Source: Microbacterium sp. T32 | Lineage (GTDB): Bacteria > Actinomycetota > Actinomycetes > Actinomycetales > Microbacteriaceae | Direction: 5' to 3' | Assembly (NCBI RefSeq): GCF_001619615.1 | Contig: NZ_LQQP01000077.1 | Span: 62,001 to 126,000, forward strand | DNA: 64,000 bases | Shown: piece after piece, positions 1 through 64,000 of the stretch | Position numbering within the stretch: position 1 is the first letter of the stretch | Layout: each line of letters opens with the position of its first letter | Made by a program: the position numbers and the translations under genes | The notes under the pieces: generated by a model | What the model saw: only the letters and a program-made list of their open reading frames with translations | The model's database searches: none | Told to the model about the DNA's origin: nothing

Positions 1-1374
1 GTGACCACGCCACCCCTCTCGGCCGAGCAGCAGGCGCTGTTCCGGCTCATCGAGGACACGCGCGAGCACGTGTTCGTCACCGGCCGCGCGGGCACGGGCA
101 AGTCGACGCTGCTGCAGCACTTGGCGTGGAACACGAAGAAGCAGATCGCCGTGTGCGCCCCCACGGGCGTCGCCGCGCTCAACGTCGAGGGGCAGACGAT
201 CCACTCGCTGTTCCGGCTGCCGATCGGGCTCATCGCGAACGGCGAGATCGACCAGAACGACGCGACCCGCAAGCTCCTCAACGCGATCGACACGCTCGTC
301 ATCGACGAGATCTCGATGGTGAACGCCGACCTGATGGATGCCATCGACCGCTCGCTCCGCCAGGCCCGCGGCCGCCGCGCCGAGCCGTTCGGCGGCACCC
401 AGATCGTCATGTTCGGCGACCCGTACCAGCTCGCCCCGGTGCCCCCGCGCGGCGATGAGGCACGCTACATCCGCGACCACTACCGCTCGTTCTGGTTCTT
501 CGACGCGAAGGTGTGGTCGGGCGAGACATCGGGCGACGGCCTCATCGACATCGGCCGACACGGGGCGGACCTGCACGTCAATGAGCTCGTCGAGATCCAC
601 CGGCAGTCGGACCCCGGCTTCAAGACGCTGCTCAACGCCGTGCGGTACGGGCGCGTCACGGCCGAGATGGCCGGGATCCTCAACACCGCCGGCGCTCGCA
701 CCCCACCGCATCCGGCCGACGGCGAGCACCCGATCATCACGCTCGCGACGCGGAACGACCGCGTGAACGAGATCAATCGCCGACACCTCGACGAACTGGT
801 CGGCCGCACGCAGACCGCGAATGCCGAGATCTCGGGTGACTTCGGCCGCGGCGAGGCGAACTACCCCGCCGAGCTCGCGCTGACGCTCAAGATCGGCGCG
901 CAGGTGATGTTCCTCCGCAACGACTCCGCCCAGTTCGGCGAGGGTCCGCGGTGGGTCAACGGCACGATCGGCACCGTCACCCGCATCGCGGGCGACAGCG
1001 TGCGCGTCGAGGTCGACGGCACCGAGCATGACGTCGAGCCGGCCGTGTGGGAGCGCTATCGCTACGCCTATGACCCCGGCACGAAGAACCTCTCGCGGGA
1101 GATCGTCGCCGAGTTCACCCAGTTCCCGTTGCGCCTGGCGTGGGCCGTGACGATCCACAAGTCGCAGGGCAAGACGTACGACCGCGCGGTCGTCGACCTC
1201 GGCGCCGGAGCCTTCGCGCCGGGCCAGACCTACGTCGCGCTGAGCCGGCTGACCTCGCTCGACGGTCTGTATCTCTCGCGGCCGCTGCGCCCCAGCGACA
1301 TCCGCGTCGACGAGGACGTCCGGCGCTTCATGAAGCAGGCGTGGCTCGGTCGGCAGCAGGCCGCGCAGGCCTGA
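1..1374 (+). CDS. PIF1/RecD-like ATP-dependent DNA helicase
   Basis: A 457-residue superfamily 1 helicase. The Walker A loop GRAGTGKST lies near residues 28-36 and Walker B LVIDEISMVN near 99-108. The C-terminal UvrD-like motifs VTIHKSQGKTYDRA and YVALSRLTSLDGLYLSRPL form the last third. These are the signatures of PIF1-type enzymes that translocate 5'-3' on single-stranded DNA and resolve forks or G-quadruplexes. The GTG at base 1 is followed by a normal N-terminus (helicase motif begins at about residue 10), so the gene is probably complete even though the window opens on its start codon. The convergent heme oxygenase follows 9 nt later. The substrate is not predictable from sequence. Confidence 0.85.
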   Translation: MTTPPLSAEQQALFRLIEDTREHVFVTGRAGTGKSTLLQHLAWNTKKQIAVCAPTGVAALNVEGQTIHSLFRLPIGLIANGEIDQNDATRKLLNAIDTLVIDEISMVNADLMDAIDRSLRQARGRRAEPFGGTQIVMFGDPYQLAPVPPRGDEARYIRDHYRSFWFFDAKVWSGETSGDGLIDIGRHGADLHVNELVEIHRQSDPGFKTLLNAVRYGRVTAEMAGILNTAGARTPPHPADGEHPIITLATRNDRVNEINRRHLDELVGRTQTANAEISGDFGRGEANYPAELALTLKIGAQVMFLRNDSAQFGEGPRWVNGTIGTVTRIAGDSVRVEVDGTEHDVEPAVWERYRYAYDPGTKNLSREIVAEFTQFPLRLAWAVTIHKSQGKTYDRAVVDLGAGAFAPGQTYVALSRLTSLDGLYLSRPLRPSDIRVDEDVRRFMKQAWLGRQQAAQA

Positions 1375-1383
1375 GGCGCGTGC

Positions 1384-2037
1384 TCAGGCGACCCGTGCCG
1401 CCTTCGCGCGGGCCAGGTCGGCGCAGAGCTCGGTGGTGAACCGGTAGGCGACGAGCACTTCGTCGATGACACGGGCCTTCTCGTCGTCGTCCCAGGGCGC
1501 GGCATCCAGCTGTTCCCGGTAGACGCGCTTGAACGCCGACGGATCGGCGATGTCCGTGAAGAGGTAGAGGCCGATGCCGTTCGTCTCGAACCCGAACCGG
1601 CGCTGCAGCACCCGGCCGATCGACGGGCCGCCCGAGAGATCGCCGAGATAGCGCGTGTAGTGGTGCGCGACGAACCCGCCCGGCCACTGGGATGCCAAGT
1701 GGCGGATGCGCGACACGTACGCCTGGGTCGTGGGGAGCGGGGCGATCCGCTCGCGCCACTCGGGGCCGATGAGGAACTCGAGGTCGGCCGCGATCGCGGG
1801 CAGTCGCGTGAGCTTGTCGCTGAGGAACACCGACACCACGGGGTGGTCGCGCAGGAGAGCGGTGCCGGCCTCCAGGGCCTCGTAGATGAACCAGTGCTGC
1901 ACCACGTGCGCGATGTAATCGTCGCGCGTGCCGGTGCCCGTGATGAGGTCGACCATGAAGTCGGTGCATTCGGACGGCGCGTGGGCCGCGCTCGACCGCT
2001 CCCGCAGGGCGGCGGAGAACGAAGCGACGGCGTTCAT
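1384..2037 (-). CDS. hmuO: Biliverdin-producing heme oxygenase
   Basis: A 217-residue cytoplasmic all-alpha protein of normal heme oxygenase length. His19 in SSAAH is placed as the proximal heme ligand, and GDLSGG at residues 132-137 is the glycine-rich distal helix. The family cleaves heme with O2 and reductant to biliverdin, CO and iron, here most likely to recover iron from host or environmental heme. The promoter carries a DtxR/IdeR iron box 21-36 nt upstream of the ATG, so expression under iron limitation is expected. It is transcribed divergently from the serine-hydrolase-like lipoprotein at 2221. No heme importer is visible in the window. Confidence 0.9.
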   Translation of the reverse strand: MNAVASFSAALRERSSAAHAPSECTDFMVDLITGTGTRDDYIAHVVQHWFIYEALEAGTALLRDHPVVSVFLSDKLTRLPAIAADLEFLIGPEWRERIAPLPTTQAYVSRIRHLASQWPGGFVAHHYTRYLGDLSGGPSIGRVLQRRFGFETNGIGLYLFTDIADPSAFKRVYREQLDAAPWDDDEKARVIDEVLVAYRFTTELCADLARAKAARVA

Positions 2038-2057
2038 GCGGACATCATACGCAACGG

Positions 2058-2073
2058 GTTAGGCAAACCTAAG
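2058..2073 (-). promoter_or_regulatory. DtxR/IdeR iron box
   Basis: GTTAGGCAAACCTAAG closely matches the core of the actinobacterial iron-box consensus (TTAGGTTAGGCTAACCTAA), with one mismatch in the central CTAA. It lies just upstream of the heme oxygenase ATG at 2037. A metal-loaded DtxR/IdeR repressor would be expected to shut the gene off when iron is plentiful. Seen as sequence; regulation is inferred. Confidence 0.8.
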
Positions 2074-2220
2074 TCTCATGACGCATCTCGCGAGGCCGAT
2101 CCCCGGTCAACCGTGATGCAGACGTGACTCCGCCGGGATGGAAGCGGACGCGCCGATTGTTCAGCGTGTGTTTGAATTCTTCGAGCGCTGCTTCGTCGCG
2201 CGCGGAATCGTGGGGTGGAC

Positions 2221-3489
2221 ATGCGGGCTTGGCGCCGATCTGCGGCCGTGGTGGTCGCGGGAGCCAGCATCATCGCCCTCACCCTGTCCGGGTGCACGCC
2301 CGAGTCGACGGCATCCATCAAGGTTCCCGAGCAGGTGCAGGCGGAGCTTCCGGGCGACACCGCCACCCAGTTGCAGGATGCCGTGACCTCGGCGATGGCG
2401 ATCACCGGTTCGACCGGCGCGATCGCGGGCGTGTGGGCGCCGTGGAGCGGCACGTGGGTCGCGGGCCTCGGCACGCAGGGGCCGGGCGGCGCGGAGGTCA
2501 CCGCCGACATGGGCTTCCGGGCGGCGGACGTGACGCGCTCGATGACGTGCGATGTCGTCTACGAACTCGCGGCCGACAAGACGTGGTCGCTGGACGACCC
2601 CATCACGAAGTGGGTCAGCGGTCTGCCCGGCTTCGACGACATCACGCTGCGCCAACTCTGCGACGGGACCTCCGGTCTGGGCGCGTACGGCGACATCCTC
2701 CAGGGCCAGGTGCTGAGCAACCCCGACCGCGCGTGGAACGACCGCGAGCTCATGGCGTACGGCATCGCCAGCCCGCGCCGCAACGCCCCGGGTGCGGCCT
2801 ACGCCGGGTCCGACACGAACTACCTGGTCGCCGGCCTGGCCGTCGAGCGCGCGACGGGCGAGACCCTGTCCGACGTCCTCGCGCAGCGCGTGGCCGGACC
2901 GCTCGGCTTGAGCGGGACGTCGCTGCCCGGCCCCACCGCCGCGGCGCCCTCGGCCAATGCCCTCAACGGGTACTGGTCGCAGAAGAACGGCGACGCCTGG
3001 AACTGCACCGATCCGGGCGACTACACGGTGACGTCGGCAAGCTTCGGGGCCGGCGCATCCGGTGCCGTCACCGACATCGCCGATCTCGGTCGGTACGCGC
3101 AGGCTCTGGCGACGGGCGCGCTGCTGCCCGACGGCAACGACCGCTTCGCGAACCCCGTGCCCGTGAGTGCGGACGCCCCGACCTGGTTCACGGCAGCGGG
3201 CGGCGCCTACCAGGCCGGATCGCTCATCGGCCAGTTCGGCTCCGCGCCCGGCTACATCGTCGGCGCGTTCGCCGACCCGTCCACCGGCATGTCGGTCGCC
3301 GTCGTCCTCAACAACTCCGGCGCGAACGAGATGGCGGGCGCGTGGCTCGCCTGGGAGCTGGCCGCGATCGCGTCCAAGGCGCCCGCCGCGAACGGACGCA
3401 CCACCCCCGAGGCCGGTCTGCCGTGGACTGCGCAGCAGATGCGCGACAACCTCAACACGATCGCCATCTGCCCGCCCGCCGCCCAGTGA
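2221..3489 (+). CDS. Class C beta-lactamase/PBP-fold lipoprotein lacking the catalytic residues
   Basis: A 422-residue protein with a lipoprotein signal (LTLSGC, Cys25) and the overall layout of a serine hydrolase of the beta-lactamase class C/DD-peptidase family. The landmarks are degenerate: the usual FRxGSxTK (Ser-x-x-Lys) reads FRAADVTRS (D103-V-T-R106), the HTSGL turn reads GTSGL, and Tyr-Ser-Asn reads GSD in YAGSDTNY. The nucleophilic Ser and general-base Lys are therefore absent, and the protein is probably a non-catalytic binding lipoprotein on the outer membrane face. ATG 2221 was chosen; an in-frame GTG at 2215 is an alternative. An EamA transporter starts 31 nt downstream and may be co-transcribed. 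Confidence 0.75.
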   Translation: MRAWRRSAAVVVAGASIIALTLSGCTPESTASIKVPEQVQAELPGDTATQLQDAVTSAMAITGSTGAIAGVWAPWSGTWVAGLGTQGPGGAEVTADMGFRAADVTRSMTCDVVYELAADKTWSLDDPITKWVSGLPGFDDITLRQLCDGTSGLGAYGDILQGQVLSNPDRAWNDRELMAYGIASPRRNAPGAAYAGSDTNYLVAGLAVERATGETLSDVLAQRVAGPLGLSGTSLPGPTAAAPSANALNGYWSQKNGDAWNCTDPGDYTVTSASFGAGASGAVTDIADLGRYAQALATGALLPDGNDRFANPVPVSADAPTWFTAAGGAYQAGSLIGQFGSAPGYIVGAFADPSTGMSVAVVLNNSGANEMAGAWLAWELAAIASKAPAANGRTTPEAGLPWTAQQMRDNLNTIAICPPAAQ

Positions 3490-3520
3490 TTCCGCGCGTG
3501 ACCCGTCGCGCGGTCGCGCC

Positions 3521-4390
3521 GTGACCGCGCGCGCCGGTCGCGGGACCGCCGCGGCCCTGGTGCTGGTCGGACTCGCGTGCCAGGAGGTCGGCGCCTCGTT
3601 CGCCGTCCTTCTCTTCCCGCGAACCGGGCCGCTGGGCATCGTGATGCTGCGCCTGGTCTTCTCGGCGCTGCTCCTCCTCGCGATCGCGCGACCCCGACTG
3701 CGCGGGCACAGCGCGGGCGCGTGGCGCTCGGTCGTGTGGTTCGGCGTGGTGCTGGCATCCATGAACGGGCTGTTCTACCTGGCGCTGAACCGCCTGCCGC
3801 TCGGCGTCACCGTGACGATCGAGGTGCTCGGGCCGCTGACGCTCTCGATCCTCACCGCGACGGGGATCGCGCGGTGGCTGTGGGCCGGTCTCGCGCTCGC
3901 GGGCGTGGTCGCACTCGGCGCCGGCGGATGGGATCGGCTCGACGCGCTCGGGGTCGTCTTCGCGCTCGGCGCCGCGGCGAGCTGGGCGCTGTACATCCTC
4001 GCGTCCGCGCGTGTCGGACGGGAGTTCCCGCGGCTCGACGGCCTTGCGCTCGCGATGAGCGTCGGGGCCGTGATCGCGCTGCCGTTCGGCATCGCGCAGG
4101 CGCAGGGTGCGCTGCTGCGGCCCGACGTCCTCGCGCTCGGTGCCGCGGTGGCCGTGCTGTCGTCGACGATCCCGTACGCCCTCGAGCTCATCGCGCTGCG
4201 CCGCCTACCCGCGTCGGCGTTCGCGATCATGATGAGCCTCGGCCCGGCGACCGCGTCGCTCGCCGGGTTCCTGCTGCTCGGACAGCACCTCTCGTGGCTC
4301 GAGATCGCGGGCATCGGCCTCGTGATCGCGGCGAGCATCGGTGCGGTGACCGCGGCCGGGCGGCGACCGGTGAGCGAACCGATCGTCTGA
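3521..4390 (+). CDS. EamA/DMT-family transporter (RhtA-like exporter)
   Basis: A 289-residue integral membrane protein with about ten hydrophobic helices arranged as two EamA halves, typical of the drug/metabolite transporter superfamily. The GAAASWALYILASARVG segment in the second half resembles the threonine/homoserine exporter RhtA group. It likely exports amino acids or small metabolites; the substrate is not determinable. Start is GTG 3521, since no closer in-frame start fits the first helix. It sits 31 nt after the lipoprotein gene on the same strand. Confidence 0.75.
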   Translation: MTARAGRGTAAALVLVGLACQEVGASFAVLLFPRTGPLGIVMLRLVFSALLLLAIARPRLRGHSAGAWRSVVWFGVVLASMNGLFYLALNRLPLGVTVTIEVLGPLTLSILTATGIARWLWAGLALAGVVALGAGGWDRLDALGVVFALGAAASWALYILASARVGREFPRLDGLALAMSVGAVIALPFGIAQAQGALLRPDVLALGAAVAVLSSTIPYALELIALRRLPASAFAIMMSLGPATASLAGFLLLGQHLSWLEIAGIGLVIAASIGAVTAAGRRPVSEPIV

Positions 4391-4462
4391 CACGGGATGC
4401 CACCTCCCGGCGCCCCGCGCCAGCGGCATCCCATGTCCATCTTCGAGGGGTAGAACGGACGC

Positions 4463-5461
4463 ATGCCCATCATCGACAGCGCCGTGTACGTGGACGGTCA
4501 CCGGATCGAGAACCCGTCCAGCCTCGACCAAACGTTCGAGTACATGGAGGCCCACGGCGGCATGGCCTGGATCGGACTCCTTCGGCCGTCGCCCGAGGAA
4601 CTCGAACGCGTCGCGAAGGAGTTCTCGCTGCACCCGCTCGCCGTCGAGGACGCGCTCACCGGACACCAGCGGTCCAAGCTCGAGCGCTACGGAGGCAATC
4701 TCTTCGCCGTGCTGCGGCCCGCGCGCTACATCGACGAGACCGAGACCGTCGAGTTCGGTGAACTGCACGTCTTCGTGGGTGCCGACTACATCGTGACCGT
4801 TCGTCAGGCGGACGTGCCGGACCTGTCCCAGGTGCGGCGGCGTCTCGAGGGGCAGCCCGACCTGCTCGCCCGGGGGCCGGAGGCGGTGCTGTATGCGATC
4901 CTCGACGAGGTCGTCGACCAGTACGATCCCGTGGCCGCCGGTCTCCACAACGACGTCGACGAGATCGAAGACGCCCTCTTCGGCACCGGCGACGCCGAGC
5001 TGACGCAGCGCATCTACGAACTCGCGCGCGAGGTCATCCACTTCCAGCGTGCGACCGAACCGCTGCGCGACATGCTGCAGGCGCTCCTGCGGGGCGCCGA
5101 GAAGTACGGGGTGGATCTCGAGCTGCAGCGGTCGCTTCGCGACGTGCTCGACCACGTGCTGCGGCAGTGCGACAAGCTCGGGTCCCTCCGCGCGATCCTC
5201 GACAACGCGTTGACCGTGAACGCGACCCTCGTCACGCACCGGCAGACCGAGACCTCGCTCGAGCAGAACGAGCAGGTGAAGAAGATCTCCGGATGGGCGG
5301 CGATCCTGTTCGGGCCGTCGCTGATCGGCGCGATCTACGGCATGAACTTCAAGTACATGCCGGAGTTGAACTGGACGTTCGGGTACCCGATGGCGCTCGT
5401 GCTGATGGCCGCGACGTCATTCGGGCTCTGGATCACGTTCAAGCGCAAGCACTGGCTGTGA
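4463..5461 (+). CDS. corA: CorA-family magnesium/cobalt channel
   Basis: A 332-residue protein with a long acidic cytoplasmic alpha/beta domain and coiled stalk helices. Two C-terminal transmembrane helices follow. The family signature YGMNF lies at the end of the first helix (near residue 293), followed by the periplasmic loop KYMPELNW. CorA forms a pentameric Mg2+/Co2+ uptake channel. ATG 4463 is preceded by AGGGGTAG. It stands alone between the EamA transporter and the amino-acid permease, on the same strand. Confidence 0.9.
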   Translation: MPIIDSAVYVDGHRIENPSSLDQTFEYMEAHGGMAWIGLLRPSPEELERVAKEFSLHPLAVEDALTGHQRSKLERYGGNLFAVLRPARYIDETETVEFGELHVFVGADYIVTVRQADVPDLSQVRRRLEGQPDLLARGPEAVLYAILDEVVDQYDPVAAGLHNDVDEIEDALFGTGDAELTQRIYELAREVIHFQRATEPLRDMLQALLRGAEKYGVDLELQRSLRDVLDHVLRQCDKLGSLRAILDNALTVNATLVTHRQTETSLEQNEQVKKISGWAAILFGPSLIGAIYGMNFKYMPELNWTFGYPMALVLMAATSFGLWITFKRKHWL

Positions 5462-5527
5462 GGCGCGGGAGGCCGGCTTTTCGGCGCGCTTCACGGGCGC
5501 GGGAGCGGGGATGCCAATGATGGAGGG

Positions 5528-7060
5528 GTGACTGACACCACTCCTTCGGGCTCCGGTTCGGGCTCCGTCTCCGGCGATGGCGCCGGCGCCGGGACTCCCG
5601 CCGAGCCGATCACGACCGCGTCCGTGCACCTCGAGGACGAGGGGTACCACAAGCGATTGAGTTCGCGGCAGGTCCAGATGATCGCGATCGGCGGTGCCAT
5701 CGGCACCGGCCTCTTCCTCGGGGCGGGCGGCCGTCTCGCGCAGGCGGGCCCGGCGATCGTGCTGTCGTACGCGGTGTGCGGCCTGTTCGCGTTCTTCATC
5801 CTGCGGGCGCTCGGCGAGCTGGTGCTGCACCGGCCGACCTCGGGCTCGTTCGTCTCGTACGCGCGCGAGTTCTTCGGGGAGAAGGCGGCGTTCGTCTCGG
5901 GCTGGTTCTACTGGATCAACTGGGCGACGACGACGATGGTCGACATCACCGCGGCCGCGCTGTACATGAACTTCTTCGGCAAGTACGTGCCGTGGATCGG
6001 CGCCGTCCCGCAGTGGGTGTGGGCGCTCGCCGCTCTCGTCACGGTGCTCGCGGTGAACCTCGTGTCCGTGAAGGTCTTCGGGGAGCTGGAGTTCTGGTTC
6101 GCGCTCATCAAGGTCACGGCGCTCGTGGCGTTCCTGCTCGTGGGCATCTACTTCGTGATCTTCGGCACGCCCACCGGGGCACCCGTCGGGTTCTCGCTCA
6201 TCGCCGACAACGGCGGCTTCTTCCCCAACGGCATCCTGCCCGCGATCATCCTCATGCAGGGTGTGGTGTTCGCGTACGCCTCGATCGAGCTGATCGGCAC
6301 GGCCGCCGGTGAGACGAAGAACCCCGAGAAGGTGATGCCGCGCGCGATCAACTCGGTCATCATCCGCGTCGCGGTGTTCTACGTCGGGTCGGTGCTGCTG
6401 CTGTCGCTGCTGCTGCCGTTCACCGCGTACTCCAAGGACGAGAGCCCGTTCGTCACGTTCTTCGCGTCGATCGGGGTGCCCGGTGTCGACGTCATCATGA
6501 ACCTCGTCGTGCTCACGGCGGCGCTGTCGTCGCTGAACGCGGGCCTGTACTCCACCGGCCGGATCCTCCGCGCGATGGCCGTCGCCGGGTCGGCGCCGAA
6601 GTTCGCGGCGCGCATGAACAAGGCGGGCGTGCCGTACGGCGGCATCGCGATCACGGCGTTCGTCGCGCTGTTCGGCGTCGTCATCAACTTCGTGGCGCCC
6701 AGCGACGCGTTCGAGACGGTGCTGAACGTCGCGGCCGTCGGCATCCTGGTGACCTGGGCGACGATCATGCTGTGCCAGATGCGCCTGAAGAAGCTCGCCG
6801 ACCGCGGAGAGCTGGTGCGGCCGTCGTTCCGCCTCTTCTGGGCGCCGTACACCGGGTACCTGACGCTGGCGTTCCTGCTCGTGGTGCTCGTGCTCGTGTT
6901 CGTCGACTCGCCCGCAACCGCGCTCGTGGCGCTGGTCGCGAGCGTCCTCATCGCGATCGGGTGGTTCGCGCGCCGCAAGCGCATCGCCGAACTCGCCGAG
7001 GAGCGCGACGGCTACACGGGCACGGTCCCGGTGGTCCCGTCCCCGTTCTCGAAGGAGTAG
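5528..7060 (+). CDS. Amino acid permease (APC superfamily, GABA permease/lysine-permease type)
   Basis: A 510-residue protein with a polar N-terminus and twelve hydrophobic helices. The AAT-family opening IAIGGAIGTGLFLGAG is near residues 53-68, and AYASIELIGTAAGETKNPEK is the conserved segment after helix 6. It would import an amino acid by proton symport; substrate unknown. GTG 5528 lies only 1 nt after GGAGGG, an unusually short Shine-Dalgarno spacing, and no better in-frame start is visible. The first copy of the 65-nt palindrome follows 14 nt after the stop and could act as its terminator. Confidence 0.85.
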   Translation: MTDTTPSGSGSGSVSGDGAGAGTPAEPITTASVHLEDEGYHKRLSSRQVQMIAIGGAIGTGLFLGAGGRLAQAGPAIVLSYAVCGLFAFFILRALGELVLHRPTSGSFVSYAREFFGEKAAFVSGWFYWINWATTTMVDITAAALYMNFFGKYVPWIGAVPQWVWALAALVTVLAVNLVSVKVFGELEFWFALIKVTALVAFLLVGIYFVIFGTPTGAPVGFSLIADNGGFFPNGILPAIILMQGVVFAYASIELIGTAAGETKNPEKVMPRAINSVIIRVAVFYVGSVLLLSLLLPFTAYSKDESPFVTFFASIGVPGVDVIMNLVVLTAALSSLNAGLYSTGRILRAMAVAGSAPKFAARMNKAGVPYGGIAITAFVALFGVVINFVAPSDAFETVLNVAAVGILVTWATIMLCQMRLKKLADRGELVRPSFRLFWAPYTGYLTLAFLLVVLVLVFVDSPATALVALVASVLIAIGWFARRKRIAELAEERDGYTGTVPVVPSPFSKE

Positions 7061-7074
7061 GCGCCGGTTCGGTT

Positions 7075-7139
7075 CGCGTGAGGGGTCAATATCTGTCGCC
7101 TCGGGTGCTCCCGAGCGACAGATATTGACCCCTCACGCG
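7075..7139. repeat. 65-nt palindromic intergenic repeat, copy 1
   Basis: The outer arms CGCGTGAGGGGTCAATAT and their reverse complement pair perfectly, and the inner arm CTGTCGC pairs with GCGACAG. An additional TCGGG/CCCGA stem sits in the middle. It lies between the ends of two convergent genes (permease and pobA), so it can serve as a bidirectional terminator. It is identical in length to copies at 8407, 50582 and 54227. Confidence 0.9.
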
Positions 7140-7141
7140 CC

Positions 7142-8317
7142 TTACAGCGGCCAGCCCGTGTACGCCTCCGCAAGGTACGCGCGTCCGTGCTCGGACTCCA
7201 CCACCGAGCGCAGCTCGCCGAGCTGACGGCGGCGGTCGAAGTCGGTGGCATCCGGAGTCACGTGCAGGAGGCTCGTCATCCACCACGAGAAGTGCTGCGC
7301 CTTCCAGATGCGGTGCAGCGCTCGCTCGGGGTACGTCTCGAGCGGGCGCGCGTCGCCCTCGGAGAGCAGCGCGTTCAGCGCGTCGGCGAGGAGGCGCACG
7401 TCGGCGACCGCGAGGTTCATGCCCTTCGCGCCGGTGGGCGGGACGGTGTGGGCCGCGTCCCCGACGAGCGCGACCCGGCCGCGGAGCAGTTCGTGGGCGA
7501 CGAAGCTGCGGAAGCGCAGGACGTCGCGCTGGAAGATCGGCCCCTCCTTCAGCGTCGTGCCGGGCACACGCTTCTGGAGCTCGTCCCACAGCTGCGCCTC
7601 GGAGTACGCCGCGGTGTCGGTTTCGGGGTCGCACTGGAAGTACATCCGCTGCACGGTCGCCGACCGCTGGCTGATCAGCGCGAAGCCGTCGGAGGAGTTG
7701 CTGTAGATCAACTCCTCCGAGCTCGGCGGCGCTTCGCACAGGATGCCGAACCACGCGAACGGGTACTCGCGGAAGTATCCGCCCGTGCTCGATCCCGTCA
7801 CCGCGGCGCGGGCGACGCTGCGCGACCCGTCGGATCCGACGACGAACTCGGCCTCGATCTCGAACGGCTGTCCCTCGGCGTCCCGGGCGATCACGCGGGG
7901 GCGGTCGGTCTCGGCATCCACGACGCTCTCCGCCGTGACGCCGAACCGCAGGTCCTGCCCGGCGGCGAGGCGCGCGGCGATGAGGTCCTTCAGCACCTCG
8001 TGCTGCGGGTACAGCCACACGGAACGGCCGACGAGCGACGGGAAGTCGATGCGGTGACCCTCGCCGGCGAAGCGCAGCTCGATGCCGTCGTGGCGGTGCC
8101 CGACGGTCCGGACACGCGACGCGTCGCCGAGCGTGTCGAGCAGTTCGACCGTGCCCTGCTCCAGGATGCCGGCGCGGATCGTGCTCTCGATCTCGTCGCG
8201 CGAGCGCTGATCGATGACGACGGACGGGATGCCGCTGGCATCGAGCAGGTGCGAGAGCAGCAGCCCCGCGGGGCCGGCGCCGACGATCGCGACACGGGTG
8301 CGGACGGTGGTGGTCAT
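7142..8317 (-). CDS. pobA: 4-hydroxybenzoate 3-monooxygenase
   Basis: A 391-residue flavoprotein, the size of classical PobA (about 394). The N-terminal FAD-binding GAGPAGLLLSHLL, the central DG motif around GSDGSRSVAR and the late GDAAHTVPPTGAKGMNLA motif are all present. It hydroxylates 4-hydroxybenzoate to protocatechuate using NAD(P)H and O2. The product is the substrate of PcaHG encoded 1 kb away on the other strand. ATG 8317 is preceded by GGAGACGCC. The promoter contains a CCC-N7-GGG element also found before pcaH, suggesting joint control by the neighbouring IclR regulator. Copies of the 65-nt palindrome flank the gene on both sides. Confidence 0.92.
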   Translation of the reverse strand: MTTTVRTRVAIVGAGPAGLLLSHLLDASGIPSVVIDQRSRDEIESTIRAGILEQGTVELLDTLGDASRVRTVGHRHDGIELRFAGEGHRIDFPSLVGRSVWLYPQHEVLKDLIAARLAAGQDLRFGVTAESVVDAETDRPRVIARDAEGQPFEIEAEFVVGSDGSRSVARAAVTGSSTGGYFREYPFAWFGILCEAPPSSEELIYSNSSDGFALISQRSATVQRMYFQCDPETDTAAYSEAQLWDELQKRVPGTTLKEGPIFQRDVLRFRSFVAHELLRGRVALVGDAAHTVPPTGAKGMNLAVADVRLLADALNALLSEGDARPLETYPERALHRIWKAQHFSWWMTSLLHVTPDATDFDRRRQLGELRSVVESEHGRAYLAEAYTGWPL

Positions 8318-8381
8318 GGCGTCTCCTTCGACGGGTACCCGCCCGATGCTCGCCCGCATGCCGCCGCGCCGCTGCCGGATT

Positions 8382-8394
8382 CCCAATGAACGGG
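8382..8394. promoter_or_regulatory. Candidate IclR operator before pobA
   Basis: CCCAATGAACGGG has CCC and GGG arms seven bases apart, 65 nt upstream of the pobA start. It matches the element before pcaH (CCCATTCAGCGGG) at 10 of 13 positions. A shared binding site for the IclR protein encoded between them is inferred. Confidence 0.45.
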
Positions 8395-8406
8395 CAGCCG
8401 TCCTCT

Positions 8407-8471
8407 CGCGTGAGGGGTCAAGATCTGTCGCTTCGGCGCTCCGCAGGCGACAGATATTGACCCCTCACGCG
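8407..8471. repeat. 65-nt palindromic intergenic repeat, copy 2
   Basis: Same 65-nt architecture as copy 1 with arms CGCGTGAGGGGTCAAGAT and its near-complement; one arm position is mismatched (AAGATCTG against CAGATATT). It lies between the pobA promoter and the end of the IclR regulator gene, which run in the same direction. Confidence 0.9.
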
Positions 8472-8495
8472 CGGGGGAGAGGGGGGCGCGGGGGG

Positions 8496-9248
8496 CTAAC
8501 GCCGGTAGCCCAGGGCGCGCTCGGTGTCGCGCGCGGCGCGGTGCAGCTCGCCGAGGGCGAACTGCGTCTCGGCGTCGCGTGGGAGAACGACCGACAGCGC
8601 GGCGATCACCGCGCCCGTCTCGTCACGCACGGGGACGGCCACCCCCGTGGACACCTCGTCGACATAGCCCGGGGCGATGACGTGGCCGAGTGTCCGGATC
8701 TCGGCGAGGGTGCGGCGCAGGGTCGCGGGGTCGACGATCGTGGACGGCGTCACCGGCGTGAGCGGTCCCCCGAGCACGCGCTCCTGCAGGTCGCGCGGAC
8801 CGAAGGCGAGCAGCACGAGCCCCGACGAGGACGCGTGCAGCGGCAGCCGTCCCGCGACGCGCGTGATGTTCGCCCCCGAGTCCGGCGCGCTCAGCCGCTC
8901 GAGGAACAGCGCCTCGTCCTGCTCGAGGATCGCGAGCTGCGTGTGCTCCCGCACGCGCACCTGGACCCGCTCCATGAACGGCAGCGCCGCCTGCCGCAGA
9001 CGCAGCGCGTGTGACGAGCGCGTCGCCAGCTCCCACAACCGCATGCCGACGCGCACCCGGCGCTCCTCGTCGCGCTCGAGGAGTCCGGCATCCACGAGTT
9101 CGTTCACGATCCGGTGCGCGGACGAGCTCGGCAGGCCCGCCCGGCGGCCGATCTCGGCGGTCGTCTGCGCGGTGCGCGTGGGCGTGAAGGTCTCCAGGAT
9201 GCGCACCAGGCGATCGGTCACCGAGTCGCCCGAGGGGGAGTTGGCCAT
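8496..9248 (-). CDS. IclR-family regulator of the pob/pca genes
   Basis: A 250-residue protein with an N-terminal winged helix (residues about 10-75, AEIGRRAGLPSSSAHRIVNE as recognition region) and the C-terminal IclR effector domain (ASSSGLVLLAF, STGVAVPVRDETGAVIAAL). This is the layout of PcaR/PobR/PcaU, which sense protocatechuate, 4-hydroxybenzoate or beta-ketoadipate. It is divergent from pcaH with 91 nt between and lies next to pobA. CCC-N7-GGG elements at both promoters are plausible targets. Whether it activates or represses cannot be told. Start ATG 9248 gives the normal family length. Confidence 0.88.
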   Translation of the reverse strand: MANSPSGDSVTDRLVRILETFTPTRTAQTTAEIGRRAGLPSSSAHRIVNELVDAGLLERDEERRVRVGMRLWELATRSSHALRLRQAALPFMERVQVRVREHTQLAILEQDEALFLERLSAPDSGANITRVAGRLPLHASSSGLVLLAFGPRDLQERVLGGPLTPVTPSTIVDPATLRRTLAEIRTLGHVIAPGYVDEVSTGVAVPVRDETGAVIAALSVVLPRDAETQFALGELHRAARDTERALGYRR

Positions 9249-9268
9249 GGACTCAGGATGCCACGACT

Positions 9269-9281
9269 CCCATTCAGCGGG
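9269..9281. promoter_or_regulatory. Candidate IclR operator between iclR gene and pcaH
   Basis: CCCATTCAGCGGG, with CCC/GGG arms seven bases apart, is in the 91-nt divergent promoter region. The paired site before pobA (8382-8394) differs at three positions. Function inferred. Confidence 0.45.
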
Positions 9282-9339
9282 AACGCGCTGGCGCACGACT
9301 CGGGGCATGCCGGAACATGGATCGGTCGAAGGAGACCCG

Positions 9340-10152
9340 ATGTCCCGCACCCCCGCCGCTGCCCCCGAATCGCTCCTCGCCGCCCCCGACCAGGCGACGC
9401 AGGACGAGATCACCCGCGAGATCCAGGCCGCGCACGCCGCGCTCGAGGCCCGCGAGGCCGCGGGCGAGCAGCTCCCCGCGACCGCGTACGACTTCCCCGC
9501 GTACCGGTCGAGCGTGCTCCGCCACCCCACGAAGAACCCGAAGCTCGTCGACCCCGAGACCATCGAGCTGTTCTCGCCCGCGTTCGGGCAGCGCGACGTC
9601 GCCGCGATCGAGTCGGACCTCACGCTGCAGCACGCCGGCGAGCCGCTCGGTGAGCGCATGACCGTGCGGGGGCGCCTGCTCGACTCGTGGGGGCGGCCGC
9701 TCGCGAATCAGCTCATCGAGATCTGGCAGGCCAACTCGGCGGGCCGCTACATCCACCAGCGCGACCAGCACCCCGCTCCGCTCGATCCGAATTTCACCGG
9801 TGCCGGCCGTGCGATCACGAACGACGCGGGCGAGTACGCCTTCACGACGATCAAGCCCGGCCCCTACCCGTGGAAGAACCACCGCAACGCCTGGCGTCCG
9901 GCGCACATCCACTTCTCGGTGTTCGGCACGTCGTTCACGCAGCGCCTCGTGACGCAGATGTACTTCCCCGGCGACCCGCTGTTCGCGCTCGACCCGATCT
10001 ACAACAGCATCCACCGGCAGAAGGACCGCGACGCCCTCGTCGGCGTCTACGACCACGACCTCACCTCCCCCGAGTGGGCCACCGGCTACCGGTTCGACAT
10101 CGTCGTCGACGGCCCCGACCAGACGTACTTCGAGCAGGAGGGCGACGCATGA
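9340..10152 (+). CDS. pcaH: Protocatechuate 3,4-dioxygenase, beta subunit
   Basis: A 270-residue intradiol dioxygenase subunit. All four non-heme Fe(III) ligands of the beta subunit are visible: Tyr137 (SAGRYIH), Tyr176 (KPGPYPWKNH), and His189 and His191 (RPAHIHFSV). With PcaG it opens protocatechuate to 3-carboxy-cis,cis-muconate. ATG 9340 has GAAGGAG eight nt upstream. It is the first gene of pcaHGBDC, and its stop overlaps the pcaG start (ATGA), so the two subunits are translationally coupled. Confidence 0.95.
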   Translation: MSRTPAAAPESLLAAPDQATQDEITREIQAAHAALEAREAAGEQLPATAYDFPAYRSSVLRHPTKNPKLVDPETIELFSPAFGQRDVAAIESDLTLQHAGEPLGERMTVRGRLLDSWGRPLANQLIEIWQANSAGRYIHQRDQHPAPLDPNFTGAGRAITNDAGEYAFTTIKPGPYPWKNHRNAWRPAHIHFSVFGTSFTQRLVTQMYFPGDPLFALDPIYNSIHRQKDRDALVGVYDHDLTSPEWATGYRFDIVVDGPDQTYFEQEGDA

Positions 10153-10697
10153 TCCCCCCGAAGACCCACCGCCCGACGCCCGGCCAGACGGTCGGCCCGT
10201 TCTTCGCCTACGGGCTGGAGTTCCCGAAGCAGCACGAGGTCGCGTCCCCGCACTCGCCCGGCGCGATCGTGCTCGGTGGCACCGTATACGACGGTGCGGG
10301 AGCCCCGATCCCGGATGCGCTGGTCGAGATCTTCGCGGCGGATGCCGACGGCTCGGTGTCCCGTGCGCGCGGCGCGTTCCGCCGCGACGACCACACGTTC
10401 ACCGGATTCGGGCGCGCCTTCACGAACGACGAGGGGCACTACGAGTTCTGGACGCGCGAGCCCGGTGGTACGGCGGCCTTCTTCGCGGCGATCGTGTTCG
10501 CGCGCGGCCTTCCGAACAAGCTGCACACGCGCATCTACGTCCCCGGCGACGACGCCGCGTTCGCCGCCGACCCGCTGCTGTCCTCGCTCGACGCGGACGA
10601 GCGCGCTAGCCTCGTGGCGACGCGTACGCCCGACGGACACCTCCACCACGACATCCGGCTGCAGGGCGAGAAGGAGACGGTCTTCCTTGCCTTCTGA
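10149..10697 (+). CDS. pcaG: Protocatechuate 3,4-dioxygenase, alpha subunit
   Basis: A 182-residue protein with the alpha-subunit opening TPGQTVGPFFAYGL and the beta-sandwich core LGGTVYDGAGAPIPDALVEI. As in the family, it lacks the complete iron ligand set and shapes the active site with PcaH. It overlaps pcaH by 4 nt and pcaB by 11 nt, indicating one operon. Confidence 0.93.
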   Translation: MIPPKTHRPTPGQTVGPFFAYGLEFPKQHEVASPHSPGAIVLGGTVYDGAGAPIPDALVEIFAADADGSVSRARGAFRRDDHTFTGFGRAFTNDEGHYEFWTREPGGTAAFFAAIVFARGLPNKLHTRIYVPGDDAAFAADPLLSSLDADERASLVATRTPDGHLHHDIRLQGEKETVFLAF

Positions 10698-12012
10698 CCC
10701 CCTCGACGCCGGGCTCCTCTCGCCGGCGACCGTCGGTCACGACATCCTCGTCTCGGATCGGGCGTACCTGGATGCGCTCGTCCGCGCGGAGTGCGCGCTC
10801 GTCACGGCCTACGCCGATCGGGGCGTCGCGCCCCGCGAGATCGCGGTCGCCGTGGATCACTCGTTCGGCCTGGACCAGAAGGACGGCTCGCCGTCGCTCG
10901 GCATCGACCTCGGCGCGCTCGCGGCCGCGTCGGTGGCCGGCGGCAACCCGGTGATCCCGCTCGTCGGCGAGCTGAAGGGCCGCGTGCCCGCCGCGTGCCG
11001 CCCCTGGATCCACCGCGGCGCGACGAGCCAGGACATCCTCGACACCGCGACGATGATCGTCGCGCGCGCCGCGGTCGCGCAGATCGTCGCGTCCCTCACG
11101 CACACCGGACAGTGGCTGCGGGCGCTCGCCGAGACGCACGCCGACACCGTCGCCGCGGCCCGCACGCTCACGCAGCACGCCGTCCCCACGACGGTCGGTG
11201 CGCGCGCGGCGGCGTGGGAGCGTGGCATCCATCGCTCGCGGGTGCGGCTGGAGGCGCTGGTGTTCCCCGCGCAGCTCGGCGGAGCGGCCGGAACCCTGGC
11301 GTCGTTCGTCGAGATCACGGGATCGGTGGATGCCGCTGCCGCCCTGCCCGCGGCGTACGCCGAGGCTGCGGGGCTCGACGTGCCCGACGCGCCGTGGCAC
11401 GTCACGCGGTGGCCGGTGACCGAGCTGGGCGACGCGCTCGTGCAGGCGATCGACGCGCTCGGCGCGTTCGCGGCCGACGTCGCGACCCTCAGCCGCACCG
11501 AGATCGGCGAGGTCGCCGAGGGCACCGGCGGCGGATCCTCGGCCATGCCGCAGAAGCAGAATCCGGCCGAAGCCGTGCTCCTCCGCTCCGCCGCGCTGCG
11601 CGCGCCGCAGCTGGCCGCGACGCTGCACCTGGCATCCGCTCTCGCCGTCGACGAGCGCCCCGACGGAGCCTGGCACGCCGAGTGGCCGACGCTGCGCGAG
11701 CTGCTGCGCCTCGCGCTGGGCGCGTCGTGGCACGCGTCGTCGCTCGCGGCGCACCTGCGCATCGACACGGATGCCGTGGCCCGGAACCTCGCGCTCACCG
11801 GCGGCCGCATCGTCAGCGAGCGCCTGCGCGGGGTGCTCGTGCCGCTGATCGGGGCGGACCGTTTCGCGGCGCTCGTCGGCGGCGACGGCGACCTCGGGGA
11901 GGCGCTGCGCGCGCTGCCCGAGACCCGCGACCTCGATCTCGACGCGCTGCTCGACCCGGCCGGCTACGTCGGCCTCGCGCCGCGCCTGGCCCGCACGGGG
12001 GACGCCCGATGA
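10687..12012 (+). CDS. pcaB: 3-carboxy-cis,cis-muconate cycloisomerase
   Basis: A 441-residue member of the fumarase/aspartase superfamily. The signature GGSSAMPQKQNP near residues 280-291 carries the catalytic Ser loop, and HRGATSQDILDTA near 116-128 is the second conserved region. It converts 3-carboxymuconate to 4-carboxymuconolactone. TTG 10687, ten nt after AAGGAG, is the start that gives the usual N-terminus (LSPATVGHDILVSD). It overlaps pcaG by 11 nt and pcaD by 4 nt. Confidence 0.93.
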   Translation: MPSDPLDAGLLSPATVGHDILVSDRAYLDALVRAECALVTAYADRGVAPREIAVAVDHSFGLDQKDGSPSLGIDLGALAAASVAGGNPVIPLVGELKGRVPAACRPWIHRGATSQDILDTATMIVARAAVAQIVASLTHTGQWLRALAETHADTVAAARTLTQHAVPTTVGARAAAWERGIHRSRVRLEALVFPAQLGGAAGTLASFVEITGSVDAAAALPAAYAEAAGLDVPDAPWHVTRWPVTELGDALVQAIDALGAFAADVATLSRTEIGEVAEGTGGGSSAMPQKQNPAEAVLLRSAALRAPQLAATLHLASALAVDERPDGAWHAEWPTLRELLRLALGASWHASSLAAHLRIDTDAVARNLALTGGRIVSERLRGVLVPLIGADRFAALVGGDGDLGEALRALPETRDLDLDALLDPAGYVGLAPRLARTGDAR

Positions 12013-12776
12013 TCGCGCTCACCGCCCCCGTCGGCCCCGCCGACGCGCCCCTCGTCGTTCTGGGGCCGTCGCTCGGCACATCGACGATCCTGTGGGAGGA
12101 CGTCGTGCCGCTGTTGGCCGACGACTACCGCGTCGCGGCGTGGGACCTCCCGGGCCACGGCGCGGGTCCGGTGGCGACAGGAGCGTTCACCGTCGCCGAC
12201 CTCGCCGATGCGGTCGCCGCCGCCGTCCCCGACGAGACGTTCCTCTACGCCGGCGTCTCGCTCGGCGGCGCGACAGGCCTCGAGCTGGCGCTGCGCCACG
12301 GCCCCCGGCTGCGCGCCGCCGCGATCGTGGCATCCGGAGCCCTGCTCGGTGAACCGCAGGGGTGGATCGACCGGGCCGCACAGGCGCGGACGCAGAGCAC
12401 CTCGAGCCTCATCATCGGTTCGGCGCAGCGCTGGTTCGCCCCCGACTCGATGGCCCGGCGCCCCGAGCTCAGCGGCCGCCTGCTGCACGTCCTGCAGGAC
12501 GCCGACGACGAGAGCTACGCCCGCTGCTGCGAGGCGCTCGCCGCGTACGACGTGCGGTCGTCGCTCGGTGAGATCAAGGTGCCGGTGCTCGCGGCGTGGG
12601 GGCAGTTCGACGCCGTCGCGCCCGAGGAGAAGGCCGTCGAGATCGCTTCGGGTGTGGCCGACGGCCGCGCGGTGCGCATCGACGACGCGGGTCACCTGCC
12701 GCCCGCGGAGCAGCCGGAGGCCGTGGCATCCGTCCTCCGATCCTTCTTCGCCACCGTCTCGGGAGACGATGCCTGA
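12009..12776 (+). CDS. pcaD: 3-oxoadipate enol-lactonase
   Basis: A 255-residue alpha/beta hydrolase. The nucleophile elbow GVSLGG has Ser84, and Asp201 (GQFDAV) and His229 (DAGHLPP) complete the triad. The early LGPSLGTSTILWE oxyanion region is typical of PcaD. It hydrolyses beta-ketoadipate enol-lactone to beta-ketoadipate. In many actinobacteria pcaD and pcaC are fused (pcaL); here they are separate but overlap by one base (TGATG). The next steps (3-oxoadipate CoA-transferase and thiolase) are not in the window. Confidence 0.92.
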   Translation: MIALTAPVGPADAPLVVLGPSLGTSTILWEDVVPLLADDYRVAAWDLPGHGAGPVATGAFTVADLADAVAAAVPDETFLYAGVSLGGATGLELALRHGPRLRAAAIVASGALLGEPQGWIDRAAQARTQSTSSLIIGSAQRWFAPDSMARRPELSGRLLHVLQDADDESYARCCEALAAYDVRSSLGEIKVPVLAAWGQFDAVAPEEKAVEIASGVADGRAVRIDDAGHLPPAEQPEAVASVLRSFFATVSGDDA

Positions 12777-13156
12777 TGGCCACCGACCAGGAACGCTACG
12801 ACCAGGGCATGGTGGTGCGCCGCGAGGTGCTGTCGGACGCGCACGTCGACCGCGCGACCGCCGCCGCGACCGAGCTCACCGCCGACTGGCAGGACTTCAT
12901 CACGCGCGTGGCGTGGGGCGACGTGTGGTCGCGGCCGGGTCTGGATCGTCGCTCGCGCTCCGTCGCGGTGCTGTCGTCGCTCATCGCCCACGGCCACCAC
13001 GAGGAGCTCGCGATGCACCTGCGCGCGGCGATCCGCAACGGCCTGACCATCGATGAGATCCGCGAGGTCATCCTGCAGTCCGCGATCTACTCCGGAGTCC
13101 CCGCCGCGAACACGGCGTTCCGCATCGCGTCCGAGGTGTTCCGCACGGACGCGTGA
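12776..13156 (+). CDS. pcaC: 4-carboxymuconolactone decarboxylase
   Basis: A 126-residue protein of the AhpD/carboxymuconolactone decarboxylase fold, containing WGDVWSRPGLDRRSRS and the AHGHHEELAMHLRAAIRNG helix. It decarboxylates 4-carboxymuconolactone to the beta-ketoadipate enol-lactone consumed by PcaD. It closes the pcaHGBDC operon; its TGA stop lies inside a short remnant of the 65-nt palindrome. Confidence 0.92.
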   Translation: MATDQERYDQGMVVRREVLSDAHVDRATAAATELTADWQDFITRVAWGDVWSRPGLDRRSRSVAVLSSLIAHGHHEELAMHLRAAIRNGLTIDEIREVILQSAIYSGVPAANTAFRIASEVFRTDA

Positions 13157-13167
13157 CCCCTCACGCG
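13151..13167. repeat. Collapsed remnant of the 65-nt palindrome
   Basis: GCGTGACCCCTCACGCG joins the outermost left-arm bases to the end of the right arm of the 65-nt repeat, with the interior missing. As at 50582 and 54227 it supplies the TGA stop codon of the upstream gene (pcaC). It could be an internal deletion of a full copy. Confidence 0.55.
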
Positions 13168-13190
13168 GGCTGATGCGGGGGATCAGCAAC

Positions 13191-13215
13191 GCTTATGTCG
13201 GAATCGGGCATAAGC
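13191..13215. promoter_or_regulatory. Inverted repeat in the promoter of the fused deglycosidase operon
   Basis: GCTTATG and its exact complement CATAAGC are separated by 11 nt, 42 nt upstream of the ATG at 13257. GCTTATG also occurs in the promoter zones at 27421 and (reverse) 40295-40301, and CTTATG is directly repeated at 21745 and 21767. A shared regulator is possible but unproven. Confidence 0.45.
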
Positions 13216-13256
13216 GGGGTAGCGTCGAGAGCGAACCCCAGAGAGAGTGAGCGACG

Positions 13257-14558
13257 ATGCTTCTCGAAAGAGACCTCATCCAGTCCGTCGGATTCCGCAA
13301 CGTCCGCGAGGGCGGCGAGATCACCGGCTTCCAGTTCCGCGTCCGCATGCCGTCGTACCGCGGCATGGCCGCCTCCCTCATCGACGGAATCGGCGTGAGC
13401 ATCCCCGGGCTCGTCGACGTCGCCCCCGACGTGCCGCTGTGGACGCTGCAGGGGAAGCAGTACACGCTCGCCGAGCTGTGGGACGGCGACGGCGTGCGCT
13501 GGCCGCTCGAGGACGCGGCGATCGTGACCGTGCCGCTCCCGGGCGGTCTGCCCGACGGTGTGCACGAGCTGTCGATCGAGCTGCGGCTGCGCATGTCGTA
13601 CATCCCGCAGGAGCACCAGCCGAGCACCTACCGCGTGACCAAGCACGTCACCCTTGCGCCCGAGGCATCCGGTGCTCCCTTCCAATACGGCGTCTCGCTC
13701 TACAGCTACATGAGTGACTTCGGCACGGTCATGGACCTCGAGACCGCGATGGCCTCGATCGCCGACATCGGCGCGACGGGCCTCGAGATCCTCGGCGAGG
13801 CGCACATCCCGAACTACCCGAACCCCTCCGACGAGTGGGTCGAGCAGTGGTTCGCGCTGCTGCAGAAGTACGGCCTCGAGCCGACGAACTACGGCTCCTG
13901 GATCGACACGCGCCTGCACTCCAGCGGCCCGAACGCCCGCGACATGACCGCTGAAGAGGGCGCCGCCGTCCTGCAGCGCGACCTGCGCCTCGCGAAGCGC
14001 CTCGGTTTCCGGTTCGTGCGGCCGAAGATCGGCGTCGTCTCCAGCGACCTCGTCCCGCACCCGATCTGGACCGAGGCCGTCGAGGCCTCGCTGCCGCTGG
14101 CGGAAGAGCTCGACGTCATCATCTGCCCCGAGATCCATTCGCCGACGCCGATCAAGCACGAGGTGGTCGAGGACTACATCGCCCTCATCCGCCGCACCGG
14201 CACGAAGCACTTCCGGCTGCTGCTGGACACCGGGATCTTCCAGGACCGCCCGATTCCGCTCAAGCCCGGCGAGCTGCCCGGCCAGCGCCCGGCGTTCCTC
14301 GACGGCATCCATGTCGACCCCAACGACGTGTTCGACGTCATCGACAACGTGGTGTTCATCCAGGCGAAGTTCCACGACATCGACGAAGAGCTCGACGACA
14401 AGCAGATCCCGTGGGAGCCGGTGCTCCGCGCGCTGAAGGACGCCGGGTACACCGGCTACCTCTCGAGCGAGTACGAGGGCGAGCGCGAGCCGTGGCGCTC
14501 GATCGAGCAGGTGCGCCGCCAGCACTCGCTCATCCGCCAGATCGCCGACCGGCTCTGA
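13257..14558 (+). CDS. Fused C-glycoside deglycosidase-like enzyme (beta-alpha fusion), type I
   Basis: A 433-residue protein joining two families normally encoded separately. Residues 1 to about 135 are a small beta-sandwich of the DUF6379/CarC-DgpC type, ending in LSIELRLRMSYIPQEHQP. From about 142 (FQYGVSLYSYMSDFG) a TIM barrel of the CarB/DgpB sugar-isomerase type follows. Predicted metal ligands are Glu292 (CPEIH), Asp324 (LLLDTG), Gln369 (FIQAKF) and Glu405 (SSEYEG). Gln in place of His at the third position is also seen in the hydroxypyruvate isomerase family. Characterised relatives use Mn2+ to break the C-C bond of 3-keto-C-glycosides. The N-terminal domain is most like the 27504 gene in position and size. 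It is the first of two adjacent fusions, probably one operon. Confidence 0.75.
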   Translation: MLLERDLIQSVGFRNVREGGEITGFQFRVRMPSYRGMAASLIDGIGVSIPGLVDVAPDVPLWTLQGKQYTLAELWDGDGVRWPLEDAAIVTVPLPGGLPDGVHELSIELRLRMSYIPQEHQPSTYRVTKHVTLAPEASGAPFQYGVSLYSYMSDFGTVMDLETAMASIADIGATGLEILGEAHIPNYPNPSDEWVEQWFALLQKYGLEPTNYGSWIDTRLHSSGPNARDMTAEEGAAVLQRDLRLAKRLGFRFVRPKIGVVSSDLVPHPIWTEAVEASLPLAEELDVIICPEIHSPTPIKHEVVEDYIALIRRTGTKHFRLLLDTGIFQDRPIPLKPGELPGQRPAFLDGIHVDPNDVFDVIDNVVFIQAKFHDIDEELDDKQIPWEPVLRALKDAGYTGYLSSEYEGEREPWRSIEQVRRQHSLIRQIADRL

Positions 14559-14568
14559 GGCGGCCGCC

Positions 14569-16044
14569 GTGCCGAACGGACTGATCCACGACGACAGCCT
14601 CCGTCCCCACCCGGACGGGCTCGCGCTGCGCCTGACGATCCCCTGGTACCGCAGCCTGTGGCTGTCGTCGGTCACGTCGCTCGACCTCTCCGTCGACGGG
14701 GAGCGAGTGGATGCCGACGACCTCCGGTTCGAGCTCGGCGACCGCACGTACCGCCTCGACGACCTGCCGGAGCAGAGCGAGACGCTGTGGTTCCTGCAGC
14801 AGCACCCGCTGCTCGTGGCGCGGCGCGCCGAGCCCGTCGCCCTCGGCGAGACGCACGACGTCGTGCTGCACGGCGAGCTGCGGCTGCCCTACATGCAGAT
14901 CGCGCCCGGGGTCGACGGCGGACCCGGGATGTACGTGCCGAACGTGGTGCACGACGTGAAGACTCTGACGGTCGTCGACGCGGATGCCGCGCCCCCGGCG
15001 CTCGTGCACGAAGTGGCGCCGCCGCCGCCCGCCGTCGACGGCGACCCGTTCCAGCTCGGGCTCACGCTCTACTCCGCCAGCGCGGAGTTCCGCGCCGGGT
15101 GGTACGACTTCGACGGGCTGCTCGACCGGGTGGCGGAGCTCGGGATCGGGCCCGGCATCGAGATCGTGGCATCCCAGATGGTGCCGACGTATCCGGTCGT
15201 CGGCGACGACTTCGTGCGCACGTGGCGCGCGGCGTTCGACCGGCACGGGTTCGTCGCGAGCTCGTTCGGGGCGAACCTCGACATGGGCCGCCGCCGCGAT
15301 CGCGACATGACGCCGGACGAGGAGCTCGCCTTCTCGACCCTCATGTTCGAGGGCGCGAAGAAGCTCGGGTTCCCGCTCGTGCGCATCCAGTCGGCCAAGC
15401 CCGATCTCCTGCGCCGGCTGCTGCCGATCGCGGAGGAGCTCGAGCTGAAGCTCGCGTACGAGATCCATGCGCCGATGGGCCCGAACGCCGAGCCGATCCT
15501 GCGCGTGCGCGAGACGTACGCCGAGCTCGACTCGCCGCTGCTGGGCTTCGTCGCCGACTTCTCCTCGACCATGCACGCGATGTCGCCGACCCTGCTGCGC
15601 GCCGTCCGCCGCGCGGGGCTCGACGACGAGGCGGTCGCGCGTCTCCAGGAGATCTGGGCGACGGATGCCACCATGCAGGCGCGTCAGCAGGAGTTCCTCG
15701 GCTACCTCCGCGGCCGGGACTTCGACCCGGGGCGCCTCGGATCGTTCGCGCACCTCGCCTTCAACATGCACGGCCGCGTCGACCCGCGCGAGTGGGCCGA
15801 CATCATGCCGCAGATCCTGCACGTGCACGCGAAGTTCTACGACATCGACGACGACGGCGAGGAGCCGGCGATCGACTACCCCGAGCTCGTGCGCGTCTTC
15901 GTCGAGGGCGGCTACCGGGGCTTCTGGTCGAGCGAGTGGGAGGGCCACGCGTTCGCCGAACTCGGCGAGGTCGACCCGCTGCTGCTCGTCCGCCGCCAGC
16001 ACGACCTCATCCGCGCGTCGATGCGGGCGGTGCCGGCACTCTGA
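14569..16044 (+). CDS. Fused C-glycoside deglycosidase-like enzyme (beta-alpha fusion), type II
   Basis: A 491-residue fusion. Residues 1-136 are the beta domain (IPWYRSLWLS, LPEQSETLWF, PYMQIAPGVDGGPG), then an Ala/Pro-rich linker at about 137-158. The TIM-barrel alpha domain starts at about 160. Predicted metal ligands are Glu298 (YEIHAP), Asp330 (VADFSST), His420 (LHVHAKF) and Glu456 (SSEWEG). The beta part closely matches the separate 30883 gene and the alpha part the separate 29031 gene, so this gene is a natural fusion of that pair. GTG 14569 follows the previous stop by 10 nt, with only a weak GAGG. The substrate is presumably a 3-keto-C-glycoside. Confidence 0.75.
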   Translation: MPNGLIHDDSLRPHPDGLALRLTIPWYRSLWLSSVTSLDLSVDGERVDADDLRFELGDRTYRLDDLPEQSETLWFLQQHPLLVARRAEPVALGETHDVVLHGELRLPYMQIAPGVDGGPGMYVPNVVHDVKTLTVVDADAAPPALVHEVAPPPPAVDGDPFQLGLTLYSASAEFRAGWYDFDGLLDRVAELGIGPGIEIVASQMVPTYPVVGDDFVRTWRAAFDRHGFVASSFGANLDMGRRRDRDMTPDEELAFSTLMFEGAKKLGFPLVRIQSAKPDLLRRLLPIAEELELKLAYEIHAPMGPNAEPILRVRETYAELDSPLLGFVADFSSTMHAMSPTLLRAVRRAGLDDEAVARLQEIWATDATMQARQQEFLGYLRGRDFDPGRLGSFAHLAFNMHGRVDPREWADIMPQILHVHAKFYDIDDDGEEPAIDYPELVRVFVEGGYRGFWSSEWEGHAFAELGEVDPLLLVRRQHDLIRASMRAVPAL

Positions 16045-16103
16045 CCGTTCCCACAGCCCTGTGGGCTGCGTCGTCCCCGTCGCGCGGCGGCGCGAACCTC
16101 AAG

Positions 16104-16154
16104 AATCTACTAAATGTCCTAATGTGATGTCTTAATTAGCAAGTTTAGTAGATT
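16104..16154 (+). promoter_or_regulatory. AT-rich inverted repeat before the fic gene
   Basis: AATCTACTAAA and its exact complement TTTAGTAGATT are separated by 29 nt, with a nested CTAAT/ATTAG pair, directly ahead of the fic ribosome-binding site. The stretch is strikingly AT-rich for this genome. It is a good candidate operator for the winged-helix C-terminus of the Fic protein itself. Confidence 0.5.
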
Positions 16155-16164
16155 GAGGAGCAGG

Positions 16165-17217
16165 ATGAGATCGTTCATCGACCTCGATCGCTTCATCGGA
16201 TCCGTGCCCTTCGACGTCGTAGCCTCGCTCCGAGCGGTCGACACCGGACGAGGGAGTGAAGCGCTCTTTCGGGACAAGCTCCCTGCTCTCCTCACCTCCC
16301 TCGCGGAGCGTGCGCGCGTGGCCAGCATCGAAGCGTCCTCCGCGATAGAAGGCGTGGTGGTGGCGGACCGAGCGAGAGCGGACGCCATTCTCGGCGGTGA
16401 AGTCACCGGTTTGCGTGACCGCAGCGAGCAGGAGCTCGCCGGCTACCGAGAAGCGCTCGACTACCTGTACCAGGAGCCCTGGCGGCCGCTGAACATCGGC
16501 CTCCTCCTGCACCTCCACCGGCTGTTGTTCCGGTACACGGACATGCCGGGCGGTGTGCTCAAGACCACGGAGAACCTCGTCGTCGACCGCCACGCGGACG
16601 GCAGCACGACCACTCGTTTCACCCCCGTCGCGCCGACCGAAACACCGGCCTACCTCGAAGAGCTGATCGCGCGGTATAGAGGCGCGATCGACGCCGACCG
16701 GCATCATCCGATACTGCTCGTCGGCCTGTTCGTTCTCGATCTGCTCACCATCCACCCGTTCGGAGATGGCAACGGGCGCATCACGAGAGCCCTCACGAAC
16801 GCTCTCCTCCAGGATGCGGGCTACGACGTGACGCGTTACGTCTCGCTCGAGGACCGCATCGCCCGGAGCGCCGATGCTTATTACGCCGGCCTGTTGGCCT
16901 CGACCCGCGGCTGGCACACCGGTGATCACGACCCGTGGCCATGGCTGCGCTACTTCGTCATCGTCGTTCGCGACTCCTACGAACAGTTTGCCGCGATCAC
17001 CGCCGCGAACCGTTCGACGGGGAGCAAGCAGGACCGCGTCCGCGACTACGTCACCAACCATGCCGCCCCGACCTTCCGCATGGCGGACATCCGCGCCGCC
17101 TTGCCGGGCGTCAGCGATCAGACGATCCGTCTCGCTCTCGACCAGCTCCGAGTCGCGGGGATCGTGCAATCGGACGGAGCCGGGCGCTCTGCCACCTGGA
17201 CTCGAATCGGCGGGTAA
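16165..17217 (+). CDS. Fic-domain protein with C-terminal winged helix (class II AMPylator type)
   Basis: A 350-residue protein. The catalytic Fic loop HPFGDGNGRITR occupies residues 197-208, with all canonical residues. An N-terminal autoinhibitory motif SSAIEG (58-63) fits the class II pattern S/T-x-x-x-E-G/N. The tail (about 285-350, FRMADIRAALPGVSDQTIRLALDQL) is a winged-helix DNA-binding domain. Such proteins transfer AMP to protein hydroxyls, and several also bind their own promoters. ATG 16165 has GAGGAG five nt upstream. It is not obviously part of the catabolic operons and stands between the fused deglycosidases and a convergent TetR operon. Confidence 0.85.
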   Translation: MRSFIDLDRFIGSVPFDVVASLRAVDTGRGSEALFRDKLPALLTSLAERARVASIEASSAIEGVVVADRARADAILGGEVTGLRDRSEQELAGYREALDYLYQEPWRPLNIGLLLHLHRLLFRYTDMPGGVLKTTENLVVDRHADGSTTTRFTPVAPTETPAYLEELIARYRGAIDADRHHPILLVGLFVLDLLTIHPFGDGNGRITRALTNALLQDAGYDVTRYVSLEDRIARSADAYYAGLLASTRGWHTGDHDPWPWLRYFVIVVRDSYEQFAAITAANRSTGSKQDRVRDYVTNHAAPTFRMADIRAALPGVSDQTIRLALDQLRVAGIVQSDGAGRSATWTRIGG

Positions 17218-17252
17218 CCCGTCGAGCTGCACTGTGCGGGGCGCTGCTCCCG

Positions 17253-17885
17253 TCAGTCCGCCGACACCGTGAGGTACACCGTGCGGGCGAGGCGGTCGAG
17301 GAGGTCGGACCAGGCATAGGTGTCGTGCGGGCTCGCCGTCGCTGTCACGCCGAGTCCGAGATAGCGCACGCACAGGCTGTAGAAGATCTCGAAGGCCCAG
17401 TGCGCCCGCTCCGGTGACAGCTCGACGCCGTGCTCCTCGGCGGCCCCGAGCAGCGCGTCGATGAAGACACCCTGCCCGGCATCACCCGACACGCGCCCGC
17501 GCTCGAGGATCTCGGCATCCTCCACGCCCAGGAGGAAGAACGGCGACAGCAGGTCGCGGTTCTCGCGCAGGATCCCCGCGTAGGCGGTCACGATCGCGGA
17601 CGTCGCCGCCGCGAAGCTCGCCGCGCCCACGCCGGCCGCGCCGACGCGCTCCGCGGTCTCGACGTCGAGGCGGTCGAACTCCTCGCTCTGGATGAGCCTC
17701 AGCAGCCCTGCCTTGCTGGACACCCGGCCGTAGATCGATCCGATGGACACCTCCGCCCGCGCGCTCACCTCCGCGAGCGAGAACTGACCGGTCCCGCGCT
17801 CGTGCAGGAGCTCCAGGACCGCGGCGCGCACCTTCGCGAAGGAGTCGCGGCTGCGCTGCTGCTTGGGCTCGGATACGCCGCGCAC
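17253..17885 (-). CDS. TetR-family regulator
   Basis: A 210-residue protein with an N-terminal helix-turn-helix (FSLAEVSARAEVSIGSIYGRV near residues 35-55) and a helical ligand domain. It is the last gene of a three-gene minus-strand operon, 14 nt after the GH39-like gene and behind the FAD monooxygenase. It probably senses a substrate or product of those enzymes and controls the operon from the promoter near 20.55 kb. Start is GTG 17885. Confidence 0.85.
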   Translation of the reverse strand: MRGVSEPKQQRSRDSFAKVRAAVLELLHERGTGQFSLAEVSARAEVSIGSIYGRVSSKAGLLRLIQSEEFDRLDVETAERVGAAGVGAASFAAATSAIVTAYAGILRENRDLLSPFFLLGVEDAEILERGRVSGDAGQGVFIDALLGAAEEHGVELSPERAHWAFEIFYSLCVRYLGLGVTATASPHDTYAWSDLLDRLARTVYLTVSAD

Positions 17886-17899
17886 GGGAGCTCCTGTCC

Positions 17900-19336
17900 T
17901 CAGGCCGTCAGTTCCACGAGCATCGCGGACTGCGGCGGCAGGGGGATGTCCAGCTGGAGGGTGCCCGTCTCGGACACCGTCACCGGCCGCGGGCCGTGGG
18001 CCACGCCGTCCAGCGACGTCACGGTCGCGTGCAGGGTGGCATCCGTCCAGGGAAGGTTGCGGACCTCGATGCGCACGGAGTCCACGCCCGCGGATGCCAG
18101 CTCGGGACGCTGCGGGGGGAGGGTCAGCCCCAACTCGATCCGCTGTTCGCCGATCGGGATGCGGAACGTGAAGCGGTCCTCCTCGCGCGGGGCGAGCGCG
18201 CTGTCGGGGGCGACGTAGTTCGCCACCAGGATCCGCACGGTGTCGCCGTCGCGGCCGGCGGCCACCGCGAGACCCGACTCGTCTCCGCCCGAGACGGCGA
18301 GACGCCGGCCGGTGAGGGCGCGTCCGGCGAGGGCGAGCGCGTGAGAACGCTCATCCGGATTGCCGTCGACGTCGCCGACCCCGCCCGGATCGACGAAGCC
18401 GTAGTGCGGGTCGCGGCCGCTGTCGGCGCGGAAGAAGAAGGCGTGGTCGATCACCGTGTCCTGCAGGTAGATCGACGTCGCGGCCTGGAACGCGCCCTTC
18501 TCGGCGGCCGGTGCGGAGCTGCTCGGAACCGCGAGGTAGTTCCAGTACGAGAGCGTCAGGTCGGTGTCGGTGAACCCGTGACGGTCGAGGACCTCCCGCA
18601 GCTGCTGGGACACGAAGCGGTAGTCCAGCGGATCGCGGCTGCCGTCGGTGAACCACAGGAACGAGAAGAAGTGGAGGGGGAGGTCGTTGGCGCGCACGAA
18701 CTCCAGGAAGCCCTCGCGGTAGGGCGCGTCGGCTTCGAGCGCGAAGGCGAGCGAGGGGCCGCCGACCGTCAGGGTGGCATCCACTCGGAGAACCGCCTCG
18801 CAGAACGCGCGGTACATGGCGTAGAACTCCTCGGGCCGCCCCGCGAAGTGCAAGGGTCCGAAGTCGGGCTGATCGCCGAACTCGTAGATGCGGATGGGCT
18901 TCGCGGGCCCGCCGGCCCACCCCTGCGAGTAGTGGCGGACGATGTGCTCGACGACCCGCCCGTAGAGCTCGACGTCCTCGGCCGGGAGCTTGTTCTTCGG
19001 GATGGAGCTGGCCACCGTGAACAGGACCTCGGCGCCGATCGCGTGCACGGCGTCCACCCACCGGTCGGTCGCGGCGAAGTTGTAGCTCGCCGGGTCGTCG
19101 GGGTCGGCGCTCCAGTCCGGGAACAGGCTCGTCGGGTTGTCGCGCGTGTCCAGGCGCGAGACCCAGTCGAACGACCGGACGACCGTCACCCCGGCCTCGC
19201 GCCACAGGGGAGTCATATCGGGGAAGTCGGGGTGTCCCTCGACGGGGCCGGGGACGCCGCCGACGCCGTTCAGCGGGCGGAAGGTGCTCTCGCGGGCGGC
19301 ATCCACGACAAGGGTGCGGGTGGGCGTGTGCGACAC
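17900..19336 (-). CDS. GH39-like (beta/alpha)8 glycosidase homologue without the catalytic glutamates
   Basis: A 478-residue cytoplasmic protein with a TIM barrel (about 20-340) followed by a beta-sandwich domain. The layout and motifs follow glycoside hydrolase family 39/clan A. At the acid/base position the usual WNEPD reads FGDQPD, and at the nucleophile strand the usual LTEFN reads LSYWN. Both catalytic Glu residues therefore appear to be missing, so ordinary retaining hydrolysis is unlikely. It may be a binding protein or use another chemistry, for example on oxidised sugars. GTG 19336 lies 6 nt after GGAGGAG. It is 20 nt downstream of an FAD monooxygenase gene. Confidence 0.7.
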   Translation of the reverse strand: MSHTPTRTLVVDAARESTFRPLNGVGGVPGPVEGHPDFPDMTPLWREAGVTVVRSFDWVSRLDTRDNPTSLFPDWSADPDDPASYNFAATDRWVDAVHAIGAEVLFTVASSIPKNKLPAEDVELYGRVVEHIVRHYSQGWAGGPAKPIRIYEFGDQPDFGPLHFAGRPEEFYAMYRAFCEAVLRVDATLTVGGPSLAFALEADAPYREGFLEFVRANDLPLHFFSFLWFTDGSRDPLDYRFVSQQLREVLDRHGFTDTDLTLSYWNYLAVPSSSAPAAEKGAFQAATSIYLQDTVIDHAFFFRADSGRDPHYGFVDPGGVGDVDGNPDERSHALALAGRALTGRRLAVSGGDESGLAVAAGRDGDTVRILVANYVAPDSALAPREEDRFTFRIPIGEQRIELGLTLPPQRPELASAGVDSVRIEVRNLPWTDATLHATVTSLDGVAHGPRPVTVSETGTLQLDIPLPPQSAMLVELTA

Positions 19337-19356
19337 GGTCTTCTCCTCCGAGGGTC

Positions 19357-20520
19357 TCAGTAGGGCATCCGCAGGAGGCGGTTCGCGTACTCGTTGGCGA
19401 TCGGCTCGTCGTGGCGGAGGTGCTCGATGCGCGCGCGGTACGTCTCCTCGGTGACGGAGTCGAACTCCTCGAGCATCGACTCGATCGACCGCTCGTGCAC
19501 CGCGCGCACCCGCGGAAGGCGGCGCTTCATGAAGTTCAGCTGCGCGTCGAGCAGCGACTGGTCCTTCGCGAGCTCCTGCGCGAGCACGACGCCGTCCTCG
19601 ATGCTCATCGCCGCCCCCGACCCGAGGTACGGGGTCATGGTGTGCGCCGCGTCGCCGAGGATCATCACGCGGCCGCGGAACCACGGGTACGGCACCCACA
19701 CGGTCGAATACGGCGTGTAGGCCACGTTCTCGGCGTGGCGGACGTCCTCGAGCGCGTCGGACAGGAACTCCGACCCGCGGGTCAGGGCGGCCGCGCGGTC
19801 GTGCATGATCTCGGCCATCTTGCTCGCGTCGTAGCGCGGGCGCCCCTCCTCGGCCACGGTGAGCACCATGTACATGAGGTCTTCGGACAGGGGCGTGAGC
19901 ATGATCTTGCCGCCATAGCCCTGGCAGATGATCGGCTGCATGATCTTGCGGCGGTTGGGAAGTCCCGCGCGCCACGCCACCCCGCCGACCGGGCGGGGAG
20001 CGTACTTCTCACCGAAGTACTCGCGACGGATCTGCGAGTGGAGCCCGTCGAAGCCGAGCACGAGGTCGTAGTCGGCGCGGTCGCCCGAGCTGAACGTGAC
20101 CGTGGCTGTGTCGGCATCCTGTGCGATGTCCGCGACGGTGGTGCTCATCCGGAAGGTGCACCCGTTGGCGAGGGCGTGCTTCGCCGCGAGCTCGAGGAAA
20201 GCGATGCGGGACATCGTCACGCAGCCGGGGAGTCCTTCGTCCTGCGTCCCGTAGCTCATGGTGCTCAGGAGGTTGCCGTCGGCGTCGTAGTTGTCGATGC
20301 CCGGCGCGGGGTGGCCGATCTCGAGGACGTCCTCCAGGAGCCCGATGTCGCGCACCGCCCGCAGACCGTTGATCCGCAGGCCGAACCCGACGCCGGCCAC
20401 GCTGATCTCGGGCTTGTCGTCGATGACGTCGACCTGCGCGCCGATCCGGGCGAGGGCCGAGGCCGTGCTCAGGCCTCCGATCCCGGCGCCGACGATCAGG
20501 ATCCTCAACGGGTGTGCCAT
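19357..20520 (-). CDS. FAD-dependent aromatic monooxygenase
   Basis: A 387-residue group A flavoprotein. The Rossmann motif IVGAGIGGLSTASALARIG is at residues 8-26, the DG motif is LVLGFDGLHSQIRR, and GDAAHTMTPYLGSGAAMSIED binds the FAD ribityl chain. It resembles salicylate/6-hydroxynicotinate and flavonoid hydroxylases and would insert one oxygen atom into a phenolic ring with NAD(P)H. It is first in an operon with the GH39-like and TetR genes, suggesting action on an aglycone or glycoside. Substrate not determinable. Confidence 0.85.
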   Translation of the reverse strand: MAHPLRILIVGAGIGGLSTASALARIGAQVDVIDDKPEISVAGVGFGLRINGLRAVRDIGLLEDVLEIGHPAPGIDNYDADGNLLSTMSYGTQDEGLPGCVTMSRIAFLELAAKHALANGCTFRMSTTVADIAQDADTATVTFSSGDRADYDLVLGFDGLHSQIRREYFGEKYAPRPVGGVAWRAGLPNRRKIMQPIICQGYGGKIMLTPLSEDLMYMVLTVAEEGRPRYDASKMAEIMHDRAAALTRGSEFLSDALEDVRHAENVAYTPYSTVWVPYPWFRGRVMILGDAAHTMTPYLGSGAAMSIEDGVVLAQELAKDQSLLDAQLNFMKRRLPRVRAVHERSIESMLEEFDSVTEETYRARIEHLRHDEPIANEYANRLLRMPY

Positions 20521-20582
20521 GGCGTGCTCCTCTCTGAGCAGACATCGGGCGTCGATGCGGTGCTCGCGGGGAACGCGATTTA

Positions 20583-20604
20583 CCGAATCAGGACGATGGT
20601 TCGG
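20583..20604. promoter_or_regulatory. Inverted repeat upstream of the FAD monooxygenase operon
   Basis: CCGAA and TTCGG separated by 12 nt, 63-84 nt upstream of the 20520 start. It is a possible TetR operator; the arms are short, so chance is not excluded. Confidence 0.3.
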
Positions 20605-20699
20605 ATTTCGAGAGTAGCCACGGGCTGCCGGGAACGGCGACCGATGCGGGCGGTGGCTTCCCGATGCGGTCCATCACCGTCCCTGATGCGCCACCGGTG

Positions 20700-21638
20700 T
20701 CACTGCGGCGTGTGCCCCGCGGCGATGAGCCGGCCGGCCTCGGCGAAGAGTCCTCGCATCCACTCGTGCTCGGGATCCCGGGTGTGCGATGGATGCCACC
20801 ACAACGCGCTCACCAGGGGCGTCGCCACGAACGGGAGCGGGACGACACGGATGCCGCCGATACGCAGGAGGTGCGGCGCGAGGGCGGACTGCACGAGGCC
20901 GACGCGGCGAGTGCCGCTGACGAAGTGTCCGACCGAGAGGAAGCTCTCCAGGACCACCTCGATGTGCGGTTCCACGCCGAGCTGCTGGATCTGGCGCGCC
21001 GCGGAGGTGAACGCGGAGCGGGACTGGAACGTGAGCACCCAGGGCAGGTCAGAGAGGTTCTTCATGGTCAGTTCCGCGCCGACCTCGGTGTTGTCTTCGG
21101 AGACCACCGCGTACCAGTCGTCCTGCCACAGGTCGAGGTAGGGCAGCTCCGACACCGGGCCGTGGGGGATCACCATCGCGTCCGCCGAGCGCAGCCGCGT
21201 CGCGGCGTCCTCCACGATGCCGGGGTTGTGCAGCATGTAGCGGAAGCGCACACCGGGCGCGCGCTCGGCGGCGAGGCGCGACACGATCGTGCCGACGGTG
21301 ACGAAGCCGTAGTCCGAACCGTAGATCGAGAACTCGCGCGTCGATTCCGCCGGCGACCAGGACGCCTGGCTCTCGAACACGCGCCGCGCGGCTTCGAGCG
21401 CCGTCGTCGTGTGATCGGTCAGGCGCACGGCGAACGGGGTGAGTTCGTACGTGTTGCCGCGCCGGGCGAGGATCTGGTCGTTGAAGTGGACCCGCAGCCG
21501 CGCGAGCGAGGCGCTGAGCGCCGGTTGGCTCAGGTGGAGGCGGTCGGCTGCCCGCGTGACACTGCGCTCGGTCAACAGGGCGTCGAGCGCGATGAGCAGA
21601 TTGAGGTCGAGTCGCGACAGCGTCGCATGATCGGTCAC
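20700..21638 (-). CDS. LysR-family regulator (NodD/NahR type)
   Basis: A 312-residue regulator. The N-terminal LDLNLLIALDALLTERSV followed by TRAADRLHLSQPALSASLARLR is the winged helix-turn-helix of the NodD/NahR subgroup, whose known effectors are flavonoids and other aromatics. The remainder is the periplasmic-binding-like effector domain. It is divergent from the ABC sugar importer, with 225 nt between that contain direct repeats. Control of the importer in response to an aromatic glycoside or aglycone is inferred. GTG 21638 is preferred; GTG 21641 directly before it is an alternative. Confidence 0.85.
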   Translation of the reverse strand: MTDHATLSRLDLNLLIALDALLTERSVTRAADRLHLSQPALSASLARLRVHFNDQILARRGNTYELTPFAVRLTDHTTTALEAARRVFESQASWSPAESTREFSIYGSDYGFVTVGTIVSRLAAERAPGVRFRYMLHNPGIVEDAATRLRSADAMVIPHGPVSELPYLDLWQDDWYAVVSEDNTEVGAELTMKNLSDLPWVLTFQSRSAFTSAARQIQQLGVEPHIEVVLESFLSVGHFVSGTRRVGLVQSALAPHLLRIGGIRVVPLPFVATPLVSALWWHPSHTRDPEHEWMRGLFAEAGRLIAAGHTPQ

Positions 21639-21744
21639 CACGATGTGATCCTTCGCTCGGATATGCGTCCGGCCAGTGTATCCACCGTGTCTATGCGCCG
21701 CACGTGTGTCATCGCGGGGATGGATGCCGACCCTCCCGGCGGGT

Positions 21745-21777
21745 CTTATGCGCTTCATCCGCAAGACTTATGTGCTT
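21745..21777. promoter_or_regulatory. Direct repeats CTTATGYGCTT in the LysR/ABC divergent promoter
   Basis: CTTATGCGCTT (21745-21755) and CTTATGTGCTT (21767-21777) start exactly 22 nt apart, about two helical turns, between the lysR start and the binding-protein start. This is a plausible binding array for the LysR protein. Confidence 0.45.
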
Positions 21778-21863
21778 TTTCGGCGCATCCAATCGATACT
21801 GAGGAACACAGCACAGGCGCTCCACCGAAGGGGCCGCCGACAACGTCGTCAGAAAGGCTGGCC

Positions 21864-23156
21864 ATGACTCAACCCCGCCGTCGCGTCACGCGGCTCGTAA
21901 GTCTCCTCGCCCTCCCCGCCACCGCGGCCCTGGTCCTCGCCGGATGCTCCGGCTCCGGCGGTGGCGACGCCGGCTCGGGCGACGGGAAGTCGTTCACGTT
22001 CACGTTCGCGACCTCCAACGACCTCGAGAGCCCCTACCAGACGCTCGCCAACGAATACCAGCAGTCGCACGAGGGTGTGACGATCACCACCAACCCCACG
22101 CCGAACGACAAGTACGGCGAGACCATCCGGACGCAGCTGCAGGCCGGCAACGCCTCGGACGTCATCCAGACGACGCCCGGCTCCGGCGACGCGCGCAGCA
22201 TCCTCCCCCTCGCCCAGGCCGGCTTCCTCGAGCCGCTCGGCGATACCGCGAAGAACCTCATCATCCCGGGCAGCGAGTCGGTCTACACCGTCGACGGCAA
22301 GATCTACGGCCAGCCCCTCGACTTCACCATCGGCGCCATCGTCGCGAGCCTCGGCACCGCCAAGATGAAGGGCCTCACCGACTTCCCGACCACGATGAGC
22401 GAGTTCACCGCGGCGTGCTCCTCGATGCAGGGCCAGGGCGCCTCGCTCCTCGCCCTCGCCGGTGCCGCCGGTCCCAACGTGGGTCTCACCATCCAGGGCA
22501 TCTCGGCGACCCGCGTCTACTCGGCCACGCCCGACTGGAACCAGCAGCGCGCCGACGGCAAGGTCACCTTCGCCGGGAGCCAGGGCTGGAAGGACACCCT
22601 CCAGACCTTCATCGACCTGAAGGACGCCGGCTGCTTCCAGCCCGGTGCCGAGGGTGGGGGCTTCGACGCCATCACGAACGGCCTCGCGCAGGGCACCTCG
22701 GTCGGCAGCTTCATCCCGTCGGGTGCCGCGGTCGAGATCTCCAAGGCCGCGCCGCCGCAGGCCGAGTTCGCCGTCGAGCCCTTCCCCGCCAAGAGCGGCA
22801 AGCCGATGGTCCTCGGCAGCTCGAACTACACGCTGTCGATCAACGCCAAGGCCAAGAACAAGCAGGCCGCGGAGGACTTCCTCACCTGGATGGCCCAGCC
22901 CGAGCAGCAGCAGCGCTACTACGAGCTCTCGGGTGAGCTGCCCGTCTCGGCCTTCGACAAGCTGGACCTCAGCGGGACCATCTACGCGCCGGTGGCCGAC
23001 CTGCTGAAGAACAAGCAGTACACCCCGCTGCCGAACAACATCTGGCCTAACCCCTCGGTCTACGAGGCGCTGCAGACCGGCGGTCAGGGACTCCTCACCG
23101 GTCAGACGACCATCGACCAGGTGCTCCAGAGCATGGATGCCGCCTGGGGTAACTGA
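21864..23156 (+). CDS. ABC sugar transporter, extracellular solute-binding lipoprotein
   Basis: A 430-residue family 1 binding protein. The signal peptide ends in the lipobox LVLAGC (Cys28), and a Gly/Ser-rich linker precedes the mature two-lobed domain (FTFATSNDLESPYQTLANEY). The late segment KPMVLGSSNYTLSINAKAKN is typical of sugar-binding members. It delivers an oligosaccharide or glycoside to the two permeases downstream. A long GC hairpin after the stop may keep its expression above that of the permeases. No ATPase gene follows, so a shared MsiK-type ATPase elsewhere is likely. Confidence 0.9.
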   Translation: MTQPRRRVTRLVSLLALPATAALVLAGCSGSGGGDAGSGDGKSFTFTFATSNDLESPYQTLANEYQQSHEGVTITTNPTPNDKYGETIRTQLQAGNASDVIQTTPGSGDARSILPLAQAGFLEPLGDTAKNLIIPGSESVYTVDGKIYGQPLDFTIGAIVASLGTAKMKGLTDFPTTMSEFTAACSSMQGQGASLLALAGAAGPNVGLTIQGISATRVYSATPDWNQQRADGKVTFAGSQGWKDTLQTFIDLKDAGCFQPGAEGGGFDAITNGLAQGTSVGSFIPSGAAVEISKAAPPQAEFAVEPFPAKSGKPMVLGSSNYTLSINAKAKNKQAAEDFLTWMAQPEQQQRYYELSGELPVSAFDKLDLSGTIYAPVADLLKNKQYTPLPNNIWPNPSVYEALQTGGQGLLTGQTTIDQVLQSMDAAWGN

Positions 23157-23160
23157 CCTC

Positions 23161-23199
23161 CTCCGCCGCCCGGGACCCGTGCGGACCCGGGCGGCGGAG
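23161..23199 (+). terminator. GC hairpin between binding protein and permease genes
   Basis: CTCCGCCGCCCGGG and its perfect complement (14 bp) enclose an 11-nt loop, two bases after the binding-protein stop. No U-tract follows, so it is more likely an mRNA-stabilising or attenuating structure than a full terminator. Confidence 0.65.
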
Positions 23200-23230
23200 C
23201 CGCACCCTTCCCCACGGAGACGAGGACGTC

Positions 23231-24199
23231 ATGAGCACAACCCTTCGACCGAGCGAGGCGGCTCGGACCGAGACCGAACGCGTGGTGCTGCCGCGCCGCG
23301 GACGGCGCCGCGCGCCGGCTCCGCGACGGCCCGGACTGCTGAAGTTCGGCCACTGGTGGTGGGCCCTCCCCGGCATCGTCTTCGTCATCGGCATCCACTA
23401 CGTCGCCACGAGCGTCGGCGGCTTCTTCGCCTTCACGAACTGGACCGGCATCGGCGCCTTCCAGCTGATCGGTCTGGACAACTTCGTCAAGATCTTCCAG
23501 GACCCCACCAAGCTCGGCGCCCTGGGGAACACGCTGTTCCTCGCCTTCGGCTCGGTGATCCTCAGCAACATCCTGGGGCTGGCTTTCGCACTCGGCCTGA
23601 ACCGCGGTCTCAAGTCCCGCTACGTTCTGCGGACCCTCTTCTTCATGCCGGTGGTGCTCAGCCCCCTGGCGACTTCCTACATCTGGAAGTTCATCTTCGA
23701 CTACAACGGTCCGCTCAACATCGCGCTGCGCGGGCTCGGACTCGGCAACGTCGCCCGCGCGTGGATCGCCGACCCCACCTGGGCGATCTGGACCATCCTG
23801 ATCGTGCTGGTGTGGCAGAACATCGGCTTCGCGATGGTCATCTACATGGCGGGTCTGGCCGCGGTGCCGGTCGAGATCGAGGAAGCCGCCGCCATCGACG
23901 GAGCGAACCTCTGGCAGCGGTTCTGGCACGTGACCCTGCCGTCCATCCGCCCCGCGGTCGCGATCGCCACGACGCTGGGCCTCGTCAACGGTCTGCGCGT
24001 CTTCGACCAGATCATGGCCCTGACCGGCGGCGGCCCTGCCGCGGCCACCGAGACCCTGGCGACGCAGGTGTACAAGCAGTCGTTCGCCCTCGGCAACTTC
24101 GGCTACGGCGCGGCCCTCGCGCTGCTGCTGACCCTCATCATCCTGGTCTTCGCGGTCGTGCAGCAGCGTGTGACCGCCGGTCGCTCCGAGGAGTCCTGA
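23231..24199 (+). CDS. ABC sugar transporter permease (MalF type)
   Basis: A 322-residue membrane protein with six helices. The EAA loop EIEEAAAIDGANLWQRFWHV lies around residues 216-235 and contacts the ATPase. A basic N-terminal tail precedes the first helix. It pairs with the 24201 permease (one-base gap) and the 21864 binding protein. Confidence 0.9.
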   Translation: MSTTLRPSEAARTETERVVLPRRGRRRAPAPRRPGLLKFGHWWWALPGIVFVIGIHYVATSVGGFFAFTNWTGIGAFQLIGLDNFVKIFQDPTKLGALGNTLFLAFGSVILSNILGLAFALGLNRGLKSRYVLRTLFFMPVVLSPLATSYIWKFIFDYNGPLNIALRGLGLGNVARAWIADPTWAIWTILIVLVWQNIGFAMVIYMAGLAAVPVEIEEAAAIDGANLWQRFWHVTLPSIRPAVAIATTLGLVNGLRVFDQIMALTGGGPAAATETLATQVYKQSFALGNFGYGAALALLLTLIILVFAVVQQRVTAGRSEES

Positions 24200-24200
24200 C

Positions 24201-25037
24201 ATGTTCCGCTACACCAAGCTCACGGCGCTCCGCGAATTCGGCTTCTGGCTCCTCGCGCTGGTCTTCCTCCTGCCGTTCTACTTCCTCATCACCACGGCGC
24301 TGAAGTCCGACCGCGAGGTCATCACGTCGTCGACCCTGGCGCCCCCGGCGGCCCCCGACTTCGGCAACTTCCTCAAGGTGCTCACGGCCACCGGCAATTC
24401 CAACGTCGTGATGGGCCTCGTCAACAGCATCGTGATCACCGCCGGCAGCATCGTCCTGCTGGTGCTGCTCGGGTCGTTGACCGGCTACGTGATCGCCCGC
24501 AGCACCCGCCGGTGGAGCCGCGCCGTCTACTACCTGTTCCTCATCGCGATCGTGCTGCCCACGCAGCTCGGCACCGTGCCGCTGTACATCGGAGCCCGCT
24601 CGCTCGGCCTCACCGGCTCGGCCTGGGGCATGATCATCCTCTACACCGGGATGCTGCTGCCGCTGTCGATCTTCCTGTACGCCGGCTTCTTCCGCGGGCT
24701 CGGCACCGAGTACGAAGAGGCGGCCACCATCGACGGGGCGAGCCGCACGCAGATCTTCTTCCGGATCGTCCTGCCGTTGATGTCGCCGGCCACCGGCACG
24801 GTCGCGATCCTCGCGGGACTCATCGTGTGGAACGACTTCTTCACGTCGCTGATCTTCCTCGGCGGCTCCGCCAATCAGACCCTCCCGGTCGCCATGTACT
24901 ACTACATCGGCTCGCTGGTGTCCGCCTGGAACAAGATCTTCGCGATCGTCATCGTCTCGATGATCCCGATCCTCGCCTTCTACCTCTTCGCACAGAAGCG
25001 CTTCATCCAGGGCTTCGCCGGCGGCCTCAAGGGCTAG
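24201..25037 (+). CDS. ABC sugar transporter permease (MalG type)
   Basis: A 278-residue membrane protein with six helices. Its EAA loop is EYEEAATIDGASRTQIFFRI near residues 171-190. It begins one base after the first permease and completes the transport channel. The next gene, a sugar isomerase, starts 71 nt downstream, which links uptake to sugar processing. Confidence 0.9.
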   Translation: MFRYTKLTALREFGFWLLALVFLLPFYFLITTALKSDREVITSSTLAPPAAPDFGNFLKVLTATGNSNVVMGLVNSIVITAGSIVLLVLLGSLTGYVIARSTRRWSRAVYYLFLIAIVLPTQLGTVPLYIGARSLGLTGSAWGMIILYTGMLLPLSIFLYAGFFRGLGTEYEEAATIDGASRTQIFFRIVLPLMSPATGTVAILAGLIVWNDFFTSLIFLGGSANQTLPVAMYYYIGSLVSAWNKIFAIVIVSMIPILAFYLFAQKRFIQGFAGGLKG

Positions 25038-25108
25038 GGCGCACCCCGATGGATGCCAGGACCCCTGGCATCCCTCGGTCGTCGCGCCCGCACAACGAAA
25101 GGACCTCC

Positions 25109-25903
25109 ATGTACCAGCTCGCTCCGAACATCGAACTGCTCTTCACCGAGGCCGGTGACTACCACGACCGCGTGCGCGCGGCCGCCGCCGCCGGCTTCGA
25201 CGCCGTCGAGATGTGGGGACCCACCGGCATCGACGCACCCGCGACGCCCAAGGACCTCCCGGCCCTCAAGGTCGCGCTGGAGGAGACCGGTACGCAGCTC
25301 ACGGCGCAGCTGGCCGAGCCGCGCACGCAGTTCATGATCCCGCCGTGGGACCACTCGGAGTTCTACCGCAAGCTCGACGAGGGCGTCGCGATCGCGCAGG
25401 ACCTCGGCTGCCCGCGCATCGTCGTCGGCAGCGGCACGGGCTTCGGTGGTTGGAAGCGCCAGGTGCAGCTGGACAAGCTGATCGAGATCTACCGGAAGGC
25501 GATCGCGCAGATCGACGGCTCGGGCGTGACGCTCGTGCTCGAACCCGTGAACGTCCGCGTGGACCACCCGGGCTCGCTGCTCGACCGGACGTCGGAGGCC
25601 GTCTACGTCGCGCGCGGCGTCGACTCTCCGCAATTCGGTGTGCTGTACGACATCTACCACTCGGCCGTCGAGGGTGAGGACATGGAGGCCGAGCTCGCGA
25701 ACGCGGGCGACCTCATCGGATACGTGCAGCTCGCCGACGCCCCCGGCCGTGGGGAACCGGGGACGGGCGACCTCGACTGGGCCGAGCGCTTCCGCCTCCT
25801 GCGCGCGAGCGGCTACGACGGGCCTATCGGCCTGGAGTACTACCCGACCACCGAGTCCGCGGCATCCGTCGCCCACATCGTCGAGCTGGGGCGGACGGCA
25901 TGA
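25109..25903 (+). CDS. Hydroxypyruvate isomerase-like TIM-barrel sugar isomerase
   Basis: A 264-residue AP-endonuclease-2-fold protein. Metal ligands are suggested by LVLEPVN, VLYDIYH, YVQLADAPGRGEPGTGD and GLEYYP, which match the Glu/Asp/Gln/Glu pattern of the Hyi family. It would interconvert a keto/aldo sugar or keto acid released from the imported glycoside. ATG 25109 follows GAAAGGACC. Its stop overlaps the GMC oxidase start (ATGA), so the two are translationally coupled. Confidence 0.8.
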   Translation: MYQLAPNIELLFTEAGDYHDRVRAAAAAGFDAVEMWGPTGIDAPATPKDLPALKVALEETGTQLTAQLAEPRTQFMIPPWDHSEFYRKLDEGVAIAQDLGCPRIVVGSGTGFGGWKRQVQLDKLIEIYRKAIAQIDGSGVTLVLEPVNVRVDHPGSLLDRTSEAVYVARGVDSPQFGVLYDIYHSAVEGEDMEAELANAGDLIGYVQLADAPGRGEPGTGDLDWAERFRLLRASGYDGPIGLEYYPTTESAASVAHIVELGRTA

Positions 25904-27414
25904 GCACGCGCGAGTACCCGGAATCGGTCGACGTCGCGATCGTCGGCAGCGGTCCGACGGGCGCCGCGTACGCCCGCGTGCTCTCGGAACGGGCACCCGG
26001 CCTCACCATCGCGATGTTCGAGGTGGGCCCGACCGTGTCCGACCCGCCCGGCGCGCACGTGAAGAACATCGCCGACCCCGCCGAGCGCACGCGCGCTCAG
26101 GGCGCGTCCGAGGGACCGGGGGAGCGGGGCACGAAGGTCGCCAGCCCCGGTGCCGCAAAGGCCGGAGTGCGCGGGGCGCGTCCCGGAACGTTCCTGCTCG
26201 AGGACGGCTACGTCTTCGAAGGGGAGGACGGTCTGCCGGTCGCGGCGATGTCGAGCAACGTCGGCGGCATGGCCGCCCACTGGACCGGCGCGTGCCCGTG
26301 GCCCAACGAGAGCGAGCGCATCGCGTTCCTTCCCGACATGGACGAGCTCCTCGTCGAAGCGGAGCGTCTGCTCGGCGTCACGCGAAACGCCTTCGACTCC
26401 GCCCCGTTCGGGGAGATCGTGCGCGAGCGCCTGGCGGCCGCGGTCGACGCCGGCCGCACCGAGGCGACGAAGGTGCAGCGGATGCCGCTCGCCGTGCACC
26501 GGCGCGATGACGGCCGCCTGGTGTGGTCGGGATCGGACGTCGTCCTGGGGGACGCCACGCGGGCGAACCCGGGATTCGCGCTCCTCGACGAGTCGCTCGT
26601 GACCTCGGTGGTGCTCGCCGACGGGCACGCCGCCGGCGTCGTCGTGCGCGACCTCCGGTCGGGCGAGGAGCACGAGATCGCCGCGCGGGCGGTCGTCGTC
26701 GCCGCCGACGCGCTGCGCACCCCGCAGCTGTTGTGGGCGTCGGGCATCCGCCCGGCCGCGCTCGGCCGCTACCTCAACGACCAGTCCCAGGTCGTCTACG
26801 CCTCCCGCCTTCGCGACGTCGTCGCGCTCGGGGACGACTCCCCGACGACCGGGCTCGCCGAGTACAGCGGCGTCAGCTGGGTGCCGTTCACCGACGCCGT
26901 GCCGTTCCACGGGCAGATCATGCAGCTCGACGCCTCGCCGATCGCGCTCGCCGAGGACGACCCGGTCGTGCCGGGCTCGATCGTCGGTCTCGGCCTGTTC
27001 TGCGCGAAGGACCTGCGGGCCGACGACCGCGTCGAGTTCGACGACGCGCACCGCGACGGATACGGGATGCCGGCTCCCCGCATCCACTACGTCCTCACCG
27101 ACCGCGACCACGAGGTGATCGAGCGGGCCCGCGCGGAGATCACGCGTCTGGCCGAGGCGATCGGCGATCCGGTCGGCGACCGTCCCTTCACCCTGCCGCT
27201 CGGTTCGTCGCTGCACTACCAGGGCACCACGCGCATGGGGACCGAGGACGACGGGACGAGCGTGTGCGACGTCGACAGCCAGGTCTGGGGCGTCCCGGGT
27301 CTGTTCGTCGCCGGTAACGGCGTCATCCCCACCGCGACGGCGTGCAATCCCACGGTGACGTCCGTGGCGCTGGCGGTCCGCGGGGCCCGCGCGATCGCGG
27401 CATCCCTTGCCTGA
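25900..27414 (+). CDS. GMC-family FAD sugar oxidase, CarA/pyranose-oxidase-like (C-glycoside 3-oxidase candidate)
   Basis: A 504-residue flavoprotein. It opens with an ADP-binding fold IVGSGPTGAAYARVLSE (about 10-26) and an FEVGP tail. Near the C-terminus are SLHYQGTTRMG (His439) and CNPTVTS (Asn483), the GMC active-site pair. Its length and motifs fit the FAD-dependent C-glycoside 3-oxidase CarA described from Microbacterium, which makes the 3-keto-glycoside that deglycosidases require. It is coupled to the isomerase upstream and lies 90 nt before a deglycosidase operon. It could instead oxidise O-glycosides or free sugars. Confidence 0.75.
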   Translation: MSTREYPESVDVAIVGSGPTGAAYARVLSERAPGLTIAMFEVGPTVSDPPGAHVKNIADPAERTRAQGASEGPGERGTKVASPGAAKAGVRGARPGTFLLEDGYVFEGEDGLPVAAMSSNVGGMAAHWTGACPWPNESERIAFLPDMDELLVEAERLLGVTRNAFDSAPFGEIVRERLAAAVDAGRTEATKVQRMPLAVHRRDDGRLVWSGSDVVLGDATRANPGFALLDESLVTSVVLADGHAAGVVVRDLRSGEEHEIAARAVVVAADALRTPQLLWASGIRPAALGRYLNDQSQVVYASRLRDVVALGDDSPTTGLAEYSGVSWVPFTDAVPFHGQIMQLDASPIALAEDDPVVPGSIVGLGLFCAKDLRADDRVEFDDAHRDGYGMPAPRIHYVLTDRDHEVIERARAEITRLAEAIGDPVGDRPFTLPLGSSLHYQGTTRMGTEDDGTSVCDVDSQVWGVPGLFVAGNGVIPTATACNPTVTSVALAVRGARAIAASLA

Positions 27415-27418
27415 TTCC

Positions 27419-27456
27419 TTGCTTATGCAGGAAATCGACATTAGACTGTAGAAATC
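27419..27456 (+). promoter_or_regulatory. Promoter of the deglycosidase operon
   Basis: TTGCTT (27419-27424) and TAGACT (27442-27447), spaced 17 nt, make a plausible -35/-10 pair ahead of the gene at 27504. The overlapping CGACATTAGACTGTAGAAATC (27436-27456) shares CGACATTAG-N3-GTAGA with the promoter of the minus-strand deglycosidase gene at 40297, suggesting a common regulator. Confidence 0.5.
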
Positions 27457-27503
27457 AAGACAAAGAGGTCTGCGGCTTCGGCCGCACCGACGAGGAGGTC
27501 GCG

Positions 27504-27911
27504 GTGATCCCGGATCGCATCATCGAACAGGGCACGCTGAGTGCCCGTGACGGACGGGCGGCGGTCGAAGTGCGCCTGCCCTGGTACCGCGCGCTCCCGG
27601 CATCCTGCATCTCCGCCGCCAAGCTCACGATCGACGGGATCGAGGCGCCGGCCGAGACCCTGCGCTGGGAGATGAACGGCGAGGAGTTCACGTTCGCCGA
27701 GATGAAGACGAACACGCAGGAGTGGTGGTTCCCCACCGACTCGGCGGTTCTCTCGGGTGACCTGGCGGTGGATGCCGGTGAGCACGAGGTCCGCGTCGAT
27801 CTGACGCTCTACATCCCCTACATCATCATCGCCGACGACGAGGTGCTCCACATCGAGGAGCACGACACCAAGACGATGGCGGTCCGTCAGGCCGAGGAGG
27901 CTCTCGCATGA
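27504..27911 (+). CDS. C-glycoside deglycosidase beta subunit-like protein (DUF6379, CarC/DgpC type)
   Basis: A 135-residue small beta-sandwich protein, the size of known CarC/DgpC subunits. Family landmarks are VEVRLPWYRALP near residues 21-32, TNTQEWWFPTD in the middle, and VDLTLYIPYIII towards the end. In characterised enzymes this subunit packs on the TIM-barrel partner and helps form the active site. GTG 27504 is 5 nt after AGGAGG. Its stop overlaps the alpha-subunit start (ATGA), which pairs the two proteins. Confidence 0.75.
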   Translation: MIPDRIIEQGTLSARDGRAAVEVRLPWYRALPASCISAAKLTIDGIEAPAETLRWEMNGEEFTFAEMKTNTQEWWFPTDSAVLSGDLAVDAGEHEVRVDLTLYIPYIIIADDEVLHIEEHDTKTMAVRQAEEALA

Positions 27912-29011
27912 CCGCGCAGAAGGGCACGCCCATCCAGGGCGTCACGCTGTACAGCTTCACCCGCGCGTTCCACGGGCGCGAGTACGACCTCGACCAGCTC
28001 ATCCGCAAGACAGCGGCCGAGGGATTCGGCCCGGGCCTCGAGATCATCGGGTTCTCCAGCTTCCGTGGGTTCCCCGAGATCGACGACCACTTCGCCGGAC
28101 GCTTCTCCGACCTGATCGACGAGGTCGATCTCGTCCGCACGTCGCTCGCGGTCAACGCCGACATCGGTCTGCGTCCCGACCAGCTGATGGACCAGGACGA
28201 GCTCATCGCCTATATGCGCCGGCAGATCGCGGCGGCCGCGAAGCTCGGCTTCCCGATCGCCCGTGTGCAGATCTCGCTCACGCCGGACTCGATGGAGGCT
28301 CTCGCGCCCATCGCCGAGGAGTACGGCGTCACGCTCGCCCTCGAGGTGCACGCCGACCAGTACGCCTCGCACCCGCGGATCCTCGCGCTCCGCGACCGCT
28401 ACGAGCGGGTCGGGTCGCCGTTCCTCGGCTTCACGATGGACTGGGGCGCCACCGTCATCGGCTTCGCGCCCTCGCTCCTCGAGGCGTACCGCCGCCGCGG
28501 CGCGTCGGAGGAGTTGCTCGCCGCCGTCGTCGCCCTGTGGGACGAGTACTACGAGCAGGGCCCGCCCGCCGACCAGGCCGACCACGGCCAGCGCTTCGGC
28601 CGCTTCATCGGCCTTTCGCACCAGTACGGCCGCCCCGACCTCGGGATCGATCTCGGCATCAACGGCACCGGCCTCTTCGGCCCGGCGCGGGTCGACGACT
28701 GGCTCGAGATCATGCCCTGGGTCCGGCACGTGCACGGCAAGTTCTTCGGCATCGACGAGAACGGCCAGGAGCCCTCGGTGCCCGTCGCCGACCTCATCAC
28801 GCTGCTCGTCGACAACGGCTACAGCGGCGCCGTCTCGAGCGAGTACGAGGGCTGGCACTGGAACCACTGGCAGAGCCCGTTCGAGATCATCCGCGCCGAG
28901 CAGGCGATCCAGCGCACCGCCGCCGACGCCGCCGGCTCCCGGATGATCACGGATGCCGCCGAAGCTCGGCGCGCCATCGACGCCCACCTGTCGCACGCCG
29001 TGCGCGCCTGA
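27908..29011 (+). CDS. C-glycoside deglycosidase alpha subunit-like TIM barrel (CarB/DgpB type)
   Basis: A 367-residue sugar-isomerase-fold protein. Predicted metal ligands are Glu146 (LALEVHAD), Asp178 (TMDWGA), His276 (RHVHGKF) and Glu312 (SSEYEG), matching the Mn2+ site of CarB/DgpB. With the coupled 27504 product it would eliminate the aglycone from a 3-keto-C-glycoside, leaving an anhydro-keto sugar. A 45-residue C-terminal helical extension (AEQAIQRTAADAAG onward) is longer than in its paralogues. Confidence 0.75.
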   Translation: MTAQKGTPIQGVTLYSFTRAFHGREYDLDQLIRKTAAEGFGPGLEIIGFSSFRGFPEIDDHFAGRFSDLIDEVDLVRTSLAVNADIGLRPDQLMDQDELIAYMRRQIAAAAKLGFPIARVQISLTPDSMEALAPIAEEYGVTLALEVHADQYASHPRILALRDRYERVGSPFLGFTMDWGATVIGFAPSLLEAYRRRGASEELLAAVVALWDEYYEQGPPADQADHGQRFGRFIGLSHQYGRPDLGIDLGINGTGLFGPARVDDWLEIMPWVRHVHGKFFGIDENGQEPSVPVADLITLLVDNGYSGAVSSEYEGWHWNHWQSPFEIIRAEQAIQRTAADAAGSRMITDAAEARRAIDAHLSHAVRA

Positions 29012-29030
29012 CCCCCGAAAGGACACCGCC

Positions 29031-30065
29031 ATGACGGACGGCATCGCCGGGACCGGCATCCAGCTCGGGACCACCCTCTACTCGATGACGAGCGAGTTCG
29101 CCGCGGGGCTGTACACGCCGGAGACGCTGATCCGCGAGGTGCACGACCAGGGCATCGGCCCGGGCGTGGAGTTCAACTTCGCGCAGCTGCTGCGGTCGTA
29201 CCCCGACGTGGACGACGACTTCGTGAAGCTGTGGTTCGACTCGCTGGAGAAGTACGGCCTCGAGGCCAGCGCGGTCGGCACCAACCTCGACATGGGGCGC
29301 CGCAAGGACCGCGACATGACGCCCGACGAGGAGCACGACTTCTTCGCGCGCCAGCTGAAGTCGGCGCACACGCTCGGCTTCACCAGGGTCGTCATCCGCT
29401 CAGCCGGCAAGGAACTGCTCCGCCGCCTGCTGCCCCTCGCCGAGAAGTACGACCAGAAGCTCGGCTACGAGATCCACGCGCCCTCCGGCCCCAACGACCC
29501 GAAGGTGCTCGAGATCCGCGAGGTGTACGAGGAGCTCGGCAGCGACCGCCTCGGGTTCACCGCCGACTTCTCCTCGACCATGCACTCCCTCTCCCCGACG
29601 CTGCTGCGCACGCTCGGCCAGATGGGCATGGACGAGAAGCACTTCCCGGTCATGGACGAGATCTGGCACGAGCCGACCCCCATGCACGTGCGCAATCAGA
29701 AGTTCGAGGACTACCTGTCGGGCGAGGGCGTGGACCCGCTGCGCTTCGGGCCGTTCACGCGCCTCGCGTTCAACATGCACGGGCTGGTGCCGCCGGAGGA
29801 GTGGCTCGACATCATGCCGCAGATCTTCCATGTCCACGCGAAGTTCTACGACATCGGGGCCGACGGCCAGGAGCCCGCCATGGACATTCCGCGCATCGTG
29901 AAGCAGTTCGTCGAGGGCGGATACCGGGGCTACCTCTCCAGCGAGTGGGAGGGCCACGCCTTCAGCGACCTCGGCGAGAGCGACCCGATCGACCTCGTCA
30001 AGAAGCAGCACGCCCTCATGCGCACCGCCATCGAAGAAACCGTCGCCGCGCGCCAGCCGGCCTGA
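29031..30065 (+). CDS. Second C-glycoside deglycosidase alpha subunit-like TIM barrel
   Basis: A 344-residue protein with Glu147 (YEIHAP), Asp179 (TADFSST), His269 (FHVHAKF) and Glu305 (SSEWEG) as predicted metal ligands. It is closely similar to the C-terminal part of the fused 14569 protein (NLDMGRR, RDMTPDEE, FSSTMH and HVHAKFYDI all match). Its natural partner is therefore likely the 30883 beta subunit, two genes on, rather than 27504. ATG 29031 follows GAAAGGACA. Confidence 0.75.
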   Translation: MTDGIAGTGIQLGTTLYSMTSEFAAGLYTPETLIREVHDQGIGPGVEFNFAQLLRSYPDVDDDFVKLWFDSLEKYGLEASAVGTNLDMGRRKDRDMTPDEEHDFFARQLKSAHTLGFTRVVIRSAGKELLRRLLPLAEKYDQKLGYEIHAPSGPNDPKVLEIREVYEELGSDRLGFTADFSSTMHSLSPTLLRTLGQMGMDEKHFPVMDEIWHEPTPMHVRNQKFEDYLSGEGVDPLRFGPFTRLAFNMHGLVPPEEWLDIMPQIFHVHAKFYDIGADGQEPAMDIPRIVKQFVEGGYRGYLSSEWEGHAFSDLGESDPIDLVKKQHALMRTAIEETVAARQPA

Positions 30066-30091
30066 CATCCACCACCCACGAAGGAGTACCC

Positions 30092-30874
30092 GTGTCGAAC
30101 ACCACCACCGAGGCATCCATCTCGGACCTCGTCGCCGAGATCGCGCGCCTGCGCGAGCAGGTCGAGGCCGCCCAGTCCCTGGCGCAGCGCGCCGAGGACC
30201 GCGGACAGGTCGAGAACCTGTTCAACCGCTACATGTTCCTGCACAACGCGTTCGAGGACGAACAGATCATCCCCATGTGGGTCAAGGAGGGAACCGAGGG
30301 GATCCGCGCCCGATACACCAACGCCGGTCAGTACACGACCTGGCAGAGCGTGACCGACTACCACCGCGGCCGTCCCCACCCCGAGGGCAAGCTCATCCTC
30401 CACACCACCAACACCCCCGTGATCGAGGTCGCCGCCGACGGGAAGACGGCCAAGGGCGTCTGGCTCATGGCCGGCACCGAGTCGGGCCTGACCGACCCCA
30501 AGGTCGCCGAGGAGTTCCCCGACATGTACTCGCCCGACGAGGTGCTCGGCAAGAAGGTCTGGGCGCACTGGGTGTGGTGCAAGTACGCCATCGACTTCCT
30601 CAAGCAGGACGGCGAGTGGAAGTTCTGGAAGTTCCGCTGCTACGAGCTCGCCCGCGCCCCCTTCGAGGAGAACTGGGTCAGCTTCGGCCTGAAGAACCAG
30701 GGCGCGTTCGACCTCGACCTCATGTACTTCGGCGACGACGGCAAGCCCGTCTTCATGCCCCCGGCCGACGAGCCGGTGCCGTCGAAGAACCACCCGTACA
30801 GCCCCGAGACGACGCAGAAGCTCGAGCCCGTGCCCCCGGTCGCGCACGAGCACTTCGTCGACACCTTCGCCTAG
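30092..30874 (+). CDS. NTF2/SnoaL-like protein inside the deglycosidase operon
   Basis: A 260-residue soluble protein. An N-terminal heptad-rich helix (ISDLVAEIARLREQVEAAQ) precedes an NTF2-like cone domain (QVENLFNRYMFLHNAFEDEQ), then an aromatic-rich C-terminal half (AHWVWCKYAIDFLKQDGEWK). The family includes ketosteroid isomerase and polyketide cyclases. It sits between an alpha and a beta deglycosidase gene in one operon, with GAAGGAG 6 nt before GTG 30092. It could be an isomerase for the keto sugar or aglycone, or an accessory subunit; no catalytic residues could be assigned by eye. Confidence 0.65.
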   Translation: MSNTTTEASISDLVAEIARLREQVEAAQSLAQRAEDRGQVENLFNRYMFLHNAFEDEQIIPMWVKEGTEGIRARYTNAGQYTTWQSVTDYHRGRPHPEGKLILHTTNTPVIEVAADGKTAKGVWLMAGTESGLTDPKVAEEFPDMYSPDEVLGKKVWAHWVWCKYAIDFLKQDGEWKFWKFRCYELARAPFEENWVSFGLKNQGAFDLDLMYFGDDGKPVFMPPADEPVPSKNHPYSPETTQKLEPVPPVAHEHFVDTFA

Positions 30875-30882
30875 GAGTCCCC

Positions 30883-31299
30883 GTGGCCACCCACAACTCG
30901 CTCTTCGCCGAGAAGGACGTCCGTCGTACCGACGACGGGCTCGCCGTCTCGGTGCAGCTGCCGTGGTACCGGAGTCTCTGGCTCTCGGCCGTCGACGGCG
31001 TCGCCGCGTCGGTGAACGGTGTCGCGGTCCCGACCGAGGACCTCCGGTTCTCGCTCGAGGGCCGCGAGTACCGCGTCGAGGAGCTGCCGGAGCAGTCCGA
31101 CACCCTGTGGTTCGTCGCCGACCGCCCCGACGTGCTGATCCACCTCGACACGCCGCCCGCGGCGGGCGAGAAGATCACCGTCGAGGTGGTCCTGACGATG
31201 CGTCTGCTCTACATGCAGATCATGCCGGGCGTCGACGGCGGACCCGGTCGCTACGTCACGAACCGCGTGCCGGTCGAGCGCGAGTTGGTGCTGGCATGA
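30883..31299 (+). CDS. Second C-glycoside deglycosidase beta subunit-like protein (DUF6379)
   Basis: A 138-residue protein with QLPWYRSLWLS, DLRFSLEGREYRVEELPEQS and YMQIMPGVDGGPG. It is the closest relative in the window of the beta domain of the 14569 fusion, so it should pair with the 29031 alpha subunit. GTG 30883 uses AGGAG that overlaps the stop of the preceding gene. Its own stop overlaps the Gfo dehydrogenase start (ATGA). Confidence 0.75.
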   Translation: MATHNSLFAEKDVRRTDDGLAVSVQLPWYRSLWLSAVDGVAASVNGVAVPTEDLRFSLEGREYRVEELPEQSDTLWFVADRPDVLIHLDTPPAAGEKITVEVVLTMRLLYMQIMPGVDGGPGRYVTNRVPVERELVLA

Positions 31300-32480
31300 C
31301 GACTCCTCTCCGCGTCGCGATGATCGGCTACGGCTTCATGGGCGCGGCGCATTCGGTGGGGTGGCGGCAGGCGCCGCGCGTGTTCGATCTGGCGTGCCCG
31401 GTCGAGATGACGGTGGTCGTCGGACGGAACGCGGATGCCGTGGCATCCGCCGCCGCGAAATGGGGCTGGGCGGAATCGGCCACCGATTGGCGCGAGGTCA
31501 TCGCCCGTGACGACATCGACATCGTCGACATCGTCACGCCGGGCGACTCGCACGCCGAAATCGCGATCGCAGCGCTGGAGGCCGGTAAGCACGTGTTGTG
31601 TGAGAAGCCGTTGGCGAACACGGTGGCTGAGGCTGAGGCGATGGCCGAGGCGGCGGAGCGGGCGGCGGCGCGTGGCGTCCGGTCGATGGTGGGGTTCACG
31701 TACCGTCGGGTGCCGGCGGTGACGTTGCTGCGCGACATGATCGCGGAGGGGGCCGTGGGGGCGGTGCAGCAGGTGCGGGCGGCGTACCGGCAGGACTGGC
31801 TCGTCGACCCGCAGATGCCGCTCGCGTGGCGGTTGCAGAAGGAGCACGCCGGGTCGGGGGCGTTGGGGGACATCGGCGCGCACATCATCGACATGACCCA
31901 GTTCGTCACGGGTCTCGGCGTCGACAGCGTCACCGGGACGCTCGAGACGATCGTGAAGCAGCGTCCGCTGCAGGCCGCAGGTTCCGGGCTGTCGGGTTCG
32001 GCCGGGGAGGGCGTCGGCGACGTCACGGTGGATGATGCCGCGATCTTCACCGGGCGGTTGTCGAACGGGGCGTTGGCGTCGTTCGAGGCGACCCGGTTCG
32101 CGACGGGCCGGAAGAACGCCCTGACGATCGAGGTGTCGGGTGACCGTGGGGCGTTGGCGTTCGATCTGGAGGACCTGAACAGTCTGCGGTTCTACGACCG
32201 CACCGCGGCGGAGGGGCGGCAGGGGTTCACCCAGATCCTCGTCACCGAACCCGTCCACCCGTACGTCGCCGCGTGGTGGCCGGCCGGGCACATGCTCGGC
32301 TACGAGCACGGCTTCACCCACCAGGTCGTCGACCTCGTCGCCGCTATCGACGCCGGGACCGACCCGCACCCCTCGTTCGCCGAGGGCCTCAGCGTCCAGC
32401 GGGTCCTCGACGCCGTCGAGCGCAGCAGTGCTGCGGACGCGGCGTGGACGGCCGTGGCATCCCCCGTTCCGGTTTCTTGA
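31296..32480 (+). CDS. Gfo/Idh/MocA oxidoreductase (DgpA/ThuB-like sugar 3-dehydrogenase candidate)
   Basis: A 394-residue protein. The N-terminal Rossmann fold begins VAMIGYGFMGAAHS, the catalytic EKP motif is HVLCEKPLAN near residues 104-113, and a conserved GDIGAHIIDM (Asp/His) lies in the second domain. The family oxidises or reduces sugar hydroxyls with NAD(P), and DgpA of the puerarin pathway belongs here. It may oxidise C3 of the glycoside or reduce the keto sugar after cleavage. Between about 31.55 and 32.25 kb it uses TTG and GTG codons more than its neighbours, hinting at a different origin. Confidence 0.8.
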   Translation: MTTPLRVAMIGYGFMGAAHSVGWRQAPRVFDLACPVEMTVVVGRNADAVASAAAKWGWAESATDWREVIARDDIDIVDIVTPGDSHAEIAIAALEAGKHVLCEKPLANTVAEAEAMAEAAERAAARGVRSMVGFTYRRVPAVTLLRDMIAEGAVGAVQQVRAAYRQDWLVDPQMPLAWRLQKEHAGSGALGDIGAHIIDMTQFVTGLGVDSVTGTLETIVKQRPLQAAGSGLSGSAGEGVGDVTVDDAAIFTGRLSNGALASFEATRFATGRKNALTIEVSGDRGALAFDLEDLNSLRFYDRTAAEGRQGFTQILVTEPVHPYVAAWWPAGHMLGYEHGFTHQVVDLVAAIDAGTDPHPSFAEGLSVQRVLDAVERSSAADAAWTAVASPVPVS

Positions 32481-32493
32481 AAGGTCTTTCGTC

Positions 32494-33498
32494 ATGGCAC
32501 GCCCGATCACCCTGTTCACCGGCCAGTGGGCCGACCTGCCCTTCGAAGAGGTCGCGCGTCTCGCGGGCGAGTGGGGGTACGACGGCCTGGAGATCGCCTG
32601 CTGGGGCGACCACATCGACGTCTCCCGCTGGGACGACGCCGCCTACGTCCAATCCCGCCTCGACATTTTGGAGCGCAACGGCCTGAAGGTCTGGACCATC
32701 GCGAACCACCTCGTCGGCCAGGCCGTGTGCGACGACCCCATCGACGAGCGGCACCACGACATCGTGCCCGCCCGGGTGTGGGGAGACGGGGATGCCGAGG
32801 GCGTCCGGCAGCGCGCCGCGGAAGACCTCAAGAACACGGCCCGGTTCGCCGCGAAACTCGGAGTTTCGACGGTGACCGGGTTCACGGGGTCGAGTATCTG
32901 GAAGTACGTCGCGATGTTCCCGCCGGCCTCGGAGGCGATGATCGAGGCCGGGTACCGCGATTTCGCCGACCGGTGGAACCCGATCCTCGACGTGTTCGAG
33001 GAGGTCGGGGTGCGCTTCGCGCTCGAGGTGCACCCGTCCGAGATCGCGTACGACTACTGGACCGCGAAGAGAACCCTCGAAGCGATCGGGTATCGGAAGA
33101 GCTTCGGGTTCAACTTCGACCCCTCGCACTTCGTCTGGCAGCAGCTCGACTCCGTCGCGTTCGTCCTCGATTTCGCGGAACACATTCTCCATGTGCACTG
33201 CAAGGAATCGATCACGAACCTCGACGGCCGCAACGGGGTGCTCGGGTCGCACCTGTCGTGGGACAACCCGCGCCGCGGGTGGACGTTCGTGTCCACCGGG
33301 CACGGCGCCGTGCCCTGGGAGCCGCTGTTCCGCGCGCTGAACGCGATCGGCTACGACGGCCCCACCAGCGTGGAGTGGGAAGACGCCGGCATGGACCGTC
33401 TCGTCGGCGGCCCCGAAGCCCTCGCCTTCGTCCGCAAACTCGCCGAGATCACCCCACCCCACCAACTCTTCGACGCCGCCTTCGCACGCAAAGACTGA
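32494..33498 (+). CDS. Sugar phosphate isomerase/epimerase (TIM barrel)
   Basis: A 334-residue AP-endonuclease-2-fold protein with FALEVHPSEIAYDYW, GFNFDPSHFVWQ, HILHVHCKES and SVEWEDAGMDR as the likely metal-binding strands. This type is regularly found beside Gfo/Idh/MocA and ThuA genes in inositol and keto-sugar pathways. It should act on the sugar released by the deglycosidases. ATG 32494 follows GAAAGG by 9 nt. Confidence 0.78.
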   Translation: MARPITLFTGQWADLPFEEVARLAGEWGYDGLEIACWGDHIDVSRWDDAAYVQSRLDILERNGLKVWTIANHLVGQAVCDDPIDERHHDIVPARVWGDGDAEGVRQRAAEDLKNTARFAAKLGVSTVTGFTGSSIWKYVAMFPPASEAMIEAGYRDFADRWNPILDVFEEVGVRFALEVHPSEIAYDYWTAKRTLEAIGYRKSFGFNFDPSHFVWQQLDSVAFVLDFAEHILHVHCKESITNLDGRNGVLGSHLSWDNPRRGWTFVSTGHGAVPWEPLFRALNAIGYDGPTSVEWEDAGMDRLVGGPEALAFVRKLAEITPPHQLFDAAFARKD

Positions 33499-33499
33499 C

Positions 33500-34363
33500 G
33501 TGCTGAACGTTCTGATCCTCTCGGGGCACATGACCACCGAGCACGACAACGCCCACCGTAGCTTCCGCCTGCACAATCAGTGGATCACCACGCTCCTGGA
33601 GGACACCGGGCGCTTCAAAGTCCGCGTCGTCGAGGACCCCCGCGGGCTGCCGGCGAGCGTCATCGACAAGTACGACGTGCTGATCGTCGTGTTCGAGGGC
33701 CGCGACGGCTACCACGACATCGCGACCGGGTTCGGAGCGGAGACGGATGCCGCGATCCTGCGCTTCGTGCACGACGAGGGCAAGGGCATCGTGTGGTTCC
33801 ACGGCTCCGCCGCCCAGGAGGACCGCTGGGGCTACCCCGAGGAATACAACGTCATGCGCGGAGCCAAGCTCAGCGCGTGGGAGACGGGACTGCGCCCGCG
33901 TCCGTGGGGCGAGGCGCTGCTGCGGACCGCCGAGCCCCGGCATCCGATCACCGAGGGCATCAACGACACGTGGACCGTCACCGGTGACGACATCCTCGTC
34001 GGCGTGCAGATGTACGAGGGCGCCCAGGTGCTGCTCACGACGTTCGACGATCTCGAGGCGTACGAGAAGGCGCGCGTGTGGCCGATGTCGCACTACCCCG
34101 TCGACATCCCGCCGGAGGGCATCGCGGCGCTGCCGGGGATCAACACCGACCAGCCGCTCGCGTGGATCAACGAGTACGGCGCGGGCCGGTCGTTCACGAT
34201 CACGATCGGGCACGACATCGACACGTTCCGGCGCATCGAGTTCATCCGGATGTTCCCGCGCGGTGTCGAGTGGGCCGCGACCGGCGAGGTGACGCTCACG
34301 GGCCCCGACCGCCGCGGCGACCGCCGCATCAACCCGTGGCCGTATTACAACGGCGAGGGGTGA
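33500..34363 (+). CDS. ThuA-like glutamine-amidotransferase-fold protein
   Basis: A 287-residue protein beginning VLNVLILSGHMTTEH, with GKGIVWFHGSAA and AWINEYGAGRSFTITIGHD as ThuA-domain landmarks. ThuA works with the ThuB dehydrogenase on 3-keto disaccharides in rhizobia, and here it is flanked by two Gfo dehydrogenases. GTG 33500 begins one base after the preceding stop. A role in isomerising or cleaving keto sugars is inferred. Confidence 0.78.
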   Translation: MLNVLILSGHMTTEHDNAHRSFRLHNQWITTLLEDTGRFKVRVVEDPRGLPASVIDKYDVLIVVFEGRDGYHDIATGFGAETDAAILRFVHDEGKGIVWFHGSAAQEDRWGYPEEYNVMRGAKLSAWETGLRPRPWGEALLRTAEPRHPITEGINDTWTVTGDDILVGVQMYEGAQVLLTTFDDLEAYEKARVWPMSHYPVDIPPEGIAALPGINTDQPLAWINEYGAGRSFTITIGHDIDTFRRIEFIRMFPRGVEWAATGEVTLTGPDRRGDRRINPWPYYNGEG

Positions 34364-35349
34364 TGCTCGGCGTCGGGATTCTGGGGGCGGGCGGCATCGC
34401 CGAACGCGCGATGGTCGAACCGTCGCGGACGGTCGACAGCGTCGAGGTCGTGGCCATCGGAGCGCGCGATCCGGAGCGGGCCCGAGCCTTCGCCGACCGC
34501 CTCGCTCTCCCCGCGTGGGGCGACTACGACGCGGTGCTCTCCGACCCGCGGATCGACCTCGTGTACCTCGCGCTGCCGCCGATCGTCCACGCGCAGTGGG
34601 CGGCGCGGGCGCTCGAGGCCGGGAAGCACGTCCTGTGCGAGAAGCCCCTGTCCGCGAACGGCACGACCGCCGCAGCGATCGCGGATACGGCGGATGCCAC
34701 CGGCCGACGCGCGTTCGTCGGCTTCCACTACCGCCTGCATCCGTTCATCGCGGACCTCCTCTCCACGATCGCGTCGGGGATTCTCGGTGACGTGGCGCGG
34801 GTCGAGGTGGACTTCAGCATCCCGCACTTCGTCGTGAAGCCCGGCAACATCCGCCTCGACGGCGACCTGGCCGGCGGAGCCGTGATGGACGTCGGCTGCT
34901 ACGCGGTCGATCTGCTCCGGGCGGCGTGGGGTGAGCCCGAGGTGGTCTCGGCGTCGGCGCGGACGTACGACGCCGACCCCCGCATCGACCTCCAGGCCGA
35001 CGCCGAACTGCGGTTGCCCGGTGGCATCCCGGCCGCGGTTCGGGCGTCGTTCCTCGGCGACGACACCGGCGCGATGGAGGTGCGGGCCCTCGGGAGCGCC
35101 GCGTCGCTGCGGGCGACGAGCGTCATCGTGCCGCAGTGGGGAGCGACGCTCACCGTGACATCGTCTGACGGCGAGGTGCTCCGCTCGGTCGCGGCGGAGC
35201 CGGGGGAGAACAGTTACGCGCGGCAGCTCGAGCACTTGCGCGACGTGCTCGCCGACGGCTCGCCGAGCGTCCTCGACGCCCGCGACGGCGCGGGGACGAT
35301 GCGGATGGTCGACGCGATCTATCGGGCGGCGGGACTTCAGCCGCGCTGA
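34363..35349 (+). CDS. Gfo/Idh/MocA oxidoreductase
   Basis: A 328-residue protein with GVGILGAGGIAERA at the nucleotide site, HVLCEKPLSANG as the catalytic EKP motif and GGAVMDVGCYAVDLLR in the substrate domain. The latter is typical of 1,5-anhydro-fructose reductase and xylose dehydrogenase relatives. An anhydro-sugar reductase would fit well, since C-deglycosylation releases anhydro-keto sugars. It overlaps the ThuA gene (TGATG) and ends the plus-strand operon. Confidence 0.78.
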   Translation: MLGVGILGAGGIAERAMVEPSRTVDSVEVVAIGARDPERARAFADRLALPAWGDYDAVLSDPRIDLVYLALPPIVHAQWAARALEAGKHVLCEKPLSANGTTAAAIADTADATGRRAFVGFHYRLHPFIADLLSTIASGILGDVARVEVDFSIPHFVVKPGNIRLDGDLAGGAVMDVGCYAVDLLRAAWGEPEVVSASARTYDADPRIDLQADAELRLPGGIPAAVRASFLGDDTGAMEVRALGSAASLRATSVIVPQWGATLTVTSSDGEVLRSVAAEPGENSYARQLEHLRDVLADGSPSVLDARDGAGTMRMVDAIYRAAGLQPR

Positions 35350-35374
35350 CGGGCGCGGCGGTATCGTCGGGACG

Positions 35375-35803
35375 ATGAGCCCTTCCCCCGCCGTCGAGAC
35401 CGCCACCCTGGCTGACATTGACGCGCTGCTGGCGTTCTGGGCGATCGCGGGCGAGAACGACGCGCGGCCGAGCGACTCGGCTCCCGTGGTTGAGGCGCTG
35501 CTGTGCCGTGACCCCGAGGCCGTGCTCGTCGTGCGGTCGGAGGGCCGGATCGTCGGTACCGTCATCGCGGGCTGGGACGGGTGGCGCGCCCACCTCTATC
35601 GCCTCGCCGTGCACCCCGATCACCGCCGCCAGGGCCTCGCCCGAGTCCTCCTCGACGCAGCCGAGGACCGTCTTCGCGCGCTCGGCGCCGGGCGCTTCGA
35701 CGCGATGGTGCTCGAGGGCAACGACCTCGGCGCGTCCGCGTGGGCGGCTCGCGGGTATGCGCCGCAGCCCGAGTGGCGACGGTGGGTGCATTCCGCGCGT
35801 TGA
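35375..35803 (+). CDS. GNAT-family N-acetyltransferase
   Basis: A 142-residue protein with the acetyl-CoA-binding segment LAVHPDHRRQGLARVLLDA (motif A, Arg/Gln-x-x-Gly) and an N-terminal TLADIDALLAFW. Substrate unknown. It begins 26 nt after the dehydrogenase gene and may be carried along without a role in the pathway. Confidence 0.8.
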   Translation: MSPSPAVETATLADIDALLAFWAIAGENDARPSDSAPVVEALLCRDPEAVLVVRSEGRIVGTVIAGWDGWRAHLYRLAVHPDHRRQGLARVLLDAAEDRLRALGAGRFDAMVLEGNDLGASAWAARGYAPQPEWRRWVHSAR

Positions 35804-35929
35804 CGCCGGGGCGTCCGCGCCGAGAGAACAGGGTATGCCGCGGTGATCCACTGATTTCTCGTTGACCGTCCTGTGCCCCGTCCGGTGGCTGCCATGCATT
35901 CGGCCGTCTTGAGCCCGCTTAGTCGGCGG

Positions 35930-36628
35930 TCACGGAACGAACTTCTTCGCGGCGAGCGTCTTGAAGTAACCGCGTCGAAGCGAGCGTTCCGCATTGTCGC
36001 TCTTCGTCGAGAAGAAATCGCGCTCCGACGACGAGAGCCCTACCGACGCGATCTTGGCTTCGAGCAGCGTGAGAGTGCAGCACAGGTCGGCGGCCTGAAA
36101 GAGGCTGTAATCGGCTGGTGCAACTTTCCTCACCTCGGCAGAGCCGAGCAGCGCGCTGAGCACGCTGTTCACCAGATTCGTGATCTCCCTTTGTCCGTTG
36201 TCGTAGTAGACGACGACACGTTCCCACGAAGAGAAGTAGTCGTAGTTCTCACGGACGAACGTGCCCAGGTCTCGTGACATCGCGGTGATCAAGCGGTCGG
36301 AGGTATCGAGATCGCGTTTTGAGAACACCCACGACAGATGCTGGACGCGACAGTGCCGCACGAAGTCGACGAGTACGCGAAAGAGTGCCCGTCGCTCGCC
36401 GAGCTCCATCCAGCGATAGTCCTGCTCTCGGCGTATGAGAGGACCGGTGTGGATGGCGTGATCGCGGGGAAGCCCCCGATCCGTGAGAGCGTCGTGGATC
36501 TTGTCGAGGTGAGCCCCGATGTCAGCGTCTTGGTCGTGGAATACGAGACTCAGGACGTAGAACGGTGAATGCTTCTCGTACGGGCCGAAGTCCCCCGACT
36601 CATCGATGAAGATGCTGAGTTCGCGCAA
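35930..36628 (-). CDS. DUF3800 domain protein
   Basis: A 232-residue protein starting LRELSIFIDESGDFG, the acidic DESG opening of the DUF3800 family, with VVVYYDNGQREITNLVN and FQAADLCCTLTLLEAK later. The family is RNase H-like and is often linked to mobile elements or defence islands; its function is not established. TTG 36628 four nt after GGAGG is the preferred start. It lies in a low-density gap between two catabolic operons and may be an insertion. Confidence 0.7.
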   Translation of the reverse strand: MRELSIFIDESGDFGPYEKHSPFYVLSLVFHDQDADIGAHLDKIHDALTDRGLPRDHAIHTGPLIRREQDYRWMELGERRALFRVLVDFVRHCRVQHLSWVFSKRDLDTSDRLITAMSRDLGTFVRENYDYFSSWERVVVYYDNGQREITNLVNSVLSALLGSAEVRKVAPADYSLFQAADLCCTLTLLEAKIASVGLSSSERDFFSTKSDNAERSLRRGYFKTLAAKKFVP

Positions 36629-36853
36629 AGCGCCTCCGGAAATGACTTCAGGCGGACATCGTCCGCCTGAAGTGTGACGAGGGATGTCCCCGTCTAGAGG
36701 GTGGACCAGGGCCTCGCGGCCAGCCCAGGCGTCCATTGTAGCGTTCCTCGCGCGCGTACGGCGAGGAGGAAGCGAGCCCTGCGGCGCACCTCAGCAAGGG
36801 GGCGGCGCAGGCGAGAGCGCTGTGCTGGCAGCCCCGAGGACGGATTCGGATGA

Positions 36854-36923
36854 GAACAGGGGATCGCACCGGTGCAGGACGCCTGCGTCTGACGGCATCC
36901 GGTTCGGGCGCGATCCCCTGTTC
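36854..36923 (-). terminator. Long hairpin at the end of the minus-strand deglycosidase operon
   Basis: GAACAGGGGATCGC (36854-36867) pairs perfectly with GCGATCCCCTGTTC (36910-36923), with nested ACCGG/CCGGT and GCAGG/CCTGC stems inside. It begins 8 nt beyond the stop of the gene ending at 36932. The 303-nt gap 36629-36931 holds no other recognisable feature. Confidence 0.7.
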
Positions 36924-36931
36924 GGGCGGGG

Positions 36932-37921
36932 TCAGGCGGGGACGCGCGTCCCCTCGAGCAGCGGCTGCAGCACCTTCTGCACGTACCAGCCCGCCACCAT
37001 CGTGCTCTCGGCGGGGTGGGGGCTCTGGTCGGACTCGACGACGATCCAGCCCCGGTAGCCGTGCTCGGCCAGCGCGCCCACGAAGCCCTCGAAGTCGACC
37101 AGCGCGCGCTCGTCGCTCGGCTCGTAGAACCAGCGCAGGATCTTGCGCGCGCCGCCCTCGGTGCGGATGAACTGCTCGGCGTGCGGCGTCGACGCCTCCG
37201 CGTCGTCCACCGTCTCGCGGGCGTCCTTCAGCTGCACGTGCACCACGCGGTCGGCGTACCGCCGGTACAGCGCGACGGGGTCGATCCCCGCGATCGCGTA
37301 CTCGGCGGTGTCGATCGCGACGCCCACCGTTTCGGCATCCGTCGCCGCCAGCAGACGATGGATGCCATCGTCCAGGCGCAGCGCGGAGAGGAAGTCGACG
37401 TGCAGGCCGAGGGCGATGCCGTCCGCGGCGACCGCCGGGCCGACCGTGTTCCACAGGTCGGCCAGCACGCCGATCTGCTCGTCGGAGAGCGGCCCCGTCT
37501 GCCACGCCGACGGCGCAGCACGCACCACCAGCACACTGCCCCCGAGGCGGCGGAGGGCACCTGCGAACCACCGGGCGGTGCGCACGATCTGATCCACCGA
37601 CGCCGGGTCCAGCGGGTCGGGCCCGCGCCCCATCTCGACCTCGAATCCGACGGACGGGTCGTAGACGTAGCTGCTCACGGCGTCGAGCGCGCACGCGGAC
37701 AGCACGTCGCGGAATCCCTCGAGCGAGCCGTAGAGGTCGGCGATCTGCTGCGGCTTCCCGAGCGGCTCCCACGCGCCAAAGCTCACGGCGGTGAGCTCCA
37801 CGCCCGAGAAGCCGCTGATCGACACGGTCTTGAACGCGCGCTCGTGCTCGCGCTTGCGCACGAACGAGTCGATGTTCGTGTCCCACTGGTTGACGGCGTA
37901 GGCCCAGCGCACGTCGCTCAT
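36932..37921 (-). CDS. Sugar phosphate isomerase/epimerase (TIM barrel)
   Basis: A 329-residue protein with GLHVDFLS, VAIDTAEYAIAG, VVHVQLKDAR and IVVESDQSPH as likely metal-site strands. It is the last gene of a four-gene minus-strand operon (40297 to 36932). The start is ATG 37921, overlapping the preceding stop (TGATG); GTG 37924 is an alternative. It is related to the 37921-38877 product but clearly diverged. Likely acts on the released sugar. Confidence 0.75.
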   Translation of the reverse strand: MSDVRWAYAVNQWDTNIDSFVRKREHERAFKTVSISGFSGVELTAVSFGAWEPLGKPQQIADLYGSLEGFRDVLSACALDAVSSYVYDPSVGFEVEMGRGPDPLDPASVDQIVRTARWFAGALRRLGGSVLVVRAAPSAWQTGPLSDEQIGVLADLWNTVGPAVAADGIALGLHVDFLSALRLDDGIHRLLAATDAETVGVAIDTAEYAIAGIDPVALYRRYADRVVHVQLKDARETVDDAEASTPHAEQFIRTEGGARKILRWFYEPSDERALVDFEGFVGALAEHGYRGWIVVESDQSPHPAESTMVAGWYVQKVLQPLLEGTRVPA

Positions 37922-38877
37922 CACGCCACCTTCTCGTTGTAGATGCCGTCCAGCACGTTCTTGGCGTACCAGCGCGAGATCGCGGTGCTCTCGGCGTAGT
38001 CGCCGCCGAGCTTGTCGGCCTTGTCGTGCTCGACGCTGATCCAGCCGGTGTACGCGTTGTCGCGCACCGAGCGCATCATCGCCTCGAAGTCGACGAGCCC
38101 TTCATCGGTGCCCATCTCGTAGAACCATTTCTCGGTCGTCTTCGCCGAGACCTCGGCATCCGGGAACATCCGATAGTCGTCGTTGACGTCCTTGTGGCGG
38201 GTGTCCTTGAAGTGGAAGCCCGTCACGCGCTCGTGGTGCTTCTCGTACACGGCGACCGGGTCGACGTCGGCGATGCAGTGCTGCGCGGTGTCGACGAAGA
38301 ACTTCACGTAGCGCGGGTCGGCGTAGGAGTAGAAGCGGTCGATCTGGTCGCGCGTGCGGATGCCGGCGTAGAACTCGTGGTGGCAGGTGAGGTTGACGCC
38401 GTACTGCTGCGTGAGCTCGCCGACCTTTCCCCAGATATCGGCCGCGTGCTTGAGGCCGTCGTCGGGCACGCCGGCCTCGTCGAAGTACCGCGATCCGGGC
38501 ATCACGATGATGTTGTCGAGCTGGATGCCGGACCACATGTCCAGCGTCCGCTGGAAGTCCTCGAGGATCGTGGCGTGCGTCGCGGGCACCTCGGGTGCGT
38601 AGCGATCGGGCGAGTAGTAGACGCCGTGGAACGTGTTGACGATCCGCTCGAGTCCCTGCTCCTGCACGAACTCCTGGTAGTTGGCCACCGACCCGTACTG
38701 CTCGAAGATCTGCCAGATCCGGAAGTCGAAGGTGTCGATCGCGTCGAACCCGACCGCCGCGACCTGCTGCAGGAAGCGCTTCATCGCGAGGCGCGACTGC
38801 CATTGGTCGTAGGGTCCGGCGGGTCCTTGGGCCCGCCAGTGGTCCATATAGCTCCACTTGATGGGTCGATCGGTCAT
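37921..38877 (-). CDS. Sugar phosphate isomerase/epimerase (TIM barrel)
   Basis: A 318-residue protein beginning IKWSYMDHWRAQGPAG, with TCHHEFYAG, KFFVDTAQHCIAD, TGFHFKDTRH and WISVEHDKAD as metal-site strands. It overlaps its upstream neighbour (ATGA), is third in the operon, and carries the C-terminal SRWYAKNVLDGIYNEKVA seen in similar form in 36932. The two are probably ancient duplicates acting in sequence or as a complex. Confidence 0.75.
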   Translation of the reverse strand: MTDRPIKWSYMDHWRAQGPAGPYDQWQSRLAMKRFLQQVAAVGFDAIDTFDFRIWQIFEQYGSVANYQEFVQEQGLERIVNTFHGVYYSPDRYAPEVPATHATILEDFQRTLDMWSGIQLDNIIVMPGSRYFDEAGVPDDGLKHAADIWGKVGELTQQYGVNLTCHHEFYAGIRTRDQIDRFYSYADPRYVKFFVDTAQHCIADVDPVAVYEKHHERVTGFHFKDTRHKDVNDDYRMFPDAEVSAKTTEKWFYEMGTDEGLVDFEAMMRSVRDNAYTGWISVEHDKADKLGGDYAESTAISRWYAKNVLDGIYNEKVA

Positions 38878-39887
38878 GGCGTGCTCGCTTTCTGCAGCGT
38901 TTCGGAGGGGTGACGGTCGGAGAGGAGACCGGCGGCCAGCGAGAGATGACGCGAGGTCGTCTCCCACGGGTCGTCGTCGAGCCACTCCTGGCCGCCCCAC
39001 TCGCTGCAGAGCGTGCCGGTGAAGCCCGTCGCGGCGAGGGCGGTGCCCACGTCGCGGATCGGGTCGGAAATTCGATCGTCGGCGTCGTCGAGATCCCAGA
39101 ACTTCAGGTGGACCCCGCCGAGCAGGGGCAGGACGGATGCCACATCGGCGATGTCCGAGCGCCCGAAGCGGACGAGCAGGTTCATGTACAACGTGTCCAC
39201 CGGCCCCGGGACGCGCCCCGACCGCAGGTGGTCGATGACGGCGCCGTGGGTCTCGGGCTCACGCCAGTGGTCGCGCAGGCGGGCCACGAGAGCCGGGTCC
39301 ACGCCACCGCGAGAGAGGGCGTCGAGGTAGGACACGGGGAGCGCCGGCATGAGCATGCTGATGTCCAGCAGCAGCCGGACGCGCGGGCTGTCGATCGCCG
39401 CGATCCGCGCGTACGCCTCGGGTACCGCGGCGGGAGTCCCGTGCCCCTGTGCCTCCTCGTACAGCACGAGGTCGAGCTCCTCGAGCAGCGGCAGCGCGCG
39501 CTCGAGCAGCGCGCCCGCCTGGCCGAGCGGGAGACGCACGCCCTGCGCGCCGAGCGCGGCGGAGGTGCGCAGCTGCGGTTCGAGGAACGCCAGGCGCTCG
39601 TCGTCGGTGCGGCGGTGATGTCCGTCCCACTCGTCGATGCTCACGCCGACGATGCTCACGCGTCCGCCCGCGGCGTCGAGACGCTCCTGCAGGGCGCGGG
39701 CCTCGGCGAGCGTGGCCGCCGGGTAGCCGCGCCACAGCTGCCCGAGCTCCACCTCGATCGCGGAGGCGAGGCCGCGTTCGACGAGCGTCAGGGCGAGGTC
39801 GGGCGCCGTGCGCTCGGCGCGCACGACCTCGGGCGTGAGGTTGAACGCGCTCGCCGAGAGCGTCCAGCCCGCGGGCAGCGCGCTCAC
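38874..39887 (-). CDS. Third separate deglycosidase alpha subunit-like TIM barrel
   Basis: A 337-residue protein of the CarB/DgpB type. Predicted metal ligands are Glu144 (VLYEEAQG), Asp175 (LLLDIS), His260 (GVHLKFWD) and Glu296 (CSEWGG). It is the most divergent of the alpha copies: EEAQ replaces the usual EIHA. GTG 39887 overlaps the beta-subunit stop (GTGA), pairing it with 39884-40297. Confidence 0.7.
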   Translation of the reverse strand: MSALPAGWTLSASAFNLTPEVVRAERTAPDLALTLVERGLASAIEVELGQLWRGYPAATLAEARALQERLDAAGGRVSIVGVSIDEWDGHHRRTDDERLAFLEPQLRTSAALGAQGVRLPLGQAGALLERALPLLEELDLVLYEEAQGHGTPAAVPEAYARIAAIDSPRVRLLLDISMLMPALPVSYLDALSRGGVDPALVARLRDHWREPETHGAVIDHLRSGRVPGPVDTLYMNLLVRFGRSDIADVASVLPLLGGVHLKFWDLDDADDRISDPIRDVGTALAATGFTGTLCSEWGGQEWLDDDPWETTSRHLSLAAGLLSDRHPSETLQKASTP

Positions 39888-40297
39888 GCGAGGCTCCCGA
39901 CGTCGCGCGAGACGCCCGTCGTCGAGGTCTCGGTGTCCAGCGCACGGGTGAAGAAGAAGGGAAGGGCGAGGGGCCCGTCGGGTCCGCCGTCGAGGTACGG
40001 CACCTCGAGACGGAACGACACCGACACCTCGTGGATGCCAGGGCTCGCGGCATCCGTCACGTGCAGGGCGACGCGGTCCTGTACGTGCCACCACCGGGTC
40101 TCGGCCTCGAGGGCGGCGGGATCGACGCGGCGGTCGCCGAGCTGGACCGTCGCGGGCAGGGGGCGACCGTCGATCCGCACCTCGGGCTCGACGAGACCGG
40201 CGAGGGGGAGTGAGCGGATCCACGGGAGGGAGAGCCGGAGGGCATACCCGTCGGGGAGGATGTGCAGCGCATCGTCGCGCAGCGCGGACAGGACCAT
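39884..40297 (-). CDS. Third separate deglycosidase beta subunit-like protein (DUF6379)
   Basis: A 137-residue protein with LRLSLPWIRSLPLAG, ETRWWHVQDRVAL and VSFRLEVPYLDGGPDGP, matching the family pattern. It is coupled to the 38874 alpha subunit. A -10-like TAGATT lies about 15 nt before the ATG and no Shine-Dalgarno sequence is evident, so the mRNA may be leaderless. The promoter shares an element with the 27504 operon. Confidence 0.7.
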   Translation of the reverse strand: MVLSALRDDALHILPDGYALRLSLPWIRSLPLAGLVEPEVRIDGRPLPATVQLGDRRVDPAALEAETRWWHVQDRVALHVTDAASPGIHEVSVSFRLEVPYLDGGPDGPLALPFFFTRALDTETSTTGVSRDVGSLA

Positions 40298-40304
40298 AAG
40301 CCCT

Positions 40305-40324
40305 GAATCTACTGACTAATGTCG
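40305..40324 (-). promoter_or_regulatory. Promoter element of the minus-strand deglycosidase operon
   Basis: On the minus strand CGACATTAGTCAGTAGATTC carries TAGATT as a possible -10 and repeats the CGACATTAG-N3-GTAGA pattern found at 27436-27456. It lies between the ROK regulator stop and the operon's first ATG. Confidence 0.45.
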
Positions 40325-40340
40325 AAAAGGGGAAGAAGTC

Positions 40341-41615
40341 TTACGCGGGCTGCGCCTCGCCGCGGATCGCGGCGAGCGTCGGACGGCCTTCCGCGAACCA
40401 CCGGGGGAACACCGCCTCGAACAGCTGCTCGCGGGCGAGATCGACGCCGCCGCGGAGTGGCTCCCGCGCGTCGTTGACGCTCGTCACGATCGCCAGATCG
40501 CGCGTGGCGAGCGGCAGGGAGAGTTCGTACACGCGGTGGCGCACCTCGGCGAGGAACAGCTCGCCGGCCGCCGCGACGGCCCCGCCGATGACGATGACGC
40601 TCGGGTTGAACATGTTCACGAGGGCGGCGACCGCCTCGCCGATCTGGCGCGCGGAGGCCTGGATGAGCGAGATCGCCAGCGCGTCGCCCCGTTCGGCGGC
40701 CTTCGAGATGTCCTCCGGAGCGAGCTCGGCGCCGGAGGCGATGATGTCGGCGAGGGCGCCCGCGCCTCCCGCCGCGACGGCGTCCTTCGCATCGCGCACC
40801 AGCGCCCAGCCGCCGGCCACGGCTTCGAGGCATCCGATCTTCCCGCACCGACACTGCTGCTGCGCGCCTGGGACCCGCACGTGCCCCATGTCGCCCGCCG
40901 CGCCGTTCGCGCCGCGGTGCAGGCGCCCGTGCGACACGAGGCCCGCACCGATGCCGGTGCCGACCTTGCAGTAGATGAGGTCGGGGTTGTCCTCCCGCCG
41001 ACGTGCGCGCTCGCCGGCGGCCAGGATGTTGACGTCGTTGTCGACCCAGACCGGAGCCGAGTAGCGCTCCTCGAAGCGGGAGCGGACGTCGAAGTTGTTC
41101 CACCCGGGCATGATCGGCGGTGCCACCGGGCGGCCCGTCTCGAAGTCGACCGGTCCGGGGACGCCCACGACGACGGCCCAGACCGCGGGGTTGCCGTCGG
41201 CCTCGAGCAGGTCGTCGACCATCGCCGTCGCGACCGAGAGCGTCTCGTCGGGGCCCTTCGCGATGTCCCACACGCGGTGCGCCTCCACGCGGATCTCGCC
41301 GTCGAGATCGGTGACCCCCACGTGGATGTGCAGGCCGCCGAGGGCGCACACGACGATGCGTCCGCGCTCGGAGCGGAAGCGGAGAGTGCGCGGGGCGCGA
41401 CCGCCGGAGGAGGGGGCGAACTCGGCGTCTTCGAGGAATCCCATCTCGACCGCGCGGTCGACCCGCTGCGTCACGACGCCGCGACCGAGTCCCGTGACGC
41501 GGCCGATCTCGGGACGCGTCACCGCCTCGCCGAGCCGGACCATGTTCACGATCCGCAGCAGGCTGGTGACCTCGTCGGTCTGAGCGCCGAAGCGAAGCGT
41601 GGAGACGTTGGCCAT
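40341..41615 (-). CDS. ROK-family transcriptional regulator
   Basis: A 424-residue protein. An N-terminal winged helix (VTRPEIGRVTGLGRGVVTQRVD near residues 33-54) is followed by a ROK sugar-kinase-like domain. The zinc-binding cluster CRCGKIGCLEAVAGG is intact, as is GHVRVPG upstream of it. Such proteins are usually sugar-responsive repressors. It lies directly ahead of the minus-strand deglycosidase operon (43 nt) and divergent from the 41726 dehydrogenase, so it is the prime candidate for their regulation. It sits at the end of the island. Confidence 0.85.
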   Translation of the reverse strand: MANVSTLRFGAQTDEVTSLLRIVNMVRLGEAVTRPEIGRVTGLGRGVVTQRVDRAVEMGFLEDAEFAPSSGGRAPRTLRFRSERGRIVVCALGGLHIHVGVTDLDGEIRVEAHRVWDIAKGPDETLSVATAMVDDLLEADGNPAVWAVVVGVPGPVDFETGRPVAPPIMPGWNNFDVRSRFEERYSAPVWVDNDVNILAAGERARRREDNPDLIYCKVGTGIGAGLVSHGRLHRGANGAAGDMGHVRVPGAQQQCRCGKIGCLEAVAGGWALVRDAKDAVAAGGAGALADIIASGAELAPEDISKAAERGDALAISLIQASARQIGEAVAALVNMFNPSVIVIGGAVAAAGELFLAEVRHRVYELSLPLATRDLAIVTSVNDAREPLRGGVDLAREQLFEAVFPRWFAEGRPTLAAIRGEAQPA

Positions 41616-41725
41616 GCTCGATCTTCACACAAGCGACCCCTCTCGTTCCCGGTTTCGCGTCATCTATGGTTCATTAGTCTCGAACTTCAGCGTCATTCGT
41701 GCTGAAGTGGCCGCGAAGGAGCGAC

Positions 41726-42772
41726 ATGACCTGGGGTGTGGGCATCATCGGGGCGGGTCCCGGGGTGGCGGCGTTGCACGCCCCCACGCTCGCGCGGACC
41801 GCCGGCGACTTCCGGCTCGTGCACGTGAGCGATGGCGGCAGCGGGCGGGCCGTCGCGATCGCCGAGCGCTTCGGGGCGCGCTCGTCGAGCGGTGTCGACG
41901 CGTTGCTCGCCGACCCCGAGGTCGAGGTCGTCGCCGTCTGCAGTCCGCCCGAGCAGCACGCCGCGCACGTGCGCGCGAGCCTCGCGGCCGGACGCCGTGC
42001 CATCTTCTGCGAGAAGCCGCTGGCCACCACGATCGAGGACGCCGAGCAGATCGTCGCCGCGTGCGCCGACGCCGGCGCGCTGCTCGTGGTGGGCGCGAAC
42101 CACCTGTTCGATCCCGCCTGGTCGCGCGCGACGCACCACCTCCACGCCACGCGCGACCGCGTCCGGTCGGTGTCGGTGACGCTCTCGCTCGCACCCAACG
42201 GGAGGTACCACGAGCTGGTCACGGGGGCGCCCCTCCCCGCGCCGCCGGGGCCCGCTCGTCCGCCGATCGATCCGGGCGACCGCGAGCTGAGCGCGCGCAT
42301 CGTCCGGCAACTGGTCGTCGGGTTGGCCGTGCACGACCTGCCGCTCGTCCGCGACCTCGTCCCGGATGCCACCGAGGTCGTGTGGGCGCGACCCGTCGCC
42401 CCGATCGGATTCGATCTCGCGCTCCGCTCCCCCGACGCGGTCGTGCGCTTCACCGCCGTCATGGGTCCCGAGGGCGCGGACTCGCTGTGGCGGGTCAACG
42501 TCGCGACCGACGGCGCGCGTGTCGACGTCGAGTTCCCCCCGCCGTTCGTCCACGCCGGCAGCGCCCGGACGACGGTCCGCGACGGACGCGGCATCCAGAC
42601 CGTGTATCCGATCGACCGGCGCGACGGTTACGACGCCGAATGGCGCGCGCTCGCCGCGCTGCTGCGCGGGGAGACGGCGATGGAGTACGACGAACTCCGC
42701 GCGGATGCCGCGTTCGTCCTCGCGGTCGCCGACGGGGCCGCCGCGGCGGTGCGGGACGGGGTGCTCTCATGA
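41726..42772 (+). CDS. Gfo/Idh/MocA oxidoreductase
   Basis: A 348-residue dehydrogenase with WGVGIIGAGPGVAALHAP at the nucleotide site and AIFCEKPLATT as the EKP motif. A segment LAVHDLPLVRDLVPDA stands in place of the usual GxxxHxxD substrate helix but keeps the His and Asp. ATG 41726 is 5 nt after AAGGA. Its stop overlaps the next gene (ATGA). Likely a sugar dehydrogenase serving the same island. Confidence 0.75.
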   Translation: MTWGVGIIGAGPGVAALHAPTLARTAGDFRLVHVSDGGSGRAVAIAERFGARSSSGVDALLADPEVEVVAVCSPPEQHAAHVRASLAAGRRAIFCEKPLATTIEDAEQIVAACADAGALLVVGANHLFDPAWSRATHHLHATRDRVRSVSVTLSLAPNGRYHELVTGAPLPAPPGPARPPIDPGDRELSARIVRQLVVGLAVHDLPLVRDLVPDATEVVWARPVAPIGFDLALRSPDAVVRFTAVMGPEGADSLWRVNVATDGARVDVEFPPPFVHAGSARTTVRDGRGIQTVYPIDRRDGYDAEWRALAALLRGETAMEYDELRADAAFVLAVADGAAAAVRDGVLS

Positions 42773-43509
42773 GCGCGCTGCCCGTGTGGACCGATCTCGC
42801 CGCTTACCGCGCCGCGGTCGCCGAGCTCGCCCCCCTCGTCCGGCTGGCGGATGCCGACGAGACCGATGTCCTGCGGGTCGTCGACGGCCGCGGAGCGTGG
42901 TGGGACCGTGTGGAACGGCTCACCGACGCGCTCGGGGTGGTGGTCGATGAGCCGCATCCCGCCCCCGCGTCCGCGCACGAGCGGCTCCGCGCGCTCGACG
43001 TCCCGGTGGTCGTCGCCCGTCGTCGGCTGCGCGCCGACGTCGTGGCATCCCTCGTGCCGACGCCCGCGGCGCACGTCGTCGTCGACGCGTGGGGAGCAGC
43101 GCCCGAGGCGGCGGTGCTGCTGCGCGATGCCGTCGGCTGGGGACGCGTGCTCGCCGGCGGTCCGCTGGACGTCGTCGCCCGCGACGCGACGCCGACCGCC
43201 GACCTCCTGGCTCTCGTGCGCGGGGCGGTGGGAGTGAGCGTCACGCGCGCCGCGGCCGGGTCGGGCGTCGGCGACGCGCTGACGGCGGTCGCGCTCGGTC
43301 CCCGGCGCCTGGAGGTCCGGATCGACTCCGCGGCCGCGACGATCCACGTCGAGACGGACGGTGTCGAGGGTCGGAGCATCGCCGCGCCGAAGCGCGAGGC
43401 GGCCGAGCGCGTCGCCCTGCGGCGGCTGCGGGATGCCGTGGACACCGGTGCTCGTGGGAGCGATCTCGCCGAGCTGGCTCACGACGACGGCATCCTCGAG
43501 CGGGGATAA
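42769..43509 (+). CDS. Unrecognised protein coupled to a Gfo dehydrogenase
   Basis: A 246-residue soluble protein I cannot assign to a family. It is rich in Ala, Val and Arg, with alternating hydrophobic strands such as VPVVVARRRLRADVV and HVVVDAWGAAPEAAVLL. The late EVRIDSAAATIHVETDG could be a small beta domain. It is translationally coupled to the dehydrogenase at 41726, so a joint function is likely. Codon use is normal for the region, supporting a real gene. Confidence 0.7.
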   Translation: MSALPVWTDLAAYRAAVAELAPLVRLADADETDVLRVVDGRGAWWDRVERLTDALGVVVDEPHPAPASAHERLRALDVPVVVARRRLRADVVASLVPTPAAHVVVDAWGAAPEAAVLLRDAVGWGRVLAGGPLDVVARDATPTADLLALVRGAVGVSVTRAAAGSGVGDALTAVALGPRRLEVRIDSAAATIHVETDGVEGRSIAAPKREAAERVALRRLRDAVDTGARGSDLAELAHDDGILERG

Positions 43510-43614
43510 GCCACGTCGATACTCGGCATCCACAGGATCGGCTTCCCTGATACCAACTTCGGTCGGATAGTGGAAGAAGAGTCGGAATGGCCCGATTCAC
43601 CGAAAGGATCGAAG

Positions 43615-44631
43615 ATGATCAAGCTTCTCTCGCACCTGTCCTTCGTTGCGATCACGACGCCCGATGTCGATGCCTCGGTGGACTTCTACGTCAACCAGGT
43701 GGGTCTGACCGAAGTCGCGCGCGAGGACGACCGTGTCTACCTGCGCTGCTGGGGCGACTACTACTCGTACTCCGTCGTCGTCGTCCGCGGCGACGAGCCC
43801 GCCCTCGAGACCATGGCCTGGCGCACGTCGTCGGCCGAGGCGCTCGAGGAGGCCGCGAAGCGCGTCGAGGCGACCGGCATCCAGGGCGAATGGTTCGACG
43901 GCCGTGGCATCGGCCGCGCCTACCGCTTCACCGGCCCGTTCGGCCACAACATGACGCTGCACTGGGACGTCGAGCGCCACCGCGCCGAGCCCCACACCGC
44001 GTCGATCTTCCCGGACCGTCCCGAGAAGCGCAGCTCGGTCGCCGGTGCTCCGCGCCAGCTCGACCACGTCACCGTCGCGACCTCGGACGTCGACGCGTTC
44101 GTCAAGTGGTACGTCGACACGCTCGGCTTCCGCTTCATGGCCCGCACGGTCCTGGATGAGGCGCCCATCTCGGTGTTCTCGGTGCTGACCACGAACGAGA
44201 AGTCGCACGACCTCGGCGTCGTCCTCGACGGCTCGACCCGCGCCGGTCGCGTCAACCACTACGCCTTCTGGGTCGACACGCGCGAAGAGCTGCTCATCGC
44301 CGCCGACACCCTCATGGAGAACGGCATCCCGATCGAGTACGGCCCCAACATCCACGGCATCGGGGAGCAGACGTTCCTCTACTACCGCGAGCCCTCGACG
44401 CTGCGCATCGAGCTGAACACCGGCGGCTACCGCAACTACGTCCCCGACTGGGAGGCGAACACCTGGAAGCCCTCGCTCGGCTCGAACAACATGTACCGCA
44501 ACGGTGCCATGCCGATGTCGATGACCGAGTCGTTCCCGCCCGCCGACGGCCCCAGCGCCACGGAGGAGGGCGTGCCCGACGAGATCAAGGACGCGCTGCT
44601 CAACCCCTACGCGATCCAGGGCCGAGGCTGA
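43615..44631 (+). CDS. Extradiol ring-cleavage dioxygenase (VOC/catechol 2,3-dioxygenase type)
   Basis: A 338-residue two-domain vicinal-oxygen-chelate protein. The C-terminal domain carries the Fe(II) triad His151 (LDHVTV), His215 (VNHYAF) and Glu266 (LRIELN). It opens a catechol-type ring next to the diol. As first gene of an operon with FAH hydrolases and an FAD hydroxylase it fits the position of FdeC, the flavonoid A-ring dioxygenase of Herbaspirillum, though homoprotocatechuate-type substrates are also possible. ATG 43615 is 7 nt after GAAAGGAT. Confidence 0.85.
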   Translation: MIKLLSHLSFVAITTPDVDASVDFYVNQVGLTEVAREDDRVYLRCWGDYYSYSVVVVRGDEPALETMAWRTSSAEALEEAAKRVEATGIQGEWFDGRGIGRAYRFTGPFGHNMTLHWDVERHRAEPHTASIFPDRPEKRSSVAGAPRQLDHVTVATSDVDAFVKWYVDTLGFRFMARTVLDEAPISVFSVLTTNEKSHDLGVVLDGSTRAGRVNHYAFWVDTREELLIAADTLMENGIPIEYGPNIHGIGEQTFLYYREPSTLRIELNTGGYRNYVPDWEANTWKPSLGSNNMYRNGAMPMSMTESFPPADGPSATEEGVPDEIKDALLNPYAIQGRG

Positions 44632-44665
44632 ACGACGATCCCGGTCGGGGAGAGTGAGCACCACC

Positions 44666-45625
44666 ATGACCACCGCACCTTTCGCCCTCGCGCGTTTCCG
44701 GGACGGGGATGCCGTGCACGTCGGCCTCGTCGTCGGCGACCGCATCCGCGCGCTCGCCGCCGACGAGCTCGGCGGTGGCCTGAACGCGTTCCTCGCCGAC
44801 CCCGACTGGGATCGCCTCGAAGCCCTCGCCGCCACCGAGGCCGAGACGCCGGGGGACTGGCATCCGCTCTCGGACGTCACCCTGACAGCCCCCGTCGAGC
44901 CCCGGCAGGTGCTGCAGACCGGCGCCAACTACCGCCAGCACGTCATCGAGCTGGTCGCGGCGGGCCTGACGCAGAACACTGAGCGTACGCCGGATGAGGC
45001 GCGTGCCTTCGCGGCCGACATGATGGACGAGCGCGCCCGCAGCGGTGAGCCGTACTTCTTCATCGGACTCCCCGCGTGCGTCGTCGGGGACGACGTGCCG
45101 CTCGTGCTGCCTGCTTCCAGCGAGGTGCACGACTGGGAGCTCGAGCTCGCCGTCGTGATCGGGCGCGAGGCGTTCCGCGTCTCGCGCGAGGAGGCGCTCG
45201 ACCACGTCGCCGGCTACACGATCGTCAACGACATCACCACGCGCGACCTCGTGTTCCGCAAGGACATGAAGGAGATCGGCACCGACTGGTACCGGGCGAA
45301 GAACGCGCCCGGGTTCCTGCCGACCGGGCCCCTCCTCGTGCCCGCGCGGTTCGTGGACCCCGCGGACACCCCGGTGCGTCTCGAACTCAACGGACAGGTG
45401 ATGCAGGATGCCAACACCTCCGATCTGCTCTTCGACGTGCCGGCGCTGATCTCGGCGGCATCCCAGACCCACCCGCTGCTCCCCGGCGACCTCCTGCTCA
45501 CCGGCAGCCCCGCGGGCAACGGTCAGCACTGGAAGAGGTTCCTGCGCGACGGCGACGTGATGACCGGGACCATCGGCGCGCTCGGCACGCAGGTCGTACG
45601 GTGCGTCGCGGAGGGCGCGGCGTGA
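44666..45625 (+). CDS. Fumarylacetoacetate hydrolase-family enzyme
   Basis: A 319-residue protein with QVLQTGANYRQHVIE at the start of the FAH domain, DWELELAVVIGREA and YTIVNDITTRDLVFR, which supply the Glu/Glu/Asp metal ligands. GDLLLTGSPAGNG lies near the end. These enzymes hydrolyse or decarboxylate ring-cleavage products at a Mg2+ site. ATG 44666 is preferred; an in-frame GTG 44654 lies too close to the GGGGAG. Its stop overlaps the cyclase start (GTGA). Confidence 0.85.
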   Translation: MTTAPFALARFRDGDAVHVGLVVGDRIRALAADELGGGLNAFLADPDWDRLEALAATEAETPGDWHPLSDVTLTAPVEPRQVLQTGANYRQHVIELVAAGLTQNTERTPDEARAFAADMMDERARSGEPYFFIGLPACVVGDDVPLVLPASSEVHDWELELAVVIGREAFRVSREEALDHVAGYTIVNDITTRDLVFRKDMKEIGTDWYRAKNAPGFLPTGPLLVPARFVDPADTPVRLELNGQVMQDANTSDLLFDVPALISAASQTHPLLPGDLLLTGSPAGNGQHWKRFLRDGDVMTGTIGALGTQVVRCVAEGAA

Positions 45626-46614
45626 GCGCGCCGTCGGAGAACCCGGCGGACCTCGACCGGCAGAACCCCGAGGCGGAGATCGCCGCGCGCGCCGAAGCGC
45701 ACCGGAACTGGGGACGCTGGGGCGAGGACGACGTGCTCGGCACGCTCAACTTCATCGACGCTGCGAAGCGTCGTGAGGCCGCGGCGCTCGTGCGGGAGGG
45801 GCGATCGATCTCCCTCTCGCAGCGCTTCGACACCGACGGGCCGCAGAAGGGCTGGCGCCGCCGCACCAACCCCGTGCACACGATGACCGACACGGGAACG
45901 GATGCCGAGCGCGGCACACAGGGCTTCCCGCACGGCATCGGCGGCGCCGACGACGTCATCGCGATGCCCCTGCAGTGCTCGACCCAGTGGGACGGCCTCG
46001 GGCACATCTTCGACCACGGCTTCGCGTGGAACGGGCGCCGTGCGGGCGACGTCGTCACGAGCGACGGCGACCTCGTCACCGGCATCGAGCACGCCGCCGA
46101 CGTCATCGTGTCGCGCGGCGTGCTCCTCGACGTCGGGCGCCACCTCGCGCCCGAGACCGGCGAACTCGCCGACGGCTACGCCATCACCGCCGCCGACCTC
46201 GACGCGTGCGCGTCGGCCGAGGGCGTGAGCGTCGGGCGCGGCGACATCGTGCTCGTCCGCACCGGGCAGTTCGCGCGCGTGCGCCGCGACGGCTGGGGCG
46301 ACTACGCCGGCGGCCCCGCGCCGGGGCTGTCGCTCACGACCGCCGGGTGGCTGCACCGCACCGAGATCGCCGCCATCGCCACCGACACGTGGGGCTTCGA
46401 GGTGCGCCCGAACGAGTTCGACGTGCCGGCGTTCCAGCCGCTCCACCAGGTCGTGATCCCCAACCTCGGCCTCACGATCGGCGAGATGTGGAATCTCGAG
46501 GCGCTCGCCGAGGCGTGCGCCTCCGCGGGACGCTGGGAGTTCCTCCTCTCGGCACCGCCGCTCCCGATCACCGGCGCCGTCGGGTCGCCGGTGAATCCGG
46601 TCGCCCTGCTGTAA
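45622..46614 (+). CDS. Cyclase/kynurenine formamidase-like metal hydrolase
   Basis: A 330-residue member of the cyclase family (PF04199). STQWDGLGHIFDHG is the variant of the HxGTHxDxxxH metal motif, and AIATDTWGFEVRP lies in the second half. Such enzymes hydrolyse amides, lactones or ring-cleavage products. Being between an FAH hydrolase and an FAD hydroxylase, it probably processes the opened A-ring. Start GTG 45622 is coupled to the FAH gene. Confidence 0.8.
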   Translation: MSAPSENPADLDRQNPEAEIAARAEAHRNWGRWGEDDVLGTLNFIDAAKRREAAALVREGRSISLSQRFDTDGPQKGWRRRTNPVHTMTDTGTDAERGTQGFPHGIGGADDVIAMPLQCSTQWDGLGHIFDHGFAWNGRRAGDVVTSDGDLVTGIEHAADVIVSRGVLLDVGRHLAPETGELADGYAITAADLDACASAEGVSVGRGDIVLVRTGQFARVRRDGWGDYAGGPAPGLSLTTAGWLHRTEIAAIATDTWGFEVRPNEFDVPAFQPLHQVVIPNLGLTIGEMWNLEALAEACASAGRWEFLLSAPPLPITGAVGSPVNPVALL

Positions 46615-46652
46615 ACCTGATCCCCCCGTCGTAAGAACAGAGAGGTTCTGAC

Positions 46653-47786
46653 ATGACCGCCGTCCAACGAGTCGCCATCGCCGGTGCCGGCGTCGCCGGC
46701 CTGGCATCCGCCATCTTCCTCGCGAGGGCCGGGGTCGAGGTCGACCTGTACGACGCCCAGCCCGCTCTCCCCACGCGCGGATCGGGGATCACGCTGCAGG
46801 GCAACGCGCTGCGCGTCTTCGACGAGCTCGGCGTCTGGGGCGAGGTGGCCGCCGCCGGCAAGGCGTTCGAGGGGCTCAACCTCCGTGCCCCCGGCCCCGG
46901 CGCGACCGTGGTCGCCGCTCTTCCCGACCTCAAGACCGGCGGGCCCGACTACCCCTCGACGATGGGAATGTCGCGCCCGGATCTCGCCCGCATCCTCCTC
47001 GCGGCGGCCGAGGCGCACGGCGCCCGCGTGCATTTCGGACGACGCGTGACGGGCGTCGCGCAGACCGACGACGGCGTCACGGTCGAGGTCGACGGCGAGC
47101 CCGCGGGCACGTTCGACCTCCTCGTCGGAGCCGACGGCCTGCACTCGGCGGTGCGCGAGCTGATCGGCATCCACGTCTCTCCCGAGCAGACGGGCATGGG
47201 CATCTGGCGGACCTTCGTGTCGCTGCCGCCCGACGTCGACCGCAGCGAGCTGTACTACGGCGGGCCGATGTACATCGCCGGGTACACGCCCACCGGCGAC
47301 GACACGATGTACGCGTTCCTTGTCGAGGCGGCCCAGGACCGCTCGCACGTGTCGCCCGAAGAGGCGCGGCGCATCATGGTCGAGCAGTCGCGCGCGTACG
47401 ACGGTCCGTGGAACCACATCCGCGCCGACATCGAGGCGGGGGCGGATGCCAACTACACCTGGTTCACGCGACACCTCGTCGAGGCGCCGTGGAACCGCGG
47501 TCGCGTCGTCGTGATCGGCGACGCCGCGCACAGCTGCCCGCCGACGATCGCGCAGGGCGCCGCGCAGGGACTCGAGGACGCGGCGGTGCTCACCGAACTG
47601 CTCATCGGACGGGATGCCGTGGACCAGGCGCTGTGGGACGCGTTCCACGAGCGTCGCGTCGCCCGGGCGAAGGCCATCGTCGACGCGTCGGTGCAGCTCG
47701 GTCAGTGGCAGCTCGACGGCGTCCGCGACGCCGACATGGGCGGCCTGATGTTCGGCGTCGCGCAGCTCACGGCGGCCCGCGCATGA
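46653..47786 (+). CDS. FAD-dependent aromatic hydroxylase
   Basis: A 377-residue flavoprotein monooxygenase with VAIAGAGVAGLASAIFLARA (residues 7-26), the DG motif LLVGADGLHSAVRE and GDAAHSCPPTIAQGAAQGLED. It would hydroxylate a phenolic ring to create the diol cleaved by the 43615 dioxygenase, the role FdeE plays on naringenin C8. ATG 46653 follows AGAGAGG. Its stop overlaps the next start (ATGA). Confidence 0.85.
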   Translation: MTAVQRVAIAGAGVAGLASAIFLARAGVEVDLYDAQPALPTRGSGITLQGNALRVFDELGVWGEVAAAGKAFEGLNLRAPGPGATVVAALPDLKTGGPDYPSTMGMSRPDLARILLAAAEAHGARVHFGRRVTGVAQTDDGVTVEVDGEPAGTFDLLVGADGLHSAVRELIGIHVSPEQTGMGIWRTFVSLPPDVDRSELYYGGPMYIAGYTPTGDDTMYAFLVEAAQDRSHVSPEEARRIMVEQSRAYDGPWNHIRADIEAGADANYTWFTRHLVEAPWNRGRVVVIGDAAHSCPPTIAQGAAQGLEDAAVLTELLIGRDAVDQALWDAFHERRVARAKAIVDASVQLGQWQLDGVRDADMGGLMFGVAQLTAARA

Positions 47787-48808
47787 GCGCCGTCGCGGGG
47801 CACGGCGTCACGGACGTCCACGCCCACCTGCTCATGCCGGGGCTGCACGCCGAGGTGGAGCGGCGCGTGCCCGACGAGGTGCAGGCCGCGGCCGACCTCG
47901 AGCTGCGTCGCAATGGCCTGGCGAGCCTGCAGGCTTCGGGGCGCATGATCGGCGAGCGCTTCCCGCGCCTCACCTCCGTCGAGGCGCGCCTGGCCGCGAT
48001 GGACGCCCAGGGCGTCGACCGGCAGTGGGTCAGCCCGTCGCCGAACCACTTCTACCCGTGGGCAGGCGAGGGTCTCGCGACGTGGACGACCGGCGAGGCC
48101 AACCGCCTGATCGCCGAGCACGTCGCGGCGGCGCCCGACCGTCTCGTCGGACTCGGCACCGTGCCGCTGCAGCACCCGCACCTCGTCGTCGACGCGCTCG
48201 ACGACGCGGTGCTCGGACGCGGGCTCGCCGGCGTCGAGATCTCGTCGTTCGCGGGCGACGTCGAGCTCAGCGACGACCGTCTGGAGCCGTTCTGGGCGCG
48301 CGCCGCGGAGCTCCGGGCGGTGGTGTTCCTGCACCCCTTCGGCTGCTCGCTCGACGAGCGTCTCGACCGTTTCTACCTCTCCAACACGGTCGGCCAGCCG
48401 ACGGAGAACGCCGTCGCGCTCTCGCACCTCATCTTCGCGGGCGTGCTGGATCGGCATCCGGGACTCCGCCTGATCGCGGCGCACGGCGGTGGATACCTGC
48501 CCACCGCGATCGGCCGCTCCGACCGCGCGTGGAAGGTGCGGCCCGAAGCGCACGGCTGCGCGCACGCGCCCTCGAGCTACCTCTCGAAGCTGTGGTTCGA
48601 CACGGTGGTGCACGATGAGCGGGCGCTGCGCTGGCTCGTCGAGGTGGCCGGGGCCGACCGGGTGCTGCTGGGCAGCGACTTCCCGTTCGACATGGGGCTC
48701 GACGACCCGGTCGGGTTCGTCCGCGGCGCGGGGCTCGCCGAGGCCGACGCGACGGCGATCCTCGGGAGCAACGCCGAGGCGCTGCTGCGGACGCGGGTGC
48801 ACGCGTGA
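47783..48808 (+). CDS. Amidohydrolase-family decarboxylase/hydrolase (ACMSD-like)
   Basis: A 341-residue TIM-barrel metal enzyme with TDVHAHL (His13, His15), VVFLHPFG, AAHGGGYLP and LLGSDFPFDMG as the metal and catalytic strands. These match the 2-amino-3-carboxymuconate semialdehyde decarboxylase group, which includes aromatic acid decarboxylases and ring-cleavage product hydrolases. It is coupled on both sides (ATGA with the hydroxylase, GTGA with the next FAH gene). Confidence 0.85.
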   Translation: MSAVAGHGVTDVHAHLLMPGLHAEVERRVPDEVQAAADLELRRNGLASLQASGRMIGERFPRLTSVEARLAAMDAQGVDRQWVSPSPNHFYPWAGEGLATWTTGEANRLIAEHVAAAPDRLVGLGTVPLQHPHLVVDALDDAVLGRGLAGVEISSFAGDVELSDDRLEPFWARAAELRAVVFLHPFGCSLDERLDRFYLSNTVGQPTENAVALSHLIFAGVLDRHPGLRLIAAHGGGYLPTAIGRSDRAWKVRPEAHGCAHAPSSYLSKLWFDTVVHDERALRWLVEVAGADRVLLGSDFPFDMGLDDPVGFVRGAGLAEADATAILGSNAEALLRTRVHA

Positions 48809-49797
48809 GGATCGCGCGGTGGGTCGACGGGGCCGACATCGGCGAGGGGTTCGTCGACGGCGATTCGGTGATCCCGTTCCCCGACGGGCTGCGCGTGGCC
48901 GAGGTGCTCGCGCAGGGTCTCGCCGCCGCTTCGGCGCTCTTCGCACGGCGAGACGCCGCGGCGGGCCGGCCACTCGCCGACGTGCGGCTGCTCGCCCCGC
49001 TCGTGCCGGCTTCGATCCGTGACTTCGTCGCGTTCGAGGAGCACGTCGAGGGCGTGAGCGCGTCGGTCGACGGCAAGAGCGAGGTCGTGCCCGAGTGGTA
49101 CGAAGCCCCGACCTTCTACTTCACCAACCCGCACACGGTCCGCGCGACCGGCGATGTCGTCGCGATCCCCGAGACGCAGCGCCTCGACGTCGAGTTGGAG
49201 CTCGCGGCGGTCATCGGCGGGGTACCGGGTTCGGACGGGGAGAACCTGGATGCCACGGACGCGGCGTCCCACATCTTCGGCTACACCGTGATGAACGACT
49301 GGTCCGCGCGTGATCTGCAGTCGCGGGAGATGAAGGTGCGGCTGGGTCCCGCCAAGGGCAAGGACTTCGCGATGACGCTCGGCCCGTGGATCGTCACGGC
49401 CGACGAGCTCGAGCCGTACCTCGACGCCGACGGCTTCCTCGCGGTGCGCGCCGAGCTGTTCGTCAACGGCGAGCTCATCGGCGCCGACCTCGTGTCGAAC
49501 ATGGGCTGGCCGTTCCCCGAGCTGGTCATGTACGCCGCGCGGAACTCCGTCGTGGTACCGGGCGATGTGCTCGGCTCCGGCACGGTCGGCAACGGCGGAT
49601 GCCTCGGCGAGCTCTGGGGGCGCCGCGGCGCGCTAGACCCCCGGCCGCTCGAGCCCGGCGACGAGGTGCGCATGGTGATCGAGGGCGTCGGCGAGATCGT
49701 CAACGTCGTGGGGGAGCGCGTCACCGCCCCCGCGGTTCCGCGGGCGCGCGCACGTTCCCGGGCGCGCACTCGCGCGGGAGTGCCGGACCGGCCGTGA
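48805..49797 (+). CDS. Second fumarylacetoacetate hydrolase-family enzyme
   Basis: A 330-residue protein with a longer N-terminal domain, then RDFVAFEEHVEGV, DVELELAAVIGG, GYTVMNDWSARDLQ and GSGTVGNGGCLGELWG. These are features of true FAH and 2-hydroxyhepta-dienedioate-type hydrolases, distinct from the 44666 copy. It likely cleaves the C-C bond of a ring-opened diketo acid. An Arg/Ala-rich tail (PRARARSRARTRAG) is unusual. GTG 48805 is coupled to the amidohydrolase. Confidence 0.82.
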   Translation: MRIARWVDGADIGEGFVDGDSVIPFPDGLRVAEVLAQGLAAASALFARRDAAAGRPLADVRLLAPLVPASIRDFVAFEEHVEGVSASVDGKSEVVPEWYEAPTFYFTNPHTVRATGDVVAIPETQRLDVELELAAVIGGVPGSDGENLDATDAASHIFGYTVMNDWSARDLQSREMKVRLGPAKGKDFAMTLGPWIVTADELEPYLDADGFLAVRAELFVNGELIGADLVSNMGWPFPELVMYAARNSVVVPGDVLGSGTVGNGGCLGELWGRRGALDPRPLEPGDEVRMVIEGVGEIVNVVGERVTAPAVPRARARSRARTRAGVPDRP

Positions 49798-50588
49798 CCG
49801 AGCTTCGTCTGCCGGGCATCGCCGGGAACCTGTTCGTGGTGACCGGCGCTGGCGGCGGGCAGGGGGCGGAGGAGGCGCTGCTGCTCGCCGAGCTCGGGGC
49901 GGACGTCGTCGCCGTCGACCGCGCCGACGAGGCGCCGGAGCTGAGCGATCGCGCCGAGGGTCTCCCGGGCCGGATCGAGTACCGGTGCGCCGACGTCGCG
50001 TCCGAGGAGGACTGGGACGCGTTGGCTGCGTCGCTCGAGGGTCGGCGCGTGCGGGGGCTCGTGAACAACGCCGGCGTCACGCACCGCGCGCGTATCGGCG
50101 AGCTCTCCCGCGACGACTGGGACCGTGTCTTCGCCGTCAACGTCACCGGTGCCCTGCTCGGCATCCAGGCCCTCCTTCCGTCGATGGATGCCGGGTCCTC
50201 CATCGTGAACATCGGCTCGGTCGCGGGACTCACGGGGCATTACACGGCCGCGTACACGGCGAGCAAGTGGGCGTTGCGGGGGCTCACCCACGCGTGCGTG
50301 ACGGAGCTCGGACCGCGCGGCATCCGGGTGAATCTCGTGCACCCGGGCTTCATCCGCACCCCGATGACCGCGTCGGCACCGCCCGCGTTCGCCGAGGCGA
50401 ACACCGCGATCATCCCGCTGCACCGGGTCGGTGAGGCGGTGGAGGTCGCCGATACCGTGGCGTTCCTCCTGTCGGATGCCGCGGCGTTCCTCACCGGGGC
50501 GGAGATCGGCGTCGACGGAGGACAGGCGCTCTCCGGCGCGGCGACCGTCCTCGCGAATGCCCTCCGGCTCGGCGGCGCGGACGCGTGA
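49794..50588 (+). CDS. Short-chain dehydrogenase/reductase
   Basis: A 264-residue SDR with VVTGAGGGQGAEEALLLAE at the cofactor site, LVNNAGV, Ser in NIGSVAG and the YTASK active-site helix. The C-terminus GAEIGVDGGQALSG is typical. The oxidised group cannot be predicted. It ends the 43615-50588 operon, coupled by GTGA to the FAH gene. Its TGA stop lies inside the 65-nt palindrome copy 3. Confidence 0.85.
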   Translation: MTELRLPGIAGNLFVVTGAGGGQGAEEALLLAELGADVVAVDRADEAPELSDRAEGLPGRIEYRCADVASEEDWDALAASLEGRRVRGLVNNAGVTHRARIGELSRDDWDRVFAVNVTGALLGIQALLPSMDAGSSIVNIGSVAGLTGHYTAAYTASKWALRGLTHACVTELGPRGIRVNLVHPGFIRTPMTASAPPAFAEANTAIIPLHRVGEAVEVADTVAFLLSDAAAFLTGAEIGVDGGQALSGAATVLANALRLGGADA

Positions 50589-50646
50589 GGGGTCAATTTC
50601 TGTCGCCCCGGAGGCCGGGAGGCGACAGAAATTGACCCCTCACGCG
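50582..50646. repeat. 65-nt palindromic intergenic repeat, copy 3
   Basis: Arms CGCGTGAGGGGTCAATTT and complement, inner CTGTCGCC/GGCGACAG, pair without mismatch. The TGA at 50586-50588 is the stop of the SDR gene. Its other edge abuts a truncated DUF4259 gene. Confidence 0.9.
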
Positions 50647-50650
50647 CCGG

Positions 50651-50900
50651 GATGACACGGCGGCCGATTTCGCGTGGGAACTCGACGGACAGAAGCGATG
50701 GAACGTCGTGAGGAGTGCGCTCCGCGCGGCACTGCGGAGCAAGGACCCGCTCGACGTGGACACCGCCTGCATCGCGATCGCCGCCGCGGAGGTGGTCGCT
50801 CACGGCCTCGGACGCCCGACGCAGTCCGATGCGTACACGGAAAGCGTGGAGGAATTCGTCCGTCGGGCGCGGAGGCCTTCGGGGCGGCTCGCGACCGCCG
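50651..50900 (+). pseudogene. DUF4259 gene remnant truncated at the palindrome
   Basis: Reading from 50651 gives DDTAADFAWELDGQ, then WNVVRSALRAAL, DVDTACIAIAAAEVVAHGLG and TESVEEFVRRA, the pattern of DUF4259 proteins. Those normally open with MGTWGxGxFDN before this point. The missing N-terminus coincides with the edge of the 65-nt repeat, and the C-terminal part is also lost into Arg/Ala-rich sequence. No start codon with a ribosome-binding site is visible, so it is probably dead. The rest of the 509-nt gap to 51098 holds only the promoter below. Confidence 0.6.
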
Positions 50901-50976
50901 CGGCGCGAGCCGCACCCGGGCCGGGGCGGTCGGCCGTGATCAGGCCGGGTCGACTGCTCCTTGCTAATGTTCAAAA

Positions 50977-50997
50977 CCGACATAAGTCGGGTATGAT
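50977..50997 (+). promoter_or_regulatory. Palindrome and -10 element before the MFS gene
   Basis: CCGACATAAGTCGG (50977-50990), five-base arms around ATAA, directly precedes TATGAT (50992-50997), a plausible -10. A repressor bound here would block the promoter. No convincing -35 was found. Confidence 0.45.
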
Positions 50998-51097
50998 GGT
51001 CGCGACGTCGGGGCTCCGCGAGCCCGTTCGCCCGGTGAGGGAGCCGGAGCGGCACATACGGTCGCGTCGATCGCCCGGTCGTACGGGCGCCCCACGT

Positions 51098-52597
51098 ATG
51101 ACTCTCTCCCCCGCTCGTATCCGCCTTCTCGTCGTCTCCCTTCTCGCGGTGTCGTTCATCGGCGCCCTCGACCACACCGTCGTCTCGACGTCACTCGCCA
51201 CGATCGCCGGCGATCTCGGCGCGCTCGAGTACATGAGCTGGATCATGGTCGGCTACACGCTCGCCGCCACCGTGATGCTCCCCGTCCTCGGCAAGCTCGG
51301 CGACGTCGTCGGCCCGCGCAGCGTGTTCCTCGTCTCGCTCGGGCTGTTCCTCGTCGCCTCGCTCGCGTGCGGCTTCGCGCCCGACCTCGGGTGGCTGATC
51401 GCCGCCCGCGTCGTCCAGGGGCTGGGTTCCGCCGGCATCCAGCTCATGTCGCAGACGATCATCGCCCGCGTCACGAGCCCGCGACAGCGCCCGCGCTACA
51501 TGGCGATCATCGGCACCGCCTTCCCCGTCGCGATCGTCGTCGGACCCGTCGTCGGCGGTCTCATCACCGACTTCTGGGGCTGGTCCTGGGTGTTCTGGAT
51601 CAACATCCCGGTCGGTCTCGCCGCGTTCGCGCTCGCCGCGGTCGCGGTCCCGCGCCTCCCCGGCGGCGCCCACCCCCGCTTCGACATCCCGGGCTCGATC
51701 GTCTTCACCGGCACGCTCCTCGCGCTCGTCCTCGCGGTCACCTGGATCGGCGACGACACGCTGCGCCCCGCGGCACTGGCCTGCGCGGCGGCCGCGGTGA
51801 TCGGCATCCTGGCCCTCATCGGCATCGAGCGGCGCGCGGCCGAACCGATCCTGCCGCCCCGGATCCTCCGCAACCGCACGATCCTGGCGTGCCTCGGGCT
51901 GTCGCTCATCGTTGGGTCGGGCCTTTTCGCGATCGTCGCGTTCGTGCCGACGTACATCCAGATGGCGTACCGCACGACCGCGACCCTGTCCGGCCTCGTG
52001 CCGATCGCGACCGTGCTCGGCATGCTCGTCAGCAACCTGCTCACCGGCTGGCTGGTCAGCCGCTCCGGTCGCTACCGCTTCTACCCCGTGTTCGGCACGG
52101 TGCTGGGCGCCGCGGGACTCGCGGTCATGGCCGCCCTGCCCGCGGGGCTGCCCCTGTGGGTGCCCATGGTCGTGATGGCGGTGGTCGGTATCGGCACCGG
52201 CTCGTTCACGAACCTCATCTTCGCCGTCGTGCAGAGCGCCGCCGCGCGCTCCGACCTCGGCGCCGTCACCGCCACCACGAACCTCGTGCGTCAGGTGGGG
52301 TCGGCCGTGGGCACGGCGATCGTCGGCGGTGTGGTCGGGTTCGGCGTCGCCGCGCATCTCCCGCCCGGACTGGATGCCGGCACCCTCACGCCGGCGGTGG
52401 TGCGGGCCGCGTCCGCGCAGGTGCAGGACGCCGTCGCGGTGATCTACCATGACACGTTCGCCCCGGTGTTCCTGGGGCTCGCGCTCGTCTACGCCTGCGG
52501 GATCGTCTTCGCGCTGCTGCTGCCCGGAGGGCGCCTGTCCGACGAAGCGCCCGAGCCCCTCGCCGCAGTGTCCGACGCCGACCGACAGCCCGCGTGA
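51098..52597 (+). CDS. MFS transporter, DHA2/EmrB-QacA type
   Basis: A 499-residue membrane protein with about 14 hydrophobic helices. SFIGALDHTVVSTSLATIAGDL holds the helix 1 Asp of drug:H+ antiporters, LGKLGDVVGPRSVF is motif A, and VVGPVVGGLITDFWGW is motif C. It likely exports toxic aromatics, but uptake of the aglycone cannot be excluded. It lies just upstream of a GMC oxidase gene and between two copies of the 65-nt repeat. Confidence 0.85.
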   Translation: MTLSPARIRLLVVSLLAVSFIGALDHTVVSTSLATIAGDLGALEYMSWIMVGYTLAATVMLPVLGKLGDVVGPRSVFLVSLGLFLVASLACGFAPDLGWLIAARVVQGLGSAGIQLMSQTIIARVTSPRQRPRYMAIIGTAFPVAIVVGPVVGGLITDFWGWSWVFWINIPVGLAAFALAAVAVPRLPGGAHPRFDIPGSIVFTGTLLALVLAVTWIGDDTLRPAALACAAAAVIGILALIGIERRAAEPILPPRILRNRTILACLGLSLIVGSGLFAIVAFVPTYIQMAYRTTATLSGLVPIATVLGMLVSNLLTGWLVSRSGRYRFYPVFGTVLGAAGLAVMAALPAGLPLWVPMVVMAVVGIGTGSFTNLIFAVVQSAAARSDLGAVTATTNLVRQVGSAVGTAIVGGVVGFGVAAHLPPGLDAGTLTPAVVRAASAQVQDAVAVIYHDTFAPVFLGLALVYACGIVFALLLPGGRLSDEAPEPLAAVSDADRQPA

Positions 52598-52602
52598 CCC
52601 CT

Positions 52603-52653
52603 CAGCCCGCCTGATCTCTCGACCCGCCCGATCTCTCAGCCCGCCCGATCTCG
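52603..52653 (+). repeat. Three tandem 17-nt repeats in the leader of the GMC gene
   Basis: CAGCCCGCCTGATCTCT, CGACCCGCCCGATCTCT and CAGCCCGCCCGATCTCG follow each other without gaps and end at the AAGGAGA ribosome-binding site of the gene at 52665. Their origin looks like slippage of a 17-nt unit. Confidence 0.8.
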
Positions 52654-52664
52654 AAGGAGAGACC

Positions 52665-54233
52665 ATGTCCGAGACCCCCACGATCGCCGTCGTCGGCAGC
52701 GGACCCATCGGCGCCGCGTACGCCCGCGTTCTGTTGGAGTCGCTTCCGCACGCGCGCGTCGTCATGTTCGAGGCCGGCCCGCAGGTGACGGAGCGCCCGG
52801 GCGAGAGCGTGCGCAACATCGTCGACCCCGACGAGAAGGCCCGCGCCCGCGAGCGATCGCAGGGACCTCAGGCGGGGGAGTTTCGCGACTCGCTCGGCAT
52901 CCCGTCCGGCACGATCGTCGAGGGCATGTTCACCGCGCGCCAGGGCACGCACCTGCTCGACTTCGGCGGCGAGGGGTCGGCGCACGCCCCGACCTTCCCG
53001 GCGGCGGCCGCAGCGACGAACGTCGGCGGTCAGGGCGCGCACTGGACCTGCGCGATCCCGCGCCCGGCGTTCAGCGAGAAGCTCGACTTCATCGCGGACG
53101 ACGAGTGGGAGGACCTCGTCTCGACCGCCGAGGAGCTGCTCCACAAGCAGAGCGCGGCATTCTCGGACTCGCCCGTGGGCGCCGCGATCCGCACGCTGCT
53201 CGACCGCGAGTTCGGGGCCGAGCTGCCCGAGGGCTACGGCGTGAGCACGCTGCCGGTCGCCGGCGATCCGCAGCCGGACGGCACCATGCGCTGGGCCGGG
53301 ACCGACACGGTGCTGGGCCCGCTCATCGAGCCGGGCACCGACACCGCGGCCCGGTTCGAGCTGCGCGACCTGACCCTCGTCCGCCGCATCGAGCACGACG
53401 GCGCACGCGTCCGGGGCGTCTGGGTGGAGGACCTCCGCACGCACGAGGACGCGTTCGTCGAGGCGGATGCCGTCGTCGTCGCCGCCGACGCGTTCCGCTC
53501 TCCGCAGTTGCTCTGGGCCTCCGGCATCCGTCCGGCTCCCCTCGGCCGGTACCTCACCGAGCACCACGTCGTCATCGGCACCGTCGTGCTCGACGGCGAG
53601 CGGATGAGCGAGCTCGTCTCCGACGACGAGCTGCAGGCCGAGCTGGACCGCCGCGCGATGAACCCCGCCGATCCGGTGGCCGCGGTCAATCGCATCCCGT
53701 TCTCCGAACCCGAGCACCCGTACTCGGCGCAGATCATGTACGCCGAGACCCCGCCGTTCCCGCTCGACCCCGCGCACCCGGCCGCGGGCAACCGCTGGGG
53801 GTACATCAACATGGGCTTCGGTGTGCGGAAGTTCCCGCGCATCGAGGACGGCGCGATCGTCAGCGACGACGAGCTCGATTACCGCGGGCTGCCCAACTTC
53901 ACGATCGAGTACGCGTTGACGGATCGGGAGGATGCCGAGATCGCCGAGGCCACCGAGCGGCTGCGGCGCGCGGGCGCGGCGCTCGGCTCGTTCATCGCCG
54001 AGCCGCGGCTGCTGCCGAACGGCTCGAGCCTGCACTTCATGGGGACGATGCGCGCGGGCACCGATCCCGCGACCTCGGTCGCCGACCCGTACTCCCACGT
54101 CTGGGGGTTCGAGAACCTCCTCGTCGGCGGCAACGGCCTCATCCCCACCGCGAACACGATGAACCCGACGCTGACGAGCGTCGCGATCGCCATCCGCGGC
54201 GCCCGTCGCCTCGCGGAGGAGTTGAACGCGTGA
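52665..54233 (+). CDS. Second GMC-family FAD sugar oxidase, CarA-like
   Basis: A 522-residue flavoprotein related to the 25900 product: VVGSGPIGAAYARVLLES opens it, and SLHFMGTMRAG (His457) and MNPTLTS (Asn500) supply the active-site pair. A C-glycoside or glycoside 3-oxidase role is plausible. Compared with 25900 it has a different middle region (RNIVDPDEKARARERSQGPQ), suggesting another substrate. AAGGAGA lies 4 nt before ATG 52665. It is isolated from the deglycosidases, next to an MFS transporter. Its TGA stop lies in palindrome copy 4. Confidence 0.75.
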   Translation: MSETPTIAVVGSGPIGAAYARVLLESLPHARVVMFEAGPQVTERPGESVRNIVDPDEKARARERSQGPQAGEFRDSLGIPSGTIVEGMFTARQGTHLLDFGGEGSAHAPTFPAAAAATNVGGQGAHWTCAIPRPAFSEKLDFIADDEWEDLVSTAEELLHKQSAAFSDSPVGAAIRTLLDREFGAELPEGYGVSTLPVAGDPQPDGTMRWAGTDTVLGPLIEPGTDTAARFELRDLTLVRRIEHDGARVRGVWVEDLRTHEDAFVEADAVVVAADAFRSPQLLWASGIRPAPLGRYLTEHHVVIGTVVLDGERMSELVSDDELQAELDRRAMNPADPVAAVNRIPFSEPEHPYSAQIMYAETPPFPLDPAHPAAGNRWGYINMGFGVRKFPRIEDGAIVSDDELDYRGLPNFTIEYALTDREDAEIAEATERLRRAGAALGSFIAEPRLLPNGSSLHFMGTMRAGTDPATSVADPYSHVWGFENLLVGGNGLIPTANTMNPTLTSVAIAIRGARRLAEELNA

Positions 54234-54291
54234 GGGGTCAAGATTTGTCGCTTCTCGCGACGCGAGGCGACAAATCTTGACCCCTCACGCG
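54227..54291. repeat. 65-nt palindromic intergenic repeat, copy 4
   Basis: Arms CGCGTGAGGGGTCAAGATTT and complement pair fully, with GTCGC/GCGAC inside. The arm changes relative to copies 1 and 3 are compensated on the other side. It supplies the stop codon of the GMC gene (54231-54233). Confidence 0.9.
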
Positions 54292-54299
54292 CGGGGATA

Positions 54300-54698
54300 A
54301 TGGGGCGGATGGAGAGCTGGGAGACGCGCGAGTGGTTCCAGGAGTTCCTCGACGCGCTGAACCGCCACGACCCGGAGGCGCTGCGCGAGTTCCTCGCGCC
54401 GGACGTGCGCCGTGCGCACCTGCCCGCGGGGGCCGATGCGTGGGTGTCGGAGTACACCGACCTCGTGCGCGGCTTCCCCGACTGGCAGTGGCGTCGCATC
54501 CAGGTGCTCGTCGAGGACGACCGCCTCGCCGTCCACCTGCGGGGGAGCGGCGCCCACACCGGCGTCTTCCAGCACGTGCCGCCGACGCGGCGGCGCGTCA
54601 GCATCGCCTCGTTCGCGATGTACCGGGTCGTCCGTGGGCGCGTGGTCGAGGCATCCGGAACCGATGACGCCGGCGCGATCCGCGCGGCCGTGGTCTGA
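54300..54698 (+). CDS. SnoaL-like NTF2-fold protein
   Basis: A 132-residue protein with the ester-cyclase/SnoaL pattern WFQEFLDALNRHDPEALREF and YTDLVRGFPDWQWRRIQVLVEDDRLAVH. It is a small barrel enzyme or binding protein; no substrate can be assigned. ATG 54300 or 54309 could start it, and neither has a strong ribosome-binding site. Confidence 0.7.
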   Translation: MGRMESWETREWFQEFLDALNRHDPEALREFLAPDVRRAHLPAGADAWVSEYTDLVRGFPDWQWRRIQVLVEDDRLAVHLRGSGAHTGVFQHVPPTRRRVSIASFAMYRVVRGRVVEASGTDDAGAIRAAVV

Positions 54699-54784
54699 AC
54701 GCGGGTCTGTCAAGCGACTGGCCCACGTCTCCGGCATGTGTACTTTCGGAACGGGGCCCCTGCCGGGGCGGAAGGACACGCCGA

Positions 54785-55069
54785 ATGACTGTTGACGATC
54801 GCCCGGGTGCCGGGATCGTGTGGTCGCGGGTCGAGGAGGGGTTCCACGTCGCGAGTGCGCGCGGGGCGTTCCTCGGCTACATCGACCGCGAGGCCGATGG
54901 CACCTACTGGGCCTACAACGGGCGTTCCCGTCCCGTCGGCCGCTTCCCCGGGCTCGTCGCGGCGATGGCCGCCGTCACCCACGCGCACACCCAGGCGACG
55001 GCCGTCGCCGATCCCGTGATCGAACTGCGTCAGGTTCCGGACGCCCTCCCCGGATCGGCGGTGTCCTGA
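54785..55069 (+). CDS. Small hypothetical protein upstream of BLUF gene
   Basis: A 94-residue protein, not recognised. The pattern VWSRVEEGFHVASARGAFLGYIDREADGTYWAYN looks like one antiparallel beta-sheet followed by a helix. GGAAGGAC precedes ATG 54785. Its stop overlaps the BLUF gene start (TGATG), so it may be a partner of the light sensor. Confidence 0.65.
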   Translation: MTVDDRPGAGIVWSRVEEGFHVASARGAFLGYIDREADGTYWAYNGRSRPVGRFPGLVAAMAAVTHAHTQATAVADPVIELRQVPDALPGSAVS

Positions 55070-55509
55070 TGCCTGACGACCTCTACTCGATGACGTACTC
55101 GAGTACGGCAACGGTGCCGTTCGACGACGACGACCTTGCGCGGCTCCTCGAGTCGAGCCGTGTCGCCAACATCGGCAGCGACCTGTCCGGGCTGCTGCTC
55201 TACCGCCGCGGGCGATTCCTCCAGGTGCTCGAGGGCCCCGAGTCCTCGGTTCGGGATGCGATCGACCGCATCGGCCGTGACCCGCGCCACCGGGACGTGC
55301 GGCTACTGGTGTCGGAGTCGATCGACGACCGCCGCTTCCCCGACTGGACGATGGGGTACGAGCCGCTCGGAACGTCGACATCGGCCCCGCCGGTGGGGTT
55401 CCGCGACAGCTTCGACGACCTCGATTCGACGGATGCCACGGTCACCGCGCGGGCGCTGGCCGAGCTGACGCTGTGGTTCCGGGTGCGCTCGGGGCGGCGC
55501 GCCGCGTAG
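55069..55509 (+). CDS. BLUF-domain blue-light sensor
   Basis: A 146-residue protein consisting of a BLUF domain and a short C-terminal helix. The flavin-site residues are visible: Tyr6 (LYSMTYSS), Asn34 (ANIGSDLSGLLLY), Gln52 (RFLQVLEG) and Trp93-Met95 (PDWTMGY). Short BLUF proteins bind FAD and signal through a partner; the coupled 54785 product is the obvious candidate. No output domain is attached. Confidence 0.88.
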   Translation: MPDDLYSMTYSSTATVPFDDDDLARLLESSRVANIGSDLSGLLLYRRGRFLQVLEGPESSVRDAIDRIGRDPRHRDVRLLVSESIDDRRFPDWTMGYEPLGTSTSAPPVGFRDSFDDLDSTDATVTARALAELTLWFRVRSGRRAA

Positions 55510-55520
55510 CGGCGGAGGCC

Positions 55521-56704
55521 TCACCCGAGACGGGTTGCCGCCGCTTCGAGGCGGGTCTGCATGACTCGAATGCTTCGCCCGTCGGCACCGTGATGCTCGG
55601 CGAACCGCGGCATGGCCTCAAGGAGGGGGAGGAGCGCGTCGAGGTGAGTTCGAGCCTCGGCGGCGCTCAGCCCGAACGTCGACAGGGCTTCCTTCGTAAG
55701 GAAGTCGTTGACATCCAGGGTCGCGGCGCCGAAGAGGGCGAGTTCGTGATCATCGCCGTGGTCACGGGGTTCCGGGTTCACGTCGAATGCGGGAGAGAGT
55801 GCCCAACCGCCCCCTCGCCGGAGGAAGCCGTGGTTGCGCAGGTGATCGTCGAGGTTGCCGACCAGGACGCCGAAGACCGCACGCCGCCACAACTGTGTGA
55901 CGTCCGCTCCGTGGGCGCGCGCGAAATCGGTGAGGTCGAGCCAATCACCGCCGTCGCCGTCCTGGGCCTCGAGCGCCGTCATCGCCGAGATGTACGGGAT
56001 CCGGACCCCGCCCGCTCCCCGATCGAACCGGCGGAGGAAGAGGATCGTGCGGACGCTGCCGTCCACCGTGACCTGCTTCGTCCTCCGAACGGGAACGTCG
56101 ATCCCCCAGCGGTCCATCGCGTCGAGCATGGATGCCTCCCATGCCATGACGTTCCAGTCATCGCCGAGGGGCTTGGGGAACTTCGCGAGCCACAGCTCTT
56201 CACCGAGCCGGACATTGGCCTTGGGTCGCGCCCCGCCCAGGGAGCCGGTCGCCCGAAACAGACGCCGCAGCGCGACCTCGTCGATGTCCGGATCGTCGCG
56301 TTCGATCTGGTCGGCGACGCGGATGATGTCGGACAGGTCCGCCTCAGCGGGCACACCATCACCGTCGGCGAGAGCCGTCCCGTTCCGCCAGAAGCGTGTC
56401 GCGCCCTGGCGTCCCTCGTCGTTCACCCCGAGCATCAGTGTGAGGTCGTCGAGGCGTCGGCCCGCGGCGCGGTTCTGCACCTTTCGTCCCCAGGTGTCGG
56501 GTGCGGAGTCGCTGAACGGGTTCGGCGGTCCGAGGCTCTGCGGGCCGGGGAACAGCCGAGAGCGGGGACGAGGGCGAAGGCGTCGCGGCGGCGCAGGTAG
56601 TCGGTGTCGTAGACGAACGTTCCGGACGTGCGCGCCCGGTACAGGGTTCCGGCGACGACATCTTCCCGCCCGAGCGTCGTCGTCACCATGTAGCCGTCAG
56701 CCAT
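55521..56704 (-). pseudogene. hipA: hipA-type kinase gene with a single-base frameshift
   Basis: The start (ATG 56704) encodes the HipA N-terminal subdomain (MADGYMVTTTLGRED, DTDYLRRRDAFALVPALG) and then leaves frame. From about 56550 downwards another frame continues the expected LFPGPQSLGPPNPFSDSAPDTWGRK, GSLGGARPKA phosphate loop, GNLDDHLRNHGFL catalytic loop and AFDVNPEP. Restoring one C (GGCTGTTCC to GGCCTGTTCC) near 56554-56557 would reunite them. HipA phosphorylates glutamyl-tRNA synthetase in toxin-antitoxin systems. Either the toxin is inactivated or the base is a sequencing error. It overlaps hipB by 8 nt. Confidence 0.8.
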
Positions 56705-57005
56705 CGCCGCGGACTCGTACCCGTTGCGGCAGCTTCTCGTCGGCCATCAGCCGTCCGCGCGGGGTCTGGAAGGGATCGGTCGCGGTGACGACCGCGTCCA
56801 GCAGGCCGAGGACGCGCAGCACGCGCAGAGCGATCTCGAGTGTCGTGCCCTCGCCGTTCTCGAGCTTGCTGATCGTCTGGGGGTTGACCCCTGCCCGCTC
56901 GGCAACCATTTTGGCCGTCAGGTTCATCAGTTTCCGTTGATCGGCCACGTTCTGTCCGATCGTTCGCAGGCCGCGGGTGACGGGGACGGGGGTCGGGGTA
57001 GCCAT
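56697..57005 (-). CDS. hipB: HipB-like XRE antitoxin
   Basis: A 102-residue protein with a Cro/CI helix-turn-helix (LTAKMVAERAGVNPQTISKLENGEGTT, residues 28-54). It precedes and overlaps hipA, the classical hipBA order. It would neutralise HipA and repress its own promoter, where two inverted repeats occur. Confidence 0.85.
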   Translation of the reverse strand: MATPTPVPVTRGLRTIGQNVADQRKLMNLTAKMVAERAGVNPQTISKLENGEGTTLEIALRVLRVLGLLDAVVTATDPFQTPRGRLMADEKLPQRVRVRGDG

Positions 57006-57022
57006 GACCCCAACTTTACTTC

Positions 57023-57071
57023 GATCTTGACAGATCCAAAAGGACTTAAGAATTGTCCTCACCGTTCTTAA
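57023..57071. promoter_or_regulatory. hipBA promoter with two inverted repeats
   Basis: GATCT-TGAC-AGATC (57023-57036) and TTAAGAA/TTCTTAA with 12 nt between (57046-57071) lie upstream of the hipB ATG in an AT-rich stretch. These are candidate HipB operators. Confidence 0.5.
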
Positions 57072-57103
57072 ATGAGAACTCGGGTAGCGGCATCGCGGCG
57101 GTT

Positions 57104-57781
57104 TCAGAGGCCGAGCGCTCGGAGCTCGGCATCCATCCGCTCGGCGATGTGGGCGTAGCCGACGTCGTCCGGGTGGAGTCCGTCGCCGGCCATCCAGCTG
57201 TCGGCGTCGTCGGCGTAGTGCCCGTCGAGCCAGTGGCTCGCCCCGGCGATGTACTCGGCGCCGATCCGGTCCGCGGCGTCGTGCACCCAGCCGATGATGA
57301 CGTCGACGGATGCCGGCCGGTCGGCGGTCCACCAGAACGGCTCGACCACGATGATGCGCGCGCCGGGGAGGCCCTGGCGCAGGCGGTCGAGGTCGCTGTC
57401 GATCGTCGCCCGGATCTCCGCTGCGGCACTGTCGTAGCTGAAGTTGTCGTTGAGGCCCATGGTCACGAAGACGATGTCGGGATCGTCGCGGATGATCTGT
57501 GCCGGGATGTCATCGAGCCCCGGCCCCATGCTGGCGCGGCGGTTGACGAAGCCGAGGCCGTTCTCGGCGCGGTTGATCTCGGTCCATCCGCGCTCGGCGC
57601 AGATGATCGTCGACCACCGCTTGTCGGACGAACTCGCGCCTGTCCCGCGCGTGTACGAGTCGCCGTAGAACGCGACCGTCGTGGCGCCCTCCGCGGGCGG
57701 CTGGGGCTGCGCCGGTGGCGCGCACGCCGTGAGGCCGAGCGCGAGAACGGCAGCGACCAGGATGCCGAGCGCGCGATACAT
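57104..57781 (-). CDS. SGNH/GDSL hydrolase lipoprotein
   Basis: A 225-residue lipoprotein (LGLTAC, Cys20) with the SGNH blocks FYGDSYTRG (Ser42), GLND (Asn111) and DGLHPDDVGY (Asp/His near the C-terminus). It is an extracytoplasmic esterase or deacetylase acting on cell-wall or carbohydrate esters. Its ATG lies one base after the CCA end of a tRNA-Gly fragment, so there is no leader of its own. The original promoter would have been the tRNA gene. Confidence 0.85.
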   Translation of the reverse strand: MYRALGILVAAVLALGLTACAPPAQPQPPAEGATTVAFYGDSYTRGTGASSSDKRWSTIICAERGWTEINRAENGLGFVNRRASMGPGLDDIPAQIIRDDPDIVFVTMGLNDNFSYDSAAAEIRATIDSDLDRLRQGLPGARIIVVEPFWWTADRPASVDVIIGWVHDAADRIGAEYIAGASHWLDGHYADDADSWMAGDGLHPDDVGYAHIAERMDAELRALGL

Positions 57782-57782
57782 G

Positions 57783-57827
57783 TGGAGGGGCTGACGGGAA
57801 TCGAACCCGCGCTGTCTGCTTGGGAAC
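57783..57827 (-). other. Attachment site: 3' half of tRNA-Gly(CCC)
   Basis: On the minus strand the sequence reads from the anticodon loop TTCCCAA through GCAGACAGC, the T-arm GCGGGTTCGATTCCCGT and acceptor strand CAGCCCC-T-CCA. No matching 5' half (no GTCTGC before the loop, no GGGGCTG) precedes it. This is the duplicated 3' end typically left when an element integrates into a tRNA gene; the intact tRNA should lie beyond the window. From here to 58310 (over 480 nt) no gene is apparent. Confidence 0.75.
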
Positions 57828-58310
57828 TAGGGAGGTATCTGCTTGAGTGCGAAGTAACCGCACGGTGCCAGTCGCCCTCTACGGACGGTCCGAGCAGCCG
57901 CGGTCAGACGTGGGCCACGCGATGCGGTCTGAGTGGAATGTTATGGCACGCCGAGCGGCACGTTGGACCCTCGACCCCAAGACGCCAGCGGCGAGGCGCG
58001 CGGAGACCGGTAGGCCTCGTGCGCACTCAACCCTTGACTACCGGTGAGACTGCTGTGTAGGTTGCTGCCGAGAGGTCGAGATCGCGTCATGGCACCGCCT
58101 CTGAACCCCTGGCCCCGTGACCACTACGAATCGCGAGCAGCAGGTTACGTCCCTCGCGAGACCTGGCGGTAGGGCAGTCCTCATCTGTTTGAGAGGTATG
58201 CGCGCAACTGGACTCTGTCCCTGTGCCGCCTCTCACTATCCGCTGAGTGTGGCGTGAGCGCAGCCGGGCTCGTCCCTCTGCTGTCACTCTCGGCAGCCAG
58301 GAGTTCAGCT

Positions 58311-58508
58311 ATGTCCACAAGTCCGCTCGCCACCTCATCGTTGCTCACGGTGGCGGAGGCCGCCCTATCCCTTCGCGTCAGCGAGTCCACGATCCGGCGT
58401 TTGGTCCGTAACCGCCGGATCGGCGTGGTCCATGTCGCGGCAGCCGTCCGGATCAGTCCGGACGAGTTGGCCCGTTTTCAGCGCGACAACGAACGGCCGG
58501 CGCTCTGA
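58311..58508 (+). CDS. Excisionase-type helix-turn-helix protein
   Basis: A 65-residue protein: LLTVAEAALSLRVSESTIRRLVRN is the winged-helix HTH_17/AlpA-like fold, followed by ISPDELARFQRDN. AGGAG lies 7 nt before ATG 58311. Such proteins direct excision or regulate integrative elements. Its place just inside the tRNA attachment site fits that role. It overlaps the next gene by one base. Confidence 0.8.
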   Translation: MSTSPLATSSLLTVAEAALSLRVSESTIRRLVRNRRIGVVHVAAAVRISPDELARFQRDNERPAL

Positions 58509-59020
58509 TGGCTACGACCGAGGGGCAGACGCTCCGGGTGAGCGCCGTCGCGGAGGCGCTCGGTATCTCGGACGCCAGGGTTCGCCGGCTCATCCAGCGC
58601 GGTGATCTCGCGGTGGCGGGCCGGGACCCGATCGTCGTTGCGCCGAAGGAGGTAGAGCGGTGTCGTCGCGCTCTCCTCCGGTGCGATCTGCACCGCACAC
58701 TGGATCCGGCTGTGCCGAAGGCGTGGGTGGCGATTCCGAGTCTGTTCGAGGTCGCCGCTGAGTTGGGGTTGCCGCGAGCTTTCGTTCTGCAGTTGATCTG
58801 GCTCGACTACCTGCCCCTCCGGCGGACCGAGACCGGGTTTGATATCTGCTCGACGTGCTTGGAGCGCTTTGCTGCGGCCCCGTACCGGAAGATGCTGGGT
58901 TTGCCGCGGGCGAGAAAGACAGCCGCGGGGCCGCAGAAGGTTGCTCCGGGGCCTGACTTGCTTGCGGTAGGGGGTGCGGGGCTACCGTCCGCAGCCTCGC
59001 AGAATGGCCGCGCCTCGTGA
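58508..59020 (+). CDS. Mobile-element helix-turn-helix protein
   Basis: A 170-residue protein with an N-terminal HTH (VSAVAEALGISDARVRRLIQRGD) and a second HTH-like segment (IPSLFEVAAELGLPRAFVLQLIW). A Cys pair DICSTCLERF is also present. Possibly a replication or transfer regulator. It is in a coupled trio 58311-59808. Confidence 0.65.
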   Translation: MATTEGQTLRVSAVAEALGISDARVRRLIQRGDLAVAGRDPIVVAPKEVERCRRALLRCDLHRTLDPAVPKAWVAIPSLFEVAAELGLPRAFVLQLIWLDYLPLRRTETGFDICSTCLERFAAAPYRKMLGLPRARKTAAGPQKVAPGPDLLAVGGAGLPSAASQNGRAS

Positions 59021-59808
59021 GCGAGCTACGTCGCCAGCGCGCGTCGGAGACGCATCGGAAGTACCCCTACTGGTGGAACGGTCGTCAGTGGGCACCGGCG
59101 ACCGCATATCCCCGGTGGAACTCGATTCGGAACCTCGAGAGGTCAATCTGGCGTCCCACCAGATATGACGCGGAGTACCGAGTGCCGACGGCCTGGAACG
59201 GGCCGCGAGCTGTCTACAACTTGGTTCGGTTCATCGACGCGTTCCTACCTCCCGCGCCGGATGAGAATCACAGGCTCGCATTCAGGTGGGATCACGGCAA
59301 GCCACGGTTCCACTGGCGGGGGGTGCGTCTCGATCACCTGCATCGTCGTCGACCGTGGACAACCTTCCTATGTTGCAACGGTTTCACCGATGAGCAGTCT
59401 CAGCCCCGGCCTGTCCTCTGGCAGGAGCCCACCTTTTCCTTGCCGGACGGTGACCCGCGGTCTTACGTCTGGAATCCGCTGGCGCCGGTTGGTCACCCGG
59501 CCCACATCTCGGAGCCACCCACCCTTGGCTGGCGCGCAGACGGTGGCTGGTGCGACGAAGGGCAGGACTATCCGAAGGAGGGGACCCTGTCGCTGATCGA
59601 GCTGATGGGAGTTCCGGCCCCGTCGCTGTTCGAGCTGATGCCGATGGATGCTCCGAGAACGGGTTTAGGGACTTTCCCAGAAGATGACGTTCTGACAGAA
59701 GAACCCTGGGGCGGTAACTGGTGGCACAGGTGGGAGGCTCCCGACCTGTGCCTATGCGATTCGCGATGGCCATCACCCCAATGTTGGGTCGATCACGACC
59801 AGCGCTAG
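59017..59808 (+). CDS. Hypothetical mobile-element protein, Trp-rich
   Basis: A 263-residue protein not recognised. It is very rich in Trp and Pro (YPYWWNGRQWAP, GNWWHRWEAPDLCLC) and ends in a Cys/Trp cluster. GTG 59017 overlaps the preceding stop. No transmembrane helix is seen. The following 298 nt to 60107 show no recognisable gene. Confidence 0.55.
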   Translation: MSELRRQRASETHRKYPYWWNGRQWAPATAYPRWNSIRNLERSIWRPTRYDAEYRVPTAWNGPRAVYNLVRFIDAFLPPAPDENHRLAFRWDHGKPRFHWRGVRLDHLHRRRPWTTFLCCNGFTDEQSQPRPVLWQEPTFSLPDGDPRSYVWNPLAPVGHPAHISEPPTLGWRADGGWCDEGQDYPKEGTLSLIELMGVPAPSLFELMPMDAPRTGLGTFPEDDVLTEEPWGGNWWHRWEAPDLCLCDSRWPSPQCWVDHDQR

Positions 59809-60106
59809 TACGACACGTGTGAATGCCCTAGCTCTGCCGGACTGCCATCGCCTACCCCGGGCGCATACCTAGTTCGCGGTGGACCCTTCCGGACGCGCCG
59901 TTATACGTGAGTATGACCAGCTGAATTGCCGGTTTTCGGCGTGTCCGGAGGGGTTGCTACGTGCTCCAGCCGATGAGACATGTGTCGGCTGCGGGGGTGA
60001 TACCTGAGAGAGAGCCATAGTCCCTCCGAGCCCTGAGCGTCCCGCCCGCGGGCTTCCGGGGTCCCGGCGCCGCGCTGCCGTAGTTCCCAGTGAGGAAAGG
60101 AGTGAG

Positions 60107-60709
60107 ATGCAGCGCAGAAACAACTGCCCCTGGTGCGTCCACACCCGGGCCATGGTCTGGGAGCAGCGGATCTGGCAGGGCGAGAACGTCGAGACGGTCG
60201 CGGCGGATACGCCGTTCAGTCTGGACGCGGCGCACCTTCACGTGCGGGACCACATGGGACTGGTGCTCTCGGCGGAGCCGCTCATCACGTCGGTGCCGTC
60301 GGTGTCGCAGGCCGCGCCGATCCCGGCCGCCCCCGCACCGGGCGCGCTCGCCTCCAGCGGGTCCGCACCGTCCGTAGCGGCCTACGCGGCTGATCTACTC
60401 AAGCTGGCATCGCAGGTGGTGGCCGCCGCTGACGTGGCCGCCGAGCACGGCTCCCTCGAAAGTGCAATGCGAGAGATCGAGATCCGGGCCTTGGCGCTAG
60501 ACGAAGTCGCGGCCTCTCTCGGCGTCGACATCCACGAGGCCGAGCAGATGTTGAACGAGGTCACGGCCACCGTGCGAGGTGCTCTGCGAGCTGGTGCTGC
60601 CGGGCTGGGCAACGACCTTGAATTCCTCGCCGTCGCGATCCGCGAAGAGGGCGGACACCGCATCGCCAGCGACCTAGAACAGCGCATCCGCGCCCGCCAG
60701 CGAGCCTGA
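60107..60709 (+). CDS. Hypothetical protein with N-terminal CPWC motif
   Basis: A 200-residue protein. MQRRNNCPWCVHTR carries a Cys-x-x-Cys, a Pro/Ala-rich linker spans about 65-90, and the rest is helical (YAADLLKLASQVVAAADVAAEHG). GAAAGGAGTG precedes ATG 60107. It starts a three-gene run to 61596. Confidence 0.55.
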   Translation: MQRRNNCPWCVHTRAMVWEQRIWQGENVETVAADTPFSLDAAHLHVRDHMGLVLSAEPLITSVPSVSQAAPIPAAPAPGALASSGSAPSVAAYAADLLKLASQVVAAADVAAEHGSLESAMREIEIRALALDEVAASLGVDIHEAEQMLNEVTATVRGALRAGAAGLGNDLEFLAVAIREEGGHRIASDLEQRIRARQRA

Positions 60710-60724
60710 AGCCAAGGAGCAGAG

Positions 60725-61207
60725 ATGATTCACCCCGACGACCTCCCGCCCCTCCGCACGACACCCATCGTCGAACCCCTCACCCTGAGCGCACCGCACG
60801 AGTATCCCTTCACGGTGCACTTCTTCTCCTCCAAGACCGTGCTGCTCACGGAGATGCGAGGGCACACGTTCGAGTTCGGTGACGAGCTACAGATCACCGC
60901 TGCGATCTACGAGCTATCCAAGGACCGCAACGGGCAGAGCTGGCTCGACCTCATCGATGACACCGACGCGCAGATCCAGCGGTGGGGGAAGGTGCGCTAC
61001 GCGCGCGGACCCTGGCCCGACGCTCTTCCTCGTGTCCAGGCCGGCTCACCGGAGGAAGCCGACCTGATCGCCCACGAGTGGGCCGAGGCTTGGAAGCTCC
61101 CAACCGAGGAGGAGCGAAACGAGGCGCGAGCTGCTCTGTACCGCAAGTACGGTTCCCCGCCCCAGACAAGCCGGCACCTCGGGTTCCTACCGGGAGATGT
61201 CGAGTGA
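60725..61207 (+). CDS. Hypothetical mobile-element protein
   Basis: A 160-residue soluble protein, unrecognised, with a beta-rich N-terminus (FTVHFFSSKTVLLTEMRGHTFEFGDE) and a helical C-terminus. AAGGAG lies 6 nt before the ATG. It overlaps the next gene (GTGA). Confidence 0.55.
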   Translation: MIHPDDLPPLRTTPIVEPLTLSAPHEYPFTVHFFSSKTVLLTEMRGHTFEFGDELQITAAIYELSKDRNGQSWLDLIDDTDAQIQRWGKVRYARGPWPDALPRVQAGSPEEADLIAHEWAEAWKLPTEEERNEARAALYRKYGSPPQTSRHLGFLPGDVE

Positions 61208-61596
61208 CCAACAACCGCTCCACCAACGAGGCCTTTCGCCTCAAGGTGATGATCAACCTTCTCCAAAGCCATCTCCGAGTCCTCGTCCCCGACGACGAGC
61301 AATCGCCCTACCGCGCCCTCCTTGCCGACACGGATGCCCACACAGATATCGCTGGGCTCGCACCGTGGATCGTGCACGTCCGCACCTCTGCGAGCGGCGA
61401 AAAGCTCTCCGAGATCGTCACCGACGTCACCGACGCCGCCCGCGCGGCCGGGAGCGACTGGGCCGTTGCCATCATGAACCGGCGCGGGTACCCCGTCGAA
61501 GACAGCTACGCGATCATGCCGCTACACGTCCTCACACGCATCTTCCGCGGTGAGGCACCCCCACCCCTTCACCCCGGCACCGGCATCCCGGAGTGA
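61204..61596 (+). CDS. Hypothetical protein, possible phage/plasmid antitoxin-like
   Basis: A 130-residue protein with WIVHVRTSASGEKLSEIVTDV, DWAVAIMNRRGYPVEDSYAIM and LHVLTRIF. The latter resembles small proteins found in actinobacterial phages and plasmids. No function is assigned. It is the last gene before a strong terminator. Confidence 0.55.
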   Translation: MTNNRSTNEAFRLKVMINLLQSHLRVLVPDDEQSPYRALLADTDAHTDIAGLAPWIVHVRTSASGEKLSEIVTDVTDAARAAGSDWAVAIMNRRGYPVEDSYAIMPLHVLTRIFRGEAPPPLHPGTGIPE

Positions 61597-61682
61597 AGGA
61601 CAGAGGAGACAGGAGCTCCTCGAGCGGCGGCTGGACTTCTGCCCTCCGCAGCCCAGCCGCCGCTCACGCCTTCGCAGAAACC

Positions 61683-61723
61683 GAAGAAGGGTGCACCACC
61701 CAGGAGGCGATGCACCCTTCTTC
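61683..61723. terminator. Bidirectional hairpin terminator
   Basis: GAAGAAGGGTGCA pairs perfectly with TGCACCCTTCTTC around a 15-nt loop and is followed by TCTCTAT. It separates the convergent genes ending at 61596 (plus) and 61738 (minus). Confidence 0.8.
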
Positions 61724-61737
61724 TCTCTATGCAGAGA

Positions 61738-61857
61738 TCAGGTCAACCGAACGATGTTCCCGCATCGACACCGGATGAGCCCGGGCCGGTACGAAGGCGA
61801 GAACGGGCCGAAGGTGCGTCGGCAGTGAGGGCAGGTGAGCGTCATGTAGCGCGTCAT
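61738..61857 (-). CDS. Tiny zinc-ribbon protein (39 residues)
   Basis: The frame reads MTRYMTLTCPHCRRTFGPFS to a stop after IVRLT. Four cysteines (C9, C12, C30, C32) form CxxC and CxC knuckles typical of a zinc ribbon. GGTAGGTGAC upstream of ATG 61857 gives a ribosome-binding site. It follows the 61867 gene by 9 nt on the same strand, likely one small operon. Function unknown. Confidence 0.65.
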   Translation of the reverse strand: MTRYMTLTCPHCRRTFGPFSPSYRPGLIRCRCGNIVRLT

Positions 61858-61866
61858 GATCGTCAC

Positions 61867-62040
61867 CTACCGCGTCGGACGGATGATCTGGTAGGTCGTT
61901 CCGGGCCGCTGTCCCGGAGGGAACGGCTCACCCTGGACGCTGGTCACCTCGTTCGTGAGGCGGCCGCCCTGGAACTGGCCGTAGATCCCGCTCTGGGGGA
62001 CGCTCTGACCGGGCCGGAAACTGGGTTTGCGAGTGGTCAT
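61867..62040 (-). CDS. YjzC-like small protein
   Basis: A 57-residue protein with KPSFRPGQSVPQSGIYGQF and GEPFPPGQRPGTTYQI, the FRPGxxxPxSGIY pattern of the YjzC family. Function of the family is unknown. AAGAAGG precedes ATG 62040. Confidence 0.65.
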   Translation of the reverse strand: MTTRKPSFRPGQSVPQSGIYGQFQGGRLTNEVTSVQGEPFPPGQRPGTTYQIIRPTR

Positions 62041-62296
62041 ATGACTACCCTTCTTTGCTTGGCCGAGCACCAAGAACCTCCACGGCGAGTCGATTGACCC
62101 GCCTGCATGTGGTGGTATTAGGGTAGAAGAACCATCACCTGGACAGTATTGGTGCCTTCGACCCCGAACCCGGTTCCCCCGGCTATCGGGGTTGTCGTGC
62201 TTCGGTACGAGAAAGTCTACCGGCGAGGTCTGTCGTTAAGAGCTACAAGTGGGGGCCGAAGTTACACTCGTGTGATTCGGGTCGTGACCCGGACGG

Positions 62297-62382
62297 GTTC
62301 TCCACAACTTCTCCACGACTTCGCTCACAGCTTCGCCCTCCCCGATCCCTTCTCTCGCCTGGGATCCGCGAAGTTATCCACA
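62297..62382. repeat. Iteron-like repeats and DnaA-box-like sites
   Basis: Four 11-12-nt units run head to tail: GTTCTCCACAA, CTTCTCCACGA, CTTCGCTCACAG, CTTCGCCCTCC (62297-62341). The first contains TTCTCCACA and a perfect DnaA box TTATCCACA lies at 62374-62382. The 425-nt gap 62041-62465 is otherwise free of convincing genes, so a replication origin of the element is possible. Confidence 0.5.
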
Positions 62383-62465
62383 GGATCGACGTCAGCCGAC
62401 CCCATCGCCAAAAATTAACCTGGCTCGGCGTGTCTTCGGCGTGTCGCGGGGTGCTTCCAATACGT

Positions 62466-62759
62466 TTATCGGCCCTCACCGGTTCCATAGATCGGCTTGA
62501 GTAGCTCGCCGAGGTCGACTTCGAGGGCCATCGCGAGCCGGTACCAAGTGATCAATGTGCCGCTCGTGGCGGCTCTGTTGGGGTCTCTGCCTGGGCCAAT
62601 CCTCGGCTTGCCCGACTCCAACGCCACCAGCGTTGCGCGACCCACCCCGGCAGCGGCTGCGAGAGCGTCGTAGGACATGCCGCGGCTGCGTCGTAGCTGA
62701 GCTAGATGAACGCGAAGTGCAGCGAGGTCGGGTTCGGGAATCGGACCATCGCTTGGCAC
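62466..62759 (-). CDS. XRE-family repressor
   Basis: A 97-residue protein with LRRSRGMSYDALAAAAGVGRATLVALESG, a Cro/CI helix-turn-helix (about 22-50), and WYRLAMALEVDLGELLKPI as the dimerisation helix. An insert PRIGPGRDPNRAATSG is longer than usual. GTG 62759. It faces the putative origin region and may control the element's maintenance. Confidence 0.8.
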   Translation of the reverse strand: MPSDGPIPEPDLAALRVHLAQLRRSRGMSYDALAAAAGVGRATLVALESGKPRIGPGRDPNRAATSGTLITWYRLAMALEVDLGELLKPIYGTGEGR

Positions 62760-62846
62760 CTATTCACTCAACTGACACCCGGGCGCTGCTGTGTTATGTC
62801 TAGTCATCAGAAATGATGTCTAGTCGTCCTGATCCGAAGGAGCCTC

Positions 62847-63392
62847 ATGTCAGGCGCAACACCAGGTCCTCCCGAAGGCTGGTATCTGAATCCCGAGTAG
62901 CCAGACACGCTTCGCTGGTGGGATGGTTCCACCTGGGGGCCGGTTGCTCCCAAGCCACCCCTGCCCCAAGCTCGCACATCGGTGAGTGCGCCCCATCCGC
63001 AGACGCAGGCCTACCTCTCGCCGCCCGCCCCACCGGCCCCGCGTGCGGTCCCAGGAACGCCGGCGCAGGGATCTCAGGCCTTCTGGCACGAGGGTCCGGA
63101 GGGGCCCCGTCCCTCTCTGCCCCCCAAGGTCAAGACTCTGAATAGCGCATGGGCCTTCGCCGCCGCTGCGATTCTCGTGCCCTTCATGATGGGCTCGCAC
63201 CGCATGTATCTCGGTCGAATCGGAACGGGCCTACTGATGCTCGCTATCTGGCTGATTCCGTTCCTGGTGGTCACGTTCGAGATCGAGGAACTCCTCTTCC
63301 TCGTCGTCGTCGCTCCGCTGGTCGTATTCCCCTGGTGGGTGGTCGACGTCGTCAGGCTCCGTCGCTTGGTCGAGGACGCGAACTATCGGTGA
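62847..63392 (+). pseudogene. DUF2510-TM2 membrane protein interrupted by an in-frame TAG
   Basis: From ATG 62847 (AAGGAG 5 nt upstream) the frame encodes PPEGWYLNPE, a TAG at 62898-62900, then PDTLRWWDGSTWGP. Together these are an intact DUF2510 motif split by one codon. A Pro-rich linker and a TM2 domain (SHRMYLGRIGTGLLMLAIW, then FLVVVAPLVVFPWWVVDVV) follow to 63392. One base (GAG or CAG to TAG) would explain it. Re-initiation at GTG 62982 could still make the TM2 part. Confidence 0.7.
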
Positions 63393-63396
63393 CTTC

Positions 63397-63726
63397 GTGT
63401 TAACCCCCAGTCGTTACCGTGCGCCTGTGGGAGTGATTCAGAGGCCAGAACCCGCTCGTCCGCCGGCTCATCGCTGCAATGCTCCCGACGGCGAGCCCTT
63501 CGGCACAGTCTGGCGGTGCGACGAATGTCGCCGCGCATGGGTTCTCGTGGGGTCTGGCCGATCGCAGCTTCCAGTATGGGTGCCAGCCATTCGAGGCCCA
63601 TTCGGTCGTTGGGGTCCCGGCCTTGGGGCAGCTCTCGTCTCCTGGTTGGTAGTAGCCGGCCTAGCTGGGGCGGCGCTGGTCGTGACTTTGGCGATGATCG
63701 CGCTTCTATCCCGTGGACCGTACTAA
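63397..63726 (+). CDS. Small membrane protein with a Cys motif
   Basis: A protein of up to 109 residues. HRCNAPDGEP and WRCDECRRAWVL suggest a zinc-ribbon-like N-terminus, and LVSWLVVAGLAGAALVVTLAMIALL is one C-terminal transmembrane helix. GTG 63397 is assumed; GTG 63427 or 63433 are possible. Function unknown. Confidence 0.5.
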   Translation: MLTPSRYRAPVGVIQRPEPARPPAHRCNAPDGEPFGTVWRCDECRRAWVLVGSGRSQLPVWVPAIRGPFGRWGPGLGAALVSWLVVAGLAGAALVVTLAMIALLSRGPY

Positions 63727-63858
63727 TGCGGGCGTCCTAATCCTTGCTTTTGAGAACGGCCGTCATCGGCCTTTCTCGCAACCGTCCGAAGTGCCCCCGC
63801 GTATCTAAATCCTGTATCCAAATTATTGCCGTCTCATCTGGGTTTTTCCTGACTTCTG

Positions 63859-63878
63859 ATACCCCCCTAGGGTATAAT
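63859..63878 (+). promoter_or_regulatory. Promoter with CsoR-like palindrome before the resolvase
   Basis: ATACCC-N5-GGGTAT (63859-63875) overlaps TATAAT (63873-63878), a consensus -10, six nt before the resolvase GTG. The arrangement resembles copper-sensing CsoR operators (ATACCC...GGGTAT). CTGACT at 63849-63854 may serve as -35. Confidence 0.5.
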
Positions 63879-63883
63879 TGGAC

Positions 63884-64000
63884 GTGAGCAACCATCAGAG
63901 CATCGGCTACGTCCGAGTCAGCACGAACAAGCAGACCACCGACCAGCAGCGCGACGCCCTCGAAGCGGCCGGAGTCACCCGGATCTTCGAAGACGTGATG
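63884..64000 (+). CDS. Serine recombinase (resolvase/invertase), N-terminal part
   Basis: The first 39 residues contain IGYVRVSTNKQTTDQQRDAL, the catalytic-serine region (Ser in VRVST) of small serine resolvases and invertases of the Pin/TnpR type, followed by GVTRIFEDVM. The gene runs off the end of the window. With only 6 nt between -10 and GTG the mRNA is probably leaderless. It marks a transposon or the recombination module of the integrated element. Confidence 0.88.
   Translation, partial: MSNHQSIGYVRVSTNKQTTDQQRDALEAAGVTRIFEDVM

Follow-up and report, generated by a model that had tools for sequence, protein, structure and literature searches.

Among the closest known relatives of the genes studied here are the C-glycoside deglycosidases (CGDs) AgCGD2 of Arthrobacter globiformis (AgCarB2-C2, PDB 7DNM/7DNN), EuCGD (DfgA-DfgB, PDB 7BVS) and PuCGD/PuCGE (DgpB-DgpC, PDB 7BVR, 7EXZ). 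In PMC8563793 AgCGD2 is described as an alpha-beta heterodimer and EuCGD as an alpha4-beta4 complex, and the beta subunit of PuCGD is stated not to be interchangeable with that of EuCGD. A single-chain enzyme of 435 residues, 'Microbacterium testaceum C-glucosyl deglycosidase' (PDB 8QRZ/8UN2, the latter a cryo-EM structure), was released in 2025. Searches of open literature yielded no publication on 8QRZ; a subscription journal may hold one.

In the 64,000-nucleotide stretch of Microbacterium sp. T32 DNA analysed here (the window) two genes on the forward strand each encode a beta and an alpha domain in one chain, as the first-pass annotation had proposed. The gene cgd1 (13257..14558) starts with ATG and codes for 433 amino acids. 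The GTG start of cgd2 (14569..16044; 491 amino acids) lies ten bases after the end of the cgd1 stop codon. Both are uninterrupted ORFs without an internal stop. Pfam placed the CGD beta domain PF19906 (CGDB; cut-off 27.6 bits) at residues 3-115 of cgd1 (E 8e-32, 109.8 bits) and at residues 16-108 of cgd2 (E 1.2e-13, 51.3 bits). The AP_endonuc_2 barrel (PF01261; cut-off 31.1 bits) was found at residues 167-415 of cgd1 (E 4.9e-19, 69.4 bits); the match to residues 186-469 of cgd2 (E 3.7e-7, 30.5 bits) was slightly below the cut-off. Despite the latter score cgd2 belongs to the alpha family by sequence, with 432 bits to 7DNM chain A, and by fold (see below). NCBIfam profiles did not match cgd1 or cgd2. 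In cgd1 the beta domain (13257..13655, from Pfam) is joined by a short linker of residues 134-141 (APEASGAP; 13656..13679) to an alpha TIM-barrel domain of an EuCGD-like lineage (13680..14555, from Pfam and the tree). In cgd2 the beta domain (14569..14970, from Pfam and the model) is followed by a Pro/Ala-rich linker (14971..15048) and an alpha TIM-barrel domain of an AgCGD2-like lineage (15049..16041, from sequence, fold and tree). The cgd2 linker had been noted at residues 137-158; the alignment of relatives and the model put it at about residues 135-160.

The gene cgd1 encodes an ordinary ortholog of the already solved M. testaceum enzyme. The two align without gaps over residues 1-433 in the identical order of fusion, with 94% identity across 288 alpha columns. 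Like cgd1, 8QRZ has Gln at the third metal-ligand position, and there was no essential difference between the two. In the alpha trees they grouped with a support of 100/99, so cgd1 fits the single-chain CGDs of the 8QRZ type. The initial proposal that a fused CGD is undescribed thus fails for cgd1. For cgd2 it stands as far as we searched, with no fused relative among solved structures and none in the literature covered.

The structure of cgd2 was predicted with an alignment of 91 out of 100 sequences, from which six rows of a divergent fifth pair (see below), one long-branch alpha row (L061) and both the alpha and the beta row of pair 3 of L056 had been dropped; pLDDT was 95.2 and pTM 0.92. 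Superposition of the model on solved AgCGD2 gave an rmsd of 2.1 Å over 336 residues with Z 44.1 for the alpha domain and 1.7 Å over 135 columns for the beta domain. With this confident model and the site residues described next, cgd2 appears to represent another single-chain CGD of separate evolutionary origin, its His-containing metal site being complete.

Site residues were assigned by alignment to AgCGD2, in which, according to PMC8563793, His149 is catalytic and Glu147, Asp179, Lys271 and Glu305 belong to the metal site. The corresponding residues are E292, D324, K371 and E405 with the catalytic H294 in cgd1, and E298, D330, K422 and E456 with the catalytic H300 in cgd2. This set of Glu, His, Asp, Lys and Glu was kept in 73/73 fused alpha rows. 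The third ligand, His269 of AgCGD2, aligned with Q369 in cgd1 and H420 in cgd2, just as the first reading of the DNA had it. With His420 cgd2 has the 1His/2Glu/1Asp/1Lys Mn-site of AgCGD2, PuCGD and EuCGD. Gln369 keeps cgd1 out of this subtype, and neither cgd1 nor the solved M. testaceum CGD possesses a ligand of the His269 type. In PuCGD and MiCGD the Ala mutant of this His is reported to have dramatically reduced activity (PMC8563793). Fusion was considered as the cause of the Gln/His difference and rejected, because Gln was also found in 16/16 unfused rows that group with the cgd1 type and 8QRZ. Farther out in the clade of cgd1, EuCGD and L037 have His rather than Gln. Judged from these alignments, the difference appears to predate the fusion.

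An error of sequencing or assembly, or a chance joining, could in principle mimic a fusion. This was rejected because intact, single-frame copies were present in many genomes of the genus: cgd1 gave 63 matches in 62 of the 295 genomes searched, and cgd2 was found in 59 of the 295.

The first-pass annotation had called the genes two tandem fusions. An origin by tandem duplication was rejected on the basis of trees. In the 134-row alpha tree the fused state required two changes by parsimony, and a single fused clade was rejected by the AU test (p = 0.0009) and occurred in 0% of 200 bootstrap trees, both computed on 47 hand-picked rows of the 134. An extended alpha tree of 46 of the 134 rows and 19 new rows from added loci required six changes, four of them forced by strong branches and one of the six being a broken gene of genome G130. 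The beta-domain tree, which has few columns and is poorly resolved, gave four changes with three forced by strong branches; one of the four stems from L027, a gene cut at a contig end and hence labelled unfused, and the fused row L056 was placed with little support, on a long branch next to unfused rows. The 134-row alpha tree and the beta tree omit the window copies L001-L008, L074 (the same gene as L031) and domains that were too short, and by choice L010, L012, L014, L019, L020, L022, L024, L030, L033, L034, L036 and L068. As L039 and L062 overlap, some rows are duplicated in them. Going by these trees, the fusions of cgd1 and cgd2 arose separately from different two-gene lineages.

The reverse course, in which the fused state is ancestral and two-gene CGDs arose by repeated fission, is very unlikely. 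Breaking does occur, since the cgd2-type gene of G130 (L092), a genome of the genus, is split over two frames. Yet the fused genes form narrow clades amid unfused relatives that include gut and Deinococcus enzymes, and parsimony needs the two changes given above, in trees whose midpoint roots serve for drawing only. A third fused lineage, PuCGD-like, is represented by two fused genes in L088, another genome of the order. The cgd1-type fusions outside the family (L085, L089 and L091) were not supported as further independent events: a single origin of all cgd1-type fusions was not rejected by AU tests (p = 0.189 without L085, 0.176 with L085). For this reason we count three fused lineages and no more. 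Because the joins in cgd1 and cgd2 arose separately, the data suggest that fusing the CGD halves was favoured repeatedly.

How the halves may have been joined is indicated by the unfused relatives of cgd1, since in 13 of the 14 unfused cgd1-type pairs listed the beta and alpha genes overlap by four bases (ATGA/GTGA). Because of this overlap a small indel can join them, and cgd1 would have arisen by this route from an EuCGD-like two-gene ancestor. For cgd2 the source would be the AgCGD2-like lineage, and its Pro-rich linker is longer. So easy a mutational route also fits a fusion without function, i.e. a chance indel in an overlapping pair that drift preserved since the joined protein could still fold; the survival of unfused cgd1-type genes adjoining fused cgd2 in the related genomes L042, L049 and L053 is compatible with this as well. 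We consider drift rather unlikely, however, because at least three lineages were fused separately, the fused genes have been conserved for long and in many species, and the cgd2 linker is near-constant in length in 46/49 rows (a few of them duplicates) despite its varying letters.

The window contains further genes of this kind. A GMC oxidoreductase resembling C-glycoside oxidases (25900..27414, forward strand) lies about 10 kb from cgd1 and cgd2. Its best NCBIfam match was pyranose oxidase with 223.9 bits, below the cut-off of 544.9, and it likely serves as the C-glycoside 3-oxidase supplying the CGDs with their substrate. Also on the forward strand are two two-gene CGDs: pair 3, with beta (27504..27911) and alpha (27908..29011) genes in an ATGA overlap, and pair 4 of the AgCGD2 type, with alpha (29031..30065; 642 bits to 7DNM chain A) and beta (30883..31299) subunits. 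A divergent, CGD-like fifth pair is located on the reverse strand. Its alpha gene (38874..39887), in which Gln replaces the catalytic His, has a GTGA overlap with a beta gene (39884..40315, putative start codon) that scored 24.5 bits to PF19906, below the cut-off, and has Ile instead of Tyr39. In the residue survey this pair is represented by seven rows, equal to five proteins.

Taken together, cgd1 and cgd2 are quite probably single-chain 3-oxo-C-glycoside lyases, independently fused from two-gene ancestors, and would benefit from partner fidelity and stoichiometry. C3 of the sugar of a C-glycoside would be oxidised, probably by the GMC enzyme, and the fused enzyme would then break the C-C bond by an elimination that the metal and the His assist, in a pocket lying between the alpha and the beta domain. 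According to PMC10628242, Tyr39beta of PuCGE is needed for cleavage of C-glycosides, and the alpha subunit alone does not cleave 3-keto-C-glucosides. The residue aligned with PuCGD Tyr39beta is Tyr34 in cgd1 and Tyr27 in cgd2; Tyr was present in 103/103 fused beta rows (98 distinct) and missing in 4/77 others. This Tyr and the deposition of the cgd1 ortholog as a C-glucosyl deglycosidase speak against the possibility that the fused proteins have 3-oxo-O-glycosides as their main substrates or hydrate 3-oxo-glycals, leaving the cleavage of C-C bonds to pairs 3 and 4. We regard that division as unlikely, even though PuCGE also cleaves 3-keto-O-glucosides (PMC10628242), several paralogs of the island may have split the work and a metal ligand of cgd1 has changed. 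Against the assignment as lyases stand, for cgd1, the missing His269-type ligand, which the solved M. testaceum CGD lacks too, and the distance of about 10 kb that separates the GMC oxidase from both genes.

The likeliest advantage of fusion would be fidelity of partners and a fixed 1:1 stoichiometry amid four or five paralogous alpha/beta sets. Outside the genus, fused genes occurred in 16 of 21 genomes with at least two PF19906 matches vs 1 of 10 with one (Fisher p = 0.0012, uncorrected for kinship; counts tallied by hand from searches and domain maps), the single-copy exception being G1135 (L085). A selective drive for fidelity might be expected to have fused pairs 3 and 4 too; both are unfused, which counts against it. 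A further proposal, which we put forward as a tentative possibility, is that fusion was convergent, with three or more origins in the order (the cgd1 type, the cgd2 type and the PuCGD-like type of L088), because it insulates an enzyme from mispairing with subunits of its paralogs, where the long-linker cgd2 would fold within its own chain and the short-linker cgd1 type may swap beta domains between chains. Located in one genome beside two-gene paralogs, cgd1 and cgd2 provide a natural experiment on what turns heteromeric enzymes into single chains. For cleaving C-glycosides, or for the reverse reaction, a lyase made of one chain may also be easier to use as a biocatalyst than a complex of two subunits.

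Compared with the known systems, AgCGD2 provides the solved chains closest to both the alpha and the beta domain of cgd2 and shares with it the full metal site and the catalytic His; it differs in being made of two chains, whereas cgd2 is one chain in the order beta-alpha. Within the window the ortholog of AgCGD2 is pair 4. Among characterised two-chain enzymes EuCGD is the one nearest to the cgd1 lineage; it differs from cgd1 by its separate chains and by His rather than Gln at the third ligand. PuCGD/PuCGE has the same domain pair and class of chemistry as cgd1 and cgd2, but it has two chains and is more distant from both. As single chains cgd1 and cgd2 both fall outside the heteromeric CGDs with separate alpha and beta chains. 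8QRZ represents another lineage than cgd2, and superposition of the whole chains was poor, with an rmsd of 17.7 Å and a TM of 0.52 (by the length of the model), vs 2.5 Å for the alpha domain alone. In the trees cgd2 lies outside the single-chain group of the 8QRZ type and belongs to a separate fusion.

The two fused genes for C-glycoside deglycosidases (CGDs), cgd1 (13257-14558, forward strand, 433 aa) and cgd2 (14569-16044, forward strand, 491 aa), are open reading frames arranged head to tail with a spacing of ten bases. In a Pfam domain search both showed the CGD beta domain PF19906 followed by an AP_endonuc_2 TIM barrel, with the cgd2 barrel at 30.5 bits, below the family cut-off of 31.1. 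The domain linker has about 8 residues in cgd1 and about 24 in cgd2, where it is Pro-rich and of equal length in 46 of 49 rows. The first-pass annotation had given coordinates, beta-alpha order, linker and ligand residues correctly. Yet its claim that a fused CGD was undescribed fails for cgd1; for cgd2 it may still hold. The 435-residue single chain of 8QRZ/8UN2 ('Microbacterium testaceum C-glucosyl deglycosidase (CGD), wild type', release 2025-04-23) matches cgd1 gap-free across residues 1-433. Because this structure is already solved, the cgd1 fusion is no longer novel. A search of the open literature found no paper on 8QRZ/8UN2; the CGDs treated in section 8 of PMC8563793 and in passages of PMC12141560, PMC12724307, PMC10646112, PMC13273386 and PMC10628242 are two-subunit enzymes. 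The new element is that fusion arose independently and recurrently.

A sequencing error as the source of the fusions was ruled out by full-length, stop-free copies in a single frame, found in 62 of 295 genomes of the genus for cgd1 (63 matches) and in 59 of 295 for cgd2. At E <= 1e-60, 67 genomes matched cgd1. The exceptions were G037, G093 and G099 (alpha part only, 53-55% identity), G225 (interrupted by contig ends) and G090 (spanning 31-430, 49% identity); G061, G166 and G204, among the 62, had an additional alpha-only match each. For cgd2 68 genomes matched, the exceptions being G020, G043, G144, G198 and G274, which matched solely via an AgCGD2-type paralog, G130, G236 and G090 with pieces in differing frames, and a fragment in G265. 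The split cgd2-type genes (L092 of G130, G236 and G090) may be secondary fissions, pseudogenes or sequencing errors.

PF19906 was present in 68/295, 20/299, 15/396 and 5/394 genomes of the overlapping genus, family, order and class samples, respectively. Microbacterium accounted for 27 of the 29 loci of named cgd1 relatives; the others were a two-gene CGD of a Neomarinimicrobiota bacterium and a Microbacterium-like fused gene on a 3-kb contig labelled Stenotrophomonas maltophilia (L027), which is probably contamination.

On a 134-row alpha-domain tree the fused state required two changes. A 47-row alpha tree gave a single fused group in 0 of 200 bootstrap trees, and forcing the fused rows together cost 260.6 log-likelihood units (AU p = 0.0009). 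There cgd1 is located inside an EuCGD-like clade whose other members are two-gene enzymes; cgd2 adjoins two-gene enzymes of the AgCGD2 type. The beta-domain tree was poorly resolved and adds little to the question of origin. At L042, L049 and L053 an unfused cgd1-type pair precedes a fused cgd2 in the same slot. Two tandem fused genes at L088, a locus of the order (G1164, estimated genome contamination 7%), group with PuCGD and form a third fused lineage. One shared origin of cgd1 and the cgd1-type fusions of other families (L085, L089, L091) gave AU p = 0.19 and 0.18. Because these may have one origin in common with cgd1, we count at least three fused lineages.

Glu147, His149, Asp179, Lys271 and Glu305 of AgCGD2 are conserved in cgd1, cgd2 and all 73 aligned fused rows. 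The reported difference in the third metal ligand was confirmed, with Gln369 of cgd1 and His420 of cgd2 both aligning with His269 of AgCGD2. Gln also occupies this position in 8QRZ, in 16/16 unfused rows grouping with the cgd1 type, in 5/12 DaCGD-grouped rows and in one further unfused row. Since the unfused relatives share it, Gln appears from the alignment to predate fusion in the cgd1 lineage. Tyr at the position of PuCGD Tyr39beta, needed for C-glycoside cleavage in PuCGE, was found in 103/103 fused beta rows (98 distinct) and 73/77 unfused ones; residue roles are treated in section 11 of PMC8563793 and in part of PMC10628242.

In 13 of 14 listed unfused cgd1-type pairs the alpha start and the beta stop share a 4-base overlap (ATGA or GTGA; exception L059), near which a net one-base shift could join both frames. 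In L057 and L061, unfused cgd2 relatives in beta-alpha order, the distance from the first base of the beta stop codon to the alpha start is 13 and 15 bases. Indels or stop loss may have made the fusions.

Beta subunits of PuCGD and EuCGD were not interchangeable in pull-downs (PMC8563793, section 11). Where one genome holds four or five CGD sets, fusion would keep a pair from being captured by paralogous subunits. In genomes outside the genus, fused genes occurred in 16/21 with at least two PF19906 matches versus 1/10 with one (p = 0.0012, uncorrected for kinship). On the other hand, pair 3 (beta 27504-27911, alpha 27908-29011) and pair 4 (alpha 29031-30065, beta 30883-31299) of the window stay unfused, and the subunits studied in print are already specific in their pairing. 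Partner fidelity is a possible but rather doubtful reason for fusion.

Directly upstream of cgd1 is a protocatechuate (pca) gene set (7142-13156) with protocatechuate 3,4-dioxygenase beta and alpha, a 3-carboxymuconate-cycloisomerase-like and a carboxymuconolactone-decarboxylase-family gene; a 4-hydroxybenzoate 3-monooxygenase-like gene is also upstream. Perhaps the set degrades the freed aglycone. The link is not general, because, within the DNA fetched, pcaC was upstream of cgd1 at 14 of the 28 loci L009-L036, all of Microbacterium type. On the downstream side, some 10 kb away, the window carries a GMC oxidoreductase of pyranose-oxidase type together with the two-gene CGDs of pairs 3 and 4 and a Gfo/Idh/MocA gene. 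A similar GMC oxidase (41-74% identity) recurs in 26/89 fetched loci, and one is located beside the fused L085; many of the remaining loci do not extend far enough to include it. This recurrence near CGD genes supports the usual two-step path of C3 oxidation followed by C-C cleavage.

A Fic-domain gene (16153-17217) directly 3' of cgd2 has close relatives in 2/89 fetched loci (L011, L033). A SnoaL_4 (PF13577) gene (30092-30874) separates the alpha gene of pair 4, an AgCGD2-type CGD, from its beta gene; relatives of this SnoaL_4 gene (55-89% identity) occur in 9/89. A divergent fifth CGD-like pair (38874-40315, reverse strand) has Gln at the catalytic His149 position of alpha, as in all 7 rows of this type, which represent five distinct proteins, and Ile at the Tyr39 position of beta, as do two relatives; the pair probably catalyzes a different reaction.

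Finally, an AlphaFold2 model of cgd2 (91 sequences; pLDDT 95.2, pTM 0.92) was compared with known structures. Fitted alone, its alpha domain matched AgCGD2 alpha (Z 44.1, rmsd 2.1 Å, 336 residues) and its beta domain AgCGD2 beta (1.7 Å, 135 columns). The whole-length fit to the 8QRZ chain was poor (rmsd 17.7 Å, TM 0.52), while alpha alone fitted to 2.5 Å over 293 residues. Thus the placement of beta relative to the alpha of its own chain seems to differ between the cgd2 model and 8QRZ. As a lead on a possible cause, one of the two may exchange beta domains between chains, the candidate being 8QRZ because of its short linker. The window's AgCGD2 ortholog is the alpha gene at 29031-30065 (642 bits versus 7DNM chain A), and both domains of cgd2 are nearest to alpha and beta of AgCGD2 (7DNM), not to 8QRZ.
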